Shown here piece by piece: positions 1-64,000 of a stretch of DNA of 64,000 bases (position 1 is the stretch's first letter; every line of letters starts with the position of its first letter). Origin of the DNA: Spirochaeta lutea (GTDB lineage: Bacteria; Spirochaetota; Spirochaetia; DSM-27196; Salinispiraceae); NCBI RefSeq assembly GCF_000758165.1, contig NZ_JNUP01000072.1, positions 226,496-290,495 of the forward strand, in the 5' to 3' direction. The notes beneath the pieces are model-generated. The model was not told where the DNA came from and made no database searches. It saw only the letters and a program-made list of their open reading frames with translations. A program made the position numbers and the translations under genes.

Positions 1-187
1 GGCCGGAGTCCGGAAGCGGAGCACCTCGGTTCCTCTTCAACACCCAACCGGTGTTCAAAGGGTACAGAGCCCGGGAACAGGAAAACAGAACGAGATTCTC
101 CCTTCTGTGTGGGAACAATCCAGCTTATAATCGAACTGTGTGGTTATCCTAAGGGTAAACTGTGAGTAAATCCCGAGGAAAATACTT

Positions 188-193
188 TACAAT
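188..193 (+). promoter_or_regulatory. -10 box of the MocR gene, leaderless layout
   Basis: TACAAT lies exactly 6 nt before the ATG at 200, so transcription should start at or next to the start codon. No Shine-Dalgarno-like purine run lies in the short gap, and no good -35 box is visible at 16-18 nt. The same spacing recurs at several other genes here (see findings). Confidence 0.45.
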
Positions 194-199
194 AGTGGT

Positions 200-1654
200 A
201 TGAAATCAGATGTAACCCAGACCCGCAGACTCCCCAAGTACCGCCAGGCGGCTGAATATATTGAGAACCTTATAAATAAAGGCAGCTTAAAACCCGGGGA
301 TGCCATACCATCCCTCCGGACCCTGGCATCCACCCTGGGAATTGGCCTGAATACCGTACGCGATGCCTATTGGGACCTGGAACGCCGGGGGATCATCATA
401 ACCCTTCCCCAGTCGGGGCATTACGTCCGCAGCCGCGAAAAGGCCCTAAAACCATCCACCACCGCCATTTCCCATCCGACGGAGGTCAGCCTCTGCCGGA
501 TATACGACCAACATGTAAACCGGGTGAAGTCCGGAGCCTCCGCCGCCCTTTCCATTGTCCAACTCGACTCCCAGCTTTGGCCGAGCTGGAAATCCATGGT
601 GCGCTGGGCGGGTCAGCTCCCGGGCATATCGGAACAGCGGCTGCTCGAATACGCTATGGCCCCGGGATTACCGGTTCTTCAAAAGGCTCTGGCCCGACAG
701 TTCTCCCTCTGGGGGCTTGCTGTGGAGCCGGAAACCATCCTAATAACCGGAGGCTGCAACGAGGCTATTTCCCTGACCCTCGGGTTGCTCTGCAAACCCG
801 GGGATGTAGTGGTGGTGGAAAGCCCCCTCTACTTCGCCTTCCTAAGCCTGTTGAAACACCTGGATGTTCAGATCATCGAGATTCCCAACCATCCCGAAAC
901 CGGGTTAAACCTGGACATCCTGGAGTTTGTGTTATCCCGCCAGCCCGTCAGGGCAGTCCTCTGCAGTCCGAACTTCTCCAATCCCCTGGGATGTCTGATG
1001 CCCGAGGATCATAAACTGCGGCTCATCAAACTTGCCAGACAGTACAATACCCTGATCGTTGAGGATGATATTTACGGCGATTTACCCCACCGGGGCTCCC
1101 GCCCCAAACCCCTCAAGGCATTTGATCTGGAAGACCGGGTCATCTACTGTTCCAGCTGTTCTAAAACCATCGCCCCGGGGCTCCGGGTAGGCTGGATAAT
1201 TAATAAAGCCTACTTTGATGCCCTGGCCGCCAGAAAAACCATGATGAATCTGGCCAGTTCCACCCCCAGCCAGGCCATGCTCGCCGGGTTTTTAGAAAGC
1301 CGGAGCTACGACCGCTACCTACGTCGCATCCGGAGAATTATCAGCGGAAACTGTAATGCAATCCGTCAGGTTATTCTCCGGGAATTCCCCCAAGGAACGG
1401 CCGTCTCAAGCCCCCAAGGTGGCCTGGCCCTATGGGCCGAGCTTCCCCGGGAGGTTGACTGCGGATACCTCTACGACCGGGCGATACGGGAGGATATTCT
1501 CCTTGCCCCGGGCATGCTCTTTACCGTCAACGCCGGCCTCTCATCCTGCCTACGAATAAACATTGGAGTCTGGAATCCCCGGGTCGAAGCCGTGCTTATT
1601 CGGGTCGGCGCCCTGGCTCGAGAGATTGCCGCTACAACAACAGGAGCCCATTGA
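200..1654 (+). CDS. MocR/PdxR-type GntR regulator with aminotransferase domain
   Basis: A transcription factor of the MocR subfamily (484 aa). Residues about 10-80 form a GntR winged helix (PSLRTLASTLGIGLNTVRDAY). Residues about 100-480 form a fold-type I aminotransferase-like domain with the PLP features NFSNPLG, VEDDIYGD (D290, Y292) and the Schiff-base lysine K322 in SCSKTIAPGLRVGW. Family members bind PLP and sense vitamin B6 or an amino compound; they usually control a neighbouring gene. No pyridoxal or amino-acid gene lies next to it, and its divergent neighbour is outside the window, so the target is unknown. The length is normal for the family. The ATG is 6 nt after a TACAAT box and has no ribosome-binding site. 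Confidence 0.9.
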   Translation: MKSDVTQTRRLPKYRQAAEYIENLINKGSLKPGDAIPSLRTLASTLGIGLNTVRDAYWDLERRGIIITLPQSGHYVRSREKALKPSTTAISHPTEVSLCRIYDQHVNRVKSGASAALSIVQLDSQLWPSWKSMVRWAGQLPGISEQRLLEYAMAPGLPVLQKALARQFSLWGLAVEPETILITGGCNEAISLTLGLLCKPGDVVVVESPLYFAFLSLLKHLDVQIIEIPNHPETGLNLDILEFVLSRQPVRAVLCSPNFSNPLGCLMPEDHKLRLIKLARQYNTLIVEDDIYGDLPHRGSRPKPLKAFDLEDRVIYCSSCSKTIAPGLRVGWIINKAYFDALAARKTMMNLASSTPSQAMLAGFLESRSYDRYLRRIRRIISGNCNAIRQVILREFPQGTAVSSPQGGLALWAELPREVDCGYLYDRAIREDILLAPGMLFTVNAGLSSCLRINIGVWNPRVEAVLIRVGALAREIAATTTGAH

Positions 1655-1716
1655 GGTCATAGGAGCCCACGTTGATCCAGGTGCAGGTGTGGGAATAGGT
1701 CGTCTGGCTTTGAAAC

Positions 1717-1736
1717 GTACAACCGTTTGCGCACTA
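1717..1736 (-). repeat. Copy of the TAGTGCGCA terminal-repeat motif
   Basis: The minus strand reads TAGTGCGCAAACGGTTGTAC, 17 of 20 matching the consensus TAGTGCGCAAAAGGTTGTAA. It sits between two convergent genes. Sequence to its left (lower coordinates) weakly resembles the body of the 55.7 kb element, so this may be a decayed copy of the same family. Confidence 0.6.
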
Positions 1737-1755
1737 AGATAAGGACTTCGGGAAC

Positions 1756-2094
1756 CTAATCCAATTCTCGGAGCACAATGAACTGATGGGCCTCGGGACC
1801 CCACACGTAGAGCCAGGAAAAGGGCCACAACAGGGCACCGAAGATGGCGTTTGCCACCTTAATCTCCCGTTCCACCTCGCCGTAGTAGGTCTTGTATCCC
1901 TCAGCCTCCACCATGATATCCGGATTCTTCCAAGCCGCATTGGACAGCCGGATTCCTTCGTGCTCCTGTATCTCCTTACCTTCCACCGTGATGGTCGCAT
2001 CCCCGGCATTTGTTTCAAACCGTACCATGGTAGTCGAAACACAGCCCGTTCCCAGGAGCAATACCACCAGAATTATCAGCATAGTCCGTTTCAT
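1756..2094 (-). CDS. Small lipoprotein, PEGA-like
   Basis: A 112-aa predicted lipoprotein. The N-terminus is a signal peptide (MKRTMLIILVVLLLGT) with lipobox GTGC, so the mature protein begins at Cys and should be membrane-anchored. The core is beta-rich and includes a PEGA-like segment (VEAEGYKTYYGEVERE). It ends in a hydrophobic segment (IFGALLWPFSWLYVWG) that could be a transmembrane helix or a membrane-inserted hairpin. The start is the ATG at 2094, preceded by GGGAGGTGATT; the in-frame GTG at 2103 lies inside that ribosome-binding site. The function is unknown and the gene stands alone. Confidence 0.75.
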   Translation of the reverse strand: MKRTMLIILVVLLLGTGCVSTTMVRFETNAGDATITVEGKEIQEHEGIRLSNAAWKNPDIMVEAEGYKTYYGEVEREIKVANAIFGALLWPFSWLYVWGPEAHQFIVLRELD

Positions 2095-2183
2095 ACTAAT
2101 CACCTCCCTTCTAAGCCCGCCAGCATACCGCCCAAAATAGAACTAATCAATAAATAAATGACTCATTTATACCTTAGTAATTT

Positions 2184-2197
2184 TATCAATTTTGATA
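2184..2197. promoter_or_regulatory. AT-rich palindrome, possible operator
   Basis: TATCAATTTTGATA is a perfect 14-bp palindrome, followed at 2201 by a further half-site TTGATA. It lies in the AT-rich gap between the divergent lipoprotein gene and the remnant at 2251. A protein-binding role is a guess based only on symmetry. Confidence 0.3.
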
Positions 2198-2250
2198 AAG
2201 TTGATAATAAATACATTCAGAACTACACTAGGGGAAATCAAAGGAGTAAA

Positions 2251-2553
2251 TGATGATTAGAACGTCTCAATCTCGATCCCGATTCAGGCTGCCCGGCATT
2301 CGGATTGCCGCTATGGCAGAGGGCCGGGGCCGTTATGACCTCGGGGGGCAGGCTCTTCATTCACTCCGATGCGCCCTCCCTGGACGGCGGTGTTTTTACC
2401 ATCACTGACCGGGGTGAGAGCACCGAGGTGCTGGATGGGATGGTTCGGAACCTTCACGTCTCAGGAGACAGCCTGTTCGCTTCGCTGTACTACCGGCCCG
2501 AATCGGGTACCTCCACCGCCTCCTACCGCATGTTCCGGTACAATCTGGAGTAG
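2251..2553 (+). pseudogene. Remnant of a beta-rich protein gene
   Basis: A continuous reading frame starts right after TGA at 2254 and ends at 2553. It encodes about 100 residues that look like the C-terminal blades of a beta-propeller or other beta-strand repeat protein (GGRLFIHSDA, GVFTITDRG, NLHVSGDSLFASLYY). There is no convincing start: only a TTG at 2305 without a ribosome-binding site. AAGGAGTAAATGATG at 2241 offers a good site and ATG, but in another frame that stops after about 50 codons. I read this as the 3' end of a gene that lost its 5' part, possibly with a frameshift. A short expressed protein from the TTG cannot be excluded. Confidence 0.4.
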
Positions 2554-2564
2554 GACGGACCGGG

Positions 2565-3497
2565 TCAATCAAAAAGCCCGGGCAAGGAAGGAATCACCAA
2601 CCGCCAAGCCTGGGCATCTGATACCCCCAGGTACAGTTCCAGGTTCTTGTCGGCGGTAAGTCCCAGCCCCCCGGGGAAGAGCACGTCGGTCAGATCGGGG
2701 CGTTTGGCCGGGCCCGGAGGCAGCATTTCCCGGGTACAGATCAGGTTCCAGGGCTCTTTTTTCTGGGTCCGGGGATTGAACCGACAGGCTGCTCCGTGGT
2801 AGTGGCGGATACCGCCCTGCTCCATCCAGGCAACATGTCCGAGGAGCAGCACCTCCCCGCTTTCCAGTAGGATGGGCTGATTTACCCCCTCCCAGGAGTC
2901 CGCTTCGGGCTGAGAGATCAAGGGGGCTGCGAGAATCCCATCATCCGTCAGGTCCTCTAAGCCGCCGACCTCCAGATAGCCAATGCTTCCCCGGCCCGCC
3001 TCGTCGCCCTGGGGCCGGGTAAAGACCCCGATGGAACCCGCTGTGTATTCAAGAAACCGAAGATCCTTCATGCCCTTCGGTCCGGCAAAGACCAGTTTCG
3101 GCGCATCAATAGCGCTGATATCGTACACCACCGTCCGCCAGGATTCTATGATCCCCCGGGAATCGGGAAAGGTCTGAACCCCTCCAAGATGCAGGGTTCC
3201 CCTAAGGGAGAAGCAGAAGGGATCCTCCAATACCATGGGTGTCCATCGTGGTTCTATCCACCACTCATCAGCCCGGGTACCCGGCCGGAACAGGTAGACC
3301 CGAGAATCATGGTTTTCTCTGGGTTCCACCCGTGCAGCAAGGTACCTAGATCCATCGACCAGAAAGGGTTGGGTAAGATTGTAAACATCCCGATGGATAA
3401 TATCGGGAAACCTGAGCTGCACCGCCTCTACCACCTCCGGGGGCATGAAGCTTCGATACATATCCCGGCTGTTGAATTCCAAGGTCCCTCGACTCAT
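2565..3497 (-). CDS. DUF1861 family protein
   Basis: A 310-aa protein that resembles the DUF1861 (MTP-1) family, a five-bladed beta-propeller-type group often encoded next to GH130 enzymes, as here. Blade-like segments include VYLFRPGTRADEWWIEP, LEDPFCFSLRGTLHLGGVQ and GVNQPILLESGEVLLLGHV. It has no signal peptide, so it is cytoplasmic. Its ATG overlaps the stop of the upstream GH130 gene by 4 bp (ATGA), so the two are probably translationally coupled and work on the same oligosaccharide. The biochemical activity of the family is not something I can state; glycan binding or hydrolysis is an inference from fold and context. Confidence 0.75.
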   Translation of the reverse strand: MSRGTLEFNSRDMYRSFMPPEVVEAVQLRFPDIIHRDVYNLTQPFLVDGSRYLAARVEPRENHDSRVYLFRPGTRADEWWIEPRWTPMVLEDPFCFSLRGTLHLGGVQTFPDSRGIIESWRTVVYDISAIDAPKLVFAGPKGMKDLRFLEYTAGSIGVFTRPQGDEAGRGSIGYLEVGGLEDLTDDGILAAPLISQPEADSWEGVNQPILLESGEVLLLGHVAWMEQGGIRHYHGAACRFNPRTQKKEPWNLICTREMLPPGPAKRPDLTDVLFPGGLGLTADKNLELYLGVSDAQAWRLVIPSLPGLFD

Positions 3498-4555
3498 GTC
3501 AGCACCTCCCAGATGGAATCCCAGGATGCGAATCCGCCGCAGACCTTATCATCCGCGGCCCCGTAATACACCAGAAGCCCCTGTTCCTGCTCCACCAGCC
3601 CGCAGGGAAAGACGACATTCGAGAAGAAACCCGACTGCTCCGCCTCCCCCTGGGGAACGAAATAGGGTGCCCTTCCCCGGGCAATGACCCTGGCGGGATT
3701 CTCTTCATCCAGGAGCAGCAGTCCTGCCACATACCGGCTCTGAACATCAGCCGCGTGGTACATTACCAGCCAGCCTCGGGGCGTCCAGACCGGCGGCGGC
3801 CCAACCCCCACCCGGTCGAGTTCCCACGGACCGCTTTCCCCGGCCCGATAGATCAGGGTATGGTTCCCCCAGTCCAGGAGATTCTCCGAACTGGCAGCCC
3901 AGATGTTCAGGTTCCCGATGGCCCCGGTTATCGGGCGGTGAAGCATCCAGTACCGCCCGTTGATTTTCCGGGGAAACAACGCCGCGTCCTTGTTGGAAGG
4001 CGGTAAAATCACCCCATGACGCTCAAACCCAATAAAATCCTGGGTAGAAATCAGGGAAACCGTTATCCCGTCGGGGCTGATGGAGGAATAACTGATGTAA
4101 AATCGGTCGTCGATCCGGGTAATCCGGGGATCCTCAATGCCCCATTGCTCTGAAACGCCCTGAGGAAATATCCAGGGCTTTTCATCCAGGGTGAAAGACC
4201 GGCCGTCGGTGCTCCGGGCAAGGCGAAAATGACTCAAGCTGGTCAGGTGCTCGACCTTCCCCGTGGCACGGTTGCTAATGGTCCGGGAGTCAGAGAAATC
4301 AAGATGCCCGGTTTTCTGATCGAAGCGCTTGGTATCAATCCCCGGCTTGGAGGCCGTCCCGGAAAGCACGGGAACAGAGACCTCGCCCTGTTCCGCCGAT
4401 ACCGATTCCGCCACCCTGCAAAGCAGCACGATGCTGCCCTCAACCTGTACTGCCCCGCAGTTGAATATCCCCTCCACCTTCATATCCGGCTGGGAGGGTA
4501 CGACCTGCCCGGGCACGAGCAGGGGGTTTTCTGAAAAGCGTGAAAATGATTGCAT
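3494..4555 (-). CDS. GH130 glycoside phosphorylase or hydrolase
   Basis: A 353-aa GH130 enzyme with a five-bladed propeller. Residues 139-145 (GIEDPRI) carry the family's catalytic aspartate, D142. Other family features are the N-terminal NPLLVPG and the segments VGPPPVWTPRGWLVMYHAAD and FPCGLVEQEQGLLVYYGAAD. GH130 enzymes act on beta-mannosides, either by phosphorolysis giving alpha-mannose 1-phosphate or by hydrolysis; the subfamily is not decided here. The ATG at 4555 is preceded by GGAGATTTAT; upstream in-frame starts lie within or before that site. It has no signal peptide, so it acts on imported oligosaccharides, presumably supplied by the CUT1 transporter of the same locus. Confidence 0.88.
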   Translation of the reverse strand: MQSFSRFSENPLLVPGQVVPSQPDMKVEGIFNCGAVQVEGSIVLLCRVAESVSAEQGEVSVPVLSGTASKPGIDTKRFDQKTGHLDFSDSRTISNRATGKVEHLTSLSHFRLARSTDGRSFTLDEKPWIFPQGVSEQWGIEDPRITRIDDRFYISYSSISPDGITVSLISTQDFIGFERHGVILPPSNKDAALFPRKINGRYWMLHRPITGAIGNLNIWAASSENLLDWGNHTLIYRAGESGPWELDRVGVGPPPVWTPRGWLVMYHAADVQSRYVAGLLLLDEENPARVIARGRAPYFVPQGEAEQSGFFSNVVFPCGLVEQEQGLLVYYGAADDKVCGGFASWDSIWEVLT

Positions 4556-4689
4556 ATAAATCTCCATGTAGTAAGTTAATCGTTGGTGCACCACGGGTTG
4601 TGGGATTCGGTCCTGACAACCCTACCCGCGGTTTGGCCCCAGGATGGAGCCCGGGTATCCGGCTTTCTTTCCATACCTTCGCCCGCCAT

Positions 4690-6378
4690 CTAGGTAATCA
4701 GGGGGCGGCTACCGGTCCCCTCCGAGAGGGTGTCCCGGCTCGCAATCAACACTGCTACCGACTGTCCCTCAAGGATGTCCAGCCCCTGGTGCACACCCCG
4801 GGCTTTCGATACCCCGCCGTCCGGAAGCTCCCGGGCGTCCCCCAAGAAGCGGTAGTTCAGGACAACGTCCCCCGCCATCGGTGTGCCCAGCTCAACAGCC
4901 CTATCCCCGGCGTTTACCGCCGTAGTGATTTTGGTCCCGTGGATGGTCCGGGTAAAAATCCAGACATGGGATTCGCCTGTACGGATCTCGAAGCCATCCG
5001 GGGCATCGGAGCTGGTTTCCACGGCCATCCTTCTGAGCTGAAGCAAAGAAGCAACCCAGGTGTAGACGCTACTCGGGTCCTCCTGCTGTTCCTTTCGGAG
5101 GGATTCCACCGTCCCATCTCCCGGGGGAACAAGGGTGCGTACGGACTCCTGCCCGGTGCCCGGGGGATGGCTGCCGTACAACAGCATCCGGGATCCGTCC
5201 CGGCATTTTTCCAGAGCTCGGGCAAAGGCCTGTTCCTCCGGCTGTCCCTGGTTGATCCCATGGTGGAAGTGGCCCAGGGCTTGCACGTCAAAGATCTGGG
5301 ATATGGTTTTGGGCCGGTAATCCTCCAAACCGAGTTCATCCCCCTGGTACAAAAGGGGAATCCCGGGACCGAAGACCAGGGCACTCAAGAGTCCGCGCAG
5401 CATCACCCCTCCGGCAGGACGCATCCGGGATGCGAGCCGTCCCATATCGTGGGTGGTAAAATGGGAGGTGGTTTGTTCCCAGGGCGCGGAGAAGCAGCGG
5501 CAGGATTCCTCCAGGGCTGCCGAGAGCCGTTGAGGGGACAGCGTTTTGATGCTTCCGGTGTGAAACCCGAACACGAGATCCAGGGCCGTGTCCCTCTGGT
5601 AGCGTGCGAGGACCTCGGGCTGCTCGGATCCCACCTCTCCCAGGAGCAGGATATCGCCGTAATCCTCACAAAGATCCCGGATCTCCCGGAGAATTTTCGG
5701 TATTCCCGGGGCGTCGCAGTCGTACCGGTGGATCTGTTCCCCCGAGGCAGAAACCGGGTTATTCCGCTGCCAGGGATTGCCGGCCTTCAGGTGGTTGATG
5801 ACATCCAGGCGAAATCCGTCCACTCCCAGGTCCAGCCAGAACCGCAGTACTGCGTACATCATCTCCCGTACCTGGGGATTCTCCCAATTGAGATCGGCCA
5901 TGGACGGGGAGAAGGAATGGTAAAAATACGCCTTCCTGGCCTCGTTCCATTGCCACGCCGAGCCGCCGAAAAAGGATTCCCAATTATTTCCCGGTTCCCT
6001 GCTCCAGATATACCAATCCGCGGCCTCCCCGGGATCGGCGCTACAGGACTGTTGAAACCAGGGGTGTTCTAGGGAGGTATGGTTTAACACCATGTCTAGT
6101 ACGACGCGTATACCCCTGGATTGAGCCTCTCCGATAAGCTCGGTCATATCTTCCATGGTTCCAAAGAGGGGATTCACCCCGTAGTAATCGGAAATATCGT
6201 AGCCGTTATCATCCATGGGAGAGGCATACACCGGAGTGAGCCAGAGGGCATCAACCCCCAGGTCGGCAAGATAGGGAATCTCTTGGGTTATACCCCGAAG
6301 ATCGCCTATCCCCCTTCCGGTAGAATCCCTGAAAGCCGGAACGTAGATCTCATAGAACACTGCATCCTTCCACCACAT
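4690..6378 (-). CDS. GH13 alpha-glucosidase-type enzyme
   Basis: A 562-aa cytoplasmic enzyme of the alpha-amylase superfamily, probably an exo-acting or oligo-alpha-glucosidase. The N-terminal barrel starts with VFYEIYVPAFRDSTGRGIGDLRGI. The conserved regions are DMVLNHTS, DGFRLDVINH (nucleophile D192), LLGEVG (acid/base E248) and TTHDMGR (transition-state stabiliser D311). The last region is usually NHD; the Asn is replaced by Thr here, which is unusual and may mark a particular subfamily. Its start is 8 nt after the permease stop, so it belongs to the importer operon. A gap of 134 bp separates it from the GH130 gene. Substrate specificity is not resolved. Confidence 0.88.
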   Translation of the reverse strand: MWWKDAVFYEIYVPAFRDSTGRGIGDLRGITQEIPYLADLGVDALWLTPVYASPMDDNGYDISDYYGVNPLFGTMEDMTELIGEAQSRGIRVVLDMVLNHTSLEHPWFQQSCSADPGEAADWYIWSREPGNNWESFFGGSAWQWNEARKAYFYHSFSPSMADLNWENPQVREMMYAVLRFWLDLGVDGFRLDVINHLKAGNPWQRNNPVSASGEQIHRYDCDAPGIPKILREIRDLCEDYGDILLLGEVGSEQPEVLARYQRDTALDLVFGFHTGSIKTLSPQRLSAALEESCRCFSAPWEQTTSHFTTHDMGRLASRMRPAGGVMLRGLLSALVFGPGIPLLYQGDELGLEDYRPKTISQIFDVQALGHFHHGINQGQPEEQAFARALEKCRDGSRMLLYGSHPPGTGQESVRTLVPPGDGTVESLRKEQQEDPSSVYTWVASLLQLRRMAVETSSDAPDGFEIRTGESHVWIFTRTIHGTKITTAVNAGDRAVELGTPMAGDVVLNYRFLGDARELPDGGVSKARGVHQGLDILEGQSVAVLIASRDTLSEGTGSRPLIT

Positions 6379-6386
6379 ACCGGCTC

Positions 6387-7208
6387 CTATTTCAGATTGA
6401 AGGTAAGGCCTTCCTTGAAATACCGGGAAAAGGCCAGACAGAGGGCAACAATGGGAAGTGTCAGGATTACCGATGCTGCATACAGCGGTCCGGGCAGATT
6501 CCCCATGGGTTTGAATTGGGTGGTTATTAATACGTTCAGGGTCTGCATCTTAATATTCGGGGCTATGAGCATATCCCACATCAGCTCCGACCACCGGCCC
6601 ATAAAGATCGACAAAAATACAATCACCGCCACGGTACGTGCGGCAGGGAAGCCAATAATCCAGAGGATCCTGAATTCCGAGGCACCGTCCAATCGGGCGG
6701 CCTCAAACACCTCCTCCGGCAGGGTCTTGAAATAGTTGATAAACATAAATATTGCCCAGAGAGACACGCTGGTGGGCAGGATCATTCCCGGATACGTATT
6801 GGCCAGGGGCTTCATCATCAAGTAAATCGGTACCAACATGATAATGGCGGGAAAAAACATCTGAAACAGCAGGACATTGAATACGAACCTATGACCGGCA
6901 AAACGCAGTTTTATAATGGCATACCCCACCAGCATCCCCGTGACCACCGCTAATAAGGATGTTGTGGTCGTAACAATAACGGAGTTTGCCAGAGCCCTGA
7001 GCCACATGTAGGGGTTCTGATTTCCTCCGTTCGTCATGAGAAACCGGAAACTATCCAGAGAAAACCCGGCGGGGGTTAAGCTCTGATCCACCTTCTCCCA
7101 GGGTGCCAGGGATTGGATGAGCATATAGTAGTAAGGAAACATCATGAACAACACCAGAGCGGTTGCCAGAAGAACCAATACCGTTTTCTTTCTCGATTTT
7201 GTTGACAT
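6387..7208 (-). CDS. CUT1 sugar ABC transporter permease, MalG type
   Basis: A 273-aa inner-membrane permease of the binding-protein-dependent family. About six membrane segments are visible, beginning with VLVLLATALVLFMMFPYYYML. The EAA loop that docks the ATPase reads EAARLDGASEFRILWIIGFPAA, typical of MalG/UgpE-like CUT1 permeases. It lies between the second permease (9 bp upstream) and the GH13 gene. No ATPase gene is in the operon; CUT1 systems in many bacteria share one MsmK/MalK-type ATPase encoded elsewhere, which is likely here. Confidence 0.93.
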   Translation of the reverse strand: MSTKSRKKTVLVLLATALVLFMMFPYYYMLIQSLAPWEKVDQSLTPAGFSLDSFRFLMTNGGNQNPYMWLRALANSVIVTTTTSLLAVVTGMLVGYAIIKLRFAGHRFVFNVLLFQMFFPAIIMLVPIYLMMKPLANTYPGMILPTSVSLWAIFMFINYFKTLPEEVFEAARLDGASEFRILWIIGFPAARTVAVIVFLSIFMGRWSELMWDMLIAPNIKMQTLNVLITTQFKPMGNLPGPLYAASVILTLPIVALCLAFSRYFKEGLTFNLK

Positions 7209-7217
7209 AAACTCCCC

Positions 7218-8102
7218 CTACCGCGCGTTGTAATCGATCTTGTTCAGAACGTAGGTAATTAACCGGATGGTTATAAAGATCTGGATGGCATTCAGGATAG
7301 CGATAGCCGCCCCCATTCCGGAATCAAATTTCACAAAGGAGGTGGTATACAACTCCAAATACCAACTGGTGGTGGCGAGATTCGGCCCGCCCCCGGTTAA
7401 CAGAAAGGGCTCGCTGAAAATACCGAAAATGAGCCCGGCTAGGAGTACAATGACCGTCGAGTAGGAAGAAACGATCATGGGCAGGGTAATACGGAAGAAC
7501 CCCTGTACACCCGTTGCTCCGTCCACCGCAGCGGCGTCATGAATCTCCTTGGGAATGGATTCCAGGGCTGCCAGGATGATAAGGGCGTAGTACCCGCTTA
7601 TCTTCCAGATAATAATCCCCGTAATAATGAAGAACGCAGGCGTCGGATCCTGGAACCAGCGGACATCAACATTCAGCTGATCCCGCAAGAAGGTATTAAA
7701 AACCGAGCTGTAACTAAAGAAATACCTGACCACCACCGACACCGCCACCCCCGAGGTGAGGTAGGGGATGAAAAACGAGACTGAATACACACCCTTAATA
7801 GACTGAGGCAGGTTATGCAGCAGCACTGCGATTCCCGTGGCAAAAATAGTAACCCCCGGTATAAGCACAGCCATGTACTTAAAGGTATTCAAGAACGCAG
7901 CCTGAACCCGCTCACTGGTAAAGGCGGAAAGGTAGTTTCCCAGACCGACCCAGGTCTTCTCTATCGCCATGAGGTTCCAGTCCATGGTGGATAACCAGAC
8001 AGCCCATACCAACGGAATCAGAAAAAACACAATAGCAAATACAAAGTACGGCGTACTAAAAATGACTCCAATTTTCGTACGTTCGGAAATTCCCTTTCTC
8101 AT
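7218..8102 (-). CDS. CUT1 sugar ABC transporter permease, MalF type
   Basis: A 294-aa permease with about six membrane helices (first: FVFAIVFFLIPLVWAVWLS) and an EAA loop IPKEIHDAAAVDGATGVQGFFRITLP. It pairs with the MalG-type permease immediately downstream to form the channel of the importer. The ATG at 8102 follows GGAGTGGTT; a longer reading frame upstream has no ribosome-binding site and would add residues unlike the family. It is preceded by a hairpin after the binding-protein gene. Confidence 0.92.
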   Translation of the reverse strand: MRKGISERTKIGVIFSTPYFVFAIVFFLIPLVWAVWLSTMDWNLMAIEKTWVGLGNYLSAFTSERVQAAFLNTFKYMAVLIPGVTIFATGIAVLLHNLPQSIKGVYSVSFFIPYLTSGVAVSVVVRYFFSYSSVFNTFLRDQLNVDVRWFQDPTPAFFIITGIIIWKISGYYALIILAALESIPKEIHDAAAVDGATGVQGFFRITLPMIVSSYSTVIVLLAGLIFGIFSEPFLLTGGGPNLATTSWYLELYTTSFVKFDSGMGAAIAILNAIQIFITIRLITYVLNKIDYNAR

Positions 8103-8132
8103 AACCACTCCATAGGTAATACTCCAAGCAGC

Positions 8133-8163
8133 GCAGCCCGCCCGGAACCTCCAGGCAGGCTGC
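8133..8163 (-). other. Intergenic hairpin after binding-protein gene
   Basis: GCAGCCCGCC and GGCAGGCTGC form a 10-bp stem with one mismatch and an 11-nt loop. It lies between the binding-protein stop and the first permease, with no U-run. Such hairpins commonly protect the upstream message and raise the amount of binding protein relative to permease. That role is inferred. Confidence 0.5.
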
Positions 8164-8172
8164 AACCATGGG

Positions 8173-9567
8173 TTAGCGAAGCTCCCCTTCCCGTTTCATT
8201 GCCTCAAAAGCATCATGCACAAAGGGTGCGGCATCCGCCGGATTAAGGGAGGTGCTATTCATAATAGACTGTATGTAGGGGGTTAATCCCTTCTCTCCCA
8301 GGGCGGTCTGGATATCCACCATTTTTTCATGGGCCATGGCCGGTACCGCATAGGGCATGACCTCTGCCTGATACGCGTAGGCCGGGTTGCTCGCGATAAT
8401 AGATTCGAAGGCCGGGTTCTCTAACAGGTCCCCCCGAACCGGCAGCATACCTGTGGTCTTCACCCAGTCGATGTCCGTCTGGGCTCCACGCTCCCCGGTC
8501 AGTACCCAGGAAATGAATGCTAAAATCCCTTGATGGTCTAAATCGGAAATGTTGCCACCCTTATAAAATACAATTCCCTTAGAATCCGCAAAGGTATAGG
8601 GCTGATCTAAAGCCTGCTTGACAATGGGGGGACCGTACACATAGTCGCCGCCAAATCCGTAAACCTTCCCGGCAGCCTCATATTTTGGAATATCCCAGGG
8701 GGCAGATACCTGAAAAACCACCGGTACGGTATCCATTTCAAAGGCAGTCCAATCCTCGGCGGTTTGCAGACTCTGGCCGAACATGCCAAAATACTCGAAC
8801 ACCTCTTCGGTTATCCCTGGGTCAAGGGTGATTCTATCCCCCGAAACCCAATCACCGCCTTCGGAAAACGCAAGGTACTGCATCTGGAAGTCAAACCAGC
8901 GGTCCCACCACCACTCAGGACGCAGGAGCTGGGGTCGAATGAACAAATGAGAAATCCCTTGTTCCTTCAATGCCTGGCGTCTTTCATAGAACCGGGTAAT
9001 CAGGGTGCGAATTTCAGCGACCGTCCTGGGTACATCTTCATCGAACCCCAGAGCCTTCAAACCCTGAACGTTCCAGTGGTAGCCCATGGCATTGGCATAC
9101 AGGGGGATAACGTACTGTCCTCCGTCTATTGCCCACCCCGGTAGGATGGATTCCATCTGCCTGGCCTGCACCACCGCCTGAAACTCCGGAATATCCGAGA
9201 GCTCATATACTCGCCCGGAGGCAGCCAGTGTGGCGGCAAACCCTCGGTTTATGTTCTCTGATGCCGCCGGCGCAACACCCGTAGCCAAGGCATTCTGTAT
9301 CCCCGCCTCACTGGAAGGAGTCTCGGGCATCATCTGTACATTTACATACACAGACTTCCCCTCTACTTGCACTCCTGCTTGATTAAAGGCCTCCGCCTTA
9401 GCACTCCAGAAATCGAACTGTCCCTGGTTCGGTGCGGTCCAAAAATCTACGCTCAGGTCCGATCCGGAAGCGCCCTCAGCACCCCCGCTGGCGAAACCTC
9501 CCGATAGCACCAGGGTAATCAACAGCAAAACGATACCTGGGAGCCTTCCTCGATTGCAAACCTTCAT
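8173..9567 (-). CDS. CUT1 extracellular sugar-binding protein
   Basis: A 464-aa solute-binding protein of family 1. It has a signal peptide (LPGIVLLLITLVLSGGFASGGAEGA) without a lipobox cysteine, so it is secreted to the periplasm as a soluble protein, as often seen in spirochaetes. The mature part starts SDLSVDFWTAPNQGQFDFW. It delivers oligosaccharide to the two permeases downstream; the GH130, DUF1861 and GH13 genes in the same operon suggest a mannose- or glucose-containing oligosaccharide. Translation starts at 9567 after AAAGGAGGAGGAG. The upstream promoter carries LacI-type palindromes. Confidence 0.92.
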   Translation of the reverse strand: MKVCNRGRLPGIVLLLITLVLSGGFASGGAEGASGSDLSVDFWTAPNQGQFDFWSAKAEAFNQAGVQVEGKSVYVNVQMMPETPSSEAGIQNALATGVAPAASENINRGFAATLAASGRVYELSDIPEFQAVVQARQMESILPGWAIDGGQYVIPLYANAMGYHWNVQGLKALGFDEDVPRTVAEIRTLITRFYERRQALKEQGISHLFIRPQLLRPEWWWDRWFDFQMQYLAFSEGGDWVSGDRITLDPGITEEVFEYFGMFGQSLQTAEDWTAFEMDTVPVVFQVSAPWDIPKYEAAGKVYGFGGDYVYGPPIVKQALDQPYTFADSKGIVFYKGGNISDLDHQGILAFISWVLTGERGAQTDIDWVKTTGMLPVRGDLLENPAFESIIASNPAYAYQAEVMPYAVPAMAHEKMVDIQTALGEKGLTPYIQSIMNSTSLNPADAAPFVHDAFEAMKREGELR

Positions 9568-9583
9568 CTCCTCCTCCTTTACA

Positions 9584-9613
9584 GTTGCTTAAATAAGCAA
9601 CTTAACGTTAAGT
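9584..9613. promoter_or_regulatory. Two overlapping palindromes, LacI-type operator candidates
   Basis: ACTTAACGTTAAGT (9600-9613) is a perfect 14-bp palindrome with the central CG typical of LacI-family operators. It is overlapped by an 18-bp inverted repeat at 9584-9601 (arms GTTGCTTA and TAAGCAAC). Relative to the promoter at 9623-9651, transcription should start near 9616, so both lie in the first 32 transcribed bases, a repressing position. The divergent LacI-family gene is the obvious partner. Confidence 0.65.
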
Positions 9614-9622
9614 ATTAAATGC

Positions 9623-9651
9623 AGTATAAATCCAGTGACTGTGTCTGTCAA
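9623..9651 (-). promoter_or_regulatory. Promoter of sugar locus 1
   Basis: On the minus strand TTGACA (9651-9646) and TATACT (9628-9623) are separated by exactly 17 nt, close to the sigma-70 consensus. It drives the binding-protein/permease/GH13 operon and leaves a leader of about 50 nt that contains the operators. Confidence 0.75.
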
Positions 9652-9827
9652 TTTTTAATTTGCAATAATGGGCGCCCTCACCCATCGTTTGTTTTCTACA
9701 GTCACGGAGGAACTGATTTACAGCGACCCCAGACTCTTGTAATAGAAAGAGTTGTGACCGGGGGGGGGAATCTTCACGAACCTGAATTGGGGAACAAGAG
9801 AAGTTTTTGAAGATGCCAAATAATTAA

Positions 9828-9856
9828 TTGCCAATTTTGTAAAGACTTTGTAAAGT
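9828..9856 (+). promoter_or_regulatory. Promoter of the LacI-family gene, leaderless layout
   Basis: TTGCCA (9828-9833), a 17-nt spacer and TAAAGT (9851-9856) are followed after 6 nt by the ATG at 9863. There is no Shine-Dalgarno sequence. The TTGTAAAG at 9838 is repeated at 9849. Confidence 0.5.
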
Positions 9857-9862
9857 AACAAT

Positions 9863-10867
9863 ATGAGAAACAAAATTTCACTTCAGGACATTGCTACCGC
9901 CTTGGACATCTCCAAGGTTACTGTATCCCGAGCATTAAAGGGGCAACCGGGGGTTAGTGAATCCCTCCGGGAGACCATTCAGTCCACGGCTCATGAGATG
10001 GGGTATGAAGTACAGTCCTTGAGGGATACCAAACACCAGGAACACTATGCATTTATCACTCCAACCCGGTTTTTTCTGAAAACCGAACACTTCTACACGG
10101 ATATTTACTATTACCTGCACCGGTTCTGCGATGAAAAGCGGCATATTATGAGTCTTCACATTATTAATCCCGAAATGGAGAAACAGGGCGTACTCCCCAG
10201 TCAGATGATGGAACCCGGTCTCACGGGAATATTTGTGGGGGGTGAGCTTTCGGGCACCTACCTGGAGCGTCTTGCAGAACTCCAAATTCCCGTCGTCGTG
10301 GTCGACTATTTTAGCCCCCAGCAGGCCTTTAGTCATATTACGGTGGATAACTATTACCTGGGTTACAAGGCTGCCTCCTATCTCCTCCACCAGGGCCATA
10401 CAGAAATTGGCTTCGTCGGAAGACCCCAGATTAGCTCCAATGTTACCGACCGAATAATGGGGGTACAGAAGGCTCTGGGAGAGCATGGCTTACAACTCCC
10501 CCAGGAGTGGAATATCGACAACTACGACTTGAATACCGGCATGTACTCCCTGAACCTACCCCTCCCCGGAACACTACCCACAGCCTTCATCTGCCACTGT
10601 GACAGGGCGGCCTATTTTCTTATCGAGGCCCTGCGAAATCAGAATATCACCGTCCCCCAGGAGATTTCCATTATCAGCTTCGACGATACTGAGACAGCCC
10701 AGGAAACCTCCCCGCCCCTCACCTCCATTAAAATCGACCGCCGGGAGTTTGCCGCCAAGGCCATTGAGCAGATGGACCTTCTGCTGACAGCCCCCCAAAA
10801 AGCCGCCCTCCGGGTGTACCTGGAAACCCAGCTCGTCGAGCGGGGTTCGGTGCGATCCCTGGTCTAA
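9863..10867 (+). CDS. LacI-family transcriptional regulator
   Basis: A 334-aa repressor. Residues 4-50 are the LacI helix-turn-helix and hinge (ISLQDIATALDISKVTVSRALKGQPGVSE). The rest is a periplasmic-binding-protein-like sensor domain (VVVDYFSPQQAFSHITVDNYYLGYKAASYLL, GFVGRPQISSN, ISIISFDDTETAQETSPPLTSI). It is divergent from sugar locus 1 and most likely represses it through the palindromes at 9584-9613, released by a sugar from the imported oligosaccharide. The start is the ATG at 9863, directly after a -10 box and without a ribosome-binding site. Confidence 0.92.
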   Translation: MRNKISLQDIATALDISKVTVSRALKGQPGVSESLRETIQSTAHEMGYEVQSLRDTKHQEHYAFITPTRFFLKTEHFYTDIYYYLHRFCDEKRHIMSLHIINPEMEKQGVLPSQMMEPGLTGIFVGGELSGTYLERLAELQIPVVVVDYFSPQQAFSHITVDNYYLGYKAASYLLHQGHTEIGFVGRPQISSNVTDRIMGVQKALGEHGLQLPQEWNIDNYDLNTGMYSLNLPLPGTLPTAFICHCDRAAYFLIEALRNQNITVPQEISIISFDDTETAQETSPPLTSIKIDRREFAAKAIEQMDLLLTAPQKAALRVYLETQLVERGSVRSLV

Positions 10868-10929
10868 TCCCCCAGGGCTGGCTACTCTGTTATGGATTTT
10901 TCCCGATGCCGGGGTATTCTTAGGGAATG

Positions 10930-11358
10930 ATGAGGAAACAATTCTGGTCGAAGGGTATTACCGCCCTGGTTTTTTTTGGGTTCGTTCTCGTTCCAGCCTT
11001 CTCCGAGCTCTCGCCCCAGGTCTATGCGGACTACTAGGCGGATGCACCGGAGTTCATTGAACTGACGATTCTGCGGGTAGAGAAACCACTCCTAAGCCTA
11101 TCCAGAACCGTACCCGTGCGGCTCACCGCCCGGGTTGACCGGGTTCACCGCTCGGCCTCCCGGCTCAATCCCGGTGATGAAATAACCATTACCTATGAGC
11201 ATTACCGCCCGCCCCGGGGTTGGTCAGGTCCCCGGCCGATCCCCGTCCTTGCCAAGGGCGCAGGGTACCCCGCCTACCTCTCCTGGGATTCTGAGGCGAA
11301 TCTGTACCGACCGGCAGCCCGAGGCTGGAGCTTTGAGACCGCCCCTAGTTCGCCCTAG
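10930..11358 (+). pseudogene. Exported protein gene interrupted by an in-frame TAG
   Basis: One uninterrupted frame of 143 codons except for TAG at 11035-11037. The first part encodes a signal peptide (FWSKGITALVFFGFVLVPAFSEL) and reads into QVYADY-stop-ADAPEFIELTILRVE. The second part reads RLTARVDRVHRSASRLNPGDEITITYEH and so on. The codon before and after the stop join smoothly, and a single C to T change (CAG to TAG, Gln) explains it. The intact protein would be about 142 aa and secreted; I recognise a conserved-hypothetical look (basic, beta-rich, Pro-Arg-rich end) but no function. It could be a true pseudogene, a sequencing error, or a readthrough or suppressed codon. Confidence 0.65.
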
Positions 11359-11953
11359 GTTTACCAAGCCGCCGGGCATCCCGATGGGCGGCGGTAGTAA
11401 CCCGTTTCAGGTGATGCTCCACGGGGGTCCGCCCCACGCCCCGGAGGTTGCCAAGATGGAGGGTTCTGATGACCCGGATGCCGCAGAATCCCAGGGTGCT
11501 GTGTTTCATGGCCTTATCGCCACCGGCGCCCATCATGACCCGGTACCACCAGCCTGGCCCGTCCATGGGAATGATTAGACTTGCTGTTTTCCCTTTTAGT
11601 AATTGTATCGGGAGGGATGTGCCCCGGCGGTACTTGAAAGCAAACCCCGGCGTGAGGCTCCGGTCTATAAACCCCTTCAGTAGGGCCGGAAAGGTACCCC
11701 ACCAATTCGGGTAGATCAGGGTGATGTGCTGGGCAGCCCCGATGCGTTCCTGGGCCTTCAGCAGCACCTCCTCCATGGCGGTACCGGATTGATCCAGGGG
11801 ATACCGGAGGTTGGGATCAAAATCAAGATCCCTGAGGCGGAGAACCTCCACCTTCAGACCCTGGGTGCGGGCTTCAGCCGCATACACCTCCTCCGCAGTA
11901 TCGCAGAGCGAATCCGGGCGGGGATGTCCGTTTATTACTAATAGCGAACTCAT
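11345..11953 (-). CDS. NAD(P)H quinone oxidoreductase, flavodoxin-like fold
   Basis: A 202-aa flavoprotein of the KefF/MdaB/YwrO type NAD(P)H dehydrogenase family. The FMN/FAD-binding start is LLVINGHPRPDS, and the family core reads ITLIYPNWWGTFPALLKGFIDRSLTPGFAF. It probably reduces quinones or xenobiotic electrophiles in the cytoplasm. It is divergent from a TetR regulator with two perfect inverted repeats between them, so it is likely an inducible detoxification gene. Its ribosome-binding site is AAGGAGCAGCC. The 3' end overlaps the end of the broken gene on the other strand by 14 bp. A candidate -10 box TAGAAT lies at 11974-11969 on the minus strand. Confidence 0.85.
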   Translation of the reverse strand: MSSLLVINGHPRPDSLCDTAEEVYAAEARTQGLKVEVLRLRDLDFDPNLRYPLDQSGTAMEEVLLKAQERIGAAQHITLIYPNWWGTFPALLKGFIDRSLTPGFAFKYRRGTSLPIQLLKGKTASLIIPMDGPGWWYRVMMGAGGDKAMKHSTLGFCGIRVIRTLHLGNLRGVGRTPVEHHLKRVTTAAHRDARRLGKPRAN

Positions 11954-11990
11954 GGCTGCTCCTTCTTTATTCTATCCTGGTATATTTAAT

Positions 11991-12005
11991 CTTAACAGTG
12001 TTAAG
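11991..12005. promoter_or_regulatory. TetR-type operator candidate 1
   Basis: CTTAACAGTGTTAAG is an inverted repeat with 6-bp arms around AGT. It lies just upstream of the TAGAAT box of the divergent oxidoreductase gene, where a repressor would block its promoter. Confidence 0.5.
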
Positions 12006-12026
12006 TTCAAAGGGAATATACCCAGG

Positions 12027-12047
12027 AATCTTGACGCCGTCAAGATT
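12027..12047. promoter_or_regulatory. TetR-type operator candidate 2
   Basis: A perfect inverted repeat with 9-bp arms AATCTTGAC and GTCAAGATT around GCC. It covers the -35 box (TTGACG) of the TetR gene itself, as expected for autorepression. Its sequence differs from candidate 1, so only one of the two may be the cognate TetR site. Confidence 0.65.
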
Positions 12048-12059
12048 GAATCGCATACT
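12031..12059 (+). promoter_or_regulatory. Promoter of the TetR gene, leaderless layout
   Basis: TTGACG (12031-12036), 17-nt spacer, CATACT (12054-12059), then 6 nt to the ATG at 12066. There is no Shine-Dalgarno sequence in the gap. Confidence 0.55.
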
Positions 12060-12065
12060 TTTTCC

Positions 12066-12680
12066 ATGAGCACGAACACCTACCATCACGGTGAACTTCG
12101 GGGGGAGCTGATCCGGCGCGGAATAGAGCTACTGTCCCGGGGCGGCCCCGGCTCCCTGGATACCCAACCCGTCAAGAGCCTGAGTCTCCGGGGCCTGGCC
12201 CGGGAGGCTGGGGTTTCCGCCACGGCGGTGTACCATCATTTCCCATCCAAGGAGGCCCTGCTGGAGGAGATCGCAGTATCCCTACTTACGGATTTGATCG
12301 CCCGGTGGGAACAGCTGTCTCCGGATCATATTGCCCGGGCCTACCTCGATTTTTTTAGGGCCCGCCCGGGGCTCCTGAATCTTCTCTTCGGCCAGGAGCT
12401 CAGCGGATCTGCCCGGGTGCTGGAACTGCAGCAGCAGGCCTTCCAAGTGCTTCTGGATAGGATTCCCGGTGAGGGGCCGCGGAAGGAGCGGACCGCCATG
12501 CTCCTGTGGGTGCTTGTCCACGGGCTTTCAAGCCTGGCGGTTTCGGGAGCCCTGGGTGTTCCTCCCGGGAGCTGTCCGGGAGGACCGGACATCTTCGAGC
12601 AGGATCCCGGAGAGCTTTTAGGGGATTTGACCGGTATTCTGCGCCCCCTGTTGGTTACCGGGACGTTGGAATCACCCTAG
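12066..12680 (+). CDS. TetR-family regulator
   Basis: A 204-aa repressor. The TetR helix-turn-helix is at about residues 35-60 ([29 protein letters not shown]), after the common N-terminal motif [20 protein letters not shown]. The C-terminal ligand domain resembles the WHG-type TetR group. It probably controls itself and the divergent flavodoxin-fold oxidoreductase through the palindromes at 11991-12047. The ATG at 12066 is favoured over longer in-frame extensions because it fits the family N-terminus and the promoter. It ends 79 bp before the isocitrate dehydrogenase start. Confidence 0.88.
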
Positions 12681-12747
12681 AACCATGAACATACGGCCGG
12701 CCGGACCAAGCCGCGGGCAGACTCTACGCAAAGCCTCCGGAATGGGC

Positions 12748-12753
12748 TACACT
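12748..12753 (+). promoter_or_regulatory. -10 box of isocitrate dehydrogenase, leaderless layout
   Basis: TACACT lies 6 nt before the ATG at 12760. The intervening GGGGGC abuts the start codon, too close to act as a normal ribosome-binding site. The -35 region (TACGCA at 17 nt) is weak. Confidence 0.35.
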
Positions 12754-12759
12754 GGGGGC

Positions 12760-15018
12760 ATGGAAACAACAACAGCGAAGAACCAAGTTATTGTGTACAC
12801 CCAGACCGACGAAGCGCCGGCTCTGGCAACACATTCATTGTTACCAATCATTCGTACCGTGACCGACGCCGTGGGCGTGGGGGTGGAGACCCGGGATATT
12901 TCTCTGGCGGGACGGATTCTTGCTCAGTTTCCCGAGCGGTTAAAGCCCGAACAACGGGTGAGCGACGATCTTGCGGAGCTAGGGGAGCTGGTCCAACAGA
13001 GGGAAGCCAACATCATAAAGCTGCCGAATATCAGCGCCTCCCTTCCCCAGCTGCGGGCGGCCATCGCTGAGCTTCAGCAAAAGGGATTCGATCTGCCTGA
13101 TTATCCGGAATCGCCCCAGACGGATGAGCAGCGGGACTACCGGGCACGGTATGACCGAGTTAAGGGCAGCGCGGTAAACCCCGTGCTCCGGGAGGGAAAT
13201 TCCGACCGGCGTTCCGCCCGGGCGGTGAAGGACTACGCCAGGATGTTCCCCCACTCCATGGGTGAATGGAAGCCCGACTCCAAGTCCCATGTGGCCAGCA
13301 TGTCTCAGGGGGATTATTATGAGAGCGAAACATCAACAACGGTTCCCCGGGACTGTGATGTGTCCATCGTGCTGAAGACCGCCGGGGGAACGACTCAGGT
13401 TCTCCTGGAGGGGCTGGCCCTGGAGGCTAAGGAGGTAATTGACGCCGCGGTTCTCCGGCGGCGGCAGCTCAGGGAGTTCCTTGCCCGGGAGATCCGGAAC
13501 GCCAAGGACCAGGGAGTCCTGTTCTCGGTGCATCTGAAGGCAACCATGATGAAGGTGTCCGACCCCATCATCTTCGGCCACGCGGTTTCGGTCTTTTTTG
13601 CCGATGTGTTTGAAAAATATCGGGATACCTTCCGGAGCCTCCATATTAGTCCGAATAACGGTTTGGGTGATCTCTATGCCCGTATTCAGGCGCTGCCAGA
13701 GGAGGAGCAAAGGGCCATCCGGCAGGATATCCAGGCTGCCTTGGATGCCGGCCCCGGGGTATCCATGGTGGACTCCGATAAGGGGATTACTAACTTCCAT
13801 GTTCCCAGCGATTTTATTATCGATGCTACCATGCCTGCGGCGATCCGCAGCTCCGGGAAGAGCTGGAACAGGGAGGGTGAACTCCAAGACACCAAGTTTA
13901 CCATTCCCGACCGCTGTTACGCCGGGGTGTATCAGACGGTGATTGAGGATTGCAAGAAACACGGCGCTTTCGACCCGAAAACCATGGGCAGCGTATCCAA
14001 TGTGGGATTAATGGCGCGAAAAGCCGAGGAGTATGGATCCCACGATAAGACCTTCGAGATTCCTGAAGAGGGAACCGTACAGGTGCTCACCGCCCAGGAC
14101 GAGGTGCTCTTGGAGCAGCCTGTTGAACCGGGGGACATATTCCGGATGTGCCAGACCAAGGATGATGCCATCCGGGACTGGGTGCGTCTGGCTGTGGAAC
14201 GGACCCGGCTGACGGGCAACCCCGGAGTATTCTGGCTGGATGAAAACCGCGCCCACGATGCAGTCCTGATCAGCAAGGTTTCTGCCTACCTAAACGATCA
14301 CGATACCCGGGATCTGGATATCAGGATTATGGAGCCCGGGGCCGCAACCCAGTTCTCCATCGACCGCGCACGTAGGGGAGAGGATACCATCTCTATAACC
14401 GGAAATGTACTCCGGGACTACCTTACCGACCTGTTCCCCATCCTTGAGTTGGGAACCAGCGCGAAGATGTTGTCCATCGTTCCATTGATGCAGGGCGGCG
14501 GTCTGTTTGAGACCGGGGCGGGAGGATCGGCCCCGAAACACGTTCAGCAGTTCCTCTCGGAGGGCCATCTGCGCTGGGATTCTCTGGGAGAATTCCTTGC
14601 CTTAGCCGTCTCCCTGGAGCATTTGGGCAGGGTCTTCGATAATGCCGGCGCACGGCTACTGGCGGAGAGTCTGGATGCAGCCACCGGGGAGCTGTTACGG
14701 AAGGGCAAATCACCCCAGCGCAAGGTACACCAGCTGGATAACCGGGGAAGCCATTTTTACCTCGCCCTGTACTGGAGCCGCGCCCTGGCCGAGAAGGCCG
14801 CAGGTTCGCCTCTGCAACCCCACTTCGCCCGGCTGGCGGAAAACCTCGGTGCAGCCGAAGAGGCCATTCTCCAGGAGCTGGATGAAGCCCAGGGCAAGCC
14901 GGCGGATATCGGCGGCTATTACCGTCCCGACCCGGTTCTTGCCGGGGCCGCGATGCGTCCCAGCAAGACCTTCAACGCCATCCTGGAAGAGTTTACCGCC
15001 GGGCTGCACAACGCCTGA
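12760..15018 (+). CDS. icd: Monomeric NADP-dependent isocitrate dehydrogenase
   Basis: A 752-aa enzyme of the monomeric IDH family, converting isocitrate to 2-oxoglutarate and CO2 with NADP. Recognisable segments include [46 protein letters not shown]-equivalent [17 protein letters not shown], and the family signature [20 protein letters not shown]. The length matches the family (about 740 aa). It supplies 2-oxoglutarate for glutamate synthesis and NADPH. The chosen start gives the family N-terminus; an upstream in-frame start at 12685 would add 25 residues and has no support. A terminator follows at 15101. Confidence 0.95.
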
Positions 15019-15100
15019 CGATTACTAACCCTCCGGCCCCGGACACCCGGGGTCGGAAAAGTCAGGGGCAGTTAAGGTTGAGTTAAGGTATCTCCTTGTA

Positions 15101-15148
15101 AGATTTGTACAAGACCGGTTTCACCGGGACTGTGCAAATCTTTTTTTT
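15101..15148 (+). terminator. Intrinsic terminator, possible attenuator
   Basis: AGATTTGTAC and GTGCAAATCT pair over 10 bp (one G-U), with an inner CCGGT/ACCGG hairpin, followed by eight T. It lies 83 nt after the isocitrate dehydrogenase stop. The T-run runs directly into TAGGAG, the ribosome-binding site of the lipoprotein gene at 15160, so lipoprotein expression requires readthrough or attenuation control unless transcription starts inside the structure. Confidence 0.75.
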
Positions 15149-15159
15149 AGGAGTACTAC

Positions 15160-16188
15160 ATGAAATTACGATCAGCTGCTCTTGGAGCACTACTCATTGC
15201 CGTGCTGGTAAGCCTTCTGGCCTGCGGACCCGGAGAGCCCGAGGTTTCTATAGACAGTTTTTACCTTTCAAACTCAGCCTCAACCATCGGCTACACCGGT
15301 GATGTAGATATTGCCGTAAAGGGTTCCACCTCCGAGGCCGGGGAACTCTCCCTGGTGATAAGCGGCTCGGATGAACCCTACGCAACGGTTCCCGTGGAAG
15401 GATCCTTTACCGAAACATTCACGGTTATCTTCATGGAACCAGGAACCTACAGTGTGAAGGCCCGGCTATCCGTGGGCGCCGCAACCTGGGATTCGGAGAA
15501 AACCATAACCATTACCGTAGAAGATACCAAGGTCGATGTGGACAGCATCAAACTTAGCTTTGACCATAACGAATTCAATGAGGTTATCGCCGGCGGAGCG
15601 GCTCGGGACATCACCCTGGAGTTCAACCTGAACGAATACGGAACCACCCTCGGGACAACACCCCCAACCAACCAACGGGTAACCTGGAAAAGCAGCGACG
15701 AGAGCATTGCGACGGTAAACGATGAGGGCCTGGTCTCGGGTATCAGCGTGGGTACTGTGGATATTACGGCCACGTCTGAAGAGGTACCCGAATCAGGATC
15801 CCCGGTCTCCGCCACCATTACCATAAAGGTCGTGGATTCCATTACCGACGATTCCCAGGAAATCACCGTTACAACGAGCATGACGGCTAAGAGCATCACC
15901 GGAGCAGGCAACAGCGCCGTTACCGTCCGCTTTACCCTTACCCAGGAAGGTCTTGAGGCCCTCTTCGGAGAGAACAGCGGCCCCTACAAGCTCAACATAT
16001 CCCACGATGCAGCAGGAATACCCAATGTCGAGTGGCGCTGGGAGAGCAAAAACGTTTCCCGTTCCGATCTGAACGAGTACCCGACATACCACTCTCTGCC
16101 CATCGAACCGGGTACCTATAGCATCGATTTATGGGCTGCCCTCGGCTCGAACGTAACCATCCCCCTGCGGGTCTGGGTAAGCGAGTAA
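15160..16188 (+). CDS. Big2-domain surface lipoprotein
   Basis: A 342-aa predicted lipoprotein: signal peptide LGALLIAVLVSLLACGPGEP with lipobox LLAC (Cys22). Three beta-sandwich regions are visible: residues about 28-125, an Ig-like Big2 domain at about 128-225 (VTWKSSDESIATVNDEGLVSGISVGTVDITATSEE), and a C-terminal domain with RVWVSE at the end. The protein should be tethered to the outer or inner membrane and may be structural or adhesive. The ribosome-binding site TAGGAG is right after the T-run of the terminator at 15101-15148. A strong terminator follows. No partner gene is adjacent. Confidence 0.85.
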   Translation: MKLRSAALGALLIAVLVSLLACGPGEPEVSIDSFYLSNSASTIGYTGDVDIAVKGSTSEAGELSLVISGSDEPYATVPVEGSFTETFTVIFMEPGTYSVKARLSVGAATWDSEKTITITVEDTKVDVDSIKLSFDHNEFNEVIAGGAARDITLEFNLNEYGTTLGTTPPTNQRVTWKSSDESIATVNDEGLVSGISVGTVDITATSEEVPESGSPVSATITIKVVDSITDDSQEITVTTSMTAKSITGAGNSAVTVRFTLTQEGLEALFGENSGPYKLNISHDAAGIPNVEWRWESKNVSRSDLNEYPTYHSLPIEPGTYSIDLWAALGSNVTIPLRVWVSE

Positions 16189-16218
16189 TAAAGCACCCCG
16201 GGGAATTCTACCTGGAGG

Positions 16219-16249
16219 GCTGCGCCGGGGTTCCGGCGCAGCTTTTTTT
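16219..16249 (+). terminator. Intrinsic terminator of the Big2 lipoprotein
   Basis: Perfect 10-bp stem GCTGCGCCGG / CCGGCGCAGC, loop GGTT, then a run of seven T. Confidence 0.92.
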
Positions 16250-16319
16250 ATTCCTCCCCATCCTGAGGGTCCCCGAGGCCGGGGATTACGGGACCTCAGC
16301 CGGGGTTCCGGCCCAGCGT

Positions 16320-16799
16320 TTAATCAATATTGAACACCGAGGCCCAATCGAAAGACGGAGCATCCTCCTGCCATTCCGGCCAGGAGCTGCACCACCCCGG
16401 GGTTGAAACCCTGCGGACCCGTTCCATGGGATAGTAGGGCTTGATATCGAGGACGGGTGAGGCGTGGTAGGCGTCGATGTACCCGATGACCAGACGCCCG
16501 GCTTTTTGATCGATTTCCACAATCCCCACAGTGCTGCTCATCACCGGATTCGGTCGGGTCGGAGCCCGGGTGGCAAATACCCCCAGGGGCTCCCGACGGT
16601 GTTTCAACAACCCGGATACCTCCAATGTCTGCCTCGATGACTCATCTGCCAGGGTATTCGCCCACCATAAGACCTGGACATGACTGAACCCCTCCAAACC
16701 GATGAGACCCTCCCTGTATTCGGGGCGCAGGACGATTTCGGTTTTATCCACCCCAGTCTTCACCTGGCCAATCTCAATTAATTGTATCGTTGTATCCAT
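16320..16799 (-). CDS. trmO: TrmO-type tRNA methyltransferase (TsaA domain)
   Basis: A 159-aa protein of the TrmO/TsaA (VirR-like) family, which uses S-adenosylmethionine to methylate N6-threonylcarbamoyladenosine at position 37 of tRNA-Thr. Visible family motifs are IEIGQV at the N-terminus, EGLIGLEGFSHVQVLWW, GVFATRAPTRPNPV and YIDAYHASPVLDIKPY. The ATG at 16799 follows AAGGAGGTCCGAC; a longer reading frame upstream has no such signal. Compact single-domain versions like this occur in many bacteria. No operon partner. Confidence 0.85.
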   Translation of the reverse strand: MDTTIQLIEIGQVKTGVDKTEIVLRPEYREGLIGLEGFSHVQVLWWANTLADESSRQTLEVSGLLKHRREPLGVFATRAPTRPNPVMSSTVGIVEIDQKAGRLVIGYIDAYHASPVLDIKPYYPMERVRRVSTPGWCSSWPEWQEDAPSFDWASVFNID

Positions 16800-16949
16800 G
16801 TCGGACCTCCTTGAATCCATGTGCCTGGGCGAATCCTTGTACAACCTGACAGGGGGATGGTTTCCCCGGGTTCCCCTCTGGCCGGCAGTTTTGTACCGGG
16901 ACCGGTTCACCGGGAGTACAGTACGGTATACCCAAGACGGTTTAGAACC

Positions 16950-17744
16950 CTACACTCCCAGTTCCCGGGGCGAGGGGTTTTCAATGCGGCGTTTGAGATC
17001 ATGGATGAAGCGTGCCGCCGGGGCTCCGTCCACCACCCCATGATCGATACTGACGGTTAGACAGAGGAACTCCCGCTCCTCAAAACCCTGGGCGCTGGGC
17101 TTCCGGTCCTTGACCAGGCCGCCCAGGGTAATATTTACCGGATGGGTTGCCACAGGAACGCCCCAAGCCCTTCCCCTGGCAAAGAGCCCACCGGAGGTGA
17201 CCAATACAGTACCTGCAAAATCCTTGAGTTTCCGGGGAAAACCCTCGACTAGGCGGAAAAGGAGGGCTTGAAGCCAGCCCGGCAGCAGGCCAAGGCGTTG
17301 TATTGCGGTATAAACCCGGCTCCGGGCCAGTTCCATGGATCGGGCCTCAAGTATCTCCCGGCTGATAGCCGGTAAGGACTTCGCCTGGGCTGATCTGATA
17401 ATCCAGGGCACAACCGCCTTTTCCCCGCGGATGGTGCGTTCCACGGTCAGGCTCACATCCACATCCTCGAAGACAATGAACCTGCCTCGGATATCCCGGC
17501 AGGCATGAACCTGGGGATGCCGGGCGATACTCCGGGCGATACACCCTAGGATCAGCCCGGTAAACGAGCAGTATCCATCCTGGGAGTGCTTCAGCTCCCG
17601 GAGAAGGCGCCGCGCCGGGGTTACATCCACCTCCAGCAGACTATGCATGTAGCTCTTGGATGCAGCAGCCCGGAGAACCCCCTCTACAGCCCGACGCTCT
17701 GGGCTGGGGGGAATCACCGAGAATCTCTGGGTCGCCTTCTTCAT
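16950..17744 (-). CDS. Stand-alone 2-oxoacid dehydrogenase E2-fold acyltransferase
   Basis: A 264-aa protein with the catalytic domain of dihydrolipoamide acyltransferases (chloramphenicol acetyltransferase fold) and no lipoyl or E1-binding domain. The catalytic motif DHGVVDGAPAARF is intact (H235, D239), and VTSGGLF and PVNITLGGL match the fold. Without a lipoyl domain it cannot serve a normal dehydrogenase complex in cis, so it may transfer acyl groups from CoA to another acceptor. Its ATG shares the A of the TAA stop of the histidine kinase gene, so it is translationally coupled to a MEDS/kinase sensory pair, an unusual partnership. Confidence 0.82.
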   Translation of the reverse strand: MKKATQRFSVIPPSPERRAVEGVLRAAASKSYMHSLLEVDVTPARRLLRELKHSQDGYCSFTGLILGCIARSIARHPQVHACRDIRGRFIVFEDVDVSLTVERTIRGEKAVVPWIIRSAQAKSLPAISREILEARSMELARSRVYTAIQRLGLLPGWLQALLFRLVEGFPRKLKDFAGTVLVTSGGLFARGRAWGVPVATHPVNITLGGLVKDRKPSAQGFEEREFLCLTVSIDHGVVDGAPAARFIHDLKRRIENPSPRELGV

Positions 17745-18949
17745 TACAGTAAACTCCTGGGGGGTATCATGAGGGAGAACCGGGTTCTATGTCCGGAGGG
17801 CGAGGAAGGATCTGGAAGCGATTCGGCCTCTACACGGCCCAGAAGATGTTCGGTGGCGATGTAGTGGGCAATACTCAACCCCAGACCGTTATGCCCCCGC
17901 TGGAGGGCCGTTGTTACGAAGGGGTCAAAGATATTCTCCAGCCGGTCCGGTGCAATACCGGTACCGAAATCCTGCACCCCCAGGTTAAGCCCCTCCTGGG
18001 AATTCACGCCACCCGACACCGTAACCAGACCGGACAGCGGCTCGGAGGTCTCGGCATGCAGCCGACGGAGGTTCGGATAGGCGTGATGAATGACGTTTTC
18101 TAAAAAGATTGCCAGCACCCGGCTTATCGCGGTGGGATAGCTGGTGATCCAGAGATCCTCGGTAAGACAAATCTCAAAATCGAGGGCATCGCAGTTTTCT
18201 TGAGCCGAGAGGCTTTCAATCGTATGGAGAACCAGGGAATGGAGATTAAACCGGGTCTTAGCCGAGACGTTCTGGCTGCTGTTCAGGACATTCTGAAAAC
18301 GTTCCACCAATTTGGTGGCCCGGCGTGCATCGATGAGTAGCCCCGACAGGGAGTCCTGAATATTATCCAGGTAGGCCGTGAACTGGCGTTGGGTCAGACC
18401 TGTCTCAAGCTGTTTTGCCACATCCCGGGAGCGATCGAGGACGTTGGAACCCAGGGTAATGATGTTCCCCAGGGGAGTGTTCATGCCATGGGCAATGATG
18501 GTGGAAAGGGGAAGCAGCCCGGCAATCTTTTCCTGGACCACCAGTTCACGCTGAAGGCGGTTTTTCGCTTCGATCGTCTCGGTCAGGGTGGTATTCTGTT
18601 CCTGGAGCAGGCGTTTTTGGTTTTTTTCTTCCAGGATGATTTGAACCATGTTAAGAAAATTACGCAGATAGGGTTCGTAGTTATCCCCGGCCTCCTTCGA
18701 GCCGGCTGGCCGAGGCTCAAGCTCCGCCACTAAACAATACCCTGAGTAGCCGGCATCCGAGACCACCGCTCTACCGGGGGTCTCCGGGGGAATCTCAAGA
18801 CCCTCCTGCAGGGGCAGAATCCGGAGACTGGTAATCCCGGGAAAGGTTTCCAGACCCTTGCGGACGAATTGAAAAATGCTCAAGGAAGTGGGAAGGTTCA
18901 CCAGCACAGCTTGCATAACCAGTAGGTGACCAAGGATTTCTGCATTCAT
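17744..18949 (-). CDS. Cytoplasmic sensor histidine kinase
   Basis: A 401-aa kinase without membrane segments. Residues about 1-100 are an uncharacterised sensor region; about 100-145 a coiled coil (ILEEKNQKRLLQEQNTTLTETIEAKNRLQREL). The phosphoacceptor helix has H154 in STIIAHGMNTPLGNI, where the usual AHEINNPL is degenerate but His and NTPL remain. The ATPase domain has N box FLENVIHHAY, G1 DFGTGIAPDRLENIFDPF and G2 GHNGLGLSIAH. It lies 15 bp after the MEDS gene and is coupled to the acyltransferase gene. No response regulator is adjacent. Confidence 0.88.
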   Translation of the reverse strand: MNAEILGHLLVMQAVLVNLPTSLSIFQFVRKGLETFPGITSLRILPLQEGLEIPPETPGRAVVSDAGYSGYCLVAELEPRPAGSKEAGDNYEPYLRNFLNMVQIILEEKNQKRLLQEQNTTLTETIEAKNRLQRELVVQEKIAGLLPLSTIIAHGMNTPLGNIITLGSNVLDRSRDVAKQLETGLTQRQFTAYLDNIQDSLSGLLIDARRATKLVERFQNVLNSSQNVSAKTRFNLHSLVLHTIESLSAQENCDALDFEICLTEDLWITSYPTAISRVLAIFLENVIHHAYPNLRRLHAETSEPLSGLVTVSGGVNSQEGLNLGVQDFGTGIAPDRLENIFDPFVTTALQRGHNGLGLSIAHYIATEHLLGRVEAESLPDPSSPSGHRTRFSLMIPPRSLL

Positions 18950-18964
18950 AGGGAACTGGCCTTG

Positions 18965-19567
18965 TCAGGAACCGAGAAAGGTTCGGGGGTCAATATACAG
19001 GGGATTTTGAATAATGCTGCCGTTACTCAAGATGTAGGGGTGAACCTGGAGCACCTCCATGATTGCATCCCCGGAAAACTCGCCAGCCTCGTATTGGCAG
19101 ACTGTAGTAACCGGTATTTCTTCCTGAAGCAGACTGACCCGGGCCTCGTACTCCATGACCCGGCTTCCTCCGGGGCTTTCCAGCACTTGAACGGGCATAT
19201 CCCCGATGATCCGGGCGGAGGTCAGCCCCCGGCGCTGGGATTCGCGGTAAAAATCCCGGATCTTGTTCAGCATCCGGTCGGGATCAAACTGTCCCTCAAA
19301 TAGGTAGGTTTCCAGGGGTTCGAGAATTTCCACCGTCGGATCGCCGCCCTGTTCTTCCTGGATTCTGACTGCATACTCCACCAGCTGGGTACCCAGGGCC
19401 TCGGGAGTAAAACAGGCGATCAAATCACCGTAGGAAACTCCTCCCCGAATGAACTGGTAGAGAGTATCAAGCCGCTCATCTGCCGAGTTATAAATCTGGC
19501 AGACATGCATCCCGGGATGGTAGCCGCCTTGATTCGGACCGGCGGAAAACAGTTGCTGAGTACCCAT
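18965..19567 (-). CDS. MEDS-domain protein
   Basis: A 200-aa protein resembling the MEDS domain (DcmR-type sensory domain). Matching features are GMHVCQIYNSADERLDTLYQFIRGGVSYGDLIACF near the start and an alternating alpha/beta pattern to the end (ARIIGDMPVQVLESPGGSRVMEYEARV). In other bacteria this domain is a sensor usually fused to a histidine kinase; here it is a separate gene 15 bp before the kinase gene. The ligand is unknown. Start at 19567 with TAGGAG 6 nt upstream. Confidence 0.75.
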   Translation of the reverse strand: MGTQQLFSAGPNQGGYHPGMHVCQIYNSADERLDTLYQFIRGGVSYGDLIACFTPEALGTQLVEYAVRIQEEQGGDPTVEILEPLETYLFEGQFDPDRMLNKIRDFYRESQRRGLTSARIIGDMPVQVLESPGGSRVMEYEARVSLLQEEIPVTTVCQYEAGEFSGDAIMEVLQVHPYILSNGSIIQNPLYIDPRTFLGS

Positions 19568-19691
19568 ACTATGCTCCTATACCCCCAGGATAGTGCATTA
19601 CCCGGGGCTTTTCAAAGCGGGTCGGGAAATCTCGGGGTTCAGGGCACAGAGGTAGTTTTTTCAGTGCGCTCAATGCAGGGCGTCGGGGGGA

Positions 19692-21260
19692 TTATTCTTC
19701 TGACGCCTCGGGGTTCTGGCCGGCAATAAAGCGGCGTGCATGGGAACTTAAAAACACCGGCAGGAACCCAAGCCCGGTAATCAGGCCGGTAACCGTCAGA
19801 ATCACCCTGATAGGAATAACCTCGGCCAGCACGCCCCCCAATGCCATTCCCAGGGGAATCAGACCGCCGCCCAGGGCCCCCATGAGACCGAAGACCTTGC
19901 CCCGCATCTGGGACGGAATGAGGAGCTGCATGGTGGTGCTGATGATGGAGTTTACCACCGCCACCGTGAACCCCATAATGAAGAACTGTGTAAGCATGAC
20001 TGCCCCGGCGTGAGAAAAAAAGATGGTGCTGCGCATTAGGGCGAATAGCGATGCACCGATAATGAAGACCGGCACTTTTTTCGAATGGGGAATGGTAACC
20101 CCCGAGAGGATCAGCAGGGCTGCCACGCTTCCTGCGGTTACTACCGCCATGGCGGTTCCGTACTGGGCAGGCCCTAACCCCGGGCTGCGCTGGAAATAGG
20201 GAAGAAACAGTACCCCTCCCATGGACAGGAAGAAGTTTAGCATACCCACATTGATGAAAAACAGCCCCAACACCGGGGTGTCCCGGATGAACCGCATCCC
20301 CTCCCTAAGGTCCTGAAGGTAATTAAACTCCCGATTCTGGTGAATGACCCGGGGAATCTTCAAAAACAGTTCAGTACCCGCAGAAAATAGGTAGGATATG
20401 CCGTTCACCAGGAACATCACCGGCGCACCCAGAACACTGTATATGACGCCGCCGAGGGAGTTTCCCAAAATACCCGACAGGCTCTCGATCATACCGAAGG
20501 CCGAGTTTCCCTGGAGAAGCCGCTGCCGGTCCACTATGTCGGGAATGCTGGAACGTACACTGGGATCAAAAAAGGCGGCGCAGAGCCCGATGAGCACTCC
20601 GGCAGCGAAAACCATCCACACCTCCAGCCTCCCGGCAAATGCCAGCACCGCCACCAGGGTAATGGCCGTTCCCCGGAGGGTATCCATGAGTACCATGATC
20701 CATTTTCGGTTCAGCCTATCCACCAACACCCCGGCGAAGGGCCCAAGCACCACCCGGGGAACCGTCGACGCCGCCATGAGCGCCCCCATGAGCCCCGTGG
20801 ACCCGGTTACCGCCAGCACCCAGAAGCCCAGGGCAACCTGGTAAAACACGTCGCCCAGGGTGCTCACAGCCTGGCCCTGCCAGAGTAAAATGAAATTACG
20901 GTCCCAGAGGCGCGGCCGGGTCGGCTTGGTTGGCTCTGCTCCGGGGATTTCGGTGCTTCCGGCAGCTCGGAGGGTTTCCGTGGCTCGGGGCGCTTCGGGC
21001 GCTCTGGGCGCTCCGGGCACTTCAGGGGCTCCGGGCGGGGGAGCTACTGAGATTTCTGTGCTTCCTGCAGCTCCGGAGATTTCCGTGGCTCCGGAGATTT
21101 CCGTGGCTCCGGGCGCTTCGGGCACTTCAGGGGCTCCCGGCGTGGGAGCTACGGGGGTTACGAGGTCTACGGTCTGGGGGTTTGCTGTACCTCGGGATGT
21201 GCCGGTTTTACCCTGGGTGCCAGTCTTACTATGAGTGCCGGGGTGATCGGTTTTTTCCAT
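19692..21260 (-). CDS. MFS transporter with repetitive N-terminal extension
   Basis: A 522-aa major facilitator. Residues about 118-515 form a 12-helix MFS carrier (NFILLWQGQAVSTLGDVFYQVALGFWV, VLVDRLNRKWIMVLMDTLRG) of the enterobactin-exporter/MFS_3-like type, probably a drug or metabolite exporter. Residues 1-117 are a cytoplasmic low-complexity tail built from repeats of APEVPGAPRAPEAP and GATEISGATEIS. Such a tail is not normal for the family. The start at 21260 is the first ATG after TATACT at 6 nt and has no ribosome-binding site; a start inside the tail cannot be excluded but no better one is visible. Confidence 0.85.
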   Translation of the reverse strand: MEKTDHPGTHSKTGTQGKTGTSRGTANPQTVDLVTPVAPTPGAPEVPEAPGATEISGATEISGAAGSTEISVAPPPGAPEVPGAPRAPEAPRATETLRAAGSTEIPGAEPTKPTRPRLWDRNFILLWQGQAVSTLGDVFYQVALGFWVLAVTGSTGLMGALMAASTVPRVVLGPFAGVLVDRLNRKWIMVLMDTLRGTAITLVAVLAFAGRLEVWMVFAAGVLIGLCAAFFDPSVRSSIPDIVDRQRLLQGNSAFGMIESLSGILGNSLGGVIYSVLGAPVMFLVNGISYLFSAGTELFLKIPRVIHQNREFNYLQDLREGMRFIRDTPVLGLFFINVGMLNFFLSMGGVLFLPYFQRSPGLGPAQYGTAMAVVTAGSVAALLILSGVTIPHSKKVPVFIIGASLFALMRSTIFFSHAGAVMLTQFFIMGFTVAVVNSIISTTMQLLIPSQMRGKVFGLMGALGGGLIPLGMALGGVLAEVIPIRVILTVTGLITGLGFLPVFLSSHARRFIAGQNPEASEE

Positions 21261-21266
21261 TAAGCC

Positions 21267-21272
21267 AGTATA
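21267..21272 (-). promoter_or_regulatory. -10 box of the MFS gene, leaderless layout
   Basis: On the minus strand TATACT is followed by GGCTTA (6 nt) and the ATG at 21260. There is no Shine-Dalgarno sequence and no good -35 box. Confidence 0.45.
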
Positions 21273-21398
21273 AAATCAGATCTCCCAAAAAACTACTATT
21301 TTTCTTTTCTATCAGGAGGGAGACTATACCCGACGGGAGGGAATCTCCCCCGAGGAAGGTGCAGGGACACCATCGCTTCCCTTGTTCTGGGTAGTAGA

Positions 21399-21818
21399 TC
21401 AGGCGTCAAAATCTCCGGCGGCCTCGGGCTGGTAGAGCACATCCACAATCTCAACCTGGAGAACACCCGCAGGTGCGGGATACTCAACCATGGTGCCCTT
21501 TTTATGACCCAGAAGGGCGGCACCCAGAGGAGCTAGGAGCGACACCCTCCGCTGGCTGATATCCGCATCTGCAGGATAAACCAATTCGAACTCCTCCTGG
21601 GTGCCGGTAGCGGGATAATGGAGAAGCACCCGGCTACGCATAGTCACCACATCCCCCGGCATCTCCTGAGGTTCGACAATAGTTGATGAAGCAAGCTCCC
21701 GGGACAGAGATTCCAAGGTCTTAAACTTGGGCCCACCCTGGCGCCGGACAGCGAGATCGAGGAAACCCCGGATACGGTTAATATCCCGGGCGTTGAAGGT
21801 ACGAATTGGAGTGTTCAT
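21399..21818 (-). CDS. Rnk/GreA-like C-terminal domain protein
   Basis: A 139-aa protein of the Rnk (regulator of nucleoside diphosphate kinase) type. The C-terminal half is the FKBP-like GreA/GreB domain (VVTMRSRVLLHYPATGTQEEFELVYPADADISQRRVSLLAPLGAALLGHKKGTMVEY); the N-terminal helix pair is short (INRIRGFLDLAVRRQ). Rnk-type proteins bind RNA polymerase near the secondary channel without cleavage stimulation. The start is ATG 21818. Upstream at 21853-21884 CCAGGTTT-like units are repeated three times. Confidence 0.82.
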   Translation of the reverse strand: MNTPIRTFNARDINRIRGFLDLAVRRQGGPKFKTLESLSRELASSTIVEPQEMPGDVVTMRSRVLLHYPATGTQEEFELVYPADADISQRRVSLLAPLGAALLGHKKGTMVEYPAPAGVLQVEIVDVLYQPEAAGDFDA

Positions 21819-21952
21819 GTCTCCGACACTGTAGGCCGGACCAGCCACAACCACAACCTGGAAAAACCTGGTATAAACCTGGTACATACACTACCAAGTC
21901 GTTGTTCGACTTTATACATTCTTCCAGGGGGATTCCAATGCCCCCGCCACCC

Positions 21953-22738
21953 TCACGTCCTGCCGAACCAGCCCCGACGCAGGTAGGACTGCAAATTCTG
22001 CCCAGCCCCGGTAAGCCCCAGTTTACGACGGATGTTATACCGATGCTTTTCCACCGTCGCCTCACTGAGGCCCAACTGATCCGCCAAATCCTTGGTGGAT
22101 TTGCCGTCCCGGATGCCTGCGGCGATCTCGTGCTCCCTGACCGAAAAAATCACTCCGGGAGAATCACCGGATCTACCCAGTCCGCCGGAAATCTGGAGCA
22201 GCTCCTGCAGGGCTATGGATTTGCGTTCCAGTTCCCGGTTCCGCTGCTCCAGGAGGCTCACAACCCTGGTTAAATGCTCCTCGGCCCGCTTCTTTTCGAT
22301 GACCGTTCCCAGCTGATGTGCCACAGCCCGGACCAGTCGCCGCTCGTAGGGCAGCAGTACCGCCTCGGAGTCCGCGGAGATGTAGATCTCCAACCATCCC
22401 TCTCTGCTCCCCCGGGACCCCACCACCTGGCGCAGGACAGCCTCAGTCCCAGCCCTCCCGGCATCTCCGGCATCGCCGGTAGTTCGGGTGGTTCCGGTGG
22501 TTTCGGAGGTTCCGGCCCCCGCACAGTAGCGGCGATCACCCAGCACCAAACACACCAGGGTTACCTCGGGTCGCAGAAACGCCGACGGCAACCGCTGGAC
22601 AGCCTGCTGGAGCAGGGAGTGGAGATCCAGATGGGGATCAGCCAGGAGGTTCGAGATGTCCAGAAGGCAGTTCAGCTCTTTAATGCGCTCCTTGGCTTCT
22701 TCGGTTTCAAAATGGGTAGGACGGGGTACTGGGCTCAT
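21953..22738 (-). CDS. LuxR-type regulator with GAF-like sensor
   Basis: A 261-aa regulator. Residues about 15-150 resemble a GAF-like sensor (LLDISNLLADPHLDLHSLLQQAVQRLP), about 145-180 a coiled coil (LLEQRNRELERKSIALQELLQ), and about 200-250 the LuxR/GerE helix-turn-helix (FSVREHEIAAGIRDGKSTKDLADQLGLSEATVEKHRYNIRRKLGL). A low-complexity stretch (TSETTGTTRTTGDAGDAGRAGTEA) interrupts the sensor domain where a loop would be, comparable with inserts in other proteins here. The target genes are unknown. A TATACT box lies 9 nt before the ATG. Confidence 0.82.
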   Translation of the reverse strand: MSPVPRPTHFETEEAKERIKELNCLLDISNLLADPHLDLHSLLQQAVQRLPSAFLRPEVTLVCLVLGDRRYCAGAGTSETTGTTRTTGDAGDAGRAGTEAVLRQVVGSRGSREGWLEIYISADSEAVLLPYERRLVRAVAHQLGTVIEKKRAEEHLTRVVSLLEQRNRELERKSIALQELLQISGGLGRSGDSPGVIFSVREHEIAAGIRDGKSTKDLADQLGLSEATVEKHRYNIRRKLGLTGAGQNLQSYLRRGWFGRT

Positions 22739-22861
22739 AGCTGGCCCAGTATATCACACCACTCCACAGGTGCTACCCATGGGATGAAGCTCTGATAACC
22801 GGTACTAAATCGAGAATCAGCACTTCTAACTCAACATCTGGGTTTCCACACCGAGGAAACC

Positions 22862-23578
22862 TTATTTCTTCCATCCGAAAAGGCTCTTCAACAGCCCCGG
22901 GCTCTGGGTCATTTTTTTTAAATTCGGTGAAATTCCTGAAAACCTCGTTAATTCTTCGGCCTTTCCTGCTAGCAGGAGGACATCTCGAGCACCAAGATGG
23001 TAATCACTGGATACAAAGTCGAACTCCTCCTCATGCTCTTTACGGATGGCAATAACTGTAATACCAAAATCGCGGCGCAGATTAGCTTCAATAAGAGTCT
23101 TTCCCAGGATGATTCGAGGCACTCGTACTTCAGCAATCACCAATCCGCTACTAATTGGCAGATAATTAAACACCTCTGAAGATACAAGAAGGGGGGTAAT
23201 CCGTTTTGCGGCTTCAAGGGTCGGGAATATTACCTCTGTGGCACCGACTAATTGCAGGATTTCTCCATGCTCATCACTCTCGGCATGAGCAATTATTCGA
23301 TGCACTCCGAGCTTTTTAAGATAATTTGTCACTAGAACGGAAACCTCAATCTTGCCCCCCAGATCAATAATAGCTGCATCAATCGTGCTGGGTACTAATT
23401 TTTTTATGACTTCTTCTTGAAGGGCGTTGGCTACAAAGGATGCGCTCACCTGTTCTTTATATAATTCAATTAGTTCTGGATCCTGATCGATAACCATAAC
23501 CTCACATTCAACCTTTCCTAGCTCTTCGATCATACGTTTCCCCAGACTTCCAAGCCCAATAATGACAAACTGTTTCAT
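22862..23578 (-). CDS. TrkA/KtrA potassium channel regulator
   Basis: A 238-aa cytoplasmic gating subunit. Residues 1-125 are the RCK/TrkA-N Rossmann domain (QFVIIGLGSLGKRMIEELG, VMVIDQDPELI), binding NAD(H) or ATP; about 140-220 are the TrkA-C domain. With the TrkH/KtrB gene upstream it forms a potassium uptake system, which matters for osmoadaptation. Its ATG overlaps the TrkH stop by 4 bp, and AAAGGAGAGGT precedes it. Confidence 0.92.
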   Translation of the reverse strand: MKQFVIIGLGSLGKRMIEELGKVECEVMVIDQDPELIELYKEQVSASFVANALQEEVIKKLVPSTIDAAIIDLGGKIEVSVLVTNYLKKLGVHRIIAHAESDEHGEILQLVGATEVIFPTLEAAKRITPLLVSSEVFNYLPISSGLVIAEVRVPRIILGKTLIEANLRRDFGITVIAIRKEHEEEFDFVSSDYHLGARDVLLLAGKAEELTRFSGISPNLKKMTQSPGLLKSLFGWKK

Positions 23579-24906
23579 CCTATTAATACCTCTCCTTTGG
23601 GATAATCCACCAGGTGTTCAACATGTCTCCTCGGATTCCGCAAAGCCATGGTTACCAATCCAACCCTACCAGCGAACATGGTTAGTATAATCACAACTTT
23701 TCCTCCACTACTCAGATAGGGAGTCAGCCCATGGGATAACCCGACGGTACCAAAGGCTGAGACCGCCTCAAACAGTATTTCCAGAAAGGATGTGCCCCCC
23801 TGGGCTATGAGTTCACTTTCAAAAATCGACAGTGAAAATATAGCAGCAACTAAAAGGAAAAAGGCTTTGAGCATAAACATATTGGCATGGGAAAGAGATT
23901 TAGCCGAGAGCCGTCGTTTTCCCACACGTATCTGCCCCCTATCATCCACCCCCCGGAATACAATCAATAAAATTAAGAAGAAGGTAGTTACCTTAACCCC
24001 TCCCGCTATGGAACCCGGAGCCCCGCCAACGAACATGAATAGTACGGTAATAATCTGAGATTCCATGGACAATCCTGCCACTGGAATGGCATTAAAGCCG
24101 GCCGTTCGGGGCATTACGGAAAGGAAAAAGGAATTCGCCACAGCAAACCCTGCCCCTCCCTGCCTTATAAGCCGAGAACCCTCCATTAGGTAAAACGCTA
24201 GTGTGCCCGCAATGAGAAACCCCCCGGTCATGAGAAGAACAATTTTAGAATGCAGGGACAACCGTCGACGCTTTCGAAAAGCCCAGTCCCATACCTCATG
24301 GATCACTACAAAACTGAGCCCGCCGAAGATCACCAACCCTGCAATGGTAACCAATACAACACTCTCCCTGGCATAGCCCTCCAGACTGGTAGAAAAGGTT
24401 GAGAATCCTGCATTGCTAAAGGCTGAGACTGCATGGAAGAATGCTGAAAACAACCGGTTTTCGACACCATCGAACTGTGAGTAAAGGATCAAGGCGCCAA
24501 CAATTTCGAGCCCGAAGGTAACCAATAAAATAGTTCGAATAATGGCTTGGGGTTCCGCCTCCACACTTTCAAGGTAATAATCACGGATGAGTTTTCGGTT
24601 CCGGAAGGATATCCGGTTCCCTGGAAAGAGCAGGAATAAGGTTGTGAAGGTTAAAATCCCCAGTCCGCCCGCCTGAATTAGCCCCATAATAACAGCTTGA
24701 CCAAAGAGGGTAAAACTCGCTGTATCCACCGTAATTAATCCCGTCACACAGACCGCCGAGGTCGCAGTAAAGAGCGCATCCAAATACGATAAGGGTACAT
24801 CCCCATCCCAAGCTCCAGGAATACTGAGGAGTCCGGAACCTATAAAAATAATCCCTATGAAATATGCGAACAAGGGTAATTTCTCGGATCGTAGAAAAAC
24901 ACTCAC
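23575..24906 (-). CDS. TrkH/KtrB potassium uptake channel subunit
   Basis: A 443-aa membrane protein with the fourfold M1-P-M2 repeat of TrkH/KtrB; selectivity-filter segments include SAVCVTGL, AFSNAGFS, RTAGFN and GTVGLS. It imports potassium with the TrkA-type subunit encoded next. The start appears to be GTG at 24906 (VSVFLRSEKLPLF), 5 nt after the stop of a TrkH-like fragment and without a clear ribosome-binding site. Confidence 0.92.
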   Translation of the reverse strand: MSVFLRSEKLPLFAYFIGIIFIGSGLLSIPGAWDGDVPLSYLDALFTATSAVCVTGLITVDTASFTLFGQAVIMGLIQAGGLGILTFTTLFLLFPGNRISFRNRKLIRDYYLESVEAEPQAIIRTILLVTFGLEIVGALILYSQFDGVENRLFSAFFHAVSAFSNAGFSTFSTSLEGYARESVVLVTIAGLVIFGGLSFVVIHEVWDWAFRKRRRLSLHSKIVLLMTGGFLIAGTLAFYLMEGSRLIRQGGAGFAVANSFFLSVMPRTAGFNAIPVAGLSMESQIITVLFMFVGGAPGSIAGGVKVTTFFLILLIVFRGVDDRGQIRVGKRRLSAKSLSHANMFMLKAFFLLVAAIFSLSIFESELIAQGGTSFLEILFEAVSAFGTVGLSHGLTPYLSSGGKVVIILTMFAGRVGLVTMALRNPRRHVEHLVDYPKGEVLIG

Positions 24907-24911
24907 ACCGG

Positions 24912-25124
24912 TTACAGTAATCTACCGAGGGAATGTTTGTACATAGTACCCAACCCTACAAAAAGTACAAACATTTCCAATCGCCCTAGAATCATGCCAA
25001 AAATCTGGACCCAGAGCAGGCCGGCGGGAAGGTCTGGTGAGGTTACTCCCACTGATAATCCAACAGTTCCCAAAGATATCCCACTGGACACTATCTTCTT
25101 CATCAGGCAAGTATAGCCCGACAC
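24912..25124 (-). pseudogene. C-terminal remnant of a second TrkH gene
   Basis: The frame encodes SSGISLGTVGLSVGVTSPDL followed by WVQIFGMILGRLEMFVLFVGL and ends GRLL-stop. This matches the last selectivity filter (GTVGLS), the following helix and the GRLE end of TrkH proteins, and is parallel to GTVGLSHGLTPYL in the complete gene next door. No helix before this filter is present, so it cannot form a channel. It looks like what is left of a tandem trkH copy after its 5' part was lost. The stop is 5 nt before the intact trkH start. Confidence 0.65.
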
Positions 25125-25182
25125 TTTGTTAAGGAAGGGTAAAAATTGCCACTCAACCTATAAAGATTCTGTGAAGATTTTG

Positions 25183-25188
25183 TATACT
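25183..25188 (+). promoter_or_regulatory. -10 box of quinone oxidoreductase, leaderless layout
   Basis: TATACT is followed by AGACCC (6 nt) and the ATG at 25195. There is no ribosome-binding site. The -35 region at the usual distance is poor. Confidence 0.45.
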
Positions 25189-25194
25189 AGACCC

Positions 25195-26190
25195 ATGAAA
25201 GCCGTACAGATTCAACAAACCGGCGGGCCCGAGGTACTCCGGTACCTGGACCTACCCGAACCCGAACCGGCCCCGGGCCAGGTGGTGGTTTCCCACCGGG
25301 CCGTGGGGGTTAATTTTATAGATATCTACCACCGCACGGGGCTGTATCCCCGCCAGACCCCCTTCATTCCGGGAATGGAGGCGGCAGGGGTGATCACAGC
25401 CCTGGGCCAGGGAGTACGGGATTTCACCCCGGGGCAGCGGGTGGCGTACACCGGGGTTTTTGGGGCCTATGGTGATTCCAATGCCATACCCGCGGATAAG
25501 GCCGTTCCCCTGCCCGAGGAGGTTGACTTCGACACCGCCGCAGCCCTGATGCTTCAGGGTATGACCGCCCACTACCTGGTCCACGACACCCACCCCGTGG
25601 GTCCGGGCCAAACCATTCTCCTACACGCTGCTGCCGGCGGCGTAGGGCTCTTGGTTATCCAGATGGCCAAGGCCCTGGGCGCCCGGGTTATCGGCACCGT
25701 TTCCACCCCGGAGAAGGCAGCCTTAGCACGGAGCTACGGCGCCGATGAGGTCATCATCTACACCTCCCGGGACTTCACCGAGGCGGTGAATGAGCTCACC
25801 CAGGGCCAGGGAGTGGACGCTGTCTACGATTCGGTTGGCCAGTCTACCTTCCAGGGAAGTCTAGGCTGCCTCAAGCCCAGGGGTATTCTGGTCAGTTTCG
25901 GACAGTCCAGCGGTATAATCCCCCCCTTCGATCCAGCCCAGCTTGGCAGTCACGGATCCCTGTACCTAACCCGCCCATCCCTCTTCCACTACATTGCCGA
26001 CCGCCCGAGCCTGATGAACCGGGCCTCCCAGGTTCTCGACATGGCTGCCACCGGGGCACTGTCGGTTACCATCGGCGCCCGGTATCCCCTGGATCAGGCA
26101 GCCCAGGCGCATCGTGACCTGGAAAACCGGCAGACCGTGGGCAAGGTTCTCTTAATTCCCGAGGAGCAGCAGCCGATTATGGGAGCATGA
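25195..26190 (+). CDS. Zinc-free quinone oxidoreductase, Qor type
   Basis: A 331-aa medium-chain dehydrogenase/reductase of the NADPH:quinone reductase (Qor) group. Visible: GGPEVLRYLDLPEPEPAPGQV, VNFIDIYHRTGLYP, the nucleotide-binding HAAAGGVGLLVIQMAKALGARVIGT and DAVYDSVGQ. No structural-zinc cysteines are present. It reduces quinones with NADPH in the cytoplasm. Its stop overlaps the start of the methyltransferase gene by 4 bp, so the two form an operon. ATG 25195 is chosen from the family N-terminus MKAVQI. Confidence 0.92.
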   Translation: MKAVQIQQTGGPEVLRYLDLPEPEPAPGQVVVSHRAVGVNFIDIYHRTGLYPRQTPFIPGMEAAGVITALGQGVRDFTPGQRVAYTGVFGAYGDSNAIPADKAVPLPEEVDFDTAAALMLQGMTAHYLVHDTHPVGPGQTILLHAAAGGVGLLVIQMAKALGARVIGTVSTPEKAALARSYGADEVIIYTSRDFTEAVNELTQGQGVDAVYDSVGQSTFQGSLGCLKPRGILVSFGQSSGIIPPFDPAQLGSHGSLYLTRPSLFHYIADRPSLMNRASQVLDMAATGALSVTIGARYPLDQAAQAHRDLENRQTVGKVLLIPEEQQPIMGA

Positions 26191-26933
26191 CAAGAATACT
26201 TACCCGGCTGGCCCAGGCCCATCTACGGCGTCAGGACTACTCGGTGGTTCATAATAGCCAGTACCGCAGTGATCTGCCCAACTGGTTTTGGAAACACTGG
26301 CAGGAAGTTGAAGATTGGACTCTTACAAGCCCCGAACGGGGCTTCGGCCTTGCCCAGGCAGTTCAATGGATCGAACAGGCTGGGATACCCGGCGATATCG
26401 TAGAATGCGGGGTCTATAAGGGCGGAAGCGCCATGCTGGCCGCCCGCATCCTGCTCCAGGAAAATCCCCAGAGCCGGCGTCAGTTCTGGCTCTACGACAC
26501 CTTCCAGGGAATGCCCCAGCCCGGTGCCGAGGACCGCACCGCCTACTCCGGCCAAGCCATGGTGGAACGCTGGCAGGAGGGCTGGTGGCAGGCTTCCATC
26601 GACCTCGTATCCCGGGGTATGCGGGAGTCCGGCCTTCCCATGGATCAGGTCCACCTGGTAAAGGGGGATGTTACCCAAACCCTACCCACCACAAAACCGG
26701 AAAGCATCGCCCTGCTCCGCCTGGATACGGATTGGTACGAATCCACAAAAGCGGAGCTGGAAATCCTCTACCCCAGGCTTTCACCCCGGGGAATATTAAT
26801 TATCGACGACTACGGCCATTTTACCGGAGCCCGAAAGGCCGTGGATGAGTACTTCGCCGCCCGGGAAATCTCTCCCATCTTTCACCGCCTGGATTATACC
26901 GGCCGGATGGTAGTGAAACCTGAGGGAGAATAA
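26187..26933 (+). CDS. TylF/MycF-type methyltransferase
   Basis: A 248-aa S-adenosylmethionine-dependent methyltransferase of the macrocin O-methyltransferase family. Motifs: GDIVECGVYKGGSAMLAARIL (SAM-binding), WLYDTFQGMPQP, LLRLDTDWYESTKAELEILYPRLSPRGILIIDDYGHFTGAR. The metal-binding Asp pair (DTDWY, IIDDYGH) is intact. Relatives act on sugars of macrolides or glycans; the substrate here is not deducible. It is translationally coupled to the quinone oxidoreductase. Confidence 0.85.
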   Translation: MTRILTRLAQAHLRRQDYSVVHNSQYRSDLPNWFWKHWQEVEDWTLTSPERGFGLAQAVQWIEQAGIPGDIVECGVYKGGSAMLAARILLQENPQSRRQFWLYDTFQGMPQPGAEDRTAYSGQAMVERWQEGWWQASIDLVSRGMRESGLPMDQVHLVKGDVTQTLPTTKPESIALLRLDTDWYESTKAELEILYPRLSPRGILIIDDYGHFTGARKAVDEYFAAREISPIFHRLDYTGRMVVKPEGE

Positions 26934-27061
26934 CCGGGAATCCCCGGCAGCTCTTGCACCAAAAGCGCACATTTCTGCCCTGCAGGCTTCACGGGGCAGG
27001 CTTCCCTTCCCTCCGATATCCGACGGACCTTAGGGGGGGGGTGTCCTCTAGGAAATCAAGC

Positions 27062-27100
27062 AAAAAAAAGCCGGGTGGCAGACATCGTCTGCACCCGGCT
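27062..27100 (-). terminator. Intrinsic terminator of the TPR gene
   Basis: On the minus strand AGCCGGGT and ACCCGGCT form the stem, with an inner GCAGA/TCTGC pairing, followed by eight T. It lies 23 bp after the TPR-gene stop. Confidence 0.9.
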
Positions 27101-27122
27101 GCCAAGTATCAGGATATCAACC

Positions 27123-27803
27123 CTAAAAATCCATGTCGGTCATGAGGGTTAGTTTGGTTTTTGCTCGCTCGTCCCCGGGATTGAGTTCCAGAACCTTGCG
27201 TAGACAGCGGATGGCATCGGTGTTTTGGTGAAGGCCGTAATAGGCCTGGGCCATCATGTAGTGCACCTCGGAAAACTTGGGGGTTTCGGCAGCCAGTTCC
27301 TGGAGCAGTTCCAGGGCCTCCTGGTAGGCGTGGTGTTTGAGTTTGATCTGGGCAAGGAAGAAGTTTGCGATCATAGACTCCTTGCTGACTTGGCGAAAAG
27401 CGCTGAAGAACTCATCAGCGTTGGAATCTTCCCCGAGAAAAAAGGAGATTAATCCCACAAAGTAGCTGGCCATGGCATGGCTTTGGTTGGGGGAATCGGT
27501 TACCCGGCGGAAGGCTTCCAAGGCTTTCATGAGACGGCCTGCCCGGAAATAGCAAACCCCCAGGCGGTAATAGCCGATTCCCAGGTCCGGATCCAGGTCC
27601 AGGGCGGTTTTGTAGGTATCAATGGCCTCATCCAGTTGGCCGAGACTGTAGTATATCTGACCTAGGTTCAGGAGCACGAAGGTACTCTTGGGGTAGCTGC
27701 TGTGAAGGTTGCGGAAGCTGACCTCTGCCTCTTTCCAGTTTCCTGCCATGTATTCGGTCATGGCCTGGATATATGCAGGGTCTGCCTGATTTAGATGTTT
27801 CAT
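27123..27803 (-). CDS. Tetratricopeptide-repeat protein
   Basis: A 226-aa cytoplasmic protein made of about five to six TPR units (for example TFVLLNLGQIYYSLGQLDEAIDTYKTALDLDPDLGIGYYRLGVCYFRAG and AYYGLHQNTDAIRCLRKVLELNPGD). There is no signal peptide and no enzymatic domain, so it is probably a protein-binding scaffold. It has TAGGAGGAGGACGAC before the ATG and its own terminator. It ends 85 bp upstream of nothing in common with the fumarase gene beyond orientation. Confidence 0.85.
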   Translation of the reverse strand: MKHLNQADPAYIQAMTEYMAGNWKEAEVSFRNLHSSYPKSTFVLLNLGQIYYSLGQLDEAIDTYKTALDLDPDLGIGYYRLGVCYFRAGRLMKALEAFRRVTDSPNQSHAMASYFVGLISFFLGEDSNADEFFSAFRQVSKESMIANFFLAQIKLKHHAYQEALELLQELAAETPKFSEVHYMMAQAYYGLHQNTDAIRCLRKVLELNPGDERAKTKLTLMTDMDF

Positions 27804-27861
27804 GTCGTCCTCCTCCTAAATAGAGTAATACCCCCGGGCTTGGGGCTCAACAGTTTTTTTC

Positions 27862-27885
27862 CCGGCGCCCGGTTCGGGGCGCCGG
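27862..27885 (-). other. GC-rich hairpin after fumarase gene
   Basis: CCGGCGCCC and GGGCGCCGG form a perfect 9-bp stem with a 6-nt loop just after the fumC stop. On the minus strand it is followed by A, not T, so it is a 3' stabilising or weak termination structure at most. Confidence 0.4.
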
Positions 27886-27888
27886 TGA

Positions 27889-29295
27889 TTATATCATGCT
27901 CCGGGGATCTAAAATCTCGTCTAGCTCTTCGGGGGCAAGGATCGCCTCCTCCTCCAGGATATCCCGGATCTTCCGGTGTTCCCGGTATGCCCGGTATGCC
28001 AGGGCTGAGGCCTTGTCGTAGCCTATCCTTGTTGCCAGGGGGGTTACCAGGGCGAGACTCCAGCTGATCCAGTCTTCGCAGCGTTGGGCATCCGCTTCCA
28101 GGCCGTCGATGGCTTTTTCCGCCAGGGTGGTGCAGGTATTCGTCAGCACTTCCATGCTGGTCAAGGTTTCGTGGGCAATCAAGGGATTCATCATATTCAG
28201 CTGCAGGGGGGAGTTCTGGCCCGCAATGGTCACCGATACCGCTTTACCGCAGACAAATGCAGCAGCCTGGATGACCATTTCGGGGATTACGGGATTCACC
28301 TTGCCGGGCATGATGGAACTTCCGGGCTGCAAACTGGGCAGTACAATCTCGCCCAGGGCTCCCCGGGGACCCGAAGCAAGCAGACGCAGGTCGTTGGCAA
28401 TCTTCATAAGGCTGGTTGCCAGGGTATTCAATGCCCCCATGAGCTCCACCTGGGCGTCCCGGGCGGCGATGCCCTCGAACTTGTTGGCTGCGGGGCGGAA
28501 GGGAATGCCGGTCTCCCGGCCTATGCCCTCCACTGCCAGGCGGGGAAAGTCGGGATGGCAGTTCAGCCCTGTTCCGATGGCCGTGCCGCCCAGGGGCAGG
28601 TCTTCCAGGTTGTACAGGCAGTTTTGTATGCGGCCGATGTTTTTATCGATCTGTACTGCGAAGGCGGCGAATTCCTGGCCCAGGGTCATAGGCACTGCAT
28701 CCTGGAGATGGGTTCTGCCCAGCTTAACCACCTTGGCAAGTTCATCGGCCTTGCGGTCGAGGCTCAGATAGAGGGTTTTCAATGCGGAAAGCAGATCCTC
28801 CGCCGCCAGTCTGTCGGCGATATGCACCGCCGAGGGAAATACGTCGTTGGAACTCTGGCCTCGGTTTACAATGTCGTTGGGATGTACCGGTGTTTTGCTG
28901 CCCAGGGCCTGTCCCAGACTCCGGTTCGCCAGGTTCGCAATAACCTCGTTGGTATTCATATTCGAGCTGGTGCCCGACCCGGTCTGAAAGATATCCAGGG
29001 GAAAATGTTCATCCAGGCTTCCTGCAATCACCTGGTCGGCCGCCTCCTGAACCGCCTGAGCCAGATCGTCGGGAACGAGCCCTAGGACCGAATTCGCGGC
29101 GGCGGCATGCTTTTTAATGAGGCCAAGGGCCTTTATCATGGTCCGGGGAAGGCGGTAGGGACTGATCTGGAAGTTCTCTACCGCACGCTGAGTCTGGGCT
29201 CCGTAGTAGGCCCAGCCGGGAACCGATACCTGGCCCATGGTGTCCTGTTCCTGACGCAGGGCCTCGTCTGATGGTTGCTTGCTTTTATCTGTCAT
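27889..29295 (-). CDS. fumC: Fumarase class II
   Basis: A 468-aa iron-independent fumarate hydratase interconverting fumarate and malate. Motifs: TGSGTSSNMNTNEVIANLA, GQSSNDVFPSAVHIA, GRTHLQDAVPMTLGQEF and the signature GSSIMPGKVNPV. The length is standard. It lies beside two malate-dehydrogenase-family genes on the other strand, grouping malate metabolism. GGAGGAGCATCC precedes the ATG at 29295. Confidence 0.95.
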   Translation of the reverse strand: MTDKSKQPSDEALRQEQDTMGQVSVPGWAYYGAQTQRAVENFQISPYRLPRTMIKALGLIKKHAAAANSVLGLVPDDLAQAVQEAADQVIAGSLDEHFPLDIFQTGSGTSSNMNTNEVIANLANRSLGQALGSKTPVHPNDIVNRGQSSNDVFPSAVHIADRLAAEDLLSALKTLYLSLDRKADELAKVVKLGRTHLQDAVPMTLGQEFAAFAVQIDKNIGRIQNCLYNLEDLPLGGTAIGTGLNCHPDFPRLAVEGIGRETGIPFRPAANKFEGIAARDAQVELMGALNTLATSLMKIANDLRLLASGPRGALGEIVLPSLQPGSSIMPGKVNPVIPEMVIQAAAFVCGKAVSVTIAGQNSPLQLNMMNPLIAHETLTSMEVLTNTCTTLAEKAIDGLEADAQRCEDWISWSLALVTPLATRIGYDKASALAYRAYREHRKIRDILEEEAILAPEELDEILDPRSMI

Positions 29296-29664
29296 GGATG
29301 CTCCTCCCAGGGATGTATTCTACTGCATAAGTCTGTCCTAGAGCCATGCTGAAAACCGGGGCCTCCCTACAACCGGGACGGCAGATCCCAGGCTCGTGGA
29401 TGGCCATGTGCGTCTGGACCGTCCGGAATGCCGGGATGGCAGCGCCTGACCCAACCATGGATCGCCATGTGCGCCAGAGCCTTCTTTAACCCCGGGGCTG
29501 CTCCCAAAAAAATACCTGACAATTATGCTATGTAATACTAAGATAGTAGCACAGGGTTCCGGAGATTAGAAACAGGAACTGTAAAAAACCCGCGGTTCAT
29601 CCCGGGAGTCTGTAGCGGAGGGTGCATTGCAGGGCAGTGTGCTCAAGGAAGGAGCTTGTAAACT
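29296..29664. other. Gene-free gap between fumC and the malate dehydrogenase pair
   Basis: It holds a 16-nt direct repeat TGGAT(g/c)GCCATGTGCG at 29397-29412 and 29458-29473 (one mismatch, 61-bp period), and the plus-strand promoter at 29516-29544. The 120-nt leader that follows has no clear hairpin-terminator. No reading frame is supported. Confidence 0.6.
29516..29544 (+). promoter_or_regulatory. Promoter of the malate dehydrogenase pair
   Basis: CTGACA (29516-29521), exactly 17 nt, TAAGAT (29539-29544). The start codon of the first gene is 120 nt further, with AAGGAAGGAGC as ribosome-binding site. Confidence 0.6.
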
Positions 29665-30573
29665 ATGGCACGTATCGGAATTATCGGCAGCGGCAACGTG
29701 GGGACCAACACCGCATTTTTCGCCGCGGAAAAGGGCGTAGGGGATGTGTACCTCTACGACATTCAAGAGGGTCTGGCCAAGGGCAAGAGCCTGGACATGA
29801 TGGAGGCAGCGCCCATTCGAAAGTACCGCACCAGGGTGCAGGCGGCGGAATCCCTTGCCCAGATTCATGACGCGGACATCGTGGTAGTGGCCGCCGGATC
29901 GGTCCGCACCCCGGGGATGAGCCGGGAGGATCTCTTCGAAACCAACCTGCCCACCATATCGGAACTGGCTCTGGAACTGCGCCATGCCCCCGGGGTGGTA
30001 ATCCTAGCCACGGAACCCGTGGATCTGCTTCTACCCGAATTCGTCCGGATATCGTGCCTGAGCCCCCTGAGGGTTCTGGGACTGGGAGGAATTCTCCACT
30101 CCACCCGGCTGCGGTACCTGCTCAGCCGGGAACTGGGGGTTGCAGCTGAGGATGTGGTTGCCCAGGTAATAGGCCGGGATAGCCGGACCATGATTCCCCT
30201 CTACAGCCACTGTTCGGTGGGGGGCATTCCCGTGGAGCTGCTGCTAAGCAAAGATCAACTGGAGAAGATAACCGAGGAACTCCGGGACGCCGGAGACCAT
30301 ATCGTAGAGCTTGCCCAGCGGTCCAGCGCCTACTATGCGCCGTCCGCAGCGGCGGCGGACCTCTGCGAGGCAATCATTAAAAACACCGGAGCCATCCACT
30401 CCCTGAGCCACCTGTTCCAGGGGGCCTTCGATATCTCCGGTGTTGCCATGAGCCTGCCTTGCAGGATCGGCCGGAACGGCATAGAGCAGATCATGGCTCC
30501 TCGGTTGAGCCCCGACCACGAGAAACAGATTACCCAATCTGCCGCCGAGCTACAGAGTCTGGCAAAGCGGTAG
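29665..30573 (+). CDS. Malate/lactate dehydrogenase paralogue lacking catalytic residues
   Basis: A 302-aa protein with the full LDH/MDH fold: Rossmann start IGIIGSGNVGTNTAFFA, substrate-loop arginines R81 and R87 (GSVRTPGMSR) and R148. However, the proton-relay Asp is H145 (ILHSTR instead of VLDSTR), the catalytic His is D172 (GRDSRTM instead of GGHGDTM), and the NP motif is EP (E117). Without the Asp-His pair it should not catalyse hydride transfer. It is 17 bp upstream of an intact malate dehydrogenase gene and under one promoter, so it may be a regulatory or structural partner, or have a new activity. The reading frame is clean and conserved outside the active site. Confidence 0.85.
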   Translation: MARIGIIGSGNVGTNTAFFAAEKGVGDVYLYDIQEGLAKGKSLDMMEAAPIRKYRTRVQAAESLAQIHDADIVVVAAGSVRTPGMSREDLFETNLPTISELALELRHAPGVVILATEPVDLLLPEFVRISCLSPLRVLGLGGILHSTRLRYLLSRELGVAAEDVVAQVIGRDSRTMIPLYSHCSVGGIPVELLLSKDQLEKITEELRDAGDHIVELAQRSSAYYAPSAAAADLCEAIIKNTGAIHSLSHLFQGAFDISGVAMSLPCRIGRNGIEQIMAPRLSPDHEKQITQSAAELQSLAKR

Positions 30574-30590
30574 TCACGAAAGGAACAATA

Positions 30591-31520
30591 ATGAGTAAGG
30601 TTGCAATAATTGGAGCTGGAAACGTGGGGGCCACCGCGGCCTACTGTGTGGCTGAGCAGAACGTGGCAGATATCGTTATGGTGGATGTGATCCAGGGATT
30701 TCCCCAGTCCAAGGCCATCGACTTTCTCCATGCCTCGCCCCTCCGGGGTTATCGGGTGCGGATTGCAGGGGCTAATGAATACGAGGCCATTAAGGATGCT
30801 AAGGTGGTGATTCACACGGCGGGAATTCCCCGAAAGCCCGGGATGGACCGCATGGATCTGCTGAAAACCAACGTAAACATAGCCCGGGAAGCCGCCCGGA
30901 ACATTGCCAAGTATGCTCCTGAAGCGGTGGTGATTGCCGTGGCAAACCCCCTGGACATAATCGCAGCGGTCTGCCTGCGGGAGACGGGTTTCCCCAAGGA
31001 ACGCATAGCCGGTATGGCCGGGGTTCTGGACTCCACCCGGTTTCGGTACTTCATAGCCGAGCGGCTGAACGTCCAGCCCCAGGATGTCCAAGCAATGGTC
31101 CTGGGAGGCCACGGGGATACCATGGTTCCCCTAAGCCGGTACGCCTCTGTGGGAGGCTTTCCCATCGGCGATCTCCTGGATGAGAAGACGATCACCGAAC
31201 TCTCAGACCGGACCCGGACAGGGGGCGGCGAGATCGTCAGTTACCTGAAAAAGGGAAGCGCCTACTACGCCCCGGGTGCCAGTGCAGCCAAGATGGCCGA
31301 AGCGGTCCTGAAGGATGAAAAGCGGATTCTCCCGGCCAGTGCCTATCTGGAGGGGGAATACGGGTACCACGGGATCTTCCTGGGAGTACCGGTTCTTCTT
31401 GGCCGGGGGGGTATCGAACGCATCTACGAACTGGAACTGACCCCCGAGGAAAAATCCGCCCTGGATAACAGCGCCAAGGCTGTAGAGGGGGGCGTGGAAC
31501 TGCTGAACAGCCTGGGTTAG
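30591..31520 (+). CDS. mdh: Malate dehydrogenase
   Basis: A 309-aa NAD-dependent malate dehydrogenase of the LDH-like (MDH type 3) group. All key residues are present: R81 and R87 (GIPRKPGMDR), N119 (VANPLD), D147 and R150 (VLDSTR) and the catalytic H174 (GGHGDTMVPL). R81 with the PRKPGM loop points to malate rather than lactate. It works with fumarase next door and isocitrate dehydrogenase elsewhere in the window in a partial citric acid cycle. AAGGAACAATA precedes the ATG. Its end overlaps the convergent ACT gene by 4 bp. Confidence 0.95.
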   Translation: MSKVAIIGAGNVGATAAYCVAEQNVADIVMVDVIQGFPQSKAIDFLHASPLRGYRVRIAGANEYEAIKDAKVVIHTAGIPRKPGMDRMDLLKTNVNIAREAARNIAKYAPEAVVIAVANPLDIIAAVCLRETGFPKERIAGMAGVLDSTRFRYFIAERLNVQPQDVQAMVLGGHGDTMVPLSRYASVGGFPIGDLLDEKTITELSDRTRTGGGEIVSYLKKGSAYYAPGASAAKMAEAVLKDEKRILPASAYLEGEYGYHGIFLGVPVLLGRGGIERIYELELTPEEKSALDNSAKAVEGGVELLNSLG

Positions 31521-32095
31521 GGCTCGTCCCCCCGGGACAACGCCCCCAGAGTTTCCAACGCCTCCTGAGCCTGACCGGCGGGCACGAAAATGTGGTCGTG
31601 GTAGAAGGCCGCTACCACATTCGCGCTGATTCCCCGGCGCGCCAAAGCGCCGGACACTGCAGCCGTCAGCCCGACGGCATTCAGGCTTGAGTGCACCTCC
31701 AGGGTAATCGCCCTGAACAACTCATGGTTTACCGGGGTCGCCGGGTTTACCGGGTTTTCCCGTGCCGGCAGCCCGGCCGGCTCCCGCTGCTCCGAAGCTG
31801 CCGACCCGTCCGGCCCGGGTACTTCCCCGGGTTGTTGGGCTGCCGCCCTCCTAGCTTGTCCTTCAGGCGGCTCCGGTACCGCCGGCAGAGACAGAAGTCC
31901 TGCAGCCCAGGCGTTCCGGGCGGTTTCGGCCTCAAGGATCAGCGTCAGGCCTTCAGACTCTTGGAAACTTGCCAGGGGCGACAGGCTGCTGTAATCCCCG
32001 TATTGCCCCGGTAGCGAGACAAACACATAGTCCCGGGGGCTGAGCACCGGGGACATTCCCTGTAACAGCGCTGTAAGTTCCGTTTCTCCGGACAT
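31517..32095 (-). CDS. ACT-domain protein with a low-complexity insert
   Basis: A 192-aa protein made of two ACT-like domains. Residues about 5-68 resemble the ACT_3 domain (MSPVLSPRDYVFVSLPG, LASFQESEGLTLILEAETA), and about 125-188 the ACT_7 domain (LEVHSSLNAVGLTAAVSGALARRGISANVVAAFYHDHIFVP). Family members are about 130 aa; here about 50 residues rich in Pro, Ala, Gly, Gln and Glu (EPPEGQARRAAAQQPGEVPG and on) separate the halves. The family probably binds an amino acid; its role is unknown. AAAGGGGG precedes the ATG. Confidence 0.85.
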   Translation of the reverse strand: MSGETELTALLQGMSPVLSPRDYVFVSLPGQYGDYSSLSPLASFQESEGLTLILEAETARNAWAAGLLSLPAVPEPPEGQARRAAAQQPGEVPGPDGSAASEQREPAGLPARENPVNPATPVNHELFRAITLEVHSSLNAVGLTAAVSGALARRGISANVVAAFYHDHIFVPAGQAQEALETLGALSRGDEP

Positions 32096-32384
32096 GCGAA
32101 TCCCCCTTTACAAAGCCAAGAACGGTTACCCGACTCCGGCATTCTACGATATTCCCCGGTGATACACCTCCTCCCAGCTATGCACAATGGAGCTGGGGCT
32201 CATGCGGTACCAGATCCCGGTTATTGCCCCCTTCTGCAGGGATTTATTGATGGTAAAGCCGTGAAATCGGCAGGGTACCCCGGCCCGGCGGGGCCGGAGC
32301 CATCCCGCAGTACCTCCCTGGCCGGGACAGCCTCCCCTTTCCCCTCACCCTGCAGAGCCTCGGGGCCCTCCGGGAAGGTCTCGC

Positions 32385-33188
32385 TCATCCCCCGGCTCCT
32401 GGTTCAACCCCGCCGTTACTGTACAGCACCTGGCCGTTGATCCAACAGCCCCGGTCTGAACAAAGAAATTCTACCAGATTAGCGCAATCCTGGGGGGTAC
32501 CGATGCGGTTTAAGAATGTGTTACGGCGGATTTGCTGCTCCAAGGCCGGGGTCATCCAGCCGGTATCGGTTGCGCCGGGGTTGATGACATTAGCAGTAAT
32601 GCCCCTGCTCCGGTTTTCTTGGGCAGCAGCTAAGACGATCCGGTCCATGGCTCCCTTACTCGCACCGTAGGGCATATTTCCGGCGGTATGGTCGCTGGTA
32701 ATAGCCACGATCCGCCCGGTACCGAATGTCCCCGCAAAGAGCCGGGAAAATTCCCTAATCAGCAACCACGTCGCCCGGGTGTTCACCCGGAAGTGGCGCT
32801 CGAAACTCTCCAGACTGGTGTCCTGAATAGTGCTGTCCACAGAGTAACAGTGAGACATTACCAAGGCACTCAGGGGCCCAAGATTATCCCGGACCTCCCG
32901 GATTACCCGCCTCGGCTCTTCGGGATCAGCCAGGTCCGCGGGCTGAGAACATACCGCTGCCCCGTAGCCCTTCAACTCCTGGATGAGATCCTCCACATCC
33001 TCGGGGCGGCTGCCCCAGGGCATCTGCTCATCATAATCCCGGTAATAGGTAAACCCGATGTTCCACCCTGCCCGGGCGAGGGTCCGGGCCAGGGCGTAGC
33101 CGATGCCGATCTTCCGGCTGACACCGGTAATAAGGACTGCGGGTTTATTACCGGAGCGACTTGTTTTTCCGGTGGTGATTTGCTGCAT
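32385..33188 (-). CDS. Short-chain dehydrogenase/reductase
   Basis: A 267-aa classical SDR resembling 3-oxoacyl-ACP reductases. The cofactor motif is LITGVSRKIGIGYALA (slightly atypical, K-I-G in place of R-G-I-G). Active-site residues are all present: N in VNTRAT, S in ITSDHTAG, Y and K in YGASKGAMD. The substrate is unknown. A 289-bp gap (32096-32384) separates it from the ACT gene and shows nothing recognisable. AAAGGAGCTGACC precedes the ATG. Confidence 0.88.
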   Translation of the reverse strand: MQQITTGKTSRSGNKPAVLITGVSRKIGIGYALARTLARAGWNIGFTYYRDYDEQMPWGSRPEDVEDLIQELKGYGAAVCSQPADLADPEEPRRVIREVRDNLGPLSALVMSHCYSVDSTIQDTSLESFERHFRVNTRATWLLIREFSRLFAGTFGTGRIVAITSDHTAGNMPYGASKGAMDRIVLAAAQENRSRGITANVINPGATDTGWMTPALEQQIRRNTFLNRIGTPQDCANLVEFLCSDRGCWINGQVLYSNGGVEPGAGG

Positions 33189-33227
33189 GGTCAGCTCCTT
33201 TGAGGGGTCATTCCCGGGAAATGATGA

Positions 33228-33731
33228 CTACACCCCGCCCAATCTCCGGTAGAGTTCCCGGGCGGTGGTATGGTGATTCTGCCACCTGGTGTAAACAAAA
33301 TCCGCCCAGGCAATGAGCCGGGTCTCATACTCCCCGGGGTCTTCGCAGGAAAGCAGGGTAGCGCAGTTCAGACCCGATAGGGTCTCCGGGGGATCCAACC
33401 AGGTAAACTCGGATTTAAACCGTGCCGCCAGCTGCTTTACCCGGGAGAGCTTGGCGGCCGGCACCCCCTCCTCAAAATATGCGTAGAGGCTGGTTAGGTG
33501 AATGACCGCCGAGCGGATGGTCTGATCCGAGGGTTCGCCGGGATGCTGGAGGGCGTAGGCATCTACGGTCAGGTCGTGAAGCCGGAAGAACCGGAAGTCC
33601 TCGTATTCCCGGGCCAACACATCCCCGTAGACCTTCCAACATCCCGGAGTCGAAACCAGATAGCGGTGGGTCGGTCCCTGGATTACATCGCTTTGCAGCC
33701 CGCAGAACGGACAGGTTTGTGTGGGTGTCAT
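33228..33731 (-). CDS. DUF5946 family protein
   Basis: A 167-aa protein of the DUF5946 type. It starts with a zinc-knuckle CPFCG and the family segment GPTHRYLVSTPGCWKVYGDVLAREY, followed by LHDLTVDAYALQHPG. The function is unknown; only one half of a zinc site is visible, so metal binding is not certain. A second, shorter member of the family is at 53598. GGAGGAGCT precedes the ATG. Confidence 0.8.
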   Translation of the reverse strand: MTPTQTCPFCGLQSDVIQGPTHRYLVSTPGCWKVYGDVLAREYEDFRFFRLHDLTVDAYALQHPGEPSDQTIRSAVIHLTSLYAYFEEGVPAAKLSRVKQLAARFKSEFTWLDPPETLSGLNCATLLSCEDPGEYETRLIAWADFVYTRWQNHHTTARELYRRLGGV

Positions 33732-33887
33732 AGCTCCTCCGTAAATCGGGTATGGAGAATGTAACTATCCAGTCGGGCATTAACATTCCCGGCCCGGTCC
33801 CTAGGACCTCTCCCTGAGACCGTCACAGGATAGAATCCTAGGCGCAGTATAAACCGTGAGTAACCAATCTGCGAGTGAATCAAGAAA

Positions 33888-33920
33888 TTTTACGTTAAAC
33901 ATAATGTTTTTATCGTAAAA
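33888..33920. promoter_or_regulatory. Nested palindromes before the DUF2975 operon
   Basis: Outer arms TTTTACG (33888-33894) and CGTAAAA (33914-33920) enclose AAACATAATGTTT (33897-33909), itself a perfect palindrome. They sit just before TATAGT (33935-33940), the likely -10 box. The small HTH protein encoded in the operon is a plausible autoregulator. Confidence 0.5.
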
Positions 33921-33960
33921 CATAAAAATTTTTGTATAGTGATACAGTAAGGAGTTTCAG

Positions 33961-34593
33961 ATGTCAGCACGTTTGCTTTACTGGATATTCACAGCCCTCT
34001 TAGCAGTGGCGGCCCTGGGCACCCTTGTGGCAGTCGCCTTCGTGATTATCTCACCCCGTATCGATCAGGCCCTGATTACGGGTTTTACGGTAGAGAAAAT
34101 GGGAGTGGGATCCGCCCTGCCCATGGTCAGTCGAATTGATTCAGAGGCTGCCATGACGGCTGTTCAGGGTCAACTTACCATTGTCATTCCCGGTTTCTTA
34201 GCGGGACTGCTTCGGGTTATTGATGTGGTTCTCACCGGTGGGTTATGGATAGGCTTGATGTGGATCATGCGGCGATTCTTCAAAGCCCTAGGTTCAGACC
34301 GCCCCTTTTCACGGGAGACGACGAGGGAGCTCTTCTGGGGAGGTATCTTGCTTATGGGACTCCCGGTGTGGCAGCTGCTATCTTCTCTGGCATGGCAAGT
34401 CCTTCTCATGGATAGGATTGCTCCGGATACGACCATAACTACCATGCTGGGAGCTGCCGGTTCTGAAACACAATGGCGGGTACTCCCTGAAATAGATCCA
34501 GGCCTTGCCCTTGCCGGGCTCGTACTCCTAGTGATGGCGAAGGCATTCCGCCTTGGCATGGAGATTCAGCAAGACAATGACGAGATTGTGTAA
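33961..34593 (+). CDS. DUF2975 membrane protein
   Basis: A 210-aa protein with four membrane helices (about 5-30, 75-100, 120-145, 180-200), typical of DUF2975. Such proteins are usually encoded with a small Cro-like HTH protein, as here. The function is unknown; a membrane sensor or toxin-antitoxin-like pair has been suggested from context only. AAGGAGTTTCAG precedes the ATG. Its TAA stop overlaps the next ATG by one base. Confidence 0.82.
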   Translation: MSARLLYWIFTALLAVAALGTLVAVAFVIISPRIDQALITGFTVEKMGVGSALPMVSRIDSEAAMTAVQGQLTIVIPGFLAGLLRVIDVVLTGGLWIGLMWIMRRFFKALGSDRPFSRETTRELFWGGILLMGLPVWQLLSSLAWQVLLMDRIAPDTTITTMLGAAGSETQWRVLPEIDPGLALAGLVLLVMAKAFRLGMEIQQDNDEIV

Positions 34594-34811
34594 TGGCTAT
34601 CATCGTCAAGCTGGATGAACTAATGGCGAAAAAAAAAGTATCCCTCAATCAACTTGCCGCAGAAGTCGGGATTTCTGTCACCAACCTTTCCCTTCTTAAA
34701 AACGGGCATGTGCGGGGAGTCCGTTTTAATACCTTGGCTGCCATCTGCCGGGTACTCGAATGCAAACCCGGAGACCTGCTCGACTATGAATATGAAGAGG
34801 ATGAATCATGA
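34593..34811 (+). CDS. Small XRE/Cro-type HTH protein (YozG-like)
   Basis: A 72-aa DNA-binding protein consisting of one HTH_3 domain (LDELMAKKKVSLNQLAAEVGISVTNLSLLKNGHVRGVRFNTLAAICRVLECKPGDLLDY). This is the usual DUF2975 partner, probably regulating its own operon. It overlaps the next gene by 4 bp (ATGA). Confidence 0.88.
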   Translation: MAIIVKLDELMAKKKVSLNQLAAEVGISVTNLSLLKNGHVRGVRFNTLAAICRVLECKPGDLLDYEYEEDES

Positions 34812-36166
34812 ATATAGTTAAACCTAGTATTATTACCCTCCTTTCCTTCCCGGTGCTCTTAACCGGTTGTATCACAACCCAGAGCGGAGGTATTACCCGG
34901 GAGGTCAAGGCCGCTGTCCGTGAGGCTGTGGATTCCGGAAACCGAACTGGAATTGTCATCGGGCAGATCCATCGTGGTAAAACTAGCATTTTCGGATACG
35001 GCACCACCGCCGCAGAGAACGGTCGCATACCCGACGGGGATACAGTATTTGCCCTGGGCTCGGTTACCAAGATCTTCACCGCCGAAACTCTGGCCGCGTT
35101 GACCCGGAATCTGATTGTCACACCGGCCACAACCCTTGGGGAAATCTGGCCTAGGGTACTCGACGGCAACCCCGTCACCCTAGGGGCGCTGGCAACCCAT
35201 ACCGCGGGCCTGCCTCGAGACCTTCCCCTGGACCTTCTGGCATCAAATAGGGAGGCTCTGCTCCTGGAATTGGTAGATCAAGCTATGGGAAACAGTACCA
35301 GTCAGGCATCCCAAGCAGCCCCCCGGGCCTATTCCAATGTCGGAATGGCTGTACTCGGTCTCGCCCTGCAAACCGCGAGCGGTCTGGACCAAGAGACATT
35401 GACAGGGCGGTACATCACCTCCCCCCTGGGCATGACCCGTAGTTCCTACACCGGAGTCTCCGATAGTAATAGCGCCCAGCCCCACCGTGATGGCATCGAA
35501 ACCACCGCTTCCAGACATGCTACGCCCTCTGTTGCCTTTGGCTCCGGAGGACTCCACTCCACCACCCGTGACCTCCTCATCTTCCTGGAAGCTCACTTGA
35601 ACCCCGCCGGCACGCCCATGGAATCCAACATATGGATAACCGAGGAGGGTTGGAAGGGGCACCCCTTGGGGTGGCAGGTCCATGGTCATGGGCGTGGTAC
35701 CATTTTCTACCATAGCGGGGATGGTGACGGATATCAGGCCTTTATCGGGTACCGAAGGGATAGGAAAGCCGCTGTGGTCTTATTGGCTAACTCCTCAGCG
35801 GATGATGAGTTACAGCGGATTGCCCTCCACATCCTCGACCCAAGCGTTTCCCTTCCCTCCTTTGCGGACATCCATGAGCCAGTCCTCCCGGACCGGGCTC
35901 TCGAAACATACACAGGAACCTATCGTCTAGCATCGGAGGGCCCCGAGGGAAACCTAATTTTCATCGAAAACCAAAGGGGCCGGCTTGTTTACAAGGAAAC
36001 AACCTCCACAGGCTCCCTGGTACGCCTATCACCGATGATACACCAGGGGAAACACAGATTCCTGGTCGTAGGCCTTCCCCTTACCATCCTATTTCCAGAA
36101 TCCCCAGAGGAAAGAGCCTCCATGCAATTCCAAGACACCGACTATCCCCTGGTGAGGGTGGATTAG
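34808..36166 (+). CDS. Serine hydrolase lipoprotein, beta-lactamase class C fold
   Basis: A 452-aa predicted lipoprotein: signal with lipobox LLTGC (Cys21). The penicillin-binding-protein/AmpC fold carries S85-V-T-K88 (GSVTK), a YSNVG motif around residue 178, and HSGDGDGYQAF as the third motif. It may act as a D-alanyl-D-alanine carboxypeptidase, esterase or peptidase in the periplasm. It ends with a C-terminal beta domain (about 360-452). Its presence in an operon with DUF2975 and HTH genes suggests that a membrane signal controls a cell-wall enzyme. Confidence 0.87.
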   Translation: MNIVKPSIITLLSFPVLLTGCITTQSGGITREVKAAVREAVDSGNRTGIVIGQIHRGKTSIFGYGTTAAENGRIPDGDTVFALGSVTKIFTAETLAALTRNLIVTPATTLGEIWPRVLDGNPVTLGALATHTAGLPRDLPLDLLASNREALLLELVDQAMGNSTSQASQAAPRAYSNVGMAVLGLALQTASGLDQETLTGRYITSPLGMTRSSYTGVSDSNSAQPHRDGIETTASRHATPSVAFGSGGLHSTTRDLLIFLEAHLNPAGTPMESNIWITEEGWKGHPLGWQVHGHGRGTIFYHSGDGDGYQAFIGYRRDRKAAVVLLANSSADDELQRIALHILDPSVSLPSFADIHEPVLPDRALETYTGTYRLASEGPEGNLIFIENQRGRLVYKETTSTGSLVRLSPMIHQGKHRFLVVGLPLTILFPESPEERASMQFQDTDYPLVRVD

Positions 36167-36196
36167 GAGCCACTTGGAGATGACCTCCCGTATCAA

Positions 36197-37231
36197 TTAT
36201 GCCCGATCGTCCCCCGCAAACACCACAAAGGTGCCCCGGAAATCCGCCCGGGCCCGGTCTTCGCCGTGGTGATAGACCCGGGCATGCAGGGTAAGCTTGG
36301 CCTTACCGAAGCGTTCCAGCAGCTCCCGGACCCGGGTTTGCTCGGATTCTGAAATGGGATCGTTGATGCTGAAAAAGTCCCGGGTAACCGGAGCCAGGAA
36401 GCGCACCTGCTGGTTTTGAATCACCACCACCGCCCGGGAATAGCCCCAGGCCGTCGCCATCCGCCTCACCTGGCCCCAGGCCGACAGGGTCATGGCCGTG
36501 CCCAGACTGCCGCCGAAGGCCGACCCCCGGTGGTTCACGTGGTCGGCCAGGCGGCCCCCTACCCGGACCCTCAGGGCCTCGGTCTCTACCCGAAAGCCGG
36601 ATTTTTGAACCACGGGAATATGGGTGTGGATGTACTGCTCCAGCTCCCCGGTGTTTTCCCGGGGTGATTCTGCTGTTATGGCAGTCGAATCACCCTCCAG
36701 CAACCGCACAAACTGCAGGTGATCCTCCCAACGGCCGTTTATCCTCAAGTAGCGCCGGCTTAATCCCTCCATGGAAAACCCCAGACGCTCCACCACTCTC
36801 AGGGATGCCTCGTTCCGGGGAATGATATTAGCCTGGACCCGGTGAAGCCCCAGCTCTAACTCGCCGATTTCCAGGATCTTCCCCACAGCCTCGGTCATGA
36901 GCCCCCGGCCGGTGTGGTTCCGATCCAGCTTATACCCCAAAAAACAGGACTGGAAGGGTCCCATGATGATACCGGTTAGGGCTACCCGGCCGATGATCTG
37001 TTCCTGCCCGGCCAAGCGGAGGTACAGGACCAGATCGCTGCCCCGGCTGTTCCCTTGATGTTCCCCCAGGATACGCTGTCGGGTCCCCGCCAGGGTGAAA
37101 TAGTCCTCCTCCCGGATGGGCTCCCAGGGCCGGAAAAAATCCCGGTTCCGCAGCTCGAAATCCAGAAGCTCCCCGGCCTGATCCGCTTCCAGGCAGCTGA
37201 GGGTCAATAGTGGGGTGGTATAGGTAGTCAT
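36197..37231 (-). CDS. GNAT acetyltransferase fused to thioesterase domain
   Basis: A 344-aa two-domain protein. Residues about 1-180 are a RimJ/RimL-like GNAT (acetyl-CoA loop LDRNHTGRGLMTEAV, IIPRNEASLRVVERLGF). Residues about 200-340 are a hot-dog thioesterase-like domain (VNHRGSAFGGSLGTAMTLSAWGQV), as in E. coli YiiD/FabY, which combines the same domain types. It may act on acyl-CoA or acyl-ACP. The linker is encoded by DNA carrying two inverted GGGTGATTC motifs (36662-36670 and 36687-36695). GGAGATAGTAATC precedes the ATG at 37231; an in-frame TTG upstream is less likely. Confidence 0.85.
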   Translation of the reverse strand: MTTYTTPLLTLSCLEADQAGELLDFELRNRDFFRPWEPIREEDYFTLAGTRQRILGEHQGNSRGSDLVLYLRLAGQEQIIGRVALTGIIMGPFQSCFLGYKLDRNHTGRGLMTEAVGKILEIGELELGLHRVQANIIPRNEASLRVVERLGFSMEGLSRRYLRINGRWEDHLQFVRLLEGDSTAITAESPRENTGELEQYIHTHIPVVQKSGFRVETEALRVRVGGRLADHVNHRGSAFGGSLGTAMTLSAWGQVRRMATAWGYSRAVVVIQNQQVRFLAPVTRDFFSINDPISESEQTRVRELLERFGKAKLTLHARVYHHGEDRARADFRGTFVVFAGDDRA

Positions 37232-37627
37232 GATTACTATCTCCAAACTATCTCCAAGAAAGGGGATTCCGGCTGTATCAGGTCCCGGCTGTTTCCGGCC
37301 CGGTCATCCCCCAAACGGTCGCGCCGGTTCTGGGGAAGGGCTGGTCGACCCATCTCTGCTCCCGGGAGGCAACGCCGCCGCACCCGGGGCACCTACTTTC
37401 TACGCGGGGATTCCACGCCGCCGCGGCTGTACAGTATCAGGTTTATACCCTTTCCGGCCAGAGTCTCGGAAACCATCTTGCAGGGGGTATTACTACGACC
37501 TCCTGCCCCGCACCTACTGTCCTTATTTCTTCAGATACCCGCTTTATGGCGGCTGTTTTTACTACTTCGGTTTCCCGCCCTGCTTCTGCTTCTGCTTCTA
37601 CTTCTACTTCTACTTCTACTTCTACTT
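37232..37627. other. Gene-free gap with a 6-bp microsatellite
   Basis: The 396 bp between the GNAT-thioesterase gene and the CDF gene have no supported gene. The right end contains most of the hexanucleotide array listed next; the rest shows nothing recognisable. Confidence 0.6.
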
Positions 37628-37646
37628 CTAGTTCTGCTTCTGCTCC
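37581..37646. repeat. Hexanucleotide tandem array at the CDF 3' end
   Basis: Eleven 6-bp units of the form T(G/A)CTTC: three TGCTTC, five TACTTC, TAGTTC, TGCTTC and TGCTCC. It spans the last codons and stop of the CDF gene (stop at 37630-37628 on the minus strand). Copy-number change keeps the frame, but loss of the TAG unit would move the stop to the next unit. Confidence 0.9.
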
Positions 37647-38824
37647 GGCTGCCCAGCAGGCTCGCCGGGCAGGGGCTCCAAAGGATCGTGCTGGACCAAA
37701 TCACAATCCTTCTGGGGCTCCACATGGATCGTCACCTGGGTCGCGGCGCCGAACCGGTGGCGCAACTCAGCCTCCAGCTGCACGGTTATACCATGGGATT
37801 CCTGGACGGTCATGGCAGGATGAACCCGGATGTGAAACTCCACAACGATGGCATTTCCTAACCGGCGGGTTTTAAGGTTATGGGGATCATGCACCTTGGC
37901 ATGGGTCCGTACGAGATCTATGATTTCCCGTTTCGTCTCTTCCGGAAGGGATGCCTCCAGAAGCTCCCTCAACCCCGGAAGCACCAGGTCAACCGCCGCC
38001 TTTCCGATAAGAAGGCTTACGACCACTGCTGCAATGGGATCAAGAATCCTCCAGGGATCCCCGAGGAAATAGGCTCCCCCGATCCCCAGGAGCGTACCCA
38101 CCGAGGAAAGGGCATCGGAGCGGTGATGCCAGGCATTTGCCGTAACAGCTGCACTCTTCACCTGGTTCCCAACAGCCCTGGTGTAACGGAACAAGCCCTC
38201 CTTCACCAGGATAGACACCCCCGCAGCGACCAGGGCAAACCATTCCGGCCGGGGCAGGATAACCCCGGCTGCCCAATCCCGGAAGAGATTCACACTCTGC
38301 ACCAGTATACCAGCTGCCACAGCCCCCAGCACAAACCCGATGATTACACTTGCCAGGGTTTCAAACTTCCCGTGACCGTAATCATGGGACCTGTCCCGGG
38401 GTTTTGCTGAAATGGCAATAAACCCGATAACCACCACATCGGTTCCCACATCGGACAGGGAATGCACCGCATCAGCCACCATCGCACCGGAATGTCCCAG
38501 GATTCCTGCAACCAGCTTTCCTGCCGAAAGCAGCAAATTCACCATGAAACCCACCAGGGTTACCCGGTAAATCCGGCGGCTTCGATTCTGGTCCGGCTCT
38601 TGACTCGCTGACCGGTCGCCTTCATGGGGAGACGGTACCGCGTCCTCAGCCCCGGCAGCTATTCCAGCCGCCGCTCCGTCTTGGCGGGACGGTACCGCGC
38701 CCTCAGCCCCGGCAGCTATTCCCGACGCCGCACCTCCGCCCTTGCTTGGCGGCACCTGGGACACACCCCCGGCAGCTAATCCCGCCGCTCGGCGTTCCTC
38801 ATGAATACCCTTGCCCTTTGACAT
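37628..38824 (-). CDS. Cation diffusion facilitator, riboswitch-controlled metal exporter
   Basis: A 398-aa CDF transporter. Residues about 70-285 hold six membrane helices with the metal sites HSLSDVGTDVVV and HRSDALSSVGTLLGI (HxxxD), and about 290-385 are the cytoplasmic metal-binding domain (VEFHIRVHPAMTVQESHGITVQLEAEL). It exports divalent metal (probably Ni, Co or Fe, given the leader) in exchange for protons. Residues 1-68 are an extra low-complexity tail with a 19-residue tandem repeat (GIAAGAEGAVPS). The ATG at 38824 follows GGAGTGGGCT. The leader contains a NiCo-type riboswitch and terminator. Confidence 0.9.
   Translation of the reverse strand: MSKGKGIHEERRAAGLAAGGVSQVPPSKGGGAASGIAAGAEGAVPSRQDGAAAGIAAGAEDAVPSPHEGDRSASQEPDQNRSRRIYRVTLVGFMVNLLLSAGKLVAGILGHSGAMVADAVHSLSDVGTDVVVIGFIAISAKPRDRSHDYGHGKFETLASVIIGFVLGAVAAGILVQSVNLFRDWAAGVILPRPEWFALVAAGVSILVKEGLFRYTRAVGNQVKSAAVTANAWHHRSDALSSVGTLLGIGGAYFLGDPWRILDPIAAVVVSLLIGKAAVDLVLPGLRELLEASLPEETKREIIDLVRTHAKVHDPHNLKTRRLGNAIVVEFHIRVHPAMTVQESHGITVQLEAELRHRFGAATQVTIHVEPQKDCDLVQHDPLEPLPGEPAGQPEQKQN
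38631..38744. repeat. 57-bp tandem repeat inside the CDF gene
   Basis: Two copies of about 45 nearly identical bases (GACGGTACCGCG then a single C/T change, then CCTCAGCCCCGGCAGCTATT) spaced 57 bp apart, encoding a 19-residue repeat in the N-terminal tail. Confidence 0.8.
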
Positions 38825-38846
38825 AGCCCACTCCTTCCCCGCAGGC

Positions 38847-38884
38847 AAAAAAAAACCTGCAGGACAATAGTTCTGTCCCACAGG
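38847..38884 (-). terminator. Intrinsic terminator in the CDF leader
   Basis: On the minus strand CCTGTGGGACA pairs with TGTCCTGCAGG (one or two mismatches) around a 7-nt loop, followed by nine T. The T-run ends 22 nt before the CDF start codon. The 5' arm uses the end of the NiCo aptamer, so ligand-bound aptamer should prevent terminator formation. Confidence 0.85.
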
Positions 38885-38975
38885 GTTTGCAGCAGGAACG
38901 CAGCTTCCTGTTGCTGTTTCCAGCCCGGCTCCACACACCTGTACCGGTGCGGCCTGATCAGTTTTATATACGATT
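38866..38975 (-). ncRNA. NiCo (czcD) riboswitch
   Basis: The minus-strand leader reads, in order, AACTGATCAGGC, then a variable hairpin, GGAGCCGGGCTGGAAACAGC, AACAGG, a second hairpin (CAGCAACAGGAA / TTCCTGCTG) and CCTGTGGGACAG. This follows the conserved layout I know for NiCo riboswitches (GAGCAGGC, GCAGCCGGGCUGCGAAAGC, GGCAACAG, CUGUGGGACAG). These RNAs sense cobalt, nickel and probably ferrous iron and turn on metal exporters. Here the next gene is a CDF exporter and the aptamer end overlaps a terminator, as in known ON switches. P1 pairing is weak in my hand fold, so the exact ends are approximate. Confidence 0.85.
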
Positions 38976-39033
38976 CTTGATCCGGGCAGCATGAAGGATC
39001 AGCCATGGATCCCAACACTACCCAGGACTTTCC

Positions 39034-39062
39034 ATTGTAGGTTCCAGAACCCCCTCTGTCAA
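39034..39062 (-). promoter_or_regulatory. Promoter of the CDF leader
   Basis: On the minus strand TTGACA (39062-39057), a 17-nt spacer and TACAAT (39039-39034). Transcription should start near 39027, giving a leader of about 200 nt that holds the riboswitch and terminator. Confidence 0.8.
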
Positions 39063-39140
39063 CCGAGCCTGTTTCGGACTCCTCACCGACCCAGCCGAGG
39101 TTGTACCGGTCTCCCGGGGCCGCATTACGCCTGGCCTCCC
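39061..39140. repeat. 80-bp repeat, copy 1 (partner at 48674-48753)
   Basis: The first 73 bases (from AACCGAGCCTGTTTCGG) are identical to 48674-48746, then one mismatch and six more matches. It lies between the GH31 stop and the CDF promoter, whose -35 box it overlaps by two bases. Confidence 0.92.
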
Positions 39141-39206
39141 CTTCAGGTCTGAATCCGGACTCTCCATACATCCCAGGCGTACCAGGTTAGCCCAGCGGTG
39201 CATCCC

Positions 39207-41567
39207 TCAGACCCGGATCCGCGCCTTCCATACCGGCACCTGAGAACCGGGTACAGGGTTCTTCCCTGGCTTGAATACGACCGGGCTGCCATTACAAAGG
39301 ACGGAAGTCCGGCGGGCCCAAAGGTAGAAATCGAACTCTTGGCCCGCCAGGCTCCCGGATTCTAGGGTGATTTCCATTCCCTCAGCAGTGCTGCCTACCC
39401 TCCAACGGATACCCTCCTGGTGTCGGGTGTACTTCCAGCCGTCAGGCTCGTCCAGGATGTATTCACCGGTTTCAAGGATGGGCTGCCCGGCAGGCACCCC
39501 ATCATCTAACCCTCCGGGATACAGTACGAAGCCAGGGTTGGATAGGGCGACCTGATCACTGGACTGAATGTCCTCTCTCCAGGGCTGAATGGGGAGCAGA
39601 ACCCCGGCCTTTAGATACACCGGGAAGGGATGTTCATCCAGGGAAATCTCCGCCGTTTCAGGTCCGGATAGCTCATGAGGGGTAAAGATTCCGGCCCAGT
39701 CGCCCGGAGGAAGATTGATGGCCCGGGTTTTTTGGCCCGCAGATAATTTCGGAGCCTGAATAAGATGGGGTCCGATATAGTACTGGTCGGCGCAGTGGGC
39801 GGTGTCCGGGTTGAAGGAGCCGTAGATCATGGGCCGGATCAACGGCTCTCCCGCGGAGGTATACCGGATCATCAGCTGGTAGAGATAGGGCAAAAATGTA
39901 TACCGGGCTCGGATTGCCTGGGATATTTCTCCCAGGGTCCGCCGGTCAAACTGCCAGGGTTCCTGGGGTGCCGTTCCCGAGGCGCTGTGGTTCCGGTAAA
40001 TCGGGAACAAAAAAGCAGCCCGGTGCCAATCCAGGGACAGTTCGGCGGTGCAATCGCCGCCGAATCCCCCCACATCCATCCCCGCCATGGGCATTCCCGA
40101 CAAGGACAGACTCAGCACCATTTCGATACCCTTGTTCAGGTGATGGTAATTGGACATATTGTCACCCGTCCACAAGGCTCCCCACCGGGATGACCCCAGG
40201 GACCCGCTTCGGGAAAGCACGAAGGGCCGCCTGTCAGGATAGGCCCGGGCCAACCCCTCCATGGTGGCACGGGTCATATCCCTGGCGTAGTCGTTATGGT
40301 AGGCCTCATGGGGAATGCTGCCCCGGGAAAAGAGCATGTCATCCACAGACGATGAGCCGGTGCTGGGATCGTTCATATCGACCCAGAACCCGGCGAATCC
40401 CCGGGCTGCCAGATCTGCGGCGTTTCTGGACCACCAAGCCCGGGTCTCGGGCAGACTGAAATCGGGAAAGTAACTCGCCCCTGGCCAGACAAACCCCACA
40501 TAGGGCTTCCCCGAGGGATTCAATGAAAAGAGACCCCCAGTACGGGCTTCCTCCACCAGGGGATTCCCCTCTTCGCGCTTCAATGCCGGATCCAGGATGG
40601 GAACAACCCTCCGGCCGGTCTGCCCGAGGGCCAGTAGACGCTGCTCCGCTCCGATAAATCCAGTGGTATTCAGGGTGAAAACCCGGTACTCATGCATGTA
40701 ATCGATATCGAGCCATAACCCGTCACAGGGAATATTCTCCCTGGTGAACCGCCCGGACAGCTCCTCAAGGTCATCCAGGGAACCGTATCCCCACCGGGAC
40801 TGATGGTACCCCAGAGCCCAGAGGGGAAACCGACGGGGTAGCCCGGCGATTCTATTGATCCGGGGAATCAGCTCCTCCAGGGATTCGGCCGCAGCGAGAA
40901 TGCATCGGCCCTTCCGGTCCTCGGGGCCGGTGGCGCCGAGGTAGAAGAAATCCAAATCCACCCCAGGATCCTTTACCCCCTCGATGACCTGTTTTGCCCC
41001 GGTGTCCATAAAAGCAGGGTATCCGCCGGATATAATGAAGGCTATCCAATAGCCACCACTCCGGAGAATCAGTACCGGGAAGCTGGCATACATGGGATCG
41101 GTGGTACCCGACTCCACCTCCGGGCCGGCGAAATCCGCCCAAACATCGGTATTCCAGAACTTCGTCCGGATGCGGCTCTTCTCAAACCCGATGTTCTTTT
41201 CCCCCATCCCGTAGAACCCCTCAATTCCCCCCAAGCGGAAGCTGAACATCCACTTCTGTCCCGAGGTTCCGTAGGGCAGAACGGGGTGGGAGTTCAACAC
41301 CGGAGCTCCCGAGCTATGCCGGAGTATCAGCCCTTGGGCATCCGAATGCTCGAGGCGGAAACGGCCTTCTTCCCCCCCAGTTTGCACCTCGGCATCGCCC
41401 TGCCGCCGGGGCAGGTCACCTAGTTGAGATTCCAAGCCCGGAGACTCCGCCCCGGGTACCGAAATGGCTACCTGGAATACATCGGGCCCGAACTCAGCCA
41501 GGGGTTCTATTTCCGGCTGAGCACTGGGACTAAAATTGAAGGGATGGTCTATCTTATGAAAATACAT
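39207..41567 (-). CDS. GH31 alpha-glucosidase/alpha-xylosidase-type enzyme 1
   Basis: A 786-aa cytoplasmic glycosidase. The GH31 barrel has the nucleophile D397 in GFWVDMNDPS and acid/base D469 in LWTGDN. Other family segments are YGMGEKNIGFEK, LGYHQSRWGYGS, LWLDIDYMHEYRVFTLN and GMPMAGMDVGGFGG. It is the last gene of sugar locus 2 and probably releases alpha-linked glucose or xylose from the imported oligosaccharide. Short ribosome-binding site GAGG before the ATG. Fragments of its 3' region occur at 48.7-48.9 kb. Confidence 0.92.
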   Translation of the reverse strand: MYFHKIDHPFNFSPSAQPEIEPLAEFGPDVFQVAISVPGAESPGLESQLGDLPRRQGDAEVQTGGEEGRFRLEHSDAQGLILRHSSGAPVLNSHPVLPYGTSGQKWMFSFRLGGIEGFYGMGEKNIGFEKSRIRTKFWNTDVWADFAGPEVESGTTDPMYASFPVLILRSGGYWIAFIISGGYPAFMDTGAKQVIEGVKDPGVDLDFFYLGATGPEDRKGRCILAAAESLEELIPRINRIAGLPRRFPLWALGYHQSRWGYGSLDDLEELSGRFTRENIPCDGLWLDIDYMHEYRVFTLNTTGFIGAEQRLLALGQTGRRVVPILDPALKREEGNPLVEEARTGGLFSLNPSGKPYVGFVWPGASYFPDFSLPETRAWWSRNAADLAARGFAGFWVDMNDPSTGSSSVDDMLFSRGSIPHEAYHNDYARDMTRATMEGLARAYPDRRPFVLSRSGSLGSSRWGALWTGDNMSNYHHLNKGIEMVLSLSLSGMPMAGMDVGGFGGDCTAELSLDWHRAAFLFPIYRNHSASGTAPQEPWQFDRRTLGEISQAIRARYTFLPYLYQLMIRYTSAGEPLIRPMIYGSFNPDTAHCADQYYIGPHLIQAPKLSAGQKTRAINLPPGDWAGIFTPHELSGPETAEISLDEHPFPVYLKAGVLLPIQPWREDIQSSDQVALSNPGFVLYPGGLDDGVPAGQPILETGEYILDEPDGWKYTRHQEGIRWRVGSTAEGMEITLESGSLAGQEFDFYLWARRTSVLCNGSPVVFKPGKNPVPGSQVPVWKARIRV

Positions 41568-41584
41568 GGTTTTCCTCGTTTTAC

Positions 41585-44122
41585 TTAGTGCGTATCAAGC
41601 TGTGCTGCCACCCAATCAAGTGTCCCCTGACCGGGAACAATGACGGAGGGATCCTTGGATAATTCCCGGTGCGCCCGGGCTTCAGCGATATACACCGGCA
41701 CCCGGGAGCGCTCCGCCTGGGCAACAACGGTACATGGGCCTGTTAGATCCTCCCCGGTCCAAAGATCGATCCAGCGGCCCTCGGGCAGGTAGACCTCCCG
41801 GCTGGTTCTGCCTTGCTCCAAAATCGGCGCGATCAACATAAACCGCCCGAACATGTAGCTGTCTTCTATCTGCCACGCCCGGTCATCATCGTGCCAGGGG
41901 AAAAACAGGGGCTGCATCAGGGGCTGCCGGTTCTCCACAGCCCACCGAGCCTCCTGGACCAGGTAGGGTTTCAGGGCAATACGAAGATAGGCCAGGAATC
42001 GGAACTCCGGAACCACCTCGTCATCCCGCCAAAACTCCGCGATATTCCAGGGGGTCCGGTCTACGATGGGGGTTTTATGGTGATTATACTCCGAGTGGTA
42101 CTGCATGAGGGGCGAGAATACCGCAGCTGCGGCGCTTCTCATGTACAGCTCCGGGTCGGGCAGCGGTCCGGTAAAGCCCCCTATATCCCAACCTATAAAG
42201 GAGATACCGGATAGATTCGCATTGAGCATCGCCCGGATTGTGCCCCGGTAGGCATCCCAGGTGGAATCCTGATCCCCCGACCAATGCATGGGTGTTCGGT
42301 GAGCCCCCCGGTACCCCGCCCTGCTAAAAATGATTCCCCTCTGCGCCGGGGTTGCAGTCCCGGATAGGAACTGGGTATAGGCTTCCAGGTATTCCCGGGG
42401 GAAGGTATTAATCCTAGTGTCCCCAAATCCCCCCGAGGGCGCCGAAACCTCGTACCCCCAAAGATGCTCGCCGCCGTCAGTCTTGAACCCGTCCACCCCC
42501 AGCTCTTCAACCAGGTACCGCCGCCTGGAAAACCACCAATCTCTGGTTTCCTCCAGGGCAAAATCCGGCAATAAGCTGGACCGGAACCAGCCGGGCCGAA
42601 CCCTGTAGTCCGATCCGTCGGCCTCGGTAAAGACAAGCCCCCTTCGTGATGCATGGTTCCAGTCGGCATCTTGCTGAGCATGACCCGCTCCTTGGCCCAT
42701 GTACTTGACCACAGGGATCTGCCATAACACCAATTTCATTCCCGCCTCATGGAGGGAATCTATCATTCCCTTGGGATCGGGCCATAAGCCGGTCTCGGGA
42801 AACCGGTAGTCCCCAAGACGCGGGGGCTGGTTCGGATCCCTCAGGGGAGCAATGCTATCGTTCCATTGGTAGAAGGTCGCCTCATCGCTCCAGGCCTCGA
42901 TAACCAGGACCTCCGCCGGAATATTCAGTTCCTTGGTTTTTGCTACAACCTCAGAAACCCGGGCCTGGCTGTTCCACTCATTTCCGCTCATCCAAGGTCC
43001 GAACACCCAATCAGGCGGCAGGGCCGGGTTCCCCTCCAGGGCGTAGAAACTCTTCAGGATTTCTCCGGGATGCCCGGTTAAGAAGACCAAGGACAACCGG
43101 TTATCGGTTTCTGCCTGGATTGTTAATTGATCCGGCTGGGTGGCACCGAGATCAAAGTCGATGGTCCTGTCACTTTGCAGAAGCAACCCCCATCCGGTGT
43201 TGGTAAAGAGAAAGGGAATCGGCATGTAGGTCTTCAGCTTCTGATTCTTATACTGTTCAAACACCCGGTTTGAAAGGATCTGACCGCGCTGATTGAGCCG
43301 GTTGTACCGCTCTCCAAAGCCGTACACCCTCTCATGCTCCGGACTGGTAAACCTCACCTCCAGGGAGAACAGCCGTCGGTCATCCGGGGTGTAAAAACCC
43401 CGGGCTACCATGGGCCCTGCTTGAGATATAGTACATCCCGTTTCAGTGTCCATTAGGATCACCGAAAAGGGTTCATGTTCAATAATTACACGTACCCCGG
43501 GTTGTTCTGCAATGCTCCTGGGGCTGCCGGTACTCCGGTCTTCGTGCAGAGAAACCCAGGGAAGTACGTCCCCACCAGATAGTCCGGAAACCGGATTGTC
43601 ATCCGATTCAATACTCATACCTGCGTGTACCCCCTGGGGCGTCCGGGTGATAATGAGACTGCTTATGGTATTCCGGGAATTCCTAACTCCCAGTTCCAAA
43701 CTCCCGTCTGGTAGGAACCGGGCATGTTCAAGCCGCTCAAATACCAGGGGTTCCTCTACCCTGAAGGAGAACCACTGAGATTGAACGGTTTCAAACCCGG
43801 TTCTGGCAATAAAGCGGTATGTTAGGGTTCCGCCCTGGGTCACCGGAGGAATACTGCCCTGCCAGGATCTATGGGTCCCGCTATTTCCCACACTGTCGCT
43901 GTCCCCAATACATACACAATGGACGGTATGTACCGTATTACCACCCTCCCAGGCCCACTCCAGATCCATAGTCTCCGCCCCGTCCATGGGCCGAACCTCG
44001 GCACAACAGACCACGGTATCCCCCATTCTTGGCATCCGGGGGATCCGCTCCATGGGCTGTTGGTAGTAGGGCTGGCCGTTGCCCTGGGGAATATGGATGA
44101 TTTCTAGTTGCTTGTTTCCCAT
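41585..44122 (-). CDS. GH31 family enzyme 2
   Basis: An 845-aa GH31 enzyme with an N-terminal beta-sandwich of about 130 residues. The nucleophile is D549 in GVDGFKTDGGEHLWG and the acid/base D617 in HWSGDQDSTW. YGFGERYNRLNQRG and ISFIGWDIGGFTGP also match. The long N-terminal region and KTDGGE motif put it in a different GH31 subgroup from enzyme 1, so the two likely cut different alpha linkages of one substrate. No signal peptide is seen. It is 17 bp upstream of enzyme 1 and follows a hairpin-rich gap after the binding-protein gene. Confidence 0.9.
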   Translation of the reverse strand: MGNKQLEIIHIPQGNGQPYYQQPMERIPRMPRMGDTVVCCAEVRPMDGAETMDLEWAWEGGNTVHTVHCVCIGDSDSVGNSGTHRSWQGSIPPVTQGGTLTYRFIARTGFETVQSQWFSFRVEEPLVFERLEHARFLPDGSLELGVRNSRNTISSLIITRTPQGVHAGMSIESDDNPVSGLSGGDVLPWVSLHEDRSTGSPRSIAEQPGVRVIIEHEPFSVILMDTETGCTISQAGPMVARGFYTPDDRRLFSLEVRFTSPEHERVYGFGERYNRLNQRGQILSNRVFEQYKNQKLKTYMPIPFLFTNTGWGLLLQSDRTIDFDLGATQPDQLTIQAETDNRLSLVFLTGHPGEILKSFYALEGNPALPPDWVFGPWMSGNEWNSQARVSEVVAKTKELNIPAEVLVIEAWSDEATFYQWNDSIAPLRDPNQPPRLGDYRFPETGLWPDPKGMIDSLHEAGMKLVLWQIPVVKYMGQGAGHAQQDADWNHASRRGLVFTEADGSDYRVRPGWFRSSLLPDFALEETRDWWFSRRRYLVEELGVDGFKTDGGEHLWGYEVSAPSGGFGDTRINTFPREYLEAYTQFLSGTATPAQRGIIFSRAGYRGAHRTPMHWSGDQDSTWDAYRGTIRAMLNANLSGISFIGWDIGGFTGPLPDPELYMRSAAAAVFSPLMQYHSEYNHHKTPIVDRTPWNIAEFWRDDEVVPEFRFLAYLRIALKPYLVQEARWAVENRQPLMQPLFFPWHDDDRAWQIEDSYMFGRFMLIAPILEQGRTSREVYLPEGRWIDLWTGEDLTGPCTVVAQAERSRVPVYIAEARAHRELSKDPSVIVPGQGTLDWVAAQLDTH

Positions 44123-44146
44123 TTACGATATCCTTATAATAGAAAC

Positions 44147-44183
44147 GACCCCCGATTACTGCTCGAACCGTATACCGGGGGTC
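44147..44183 (-). other. Intergenic hairpin 1 after binding-protein gene
   Basis: GACCCCCG and CGGGGGTC pair perfectly across a 21-nt loop between the binding-protein and GH31 genes. There is no U-run, so it is a stabiliser or processing element rather than a terminator. Confidence 0.55.
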
Positions 44184-44190
44184 TTGAAGT

Positions 44191-44233
44191 TATTCGGAAT
44201 CAGGCATCTCCCCAGGAGAGCCTGTTCCGAATA
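44191..44233 (-). other. Intergenic hairpin 2 after binding-protein gene
   Basis: A long stem of TATTCGGAA/TTCCGAATA, CAGGC/GCCTG and TCTCC/GGAGA with two single-base bulges and a 3-nt loop. It starts 11 nt after the binding-protein stop and has no U-run. It is probably a 3' stabiliser that keeps binding-protein mRNA abundant. Confidence 0.65.
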
Positions 44234-44243
44234 GCGGAAATTC

Positions 44244-45512
44244 CTACAGCCGGATCCGGGCTGTAGCCTCTTCTTGAGCCAAATCCAGGGCCTCTTTGGG
44301 TGACATCAGTCCGTCGCGAACCTGCTCAATGAGGGTATTCACAATATTGGTGAGCTCGCTGAACTGCTCCAGGGCCGGCGGCTTAACCGCATACTGAAGG
44401 GATTCCACTACAGCAATTTTGTTTTCCGGCGGAGTATCGGAAATGTACTGATCCATGATGGCCGGATCAGCCACGGTGGGCAGTTCCCACTGGGCATCCA
44501 AGCGCAGCTGTACAGCCCGGGGGTCCGATGCCAGGAAGTTCACAAATCGGAAGGTGGCCTCGGGATTCTTGGTGGTAGTGCTGAGTGCAGCCACATTCCC
44601 GAAGAAGTGGGTTGCCTTGGAGGTATTTCCCGGTTCAATCTCGATGCCCCAGGGAAAGTCCACCCGATTTCGAAGATCGGTAAAGGCCCATACCCCGTTT
44701 AACCACATACCCAGCTTACCTTCCACAAAGAGGTCGCCCTCAGGCCGGTTTGCCAGTTGTTCTCGATTCGGCATAACCTCGTGTTTCCACACCCGGTCCA
44801 CCATGTACTGCAGGGTCTCAATATTCTGGGGAGAGTTGATGGTGAATCGGCTGCCATCCTCGGACATCAGGCTGCCGCCGTTCTGCTGAACCACCTTATA
44901 GAACTCCCAAAACTGGATGGGATTAAAGGCGCCCCATACATCATCCCCAAGAGCAGAAATCTTCCGTGCCGCTTCCAGGGAATCATCCCAGGTCCAATCT
45001 GACGTCGGGTAGCCTACCCCGGCCTGATCAAAGAGGTCCTTGTTGTAAATGAGGACAACGGTTGAGAATGACTGGGGTATGGCCATGACCTGGTTGTTAA
45101 AACGAACCGCATCCAGAAGCCCCTCGCCGTAGATGTCCTTACTCATTCCCGTTGAAGCAAACAACTCATCCAGGGGCCGGACCGCACCGCGGATGGCATA
45201 GGCGAGAAACTGCTCCATATTCAGTTCAAAGGCATCCGGAGCGTCCCCCCCGGCGATGCGGGTAACCAGGGTGGTAAAATAGTTGTCACCGTACCCCATG
45301 GATTCCAGCTCAACCTTAATATCAGGATTTTCGGCTTCAAACAGATCCACCATAGCCTGCAGGGTATCCGCGTTCTCCTCTCCCGCGGAAAAGTTTGCGT
45401 AGCGGATTGTTGTAACGCCGCTATCTGCCTCAGAATCACCCCCGGCAAAAACCGGAACGATGAGACCCAACATCAAGAAAACCATCCCGATGGTACGAAT
45501 TCTCAGATTCAT
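44244..45512 (-). CDS. CUT1 extracellular sugar-binding protein 2
   Basis: A 422-aa family 1 solute-binding protein. The signal peptide is IRTIGMVFLMLGLIVPVFAG without a lipobox Cys, so it is a soluble periplasmic protein. The mature part starts GDSEADSGVTTIRYANFSAG and contains the usual AYAIRGAVRPLDELF and LFDQAGVGYPTSDWTWDD. It delivers the substrate of the GH31 enzymes to the permeases encoded upstream. A partial TAGTGCGCA motif lies 44 nt before its ATG. Confidence 0.92.
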   Translation of the reverse strand: MNLRIRTIGMVFLMLGLIVPVFAGGDSEADSGVTTIRYANFSAGEENADTLQAMVDLFEAENPDIKVELESMGYGDNYFTTLVTRIAGGDAPDAFELNMEQFLAYAIRGAVRPLDELFASTGMSKDIYGEGLLDAVRFNNQVMAIPQSFSTVVLIYNKDLFDQAGVGYPTSDWTWDDSLEAARKISALGDDVWGAFNPIQFWEFYKVVQQNGGSLMSEDGSRFTINSPQNIETLQYMVDRVWKHEVMPNREQLANRPEGDLFVEGKLGMWLNGVWAFTDLRNRVDFPWGIEIEPGNTSKATHFFGNVAALSTTTKNPEATFRFVNFLASDPRAVQLRLDAQWELPTVADPAIMDQYISDTPPENKIAVVESLQYAVKPPALEQFSELTNIVNTLIEQVRDGLMSPKEALDLAQEEATARIRL

Positions 45513-45555
45513 ACTCCCTCCTTGTTTTTTACGTTTCCTAGGGAAACGGTCTTTT

Positions 45556-45569
45556 CCTTTTGCGCACTA
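45556..45569 (-). repeat. Partial copy of the TAGTGCGCA motif
   Basis: The minus strand reads TAGTGCGCAAAAGG, identical to the element terminus over 14 bases; the sequence then diverges. It lies between the permease and binding-protein genes. Confidence 0.6.
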
Positions 45570-45589
45570 TCCATGGTTTACACCCTGGA

Positions 45590-46444
45590 TTAGCCCTTGA
45601 TTCCCCCCGAGGCCAGTCCCTTTTCGACATAGCGTTGGCTGATCAGGTACACCACGATAATGGGAACAATGGAAACCAGCGCTCCGGCCATGAGGTAATG
45701 CTGGTAGTTGTAGAATTGGGAGCCCAGATTCGCCAAGCCCAGCTGCAAGGTCCACTTGCTCCTGTCCGAAAGGACAATCAGGGGCCAGAGAAACCCATTC
45801 CACGCCCCCATAAAGTTGAAGAGCCCCATAGTAAAGAGCACCGGTGTGGAAAGGGGTAAAATCACATGGATGAAAATCCGCGGCAGGGAAGCGCCGTCCA
45901 TAATCGCCGCCTCTATGTAGGAATCATGGATGCCGATCATGGTCTGCCTCATAAAGAAGATGGCGAAGGCATTACTCATGGCCGGCAATACTAGAGCGGA
46001 ATAGGTGTTCAGCAATCCTACCGACCGCAGGGTAATAAAGTTGGGGATCATTGTTATAGCCCCGGGGATCATCATGGTGGCGATAAAGAGCTGGAAGAGC
46101 AGTTGCCGTCCCTTAAACTCTATTTTTGCGAAGACAAAGGCCGCCATGGCTGATGTAATCAGGGGGATGAAGGTCAGCAGGGCCGAAACGTAGAAGCTGT
46201 TAAACAACCCGCGGAAAAAATCCAGATTTGCCAGGGTAAACAGGGCCTTGTAGGCGTCCAGACTCGGTTCCTGGGGAATCCAACGAATCGGGATGGTGTA
46301 GATTGCCTCTCTGGACTTAAGACTGGTACTGACCATCCATAAAAAGGGCAGCAAGGCCAGTATCCCGATAACCGACATCAGGAGGTACAGCCCGATCTTC
46401 CGGTAGGTTCGCTGCTGTAGGGTTAGATTCGTATTAAGACTCAT
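45590..46444 (-). CDS. CUT1 sugar ABC permease, MalG type, locus 2
   Basis: A 284-aa permease with six membrane helices and the EAA loop EAAIMDGASLPRIFIHVILPLS. It overlaps the MalF-type permease gene by 11 bp and therefore is coupled to it. It forms the channel with that partner; as in locus 1, no ATPase gene is present. Confidence 0.93.
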   Translation of the reverse strand: MSLNTNLTLQQRTYRKIGLYLLMSVIGILALLPFLWMVSTSLKSREAIYTIPIRWIPQEPSLDAYKALFTLANLDFFRGLFNSFYVSALLTFIPLITSAMAAFVFAKIEFKGRQLLFQLFIATMMIPGAITMIPNFITLRSVGLLNTYSALVLPAMSNAFAIFFMRQTMIGIHDSYIEAAIMDGASLPRIFIHVILPLSTPVLFTMGLFNFMGAWNGFLWPLIVLSDRSKWTLQLGLANLGSQFYNYQHYLMAGALVSIVPIIVVYLISQRYVEKGLASGGIKG

Positions 46445-47327
46445 AGTTCACCCACTTTTTTTCAACCCGGAACTGGATCGCCGTAGCAATCATTATGACA
46501 AACCCGAGAATCCACGCCACCGCCGAGGCATACCCCATTTTGTAGTAGGTGAAGGCATTCCGGTAGACCTGCTCCACGGGAACCCGGGTTGCACCCGCAG
46601 GACCTCCCTCGGTCATGATGTAAATGGATTCGAATACCTGAAACCCCGCAATCACATTGATAACCACCAGCAGAAAGAGGGTCGGGGTAACCAGGGGCAA
46701 GGTTATCCGCCAAAAGCGCTGCATGTATCCGGCACCGTCAATCACCGCCGCCTCGTAATACCCCTTATCAATCCCCTTCAGGGCCGCGAGGAGGATGAGG
46801 GCGTAGTACCCCGTATCCTTCCAAACCGCTGCCAGCACCACCCCGGGCATAGCCCACCGAGGATTATTGAGCCAGCTCGGTCCCTCCACCCCAAAGAATG
46901 CCAACAGGTTGTTAATGAGTCCGTACTGCCCGTGGAGAAGCCAGCGCCAAATCAAGGCAACCGCCACCCAGGACGAGATAACCGGGAGGTAAAACAGCAC
47001 CTTGTACGCCGTTTTCCCCGGAAACTCCCGGTTAAGCAGCAGGGCTTGAATCATGGAAGTAGTTAGTACCAGGGGAATATAGAGAATCAGGTAATACAGT
47101 ACGTGCTTGTACTGGGATACGAAGTCCGTGCCCCCGAGGTACGCGGTAAAATTCCCCAATCCAATAAACTCGATGGCCTCCCGGGGTTTGAGAGGATCAT
47201 AGTTAAAGAGACTGAGCACCAAGGAGTATCCGATTGGATACAGAAAAAAGACAAACAAACTGATGGATGCTGGTGCAAGAAAGAGCCAAATAACCGCCTT
47301 CTGCCCCGGCGAGCCTTTTAATCGCAT
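46434..47327 (-). CDS. CUT1 sugar ABC permease, MalF type, locus 2
   Basis: A 297-aa permease with six membrane helices (first: AVIWLFLAPASISLFVFFLYPIGYS) and EAA loop YYEAAVIDGAGYMQRFWRITLP. It starts 3 bp after the ROK repressor stop, so repressor and importer are on one transcript. Confidence 0.93.
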   Translation of the reverse strand: MRLKGSPGQKAVIWLFLAPASISLFVFFLYPIGYSLVLSLFNYDPLKPREAIEFIGLGNFTAYLGGTDFVSQYKHVLYYLILYIPLVLTTSMIQALLLNREFPGKTAYKVLFYLPVISSWVAVALIWRWLLHGQYGLINNLLAFFGVEGPSWLNNPRWAMPGVVLAAVWKDTGYYALILLAALKGIDKGYYEAAVIDGAGYMQRFWRITLPLVTPTLFLLVVINVIAGFQVFESIYIMTEGGPAGATRVPVEQVYRNAFTYYKMGYASAVAWILGFVIMIATAIQFRVEKKWVNYES

Positions 47328-47330
47328 GGA

Positions 47331-48518
47331 TTATACCTCCAAAGAATTTCCTGCAGCAAAGATCTCCCGGATCGCAAGGGCTGCAACCCCGCGGATCCAA
47401 TCGTCGTTTCCTGGTTGTAGGGGAATAATCTCAACCTCCTCGCCCAACCCGTAGACCGTTCTCTGCCGGACGGCCTCCTGGAGACTCGGCAGGAAGAAGG
47501 GCGCGGCGTTGGCCCGCTCCCCCCCGATGATGATTGCCTGGGGATCGAAGAGATTGATGAGGGTGGACATAGCAATCCCGAGATAGCTCCCGGCCTTCTT
47601 AAAAACCTCCAGCGCCAGGACATCCTGTGCCCGGGCTAACTCAGTTAATTCCTCGGGGCTTACTTGCTTCCCACCCTGAGCCGTGTACCCCTGAACCAGG
47701 GCGCGGTCCGCAGCATAGGCCTCCAAGCAGCCCCTTCGGCCGCAGGCGCACACCGGAGCCGAGGGCTCGGCGGTTACCGTGATATGCCCGATTTCTCCTG
47801 CACCATGGTGGGCGCCGCTGAGCAGGTTCCCGTTCAATACAATGCCAAGCCCGATCCCCTCTCCCACGGAAAGACAGAGAAAGGACTCGAACCGCTTCCC
47901 AGCCCCGAAGTACTTCTCCCCGATGGCGAAGGTATTAACATCGTTCTCAACAAACACCGGCAGCTTAAATCGGTCCTCCAAAAAAGGCCCGATGGCAACA
48001 TTCTTCCAACCGAGAATGGAGCTCTCCAAAACCATCCCCTCGGAAGCTGAGATGCGCCCCCCGAGACCAAGCCCGAGACCGAGAATGGGTATGCCCGGGT
48101 AGGTGGCGCTATGGGCATCAATACTCTCCTGGACAAAGCCGCTAAACCGATCCAGATAGAGGGCGGATTCACTATGTCTTTGGATATCCCGGCTCTGTTT
48201 GCTCAGGATCGCCCCCCGGAGATCCACCGCCGCGCAGGAAAACCCGTCATCCATGAGCTTGAACCCCAAAACCACCCCGGCCTGGGGATTCAGCTGAAGA
48301 AGGATCCGGGGGCGGCCCCCGGTAGAATCACCCTTACCCGTCTCCATGATGATTCCCTGACGGATCATCCGCTCACAAATCAAGGTACAGGTTGACCGGG
48401 TCAAACCCGTAAGCCTGGACAGCTCTACCCGAGAAATCGGTTCATGAACCCGGATGGCATCCAGCACCAGCTTATAGTTGAGCTGCTTAATAAAATCGTT
48501 ATCCCCTGTCCGTTTCAT
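47331..48518 (-). CDS. ROK-family transcriptional repressor
   Basis: A 395-aa repressor of the NagC/XylR/Mlc group. Residues about 20-70 are a winged helix (PISRVELSRLTGLTRSTCTLICERMIRQGIIMETG); about 85-390 the ROK sugar-binding domain (VENDVNTFAIGEKYFG, GAHHGAGEIGHITV) with the zinc motif CACGRRGCLEAY. It is the first gene of locus 2 and probably represses its own operon until a glucose- or xylose-type inducer appears. An inverted repeat at 48553-48569 is a candidate operator. Confidence 0.92.
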   Translation of the reverse strand: MKRTGDNDFIKQLNYKLVLDAIRVHEPISRVELSRLTGLTRSTCTLICERMIRQGIIMETGKGDSTGGRPRILLQLNPQAGVVLGFKLMDDGFSCAAVDLRGAILSKQSRDIQRHSESALYLDRFSGFVQESIDAHSATYPGIPILGLGLGLGGRISASEGMVLESSILGWKNVAIGPFLEDRFKLPVFVENDVNTFAIGEKYFGAGKRFESFLCLSVGEGIGLGIVLNGNLLSGAHHGAGEIGHITVTAEPSAPVCACGRRGCLEAYAADRALVQGYTAQGGKQVSPEELTELARAQDVLALEVFKKAGSYLGIAMSTLINLFDPQAIIIGGERANAAPFFLPSLQEAVRQRTVYGLGEEVEIIPLQPGNDDWIRGVAALAIREIFAAGNSLEV

Positions 48519-48552
48519 GCTTCCCTCGCGAATCAGTACCTACTGTACTTTA

Positions 48553-48569
48553 TTTGTGCGTCGAACAAA
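48553..48569. promoter_or_regulatory. Possible ROK operator
   Basis: TTTGT and ACAAA flank seven bases (GCGTCGA) 35 bp upstream of the ROK start. The symmetry is short, so this is only a candidate. Confidence 0.3.
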
Positions 48570-48673
48570 CATAGTATGGAACGGCTTAATGCTCATGTCA
48601 AGGAAAATATGTTGTCACTATTGAACGAAGTACCCCTACTGTGTCCTAGCAATAGGGATACCCCAGAGGAAAA

Positions 48674-48753
48674 AACCGAGCCTGTTTCGGACTCCTCACC
48701 GACCCAGCCGAGGTTGTACCGGTCTCCCGGGGCCGCATTACGCCTGACCTCCC
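48674..48753. repeat. 80-bp repeat, copy 2
   Basis: 79 of 80 bases match 39061-39140 in the same orientation. Confidence 0.92.
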
Positions 48754-48806
48754 ATCCCGGCATTCCCGTTAAAAACTGCCCCGGAAGCAGAGCACAGGAC
48801 CTCAGT

Positions 48807-48870
48807 TACACCGGGAAGGGATGTTTATCCAGGGAAATCTCTGCCGTTTCAGGGCCGGATAGCCCATGGA
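48807..48870 (-). pseudogene. Fragment of a GH31 gene
   Basis: The minus strand encodes HGLSGPETAEISLDKHPFPV then a stop; GH31 enzyme 1 has HELSGPETAEISLDEHPFPV at the corresponding place (39617-39674). The DNA matches with about five differences in 60. Together with the 80-bp repeat it marks a degraded copy of the 3' end of a GH31 gene with about 0.45 kb deleted in between. Confidence 0.8.
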
Positions 48871-48880
48871 GAGTGAAGCT

Positions 48881-49318
48881 CTACCCCAGCCCCTCCCGGA
48901 ACTCATCCTCGGTATCCCAGATGGACCAGGCGGCCTCCAACAAATGGCCCTGATCGTCCCGGAAGTAGAAATACTTCGCCTCGCCGTTACCAAGAACATG
49001 CAGATCCTCAACCTCTCCGCCCGCCGCAGTCAGGTCCCGGTGGGCCTTCTCGATATCCAGGCAGGCAATGGCCATAACCGGAAAACCCCGGCCGTTCCGG
49101 GACAACTCAAAGCGCTGGGCATCCCTGGTCTCGATGAGCAGCAGGGCCGGAGCATGTTTGTGGGGATGGTGCAACACCGCCAACATGGACCCCCGGTCCT
49201 CAAAGGAATTGATCAACTCGAATCCAAGATTCGCAGTATACCATGCAACCGACTGCTGTAGATCCGTGGTCGGCAGGTACACGTACCCGATCCTGGTACA
49301 ATTTATGGCACGACTCAT
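48881..49318 (-). CDS. Glyoxalase/bleomycin-resistance fold protein
   Basis: A 145-aa vicinal-oxygen-chelate protein (INCTRIGYVYLPTTDLQQSVAWYTANLGFEL, GKYFYFRDDQGHLLEAAWS-like end AKYFYFRDDQGHLLE). The metal or substrate site is only partly conserved, so the activity (glyoxalase, dioxygenase or antibiotic binding) is open. GGAGGTTGCACC precedes the ATG at 49318. First gene of the accessory island. Confidence 0.82.
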   Translation of the reverse strand: MSRAINCTRIGYVYLPTTDLQQSVAWYTANLGFELINSFEDRGSMLAVLHHPHKHAPALLLIETRDAQRFELSRNGRGFPVMAIACLDIEKAHRDLTAAGGEVEDLHVLGNGEAKYFYFRDDQGHLLEAAWSIWDTEDEFREGLG

Positions 49319-49429
49319 GGTGCAACCTCCAGATAATTCGTTATTTGGTAAACCCATTGTACATTCGCCAGTTGTTTGAAGCTCTGGTTTTCCAGGGTGA
49401 TTCGAATGCCCCGGACACCCCAAGGGCCC

Positions 49430-50173
49430 CTACTCGACCTCGGATGGTTCTCCGGCTCCTAGGCGCTCCCGGGATTCCTCCAAGGCCTGAAGGAGGGTCG
49501 GATTATCACCGTGCACTGCCTGAGCCAGTTCCAGGAACCGAACCGCATCCTCCCAGCGCTGGAGCTTGTAGAAGTTGAATCCCTGCAAAAACACCGCATC
49601 GTACACATGCTCAGAATCGGCATCCAGGTACTTCTGGATAGCCGTCTGCAAAAAGTAGGCCGAGGTCTCATACTCCTCCACCTGCTGGAAAATCTCCCCC
49701 ATACCGTAATAGCCCTCGGGATTATCCGGCTCCAGCTCTATAACCTTCTGGTAATTCGCATGAGCATCCCCCAACCTGCCCTGGGCCCGATAGATAAGAG
49801 AGAGGTTCAAATAGGCAACGGTATTGCTGGGCAGAACCTCCAAGGACCGCCCGTACCACTCCTCCGCAGCCTCAAGATTACCCATTCGACGGTAGGCAAT
49901 ACCCAGATGATCCATGGCATCGGTAAACCCCGGATCCATCTGCACCGCCAGAAGCAGCTGTTCCACCGCCCCGTCATAATCACCCTCATGTAAGAGCCGG
50001 GAACCCTCATTATAGAGAACCCTGGCCTCCTCCTGAGAGGTCGGACTGCCCTGGGGCCCCAAAATGAGCTTGGCATCCGGCCCCGGCACCGTCTCGACCA
50101 GCTGCGCACCGAGCACCCCGGTACCCCATAAGAGACCAAGACTCAAGAATACAACCAAAACCCTCGTTTTCAT
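49430..50173 (-). CDS. Exported TPR protein
   Basis: A 247-aa periplasmic or surface protein with signal peptide MKTRVLVVFLSLGLLWGTGVLGAQ-type start and about four TPR repeats (ARVLYNEGSRLLHEGDYDGAVEQLLLAVQMDPGF, AVAYLNLSLIYRAQGRLGDAHANYQKVIELEPD). It is a likely protein-binding scaffold. The start at 50173 follows GGGAGGGTGAGC; the longer frame upstream lacks a signal and is rejected. Confidence 0.85.
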   Translation of the reverse strand: MKTRVLVVFLSLGLLWGTGVLGAQLVETVPGPDAKLILGPQGSPTSQEEARVLYNEGSRLLHEGDYDGAVEQLLLAVQMDPGFTDAMDHLGIAYRRMGNLEAAEEWYGRSLEVLPSNTVAYLNLSLIYRAQGRLGDAHANYQKVIELEPDNPEGYYGMGEIFQQVEEYETSAYFLQTAIQKYLDADSEHVYDAVFLQGFNFYKLQRWEDAVRFLELAQAVHGDNPTLLQALEESRERLGAGEPSEVE

Positions 50174-50204
50174 GCTCACCCTCCCCGGCGTCAATTTCAT
50201 GATG

Positions 50205-50214
50205 TTGCGCACTA
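50205..50214 (-). repeat. Partial TAGTGCGCA motif
   Basis: The minus strand reads TTAGTGCGCAAC, matching only the outer ten bases of the element terminus. It lies in the 55-bp gap before the TPR gene. Confidence 0.4.
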
Positions 50215-50228
50215 AGTAACCAGGTAGA

Positions 50229-51107
50229 TCAGGTGTGAGCCAAGAGCTGGTGGGCGAAACTCGTCTCCGGCGCCCCGGGCAGGAAGAACATATCCTCGTT
50301 CTCATGTTCGGACAGGGGCCAGGAATAATCCGGAAGCTCATCGGGCAGAATATGCAGCCGAAGCTCCCGGTTCCCGGCCCGGCTTGCCAGGGCGCCGAGA
50401 ATCTCCTGCACCGGAGGCCGCCGGTCCGCGATTATATCAAACAAACCAAGGGTATTGTCGTCCTCATAAAAGACAATGTAGGTATCCGTACCGGAAATTC
50501 GGTAAATACAGTCCCGAAGACCGTTCAGACAATGCCACATGTAAATAGACGCACAGCCCCGGGTATCAAAACGGGAAGACAGGGGCGAACGGCTGTTCAC
50601 CCCATCCACCAGCTTCCGACGTTGCGCCCGGTCATTCACATCGATCTTCGTGAGCTCCAGCCCGGGTGGGATCGATCCTCCCGCACCCCGGGGAACCTGG
50701 AGCCGGTAGTACACATCCCGGCCCGGGAGAAATCCGTACCGAGGGTAAAAGGACATTACCGATTCGTTGGGAAAGAGGTACCACAGATCTCCCCGGTCCC
50801 GGTACTGCTCCAGCACCCGGTTCATGAGCCGAGCGGCCAGTCCCCTGCCCCGGTACCCCTCCCGGGTCATGACAGTCCCAACCTGCCATGCCCGGACCTC
50901 CCGGCCCTGGAGGACCAGATCCATCCGGGTCACCGAAACATTGGACACCACCGTCCCCCCCTCTACCAGGGAATGACAGACGTACCGCCCGTCCCAAAAT
51001 CCCCCCTGATACCAGGATTCAAAACTGATCCCGAATACCTCCCGGGCGAGGGCATCAAAGCTCCCCCGGAGGGCTGCATCTTCCTTGTAATCTGTGTAGT
51101 AGTCCAT
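50229..51107 (-). CDS. GNAT N-acetyltransferase, 292 aa
   Basis: An acetyltransferase with the GNAT core at residues about 70-130 (VRAWQVGTVMTREGYRGRGLAARLMNRVLEQYRDRG, acetyl-CoA loop REGYRGRGLA) and a C-terminal extension of about 150 residues, comparable to Eis-like enzymes. The acceptor is unknown. Start ATG at 51107 with a short GAGG. Confidence 0.8.
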   Translation of the reverse strand: MDYYTDYKEDAALRGSFDALAREVFGISFESWYQGGFWDGRYVCHSLVEGGTVVSNVSVTRMDLVLQGREVRAWQVGTVMTREGYRGRGLAARLMNRVLEQYRDRGDLWYLFPNESVMSFYPRYGFLPGRDVYYRLQVPRGAGGSIPPGLELTKIDVNDRAQRRKLVDGVNSRSPLSSRFDTRGCASIYMWHCLNGLRDCIYRISGTDTYIVFYEDDNTLGLFDIIADRRPPVQEILGALASRAGNRELRLHILPDELPDYSWPLSEHENEDMFFLPGAPETSFAHQLLAHT

Positions 51108-51234
51108 GGTTCCTCGTTTTTATAGGTAAGCGTGTGGCGGCAGTAGTACCCATTTCCGGTGGCTGCACGCCACTAATGCATGGAAGGCGGCGTCCCAACC
51201 CCAGGCGTTGGGTACAATGCCGTGTACGCCCGGT

Positions 51235-51723
51235 TTATTCGGGGCGGGTAAGCTGCCAATACCCCACATCGATCCAACTGTTATGCTTAAAACCGACCTC
51301 GGTGAACACTCCTACCGGGGTAAAACCCAGGCCCTCGTGCAGACGCTGACTGGGAACATTCGGCAGGGCGATGCCACCGATTATCGTATGAAACCCCGCT
51401 GCCCATATGCGATGGATAAGGTCTCGGTAAAGCCGGGATCCGATGCCTCGCCCTACCGCCTCCCGGTGCAGATATACGGTGGATTCCACCGAATACCGGT
51501 AGGCGCACCGGCCCTTCCAGGGGCTTGCATACGCATACCCGGCAACCTGCTGGCCCTCCTGATACACCAGCCAGGGCAAAGACCTGCTGGTCTCTGCAAT
51601 CCGCTGTTCCATATCCTCAAGAGAAACCGGCTGCTCCTCGAAGGTCACCCTAGTATTCTCTACGTAATAGTTATAGATGCCGCAGATCTGCCGGGCATCT
51701 TCGGCGTTGGCAGGTCGAATCAT
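51235..51723 (-). CDS. MnaT/phosphinothricin-type N-acetyltransferase
   Basis: A 162-aa GNAT resembling the YncA/MnaT/PAT group (MIRPANAEDARQICGIYNYYV, VYLHREAVGRGIGSRLYRDLI, GIALPNVPSQRLHEGLGF, IDVGYWQL). Family members acetylate methionine sulfoxide/sulfone or phosphinothricin. A 127-bp gap before the larger GNAT gene contains only short hairpins. Confidence 0.85.
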   Translation of the reverse strand: MIRPANAEDARQICGIYNYYVENTRVTFEEQPVSLEDMEQRIAETSRSLPWLVYQEGQQVAGYAYASPWKGRCAYRYSVESTVYLHREAVGRGIGSRLYRDLIHRIWAAGFHTIIGGIALPNVPSQRLHEGLGFTPVGVFTEVGFKHNSWIDVGYWQLTRPE

Positions 51724-51808
51724 GGCGGAATTATACCCGGAAACGCCGCTCTGTCAAAACCTGCGATCTGGAACCGTAAGCCCGGCCGTGATACTATGAA
51801 TCTGGAAA

Positions 51809-51821
51809 TAGTGCGCAAAAG
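51809..51821 (+). repeat. Partial copy of the TAGTGCGCA motif
   Basis: TAGTGCGCAAAAG matches 13 bases of the element terminus and is followed by the ribosome-binding site AAGGAGG of the DinB gene, with no room for a full element. Confidence 0.6.
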
Positions 51822-51838
51822 AACAGTAAGGAGGCGTC

Positions 51839-52354
51839 ATGGACAAGGCCACCGTTTTGCTTCTCGCCCAATACAATGAGCAGGTAAACCGGCAGATGAA
51901 CGCCCAGTTAGCCGAGCTGGAACCCGTTCAGTGGAAGCAGGCCTTGGGAGGCTACTACCCCAGCATTGAATCACTATGCAACCACATATACATAGCCGAT
52001 TTCATCTGGCTCAAACGGTTTACCGGGTTGCGGAACTTCTCATACAGTCAGGATCCGCTCTTTCAGGGTGATTTGACTCTCTCAGATACAGCCTTCACAT
52101 CCCGGACCGAATACCTGAAAAAACGCCCCGTCCTGGATTCCCTTATTTCATCCTTCGCCGGAGAGCTAAGCGACCGGGATCTGTCCTCGGATCTGGTGTA
52201 CCGCAACTCCCGGGGCCAGGAATTCACCAAGGCCTTTGGCGGGCTTGTGCTGCACATGTTCAATCACCAGACCCACCACCGGGGCATGATCTCCCTGTAC
52301 CTGGACCAGTTGGGCATCCAAAACGACTTCAGTAATTTGTTTCATCTAGTGTAG
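51839..52354 (+). CDS. DinB-family putative metalloprotein
   Basis: A 171-aa four-helix DinB protein. The expected metal ligands are present: H in CNHIYIAD and the pair in HMFNHQTHHRG. Relatives are thiol-dependent transferases or hydrolases. It is one of only three genes on the plus strand in the island and begins 18 bp after a terminal-repeat motif. Confidence 0.85.
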   Translation: MDKATVLLLAQYNEQVNRQMNAQLAELEPVQWKQALGGYYPSIESLCNHIYIADFIWLKRFTGLRNFSYSQDPLFQGDLTLSDTAFTSRTEYLKKRPVLDSLISSFAGELSDRDLSSDLVYRNSRGQEFTKAFGGLVLHMFNHQTHHRGMISLYLDQLGIQNDFSNLFHLV

Positions 52355-52408
52355 GGGGGATGTACCTGGATCGTCGGCAAAGGCTGTTGGTAGCGAGGCT
52401 TGCCCCCC

Positions 52409-52813
52409 TCACATCCACCCCCTGGTCTCACCGGCCTGCTGAATCCAGGTGAAAACCTGGGGCTGATTCACCTCCTCCAGGGTCCTGAGCTTTATATACC
52501 TGGACCGTTCCCCGGTTCCCAGGGGAGGCTGGGACCCTGGGAACTCAGCCCCGGCCAAAAAGACAATATTAACCGATACATCGTAGGCTACCAGCTCGAT
52601 AATCCATCCCCGCTCAGGAACCCCGTAATAGACCTTTCCCCACTTAATCGCATACTGCAGTTCGGGAACAGCCCTACGGATCAGCTCATCTATCCGTTTA
52701 ACCAGGGGATGCAGATCGGGCATAACCCGGTTAATCCAGTCGTCGATTGCCCCGCGCTCCGCCAGCGTTTCCGGCGGCTTCCTGGTGGATTTTGGGGTGC
52801 GCTGCTTCTTCAT
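52409..52813 (-). CDS. DUF1801 domain protein
   Basis: A 134-aa cytoplasmic protein of the DUF1801 (YdhG-like) type (VMPDLHPLVKRIDELIRRAVPELQYAIKWGKVYYG, SVNIVFLAGAEF). The function is unknown; the fold is related to frataxin/IPI. AAGGAGGTATGC precedes the ATG. The gap after it (52814-52986) has a 24-codon minus-strand frame that starts MKNPDVFMEITKAEF; it is too short to call. Confidence 0.82.
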   Translation of the reverse strand: MKKQRTPKSTRKPPETLAERGAIDDWINRVMPDLHPLVKRIDELIRRAVPELQYAIKWGKVYYGVPERGWIIELVAYDVSVNIVFLAGAEFPGSQPPLGTGERSRYIKLRTLEEVNQPQVFTWIQQAGETRGWM

Positions 52814-52986
52814 GCATACCTCCTTCTTCGGGTGGGGGTGATTCGATTGTTACTCGACCATGCCATGATGGCTCTGGACAAATTCGGCCTTGGTAATTTC
52901 CATAAATACATCAGGGTTCTTCATTCCTCTACCCTCTATATGGGTTGATTTCAGCCTATCCCGGCCCGGGCTGGCAGCCTTCCGTC

Positions 52987-53529
52987 CTACCAGTAGGCCG
53001 GATTGTTGAAGGCCTCAACGCACCGGGGCCGCCCGGGCAGCACCGGTATCCTCTCGCCCTTCAGTGACTGACCCAGCCAGCCCTCAGGCATGGAAAGCTC
53101 CAGGGGAGCCTGGATCGTATCCTCCGGTATCCGCCGAAACCCCACCCGGGAATAGTAGGCCGGATCCCCGTAGGTAATGGCCAGGTCCGCCCCGCGGTTC
53201 GTTAAATCATCCAGACCGAAGGTAATGAGCCTGGTCCCAATACCACGCCCCTGGCTGCTGGTGCTGACGGCCACCGGAGCAAGCATGTACACGCCAGTAT
53301 CAGGGCTTTGCTCGAATTCTAAGGCAGTAAAAAAAATAGCACCCACGACAGCGTCTCCCTCCCGGGCCCCGAAACAGAGCACCCCCCGGTTATCAATCCG
53401 GTCTGCCAGTGCCCCTGCCAATTCACCGATCAATCGCCCCTCGGCAGCACCTTCGGAGTCGGTAAAAACACCCTCGAACAATGCCCTGATTTTATGCTTC
53501 CACCCCGATTCGAGGTATCCAAACTCCAT
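52987..53529 (-). CDS. GNAT acetyltransferase, YhbS-like
   Basis: A 180-aa N-acetyltransferase with acetyl-CoA loop STSSQGRGIGTRLI and core LAPVAVSTSSQGRGIG, GDPAYYSRVGFRRI. Substrate unknown. The downstream half ends CVEAFNNPAYW, a family-typical tail. Confidence 0.85.
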   Translation of the reverse strand: MEFGYLESGWKHKIRALFEGVFTDSEGAAEGRLIGELAGALADRIDNRGVLCFGAREGDAVVGAIFFTALEFEQSPDTGVYMLAPVAVSTSSQGRGIGTRLITFGLDDLTNRGADLAITYGDPAYYSRVGFRRIPEDTIQAPLELSMPEGWLGQSLKGERIPVLPGRPRCVEAFNNPAYW

Positions 53530-53597
53530 ACCCTGCCCCTATCCTACTTGGTTCGCAAACCGCCCACGCGGTCATACTGGCGGGTCCGAACCCAGAT

Positions 53598-54005
53598 TCA
53601 AAACCCCGCAGCTACCAGAACATCCCGCACATCCCTGGCCCACCGAACCACATCGCCGCAATACTCCCGGGCTGAGTCAATCCTAACATCCATAATGGTC
53701 ATGCTCCAGGGAAACACATCCCCCCGCCGTTCATCGTCAGCCCTCCGGGCCCTCCAGGTCCGCTGGGAAGAATCCAAGAGTTTGCTGGTTTTCTCGGTTT
53801 TTCTAACATTCTGGGGTGATTCGCCTGCCAGAAACCCCTTCAACAGCCCCACTGCCTCGGGAAAGGCCTCGGGGGAGTAAGAATGTGTCTGAATCATGTA
53901 GGTAAGCACCAGAAGATGGTGAACACGAAAATACTCCGGATCCCCATACTCCACACCGAGGATCCGATGAAACCGATCATCCCACTGGTCTAACACCGTC
54001 CCCAT
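53598..54005 (-). CDS. Short DUF5946-type protein
   Basis: A 135-aa protein resembling the central part of DUF5946 (DQWDDRFHRILGVEYGDPEYFRVHHLLVLTYMIQTHSYSPEAF). The zinc-knuckle CPxCG found in the 167-aa member at 33228 is absent from the ATG at 54005. A longer frame reaches 54062 and overlaps the DUF3795 gene without restoring it, so this copy may be N-terminally shortened. Confidence 0.65.
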   Translation of the reverse strand: MGTVLDQWDDRFHRILGVEYGDPEYFRVHHLLVLTYMIQTHSYSPEAFPEAVGLLKGFLAGESPQNVRKTEKTSKLLDSSQRTWRARRADDERRGDVFPWSMTIMDVRIDSAREYCGDVVRWARDVRDVLVAAGF

Positions 54006-54016
54006 GGATACCCCGC

Positions 54017-54439
54017 TCACTCCAATCCCGGGACCGCCACGGTGGTTCCGCAGGACGCACATTGCTTATAGTGGATCGATAGTACCCCGCCGCATGCAGG
54101 ACATCGCAGCCGTCTCTTCTCAAAATCCAGGTAATATGCCAGCCCCTTCTCGTGGATCACCTTCATGTTCAGCACAAGACTTTCGTTGTACCGGGTCCGG
54201 TAACTCTTATCCAAGCGTTTAATAAGGGTACAGGGATACCGGGAGCAGTCCGAGCAGACAACCACGCCCACATCCTGGGCACAGGTCTTTATCTTACAGA
54301 CGAGACAGTGCCCGGGTTTCCCGACGTCCTCCGACCTACAGCCCGGACAGGGTTTTTTCTTCTTCAGGTGGGAATAACAGTAGGTGCAGTTTACTCCGCA
54401 GGGCGCGATCATCCGTTCTTCGTTGGTAGACAACTCCAT
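54017..54439 (-). CDS. DUF3795 cysteine-rich protein
   Basis: A 140-aa protein with many Cys pairs: CGVNCTYCYSHLKKKKPCPGC, CLVCKIKTC, CSDCSRYPC, and a C-terminal zinc ribbon CPACGG / CASCG. This matches DUF3795 with an added ribbon. It probably binds zinc or an iron-sulphur cluster. GGAGGTATTGACC precedes the ATG at 54439. It is 11 bp upstream of the short DUF5946 gene. Confidence 0.85.
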   Translation of the reverse strand: MELSTNEERMIAPCGVNCTYCYSHLKKKKPCPGCRSEDVGKPGHCLVCKIKTCAQDVGVVVCSDCSRYPCTLIKRLDKSYRTRYNESLVLNMKVIHEKGLAYYLDFEKRRLRCPACGGVLSIHYKQCASCGTTVAVPGLE

Positions 54440-54477
54440 GGTCAATACCTCCGTGTTGGTTCCAATCTAAACCCTTG

Positions 54478-54580
54478 TAGGCAAATGAAGCTATCATTTC
54501 TCACCTGCAACGCTGCTCACAGGGTGTACCCCTAATGAACTTGGCTGTCTCCGGGGTGTAGTACAAGGTTATGTACACTA
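54478..54580. repeat. Full-length diverged copy of the palindromic element
   Basis: About 103 bp. By eye it aligns with the 62.2 kb copy over its length: TTGTAG..GCAAA, CATT.C, TGC.ACGCT, TGTACCC, GGTGTAGT..ACAA and CACTA at the end. The terminal CTA provides the TAG stop codon of the GrpB gene. Confidence 0.6.
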
Positions 54581-55099
54581 CAAATCCCTTAAAACCCGCT
54601 CAAAAAACTCAGTGTATTGAGTTTCTTTCATAGCAACGTATCCAGCCCTATTGTCATCTCCCACGGCGGCTAATATCCGGTTCTTAATGGAATTGTACTC
54701 CGCCACCAGGCCCGGGTCAGCCCGTAACCTGTCGCGAAACCGTATATGCCGATTATACTCCAGATTATCCTTTGTACAAACATAGAGATGGTGGGGGATC
54801 TCATCCAAGAGGCTAATACCATCCCCCCAGCGGTCAAATACCTCCCTGCCGGGGATACCTTGATCACCGACATAATGATATCCCACCGCTTCGAGCTCTG
54901 TTTTTATAACGTGAAAATCAGCCCGGGAAACAATAACCATATCAATGTCAATAATAGGTTTTGCCGCCATGCCGGGGATGGAGGTACTACCGACATGCTC
55001 GATCCCGAGGTACGCAGTGCAATGCTTCCGAAGGTATTCCGCAATTCGGGTGAACATCTCAATCCATTCCACTGTATAGGGGCGTATTACCCGTTCCAT
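54578..55099 (-). CDS. GrpB family protein (nucleotidyltransferase fold)
   Basis: A 173-aa UPF0157/GrpB protein (VEWIEMFTRIAEYLRKHC, IEHVGSTSIPGMAAKPIIDIDMVI, LLDEIPHHLYVC). The nucleotidyltransferase-like motif GSTSIPGMAAKPIIDID is intact; the biochemical role of the family is not settled. The start at 55099 follows GGAGC. The stop TAG is contributed by the end of the palindromic element. Confidence 0.88.
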   Translation of the reverse strand: MERVIRPYTVEWIEMFTRIAEYLRKHCTAYLGIEHVGSTSIPGMAAKPIIDIDMVIVSRADFHVIKTELEAVGYHYVGDQGIPGREVFDRWGDGISLLDEIPHHLYVCTKDNLEYNRHIRFRDRLRADPGLVAEYNSIKNRILAAVGDDNRAGYVAMKETQYTEFFERVLRDL

Positions 55100-55155
55100 T
55101 CGATTCAAGCTCCTCGGTTCTAAAGCCCATCCAGGCCGGCGCCGGAGTCGGCGGC

Positions 55156-55506
55156 TTACCTGAGCAATCCTATCCCCGTTTCCAGATCGCCGACGAAGAG
55201 TACTGTACCTCCCCGGTTGCTTTCGTAGATAAAACTCTTCAGGCTATCGCTTTCAATGCCGGTAAAATCCCCGATAATCATCAAACGTTTCCGGTAATTC
55301 GAAACCTTTTGAAGAATCTCCCCTGCCAGCCCTGACCGCAGGTCAAAGAATGTGTCAGCCAAAGAGTGCTTCTCCATGGCCACTGTATCCGTCCCGCAAT
55401 TCGCCAGAACATCTAAAAAGTCACCAGCGGTGTCAATGCTCTGCCCTTCGGGAAATCGACAGTAAGAAATCTCTGCCTTATGGTTTTTAATGATTCGAAT
55501 ATCCAT
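55156..55506 (-). CDS. DUF4180 protein
   Basis: A 116-aa cytoplasmic protein of the DUF4180 family (QSIDTAGDFLDVLANCGTDTVAMEKHSLADTFFDLRSGLAGEILQKVSNYRKRLMIIGDF). The fold resembles a STAS/PAS-like alpha/beta unit; the function is unknown. Such short proteins are common in accessory islands. Confidence 0.85.
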   Translation of the reverse strand: MDIRIIKNHKAEISYCRFPEGQSIDTAGDFLDVLANCGTDTVAMEKHSLADTFFDLRSGLAGEILQKVSNYRKRLMIIGDFTGIESDSLKSFIYESNRGGTVLFVGDLETGIGLLR

Positions 55507-55847
55507 AGCTACCTCCCCTACCTTCGGTGTACGGCCCCCCGCTTACACCCTATCGACGAGGCGAACAGTCGTGAACACCGCACACTCCCCCCACACCAAG
55601 CATTGCCAGACTCCCCGGCTTGGGTATACTCTACCCGTGAAGCCTCAGGCCCATCAATACCGGTTTACCCCGCGATCCGCGGTTCATTCAATATAAATCA
55701 GGTAACCCCGGGGGGTTACCCGAAAAAAAGAGCGTACACTACGCTAGATAAAGCGGTGCTATTAGGGATACAACCCAGAGATAGCCTCGCCGACATCCGG
55801 CATGATGGTGTACAAGCGTCTGCGCACTACTATATAAGGAGAATGAA
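55507..55847. other. Gene-free gap with a hairpin and one palindromic element
   Basis: The 341 bp contain a perfect hairpin GGTAACCCC-GG-GGGGTTACC at 55701-55720 and the element at 55719-55829. Nothing else is recognised. Confidence 0.7.
55719..55829. repeat. Palindromic element, inverted full-length copy
   Basis: The right end reads TGCGCACTA and the interior (ATACAACCCAGAGATAGC, CTACGCTAGATAAAGCGG) aligns with the reverse complement of the 62.2 kb copy (CCCCAGAGATAGCG, CTACACCAGATATAGCGG). The left boundary is approximate. The small membrane-protein gene starts 18 bp after it. Confidence 0.7.
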
Positions 55848-56210
55848 ATGCAAAACCCCCAAGAAAAGGATGTATTGCCGGCCTACAAGCCCCTGCTGGG
55901 TCTGAGTCTGCTATTTACCATCGCAGCAATTCTGACCCTCATTCCGAATCCCCAGGCAAGCTGGCCCAACCTGCTCGGCTACCGGTCCATCTGCACCTTC
56001 GCGCCCATTGCAACCCTGGCCTGTTGTTTCCTCGCCGGCCTCACCTGTGTAATCCGGGCCCGGCTCTTCGGACCCCGGCGGACGGAGAAGCGGTCATGGC
56101 TGGGGCCGATAATTCTCGGTCTGGTATTCGTTAGCCTCAGTCTCGTCTTTGTACCCGGGTACATCGAGGCAAAGAATCCGGATACCCAGACAAGCGCAAC
56201 CATGGAGTAA
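55848..56210 (+). CDS. Small membrane protein
   Basis: A 120-aa protein with three predicted membrane helices (GLSLLFTIAAILTLIP, FAPIATLACCFLAGLTCVI, WLGPIILGLVFVSLSLVFVPGY) separated by basic loops. No family recognised. AAGGAGAATGAA precedes the ATG, directly after a palindromic element. Confidence 0.65.
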   Translation: MQNPQEKDVLPAYKPLLGLSLLFTIAAILTLIPNPQASWPNLLGYRSICTFAPIATLACCFLAGLTCVIRARLFGPRRTEKRSWLGPIILGLVFVSLSLVFVPGYIEAKNPDTQTSATME

Positions 56211-56255
56211 CCTGGAGGCTGAGGGCTGGGGGATGGTTCTGCCTTCTGCCGGCTC

Positions 56256-56582
56256 TCAGAAATCACCATCCTTATTCAAGGAGATAAACAGTCCTCTTTT
56301 ACGGGTTTGAATCACTACCCGTTTCTCATACTCTTGCCTTAGGTGGGGGGGAATATGTCCGGCCTGCCAGGCGTATTCTTCCCGAACCCGCTGTTCAGCC
56401 TGGTCCGGCTGGGATGCCGCTATCGCCCGGAGTGCATAGAATACCCCGAAGGCGTGCTGGGCGACATGGACCGTCGCCACCGCCTGGCCGGCTGCCCGGG
56501 CGGCATTATACGCCGGGAGATTCCCCTTCGCCTCCCGGGCAGCGGCGTGGGCCGAAAGGGAGGCTCCCCGGATTACCGGCAT
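56256..56582 (-). CDS. Imm5-like immunity protein, N-terminally truncated
   Basis: A 108-aa protein resembling the C-terminal part of Imm5-type putative immunity proteins (ASLSAHAAAREAKGNLPAYNAARAAGQAVATVHVAQHAFGVFYALRA). Full members carry about 60-70 further N-terminal residues. The frame starts at MPVIRG with only GGGTGATTTTTCC upstream, 27 bp from a palindromic element end, so an insertion or rearrangement probably removed the 5' part. No toxin gene is nearby. It may be an inactive remnant. Confidence 0.55.
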   Translation of the reverse strand: MPVIRGASLSAHAAAREAKGNLPAYNAARAAGQAVATVHVAQHAFGVFYALRAIAASQPDQAEQRVREEYAWQAGHIPPHLRQEYEKRVVIQTRKRGLFISLNKDGDF

Positions 56583-56609
56583 GGAAAAATCACCCTTTTA
56601 ACCCATATG

Positions 56610-56629
56610 TAGTGCGCAAAAGGTTGTAA
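56610..56629 (+). repeat. TAGTGCGCA element end, probably partial element
   Basis: TAGTGCGCAAAAGGTTGTAA is a perfect match to the terminal consensus and continues CATT as in the 62.2 kb copy. Downstream GGCGACACC and ATGGTGTA (to about 56690) weakly match the rest of the element, but the far end is not recognisable. Confidence 0.75.
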
Positions 56630-56731
56630 CATTGCACCCCGGCGACACCAACAATTCCGAACCCTTAAAGATGGTGTAAAATCAAAAGATTCCTGCCCCG
56701 GGATACTCTATTATAGCTACAAGGAGACGAG

Positions 56732-58021
56732 ATGAACGACAGACAGATTGTCGCCGGGATGATTGCCTGGATCGAGAAGAACCTGACCGCCGAGGTGGAT
56801 GCCAGGGCCCTGGCCGAACACAGCGGCTACTCCTTAAACCGCCTGCGGCAGAAGTTCTTCAATGTGACGGGGGACACCCCCAGCGGCTATCTGCGGAAAC
56901 GGAAACTGACCGAGGCGTCCAAGGAGATTCTGGCCGGCCGCCGGATTGCCGATGTCAGCCTGAAGTACGGCTACAGCTCCCAGGATAATTTCACCACCGC
57001 TTTCAGGAGCTACTTCGGGATTCCCCCGGGAGAACTGTATCAGATCGACTCCAAATACAAACGGTTTATCAGCCGATTACGGGAGGAATTCAGTATTATG
57101 GAAATCATTCGATTACAACAACCGCCGTTCTGTTCTACCATGATGGGGTGCGTAAAGGGCACCGCGGACTACTTCGACCTGGATCTATCACCACCTATGC
57201 TCTTCGGGCTCTCCGGGCACGCCTTTCTGATTAACATCCACCATGAACTATGCCCCAGCAGTCCCTACGTGTGGAACCACGAACCATTTCTCAAGCTCCT
57301 TCACAACCTGGGGATCAACCATACCGGGGACCGGAGTTTCGACAAATCCACCCCCATGGATGAACGTAGGAAAACCGAGGCCGAACTAAAGGCCCATCTG
57401 GAGGGCGGCAACCTGGTGATGCTTACCTTCCTGGAGCATCAGCTGGTGAACGGCTTCGACGAGGAGGGATTCAGCTTCCTGAAACCCTGGGAGGACGAGT
57501 GCGAGGTTCAACTCCAGCGCCTGACCTTCGGGACCTGGGAGGAAGCCCTGGAAAAAGAAGGCTGGGTCATGTTCGATCTGTTGGAACGGGGTGAACTCAA
57601 GACCAACGTGTTGTCTAACACCCGGGAGGCCCTCAGTTACGCCCTTGACCTCTTCCGGAACCCCGAGGCCCACCAATGCGAAGGCTACCGGGTAGGATTC
57701 GGGGCTTACGAAAACTGGATTACCCACACCAAAAAGGCCGGGGGCGATAGCCACGGGAACTGGTGGAACGGAATGGTCTGGAAAGAATGCCGAGACATGG
57801 CTTCAGCCTTCTTCCTCGAACTGGAAGAGCTCCTGGACATCCCCGGGGGCAAAGAACTGTGCCGCAGCCTCGGGGAAAACTACCGGAGCCAGGCAGCACG
57901 CTTCGACCGGATCAAGGAACGCGCCCTGGACGATGGAGAACGGATCCGCCTCCTGGAGGAGAACCGCAGCGCCGAGGAAGAGGCCGTTTCGGCCATGGAA
58001 ACACTCCTAGGATACTGCTAA
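56732..58021 (+). CDS. AraC regulator fused to a C39/BtrH-like domain
   Basis: A 429-aa protein. Residues 5-105 are the AraC double helix-turn-helix (ARALAEHSGYSLNRLRQKFFNVTGDTPSGYLRKRKL, YGYSSQDNFTTAFRSYFGIPPGELYQ). Residues about 125-300 resemble papain-fold BtrH N-terminal/C39-like domains (MLFGLSGHAFLINIHHELCPSSPYVWNHEPFLKLLHNLGI), with acidic and aromatic-rich C-terminal helices to 429. The catalytic Cys is not clearly in place (GLSGHAF), so it may be a binding domain. AAGGAGACGAG precedes the ATG. Confidence 0.75.
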   Translation: MNDRQIVAGMIAWIEKNLTAEVDARALAEHSGYSLNRLRQKFFNVTGDTPSGYLRKRKLTEASKEILAGRRIADVSLKYGYSSQDNFTTAFRSYFGIPPGELYQIDSKYKRFISRLREEFSIMEIIRLQQPPFCSTMMGCVKGTADYFDLDLSPPMLFGLSGHAFLINIHHELCPSSPYVWNHEPFLKLLHNLGINHTGDRSFDKSTPMDERRKTEAELKAHLEGGNLVMLTFLEHQLVNGFDEEGFSFLKPWEDECEVQLQRLTFGTWEEALEKEGWVMFDLLERGELKTNVLSNTREALSYALDLFRNPEAHQCEGYRVGFGAYENWITHTKKAGGDSHGNWWNGMVWKECRDMASAFFLELEELLDIPGGKELCRSLGENYRSQAARFDRIKERALDDGERIRLLEENRSAEEEAVSAMETLLGYC

Positions 58022-58064
58022 GACGAACCACGTGTGAGGAAGGAACGGGTTATTCTATCGGCGG

Positions 58065-59003
58065 TCATGGAACCCCCTTAACCGCCCTAAAGCTGAGATA
58101 GCCTTGTTGATTGGTCTTCCGTTTTTCAAACACACCGCCGTGATAGACGACAATGTAAGCGGATAAATCTGATTGCGGCGAGGTTTGGGCGGTCCAGTAG
58201 TAGATGACCTTGGAATGCACATCCCAGAGGGGCGATTCTTTATCCGGGGCTTTCCGGTACACCGCCTCCCCCTGATCCTGGCGCCATTCCCCGCCGGCAT
58301 TCTGCCCATGTATGCTCATGGACCGGACCGCTTCATCCACCGTGGGAAGGCGCCAGATGTTCTGGGGAGATTCCATGACTGAGAGCCCGTCCGCCGATAA
58401 GTGCCTGCAGATCTCTCTGGCCTCCTCCCAGGATACACCCCTATCCGGCCATCCCGGCCCCCGGGGCGCCCAAGCCAGGGTTACGCCGTTACCCTGGATA
58501 ATCCTCGTCCCCAGGTTCCGGTCATCCACCCGTTGAGAAACCTTAATGCCCTGGGGAACCGAGATGGCGCCGATGATGAGCAGGGGAATAAGGATGATCA
58601 AGCGGTAGGCCCACCGCTTTGGCCGCGGATCACCCCAAAAGTACAGAATTCCAAGACCGGCGAAGGGGATGATGATCAATAGCCCTAACACCGAAAAATT
58701 TGCACCGGAAAAGAACCAAATGCAAAAACCACCGATCAATACATGGAGGGCCAAGCCGATCCGTTTCCACTGGAGAGAAACCACGGCTAATACCACAAAT
58801 AGAATAGTGAACAGCAGGTATTGGAATACAAACATAAACAGGTTTTCCCCCAAGGATGTGGAGTACCAACCCTCATGAAAATTCTCGAAAGCGCCCCAGT
58901 AGGCCCAGAGGCTGGAAAACAGGATGGTAATGGCCACCCCGATCCATCCCGCTATGTTCTTCTTCGTAGCGGTAGTCATCCTAGTGTTTCTGGGTTCTGT
59001 CAT
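58065..59003 (-). CDS. Membrane protein with DUF1566-like C-terminal domain
   Basis: A 312-aa protein. Residues about 15-165 contain five membrane helices (IAGWIGVAITILFSSLWAYW, FVFQYLLFTILFVVLAVVSL, LALHVLIGGFCIWFFSG, VLGLLIIIPFAGLGILYF, YRLIILIPLLIIGAISV). Residues about 190-312 resemble the DUF1566/Lcl C-terminal fold (GNGVTLAWAPRGPGWPDRGVSWEEAREICRHLS, WRLPTVDEAVRSM, YYWTAQTSP). It is 9 bp after the nitrilase gene and shares its direction. Function unknown. Confidence 0.75.
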   Translation of the reverse strand: MTEPRNTRMTTATKKNIAGWIGVAITILFSSLWAYWGAFENFHEGWYSTSLGENLFMFVFQYLLFTILFVVLAVVSLQWKRIGLALHVLIGGFCIWFFSGANFSVLGLLIIIPFAGLGILYFWGDPRPKRWAYRLIILIPLLIIGAISVPQGIKVSQRVDDRNLGTRIIQGNGVTLAWAPRGPGWPDRGVSWEEAREICRHLSADGLSVMESPQNIWRLPTVDEAVRSMSIHGQNAGGEWRQDQGEAVYRKAPDKESPLWDVHSKVIYYWTAQTSPQSDLSAYIVVYHGGVFEKRKTNQQGYLSFRAVKGVP

Positions 59004-59012
59004 GGGGGTGAT

Positions 59013-59960
59013 TCACCTCCCTCCTGCCTGGGTTGATGGCCCGGGTTTTCGGTTCAACCCAAAATCCGGCCGGATGAAGGGTTCGTCAATGGTTTCTGAG
59101 GTCAGGATGGCATACTTCTGAGGGTACCGGTAGGCATTGCCATGAACCTCGTGTTTTCGGTAGTCCCGAAGCTCCTTAAGGGGAAAGGCAGCCATGTAAA
59201 TCCCTTCGGATTCTCCGGCCTCCACCACTAGGGTATCCCGGGATCCCGGTTCCCCAGGCCGGTATGCGATGCCGTCGAAGGCGGATGAATGGCCGTTGCA
59301 GTCCGGCTGCCCCGCAGGATAGTTAACCGTGGCGATCCCCACCATATTCTCAAAGGCCCGCGCCCGGAGTTGGGAGAGCCGGTTAATTTCCATGGGGCAG
59401 GCATTGGGAACCAGAATCAGTTCGGCGCCCTTCAGCATGAGAATCCGCGCGCTCTCGGGAAACTCCCGGTCGTAACAGATCATGGCGCCAATCTTCACCG
59501 GTCCCCTGGCAGTATCCAGCTCCGCAACGTAAAAATCATCCCCGGGAGATAGCCGGCACTCGTCCCCGAAATCGCAGGTATGCACCTTGGCGTAGGATAG
59601 GACCATCCGTCCGAAGCGATCGAATAGGCAGAGGGTATTTCTCGGAAGGGGTTCGTGTTTCTCCAGAAGGGTAATACCGATGGCCATGTCCAATTCCCGG
59701 GCAAGGGTCCCGAACCGGGTTACAAAGGGACTGCCGGTTTCAATGGCGCTCTGTTTCAAGGCCTGGAAATCTTCCGGAATCCGGTATCCCACACTCCACA
59801 TTTCCGGAAACAGGGCGATATCGGCGCCCTGCTCCTTGGCCCGCCGGCACGCCTCTATTCCCTTCTGCAGATTGCCCTCCAGAGTCTGCTCGGGTAGAAT
59901 CTGCAGGAGCGCGATGTTCATAGTTTCGCCGGGTTCTGTAGACGTTGACTTGGTGTTCAT
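59013..59960 (-). CDS. Carbon-nitrogen hydrolase (nitrilase superfamily)
   Basis: A 315-aa amidase-type enzyme with the Glu-Lys-Cys triad E53 (FPEMW), K125 (YAKVHTCDF) and C162 (ICYDREFPE), in the order of the superfamily. N-carbamoylputrescine amidase and omega-amidase relatives are possible. The start at 59960 follows GGAGGTCG; an internal ATG at residue 14 lacks a site. It begins 21 bp after the deacetylase stop. Confidence 0.88.
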   Translation of the reverse strand: MNTKSTSTEPGETMNIALLQILPEQTLEGNLQKGIEACRRAKEQGADIALFPEMWSVGYRIPEDFQALKQSAIETGSPFVTRFGTLARELDMAIGITLLEKHEPLPRNTLCLFDRFGRMVLSYAKVHTCDFGDECRLSPGDDFYVAELDTARGPVKIGAMICYDREFPESARILMLKGAELILVPNACPMEINRLSQLRARAFENMVGIATVNYPAGQPDCNGHSSAFDGIAYRPGEPGSRDTLVVEAGESEGIYMAAFPLKELRDYRKHEVHGNAYRYPQKYAILTSETIDEPFIRPDFGLNRKPGPSTQAGGR

Positions 59961-59981
59961 GGTTTTCGACCTCCGATCTTA

Positions 59982-60689
59982 TTATTCCCTGTAATCCAAC
60001 CTGACAAACCGAAACCCCCGTTCCCGCAGTCCCAGTATAATCAACTCCACGGACTCAACGAACTCCTGGGCATCAGAATCCTTACCATCATGCAGATAGA
60101 TAATCGATCCGGGCCGGGTATTCTCGATCACCTCCCTGGCTACGTTCTGGGCATCATAGGGGGAATGATACTCCGACGGCGGATCATAGCTACCGGTAAC
60201 GAGCACCTTATCCATAGAGCGCAGGACCCATGGCAGAACCACGAATTTCGAGGTATAGGGCGGCCGGAAAAACCTGACCTCCCTCTGCCCCAAGGATTTG
60301 ATCAACCCGTCGGTTTTAACAATCTGATCTCTGACAAAAGACGGCGATCGAAACATGAGCCGCGGGTGATCGTAGGAATGGTTCCCGATCAAATGCCCCT
60401 CTTCGTACACCGCCCGGGCAATCTCCGGGTGCTGTTCAATATTCTTTCCCAGCATGAAGAATGTTGCTTGTATTCCATGGTGATTCAACAGCCCGAGCAA
60501 CCCAGGCGTCCGTTCTTTACCCGGCCCGTCGTCGAAGGTCAGGGCGACCACCCTCTCATCCCCCGGGATGGTATGAAGAGGCCTCACAAACAGGGCATTC
60601 TGCCACGGACGGCTGTACAGGAACGCGGCACCTCCCAACAGTAAAAGGAGGATCAAGAATAGCGATATACATTGAAGGACTTTTTTCAT
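59982..60689 (-). CDS. Polysaccharide deacetylase (NodB domain)
   Basis: A 235-aa exported or membrane-anchored enzyme: N-terminal signal/anchor ISLFLILLLLLGGAAFLYS, then a NodB domain with metal motifs LTFDDGPG (catalytic DD) and HSYDHPRL (H..H). It probably removes acetyl groups from chitin, peptidoglycan or a surface polysaccharide. Confidence 0.88.
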   Translation of the reverse strand: MKKVLQCISLFLILLLLLGGAAFLYSRPWQNALFVRPLHTIPGDERVVALTFDDGPGKERTPGLLGLLNHHGIQATFFMLGKNIEQHPEIARAVYEEGHLIGNHSYDHPRLMFRSPSFVRDQIVKTDGLIKSLGQREVRFFRPPYTSKFVVLPWVLRSMDKVLVTGSYDPPSEYHSPYDAQNVAREVIENTRPGSIIYLHDGKDSDAQEFVESVELIILGLRERGFRFVRLDYRE

Positions 60690-60750
60690 TCCCCCTCCCT
60701 ACTGATCAGTATTGTCCACTTTGGAATGTTCGTTCTGCTTCCTCAAAATT

Positions 60751-61764
60751 CTAACTACCCGGGTTATGCATTATTTCCGACATGCTCCAATTATAGCCCT
60801 CAAAATCTACGGTGTTTGTAAACTGTACGACCACAGCGTCGATATCGGGATGATAGTTGGCAATGGTCTGGTACCCCGGTATCAAGCCGGTGTGCCCGTA
60901 CTCATAGATAGAAGGGTAGATATTCTGTTCTGTTGCGTCGCGGAAGACAGAGCCATCGTTGAGTGCGCGGATGAACTTGCTTAGGTCTTCCGCGGTTGCC
61001 AGGATGGAACCGTTGTTAACGGTTTTCAAATCGGCATCATAGCCCACATAATACCCGCTCATGACGTCCTCCATGTCCACTTCGGTAATAGATCCAAAGG
61101 TTCGAGTCAAATTCAGGGGCTCGAGAATCGCTTCACGAATGTATTGAAAATGATCGTACCCGAGAACGCGGTCCATTATTTTGCCGAGTAAGAGGTAGTT
61201 CGTATTGGAATAGGCGTAGCGCTCGTCGGGCTTAAAATCCGCAGGCAGGTTCAGTACAAGGGCGAGTTGTTCATCCGCCGTCTCTTTCGGATTAACCCAA
61301 TACATGGAGGTGTCGGTATAGTTTGGAATCCCGCTCCTATGGGTTACCAGCATGTTCACGGTGATGGTGCCGGCATGCTCGATTCTACCGATCAGTTCAG
61401 GTAGGTAATCTCCCAAGGTTTTTTCTAAGGACAATGATCCATCCCGGACCAATTTTGCAATCCCAACGGCCGTGTACAGTTTTCCGACACTGGCGATTTT
61501 AAATAGGGCATCCGGGTCAGCCGGGGTTTTACGCACTCTGTTCTTGTAGCCGGAAGTATAGGTTTCGAAGTGATTCCCATGGTACTGCACCCCCACAACG
61601 ATTCCGTCAAACCCGTAATCCCCGGCCCTATCAACCTGCTCCTGAATGGTTTTCGGCAGCGGCTGAATCCACGCGGTTACCATGGGCCATGGAACGAAAA
61701 CCAAGGAGATGAGCGTCCCCAAGAATAAGCCGATTCTAATGATGATTTTTATTTTACGATTCAT
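60751..61764 (-). CDS. Serine beta-lactamase-like protein
   Basis: A 337-aa penicillin-binding-fold hydrolase with an N-terminal anchor (IRIGLFLGTLISLVFVPWPMV). Catalytic motifs: S92-V-G-K95 (ASVGK), Y185-S-N187 (YSNTN) and HTGLIPGY. It could be a carboxypeptidase, esterase or class C-like enzyme. The ATG at 61764 overlaps the GFA stop by 11 bp. Confidence 0.85.
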   Translation of the reverse strand: MNRKIKIIIRIGLFLGTLISLVFVPWPMVTAWIQPLPKTIQEQVDRAGDYGFDGIVVGVQYHGNHFETYTSGYKNRVRKTPADPDALFKIASVGKLYTAVGIAKLVRDGSLSLEKTLGDYLPELIGRIEHAGTITVNMLVTHRSGIPNYTDTSMYWVNPKETADEQLALVLNLPADFKPDERYAYSNTNYLLLGKIMDRVLGYDHFQYIREAILEPLNLTRTFGSITEVDMEDVMSGYYVGYDADLKTVNNGSILATAEDLSKFIRALNDGSVFRDATEQNIYPSIYEYGHTGLIPGYQTIANYHPDIDAVVVQFTNTVDFEGYNWSMSEIMHNPGS

Positions 61765-62173
61765 CGGTGCCTTCGTTCGGCAGGGCATCATACTGAGGGC
61801 TCTTCTCAAGATTATGATCCCAGGTAGCTCTTTCTTGTAGGTAGATATGCCCGGTAGGAATCATTTCGAGCTCCGTATCCAGACTTCCTGCAGGTACAAC
61901 CAGCAAGCTTCCATCCATTTGGAGATTAGGCAGCGCCGAGCTGCAGTCGGGGCAGAAGCTCTTAATATGACCGGAGTTATTATGGTTATAGGTTATGACT
62001 CTTTCCGCCCCCTTCAGCCATTCCAGGTGTGCTTTTGTTGAAAACAGATTTGCCGCATGAGCCGAACCGGTATCCTTCCGGCAGGATGCGCAGTGGCAGA
62101 GAAAGAACTGTTCAAACTCCCCAGTTACCTCGTAGGTTATGCTTCCGCAAAGACACGAGCCTTGATGTTTCAT
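61754..62173 (-). CDS. GFA-family glutathione-dependent formaldehyde-activating-like protein
   Basis: A 139-aa zinc protein of the GFA/CENP-V fold: CLCGSITYE, CHCASCRKDTG and FCPDCSSALP supply the cysteines. Most members are of unknown function; formaldehyde activation is proven only for a few. GGAGGCAAC precedes the ATG at 62173. Confidence 0.88.
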   Translation of the reverse strand: MKHQGSCLCGSITYEVTGEFEQFFLCHCASCRKDTGSAHAANLFSTKAHLEWLKGAERVITYNHNNSGHIKSFCPDCSSALPNLQMDGSLLVVPAGSLDTELEMIPTGHIYLQERATWDHNLEKSPQYDALPNEGTDES

Positions 62174-62218
62174 GTTGCCTCCAATCCAAGCTATCAGTGT
62201 AGCAGGGTTTTCTTTTTG

Positions 62219-62324
62219 TAGTGTGCAAAAGGTTGTAACATTCCCCATTTGCGACGCTATCTCTGGGGCCTGTACCCGGGCAACCCCGCTATATCTGGTG
62301 TAGTTTACAACCTTTTGCGCACTA
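62219..62324. repeat. Palindromic element, complete copy with 20-bp terminal inverted repeats
   Basis: A 106-bp element. The ends are TAGTGTGCAAAAGGTTGTAA and (reverse complement of the right end) TAGTGCGCAAAAGGTTGTAA, 19 of 20 identical. TA flanks both ends. The interior is GC-rich and not coding. It resembles a MITE or ERIC-type intergenic repeat; a TA target duplication would fit IS630/mariner-type transposition. Confidence 0.8.
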
Positions 62325-62447
62325 TATTTTCAGTTCAGTCCTCCCGAATCAAATTCCTGAATACCCGTACCCCCTTCACCGTCCCATGGTAAAGGTTACG
62401 TAAACCACTGGTATGACATTACTGGAAGGGTGTACAGGAATGGGCAA

Positions 62448-62476
62448 TTGACAAATTATAAGTGCTGGATGATTAT
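62448..62476 (+). promoter_or_regulatory. Promoter of EIIA-CBS gene, leaderless-like
   Basis: TTGACA (62448-62453), a 17-nt spacer and GATTAT (62471-62476), then 5 nt to the ATG at 62482. No ribosome-binding site in the gap. The -10 is only four of six matches. Confidence 0.4.
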
Positions 62477-62481
62477 AAGCC

Positions 62482-63375
62482 ATGAAATTACTGAGTTTGC
62501 TAGATGACCGGCTTGTACTCTGGAAAGCCAAAACAACCACCCTAGATAGTATGGTTGAGCACATGCTGGACAAACTGTATCAGTATGAGGATGTAAGCGC
62601 TTCTCGAAAGCAAGTAACCGAACTTCTGAATGCACGAAAGGCCCTTGGGGGGATGGTCTTTGAAACCGGCCTGGCAATTCCTCATGCGAGGATTCCAGGT
62701 CTCAGGGATTTGTGGATCCTTCCCGGGGTACCTGCGGAACCATTTTGGGAGAATGAGGTTGAGGTTAGGCTGGTCGTGCTCTTCCTTGTGCCGGCTGAGG
62801 TTTCTGAATACTACCTCCCGGTTCTTTCGTATCTTACCCGGTTGTCCCGGGATAACGATGTCTTTTCCCAGTGGATCGGACAGCCCACCAGAGATGCATT
62901 TATTGACTACACCCAAAAATTCCAGCTCAAAACGAGCTTGGAGGTTCGGGACATCATGAGCCCGGAGGTTATTTCGGTTAATCCAGAAATGAAGCTACGG
63001 GAAGTAGCTGATTTACTATATAAGTACTCCATCAGCTATCTGCCAGTCCTGGACAAAGATGGCAGGCTGGTAGGTGAAATAACCCTTCACGATATAATTC
63101 GGGTGGGCTTGCCAAATTATGCGTTTTTGGTGGGTGATCTCGGTTTTATGCAATCCTTTGAACCCTTTGAGCACCTAATCAAAAACGAAGATTCGATTCT
63201 GGTGGCTGATACGATGGCAAAACCGGGACCACATCTCGCACCCGACGAGAAGATATTTGAAGCGGCTCTCGAGTTTGCTAAGACGAACCGACGTCAGATA
63301 CCTGTCTTAGAAAATAAGACACTTGTAGGGGTACTTAGCATTACTGATCTCCTAAAAAAGGTAATTCGCGCATGA
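62482..63375 (+). CDS. PTS EIIA (fructose/Ntr type) fused to CBS domains
   Basis: A 297-aa cytoplasmic protein. Residues about 1-150 are an EIIA-fru domain with phosphorylation site H68 (GLAIPHARI). Residues about 155-297 are two CBS domains (VRDIMSPEVISVNPEMKLREVADLLYKYSISYLPVLDKDG, NRRQIPVLENKTLVGVLSITDLL) that bind adenine nucleotides. There is no EIIB or EIIC. The stop overlaps the next gene by 4 bp, so this probably is a regulator of that permease. The -10 box GATTAT lies 5 nt before the ATG. Confidence 0.9.
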   Translation: MKLLSLLDDRLVLWKAKTTTLDSMVEHMLDKLYQYEDVSASRKQVTELLNARKALGGMVFETGLAIPHARIPGLRDLWILPGVPAEPFWENEVEVRLVVLFLVPAEVSEYYLPVLSYLTRLSRDNDVFSQWIGQPTRDAFIDYTQKFQLKTSLEVRDIMSPEVISVNPEMKLREVADLLYKYSISYLPVLDKDGRLVGEITLHDIIRVGLPNYAFLVGDLGFMQSFEPFEHLIKNEDSILVADTMAKPGPHLAPDEKIFEAALEFAKTNRRQIPVLENKTLVGVLSITDLLKKVIRA

Positions 63376-64000
63376 CCCCGGTAATGATAGCAGCTGTAGT
63401 ACTCTTTGTATTATCCTTCCTGGTCATAAGTACTGAACTCATTAATAAGACCCTAGCCGCACTGTTGGGCGGCGGAATATTTATCATCTTAGGCCTCGTA
63501 CATCAGCATGAAGCCTTTATGGCCGTGGATTGGAATGTCATATTTCTGTTAGTGGGCATGATGATTATCGTTGGAATCACCAAACATACCGGCGTTTTTC
63601 AATACCTGGCGATACGGGCAGCAAAGGCCGTACACGGTCGCCCCCTACCCTTACTTATCGTGCTTTCCCTCATAACCGCAGTGCTTTCGGCACTGCTGGA
63701 CAATGTTACCACGGTGCTTATAATTACCCCGGTCAGCATATTAATCGCAGTTGAGTTGGGCATAAGCCCCTTACCCTTTGTAGTGTCCTCCGCAATTGCA
63801 TCAAATATCGGCGGAACAGCAACCCTTATCGGAGATCCACCAAACATACTTATCGGTAGTGCTGCTGGGCTGAGTTTTGTCGATTTTATCGTAAACCTGG
63901 GACCGGTGGTTCTGATTTCACTCCTTGCTAGCTCTATAGCGTTCTGGTTTTTTTTCAGAAAACAATTAGTAGTTAGCAACGAACGTCGTGCAAGAATCAT
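63372..64000 (+). CDS. ArsB/NhaD-type ion permease, 5' part
   Basis: The frame is open from the ATG at 63372 to the window end (209 codons). It encodes at least six membrane helices and the conserved LLDNVTTVLIITPVSILIA, SNIGGTATLIGDPPNILIGSAAGLSF of SLC13/ArsB/NhaD permeases. This group transports arsenite, sodium/proton or dicarboxylates; the subtype is not decided. It overlaps the EIIA-CBS gene by 4 bp (ATGA). It continues beyond the window. Confidence 0.88.
   Translation, partial: MTPVMIAAVVLFVLSFLVISTELINKTLAALLGGGIFIILGLVHQHEAFMAVDWNVIFLLVGMMIIVGITKHTGVFQYLAIRAAKAVHGRPLPLLIVLSLITAVLSALLDNVTTVLIITPVSILIAVELGISPLPFVVSSAIASNIGGTATLIGDPPNILIGSAAGLSFVDFIVNLGPVVLISLLASSIAFWFFFRKQLVVSNERRARI

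Follow-up and report, generated by a model that had tools for sequence, protein, structure and literature searches.

The window analysed here, which is a stretch of 64,000 nucleotides of the Spirochaeta lutea genome (3.53 Mb in 69 contigs; window G000:C69:226496-290495), contains recurrent palindromic segments, and the question raised by this locus is what kind of element these represent and by what means they were dispersed. We consider it very probable that they are MITEs—mobile, non-autonomous inverted-repeat elements—dispersed by an insertion sequence (IS) that resides in the genome and shares their ends, through a 9-bp staggered insertion. What we observed directly comprises the ends common to both elements, the 9-bp duplication, the number of copies and their preference for intergenic positions, the ends of the resident IS, and a homologous transposase; the mobilization in trans by the transposase of that IS would, for its part, proceed by either a cut-and-paste or a copy-paste mode.

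Copies in the window and in the genome

The best-preserved copy in the window is the one at 62219..62324 (+ strand), in whose 106 bp the conserved terminal inverted repeat (TIR), the body, and the second TIR are intact (110.6 bits, E = 1e-24), and which served as the query and was the top match of a BLAST search of the genome. This copy is bordered by the variable dinucleotides TG on the left (62217..62218) and TA on the right (62325..62326), both of which are placed outside the target duplication by the offset analysis given below, and then by the left and right 9-bp target duplications, TTTTCTTTT (62208..62216) and TTTTCAGTT (62327..62335), which are identical to each other at 7/9 positions. 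The preliminary description had listed three full copies: that one is intact, but the copy at 55716..55829 (− strand; 33.6 bits, E = 6e-6) is decayed, with a good left TIR and an eroded right one, and the segment at 54475..54580 (+ strand), adjoining the ORF 54578-55108, is doubtful, since its score (14.2 bits, E = 0.31) is not significant alone and it may be either a heavily decayed copy or a chance likeness. The partial copy at 56610 proved to be a left half of ~41 bp (56610..56650, + strand; 26 bits, E = 4e-4), with only the first ~41 model positions aligning well. Among the solo ends described, two retain 13–14 TIR bases in the absence of a body: the one at 45561 (TAGTGCGCAAAAGG, 45556..45569, − strand, with a TIR match of 14/14), ~57 bp upstream of the ATG of the ORF 44244-45512, and the one at 51809 (TAGTGCGCAAAAG, 51809..51821, + strand, with a TIR match and a covariance-model E of 7.4), 30 bp upstream of the ATG at 51839. 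The other two fared less well: the solo TIR or possible truncated copy at 1685..1736 (− strand), whose TIR has 1 mismatch, is at the noise level of the covariance model (E = 1.4), and the one at 50206 consists of the 9-mer alone.

That 9-mer, TAGTGCGCA, does occur seven times in the window as exact matches, as had been approximately counted, but the expectation is 0.14 (the mean of 100 dinucleotide-preserving shuffles, with a maximum of 2), and not ~0.5. At the scale of the genome, the 14-mer TAGTGCGCAAAAGG with at most one mismatch was found 279 times versus 0 for its reversed control, and BLAST returned ~40 full copies. Further copies emerged from a genome-wide search with a covariance model for which 52 copies had been aligned, which search gave at least 149 near-full-length copies, this count being a lower bound set by the 150 candidates scored, and thereby bore out the existence of a dispersed family of mobile inverted-repeat elements. 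Among those at least 149 listed copies the conserved part measures 100–107 bp, mostly 104–106 bp, and the family accounts for ~0.45% of the 3.5 Mb. The median divergence of the copies from the consensus is 18%, so that, to judge from sequence divergence, the family has probably been amplifying over a long time. No real copy was found in the 60 relatives searched, all of which belong to other genera than the host, two matches of 22–29 bp being at chance level only; nor was any copy found in IMG/VR or in the contigs of the GTDB genomes, from which set the host genome and those near it may be absent. The MITE family is large, real, and lineage-specific, and has a resident partner IS.

Target duplications and the identity of the element

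The mobile unit, of ~109 bp and devoid of genes, has the form NN-TAGTGCGCAAAAGGTTGTAAC, followed by a body of ~63 bp and then by GTTTACAACCTTTTGCGCACTA-NN; the consensus runs from TAGTGCGCAAAAGGTTGTAAC through a variable centre of ~45 bp to CCGCTATATCTGGTGTAGTTTACAACCTTTTGCGCACTA, and a TIR of ~20 bp, TAGTGCGCAAAAGGTTGTAA, is present at both ends. Conservation is mostly ~90% at the ends and in the asymmetric right arm, and mostly ~40–80% in the centre. When the left and right flanks were compared across all offsets, a single peak appeared at 13 (identity 0.525 versus ~0.25), at which offset the central 9 positions match at 0.60–0.74, whereas the dinucleotides bordering TAGTGC at either end do not (0.17–0.30); the duplication is thus of 9 bp, with two extra bases borne by the element at each end. 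At least 7/9 target bases match in 75 of the 149 listed copies, versus 1.3% with randomly re-paired flanks, while the 74 copies with a poorer match are as expected of old insertions and are also where the MITE model is weakest. Furthermore, more diverged TIRs go with weaker target matches (Spearman −0.24, P = 0.004), which correlation is the one expected for decay. Insertion favours targets with AT-rich ends, approximately of the form TAAG-N-N-TT(A/T).

Both the 9-bp duplication and the 2-bp offset are confirmed by a natural empty site: the copy at C64:86836-86941 is nested inside an older, reversed copy, and its flanks, once joined with the removal of one 9-bp repeat and both dinucleotides, align in register with other copies, no gap being seen where they meet.

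The terminal TA had previously been considered compatible with an IS630/mariner-type MITE. Most copies do start with TA and end with TA, and Correia elements begin similarly, as would suit IS630/Tc1-mariner MITEs of the Correia or RUP kind that duplicate TA. The terminal TA, however, is internal to the MITE, with the flanks matching at offset 13 in only the 9 central positions, beyond two further variable bases; the nested copy shows a 9-bp repeat plus dinucleotides instead of a TA duplication; and the resident IS that shares these ends has a transposase related to IS1-like proteins. Since the target duplication is of 9 bp and lies 2 bp off the TIR, these are not IS630/mariner MITEs, which model is refuted by the 9-bp duplications together with the nested empty site and retains practically no credence.

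If, alternatively, the copies were not mobile DNA but functional structured RNAs or mRNA-stability hairpins under selection, comparable to ERIC or BIME, their location would be suggestive: only 14% of the listed copies are situated for the most part within ORFs of 100 codons or more, versus 87% of random positions, so that ~86% are intergenic, and copies adjoin gene 3' ends (149) more often than 5' ends (107). The transcribed copies, moreover, would fold into very stable hairpins, of about −35 to −54 kcal/mol. The substitutions nevertheless speak against this proposal, since most of those in the TIR arms (267) are pair-breaking, whereas 19 are both-sided paired changes versus 12.1 expected, which excess is due mostly to one subfamily position. 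In addition, the RNAalifold covariation term was −0.13, the APC-corrected mutual information revealed no helix, and the copies had no match in Rfam; we therefore see no convincing evidence that an RNA structure has been under selection, and, with the target duplications showing insertion, regard the proposal as very improbable. The likeness to ERIC-type elements noted in the preliminary description did not hold either, the 9-bp duplications arguing against it and the body lacking compensatory changes; indeed, the ERIC/BIME/REP class, in which there is no target duplication, is ruled out by those duplications. Integron attC sites were likewise set aside, as the copies are dispersed, occur in both orientations, and have target duplications.

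Correia, RUP, and ERIC elements are all dispersed, palindromic, intergenic sequences of ~105–130 bp, the first two with TA targets and IS630-type ends, and the last with, to our knowledge, no partner IS; the 9-bp duplication of the host MITE fits neither Correia/RUP nor ERIC. The assignment to the MITEs, in contrast, stands: the elements are short and non-coding, are dispersed in at least 149 copies, possess TIRs and a target duplication of the fixed length of 9 bp, and coexist with an IS having the same ends.

The resident insertion sequence and its relatives

No transposase is present within the window, as had been stated; yet the genome holds a matching IS at ~10 places, mostly at broken contig ends. 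Solo TIRs at contig ends led us to this full-length IS with the terminal inverted repeats of the MITE: among the 46 contig ends inspected, 10 stop in its left end (TAGTGCGCAAAACCCTGTAACTTTTTACAAACCTYCCCCCACCCTTGAAGCAAACCCTATG...) and 10 in its right end (TAGTGCGCAAAAGCCTGTAACTTTTTTGTGCC...), which proportion of ~20/46 helps to explain where the assembly breaks. Beside the dinucleotides, the C68 and C46 ends, which form a left/right pair, have the 9-mer TAACGATTT in common (9/9), and for the pair formed by the C42 and C21 ends the target duplication matches at 8/9. In the right end lies the coding sequence for a transposase C-terminus, which ends in VPKYISA. The interior of the IS was not found in the present assembly, as expected for a collapsed repeat, and in the host this IS would contain an intact transposase gene.

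Full-length homologues of that transposase, of 380–405 aa, occur in Salinispira pacifica (G002), a complete genome from the same family as the host, and the named homologues come from Spirochaetes/Treponema assemblies, the wider family of the transposase being characterized by cysteine pairs near the N-terminus and by the conserved blocks ADGFESF and TDxHxxY. The Salinispira homologue matches only weakly both the IS1 family profile (E = 4e-4; 20 bits, below the curated cut-off of 100) and the IS1/IS1595 Zn domain (20.3 bits, below the cut-off of 28), and because both scores are below the curated cut-offs we refer to the transposase as IS1-like and not as IS1; the structure model of the same homologue had a mean pLDDT of 48.9, too low for reading a DDE/RNase H fold. 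The Salinispira IS has the TIR (T/C)AGTGCACCAAAGCTTGTAA, with two copies exhibiting 9/9 duplications set off by 2 bp, and the IS of the genome G050, of 1237 bp (TAGTGTCCCAAACCGTGGGG), has duplications of 9/9 and 8/9.

In the mechanism that we propose, the transposase of the resident IS, with its ~10 copies and the same TIR, would most likely bind the ends of the MITE and then excise or copy it, after which step the MITE would be joined to a target whose two strands are cut 9 bases apart and the repair by the host would leave a 9-bp direct repeat on each side; the copies that survive would be mainly those between genes.

A comparable association is seen in Salinispira, whose genome has 91 sites close to the end of its own IS, many of them in inverted pairs ~131–141 bp apart. 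The 20 MITEs fetched from it measure 133–144 bp and have the same TIRs as the Salinispira IS; their ends, CAGTGCACCAAAGCTTGTGAA, are of the same kind as those of the host MITE and also have variable outer dinucleotides, most often TA at the left end and CA at the right one. These elements are, however, longer than the host MITE, have another body, and are mostly older copies. In their flanks offset 13 was only marginally the best (0.34, level with offset 8), and 5 of the 20 have 7–8/9 duplicated bases. A weak likeness between the bodies from the two genera, located around ATATCTGG (best score 8.1 bits; 12 matches in 20 real elements versus 5 in 400 shuffles), is only suggestive of homology. 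In the Salinispira MITEs a hairpin lying 5' of CATATCTG seemed compensatory by eye but was discarded, the best stems averaging 5.5 versus 5.05 when shuffled. The Salinispira pacifica genome paper (PMC4511686) contains no report of this MITE family. The IS lineage appears to have generated MITEs in two genera, so that an under-annotated IS1-like lineage of spirochaetes would have produced many-copy MITEs in at least two of them.

With respect to known systems, members of the IS1 family produce target duplications of ~9 bp, and ISAba12, the partner of MITEAba12, belongs to the IS5 family. The present lineage is like IS1 in the duplication of ~9 bp, as seen in its best copies, and differs in its TAGTG-type TIR, its variable terminal dinucleotide, and its transposase of 380–405 aa. 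By size and duplication length the nearest published parallel is MITEAba12 of Acinetobacter (PMC6382973), a 113-bp non-autonomous element that has TIRs in common with a co-resident IS and 9-bp target duplications. Its ends, GGCTTTGTTGCACAAA, are different from those of the host MITE, and the excerpt on which we draw reports no variable dinucleotide; moreover, compared with MITEAba12, the host MITE has a high copy number and a partner transposase of another lineage. In a limited open-access search of the literature we found neither the host MITE family nor its IS1-like partner nor the fast-changing dinucleotides; MITEs as such are a known kind of element.

Terminal dinucleotides and neighbouring genes

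Close sister copies are alike in the body and in the end dinucleotides (GA..CA / GA..CA; GG..TC / GG..TC) and have different target duplications, and a tree of the copies requires 45–53 dinucleotide changes versus 61–73 for shuffled labels, which results indicate that the dinucleotides travel with the element. The duplication base adjoining the dinucleotide is, on the same tree, as random as when shuffled. Though partly inherited, the dinucleotides change 6–13 times faster than the body of the MITE: in pairs of copies at least 95% identical, these positions differ in 23–45% of the comparisons versus 3.6% for the average element column and 23% for the fastest single one. Full-length insertion sequences of other spirochaetes behave similarly: in G050 half (50%) of the dinucleotide positions differ among six copies that are ~99% identical across the 870 bases aligned for comparison, and the Salinispira copies, 97–98% identical, likewise vary there; the G007 and the G002 type-1 end patterns, with copies too few or badly bounded, were left out of this comparison. 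A copying of the dinucleotides from the target was rejected, there being no match to the continuation of the target past the duplication, and an avoidance of complementarity between the left and right terminal bases was weak (P ~0.03–0.04) and is not claimed.

The fast change may mean either that the last two bases are loosely recognized or that they are actively rewritten upon transposition. According to the latter, tentative proposal, to which we give somewhat less than even weight, the IS and MITEs of this lineage alter the dinucleotides at their own ends when they transpose, so that these bases are inherited with the mobile unit but often rewritten; if true, the rewriting would imply an end-processing step, in which 2-nt single-stranded ends or an intermediate joined end to end might be involved, and we know of no description of such processing for IS1-type elements. 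With inherited, fast-changing dinucleotides beside a fixed 9-bp duplication, the end-processing chemistry of this lineage is directly testable, and annotation tools that require the duplication to be flush with the TIR will miss these elements.

For neighbouring genes, some of the copies or solo ends might in addition have come to serve as promoters, as terminators, or as a source of stop codons, which role would be compatible with their being MITEs but which we consider unlikely. A TTTACA is present in the right arm, and the solo ends of 13–14 bp lie 30–57 bp upstream of start codons; against a promoter function, the right ends face gene 3' ends more than 5' ends (80 versus 48), and the outward promoter scores had no clear excess over flank-shuffled controls. 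As to stop codons, the preliminary description had a copy supply that of the GrpB gene, which instance depends on the segment at 54475, itself doubtful; the effect as such is minor but recurrent, the terminal TAG closing 6 of the 8 ORFs that end inside MITE copies.

Nesting of the IS and older terminal repeats

At the start of contig C60 (stretch L187) and at the end of C68 (L289), the resident IS sits within or beside older ends that resemble the terminal inverted repeat common to that IS and the MITE, as exemplified by the TAGTGCGTAAAACAATGTAACGATTT preceding the IS left end in C68; these elements therefore nest in one another.

Other repeats and an assembly gap

The assembly is also broken up by multi-copy repeats other than the MITE-partner IS. 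Two such repeats were seen again and again at many contig ends (C22, C38, C45, C46, C60, C63, C66, C67, and C69), as well as near 314-1300 of L228 (C46:1-6000). Sequences of the first finish in ...AAAAGGTTGCTTAATC, the terminal part of an ORF resembling, on visual inspection, an IS256-type transposase; those of the second finish in ...AATTGTACACCAAC. The run of Ns at C62:23263-23438 (L149), an assembly gap with a partial MITE copy on either side (n = 2), probably hides MITE sequence.

Similar stretches and tandem repeats within the window

Two stretches recur at 83-95% identity with a spacing of 9.2-9.6 kb (39061-39147 / 48674-48760 and 39592-39687 / 48783-48878), which suggests a segment that was duplicated or gene-converted. 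Short tandem repeats consist of a CTACTT/CTGCTT array at 37562-37656 and a 105-bp unit at 20938-21147, whose agreement in length with the MITE is probably a mere coincidence.
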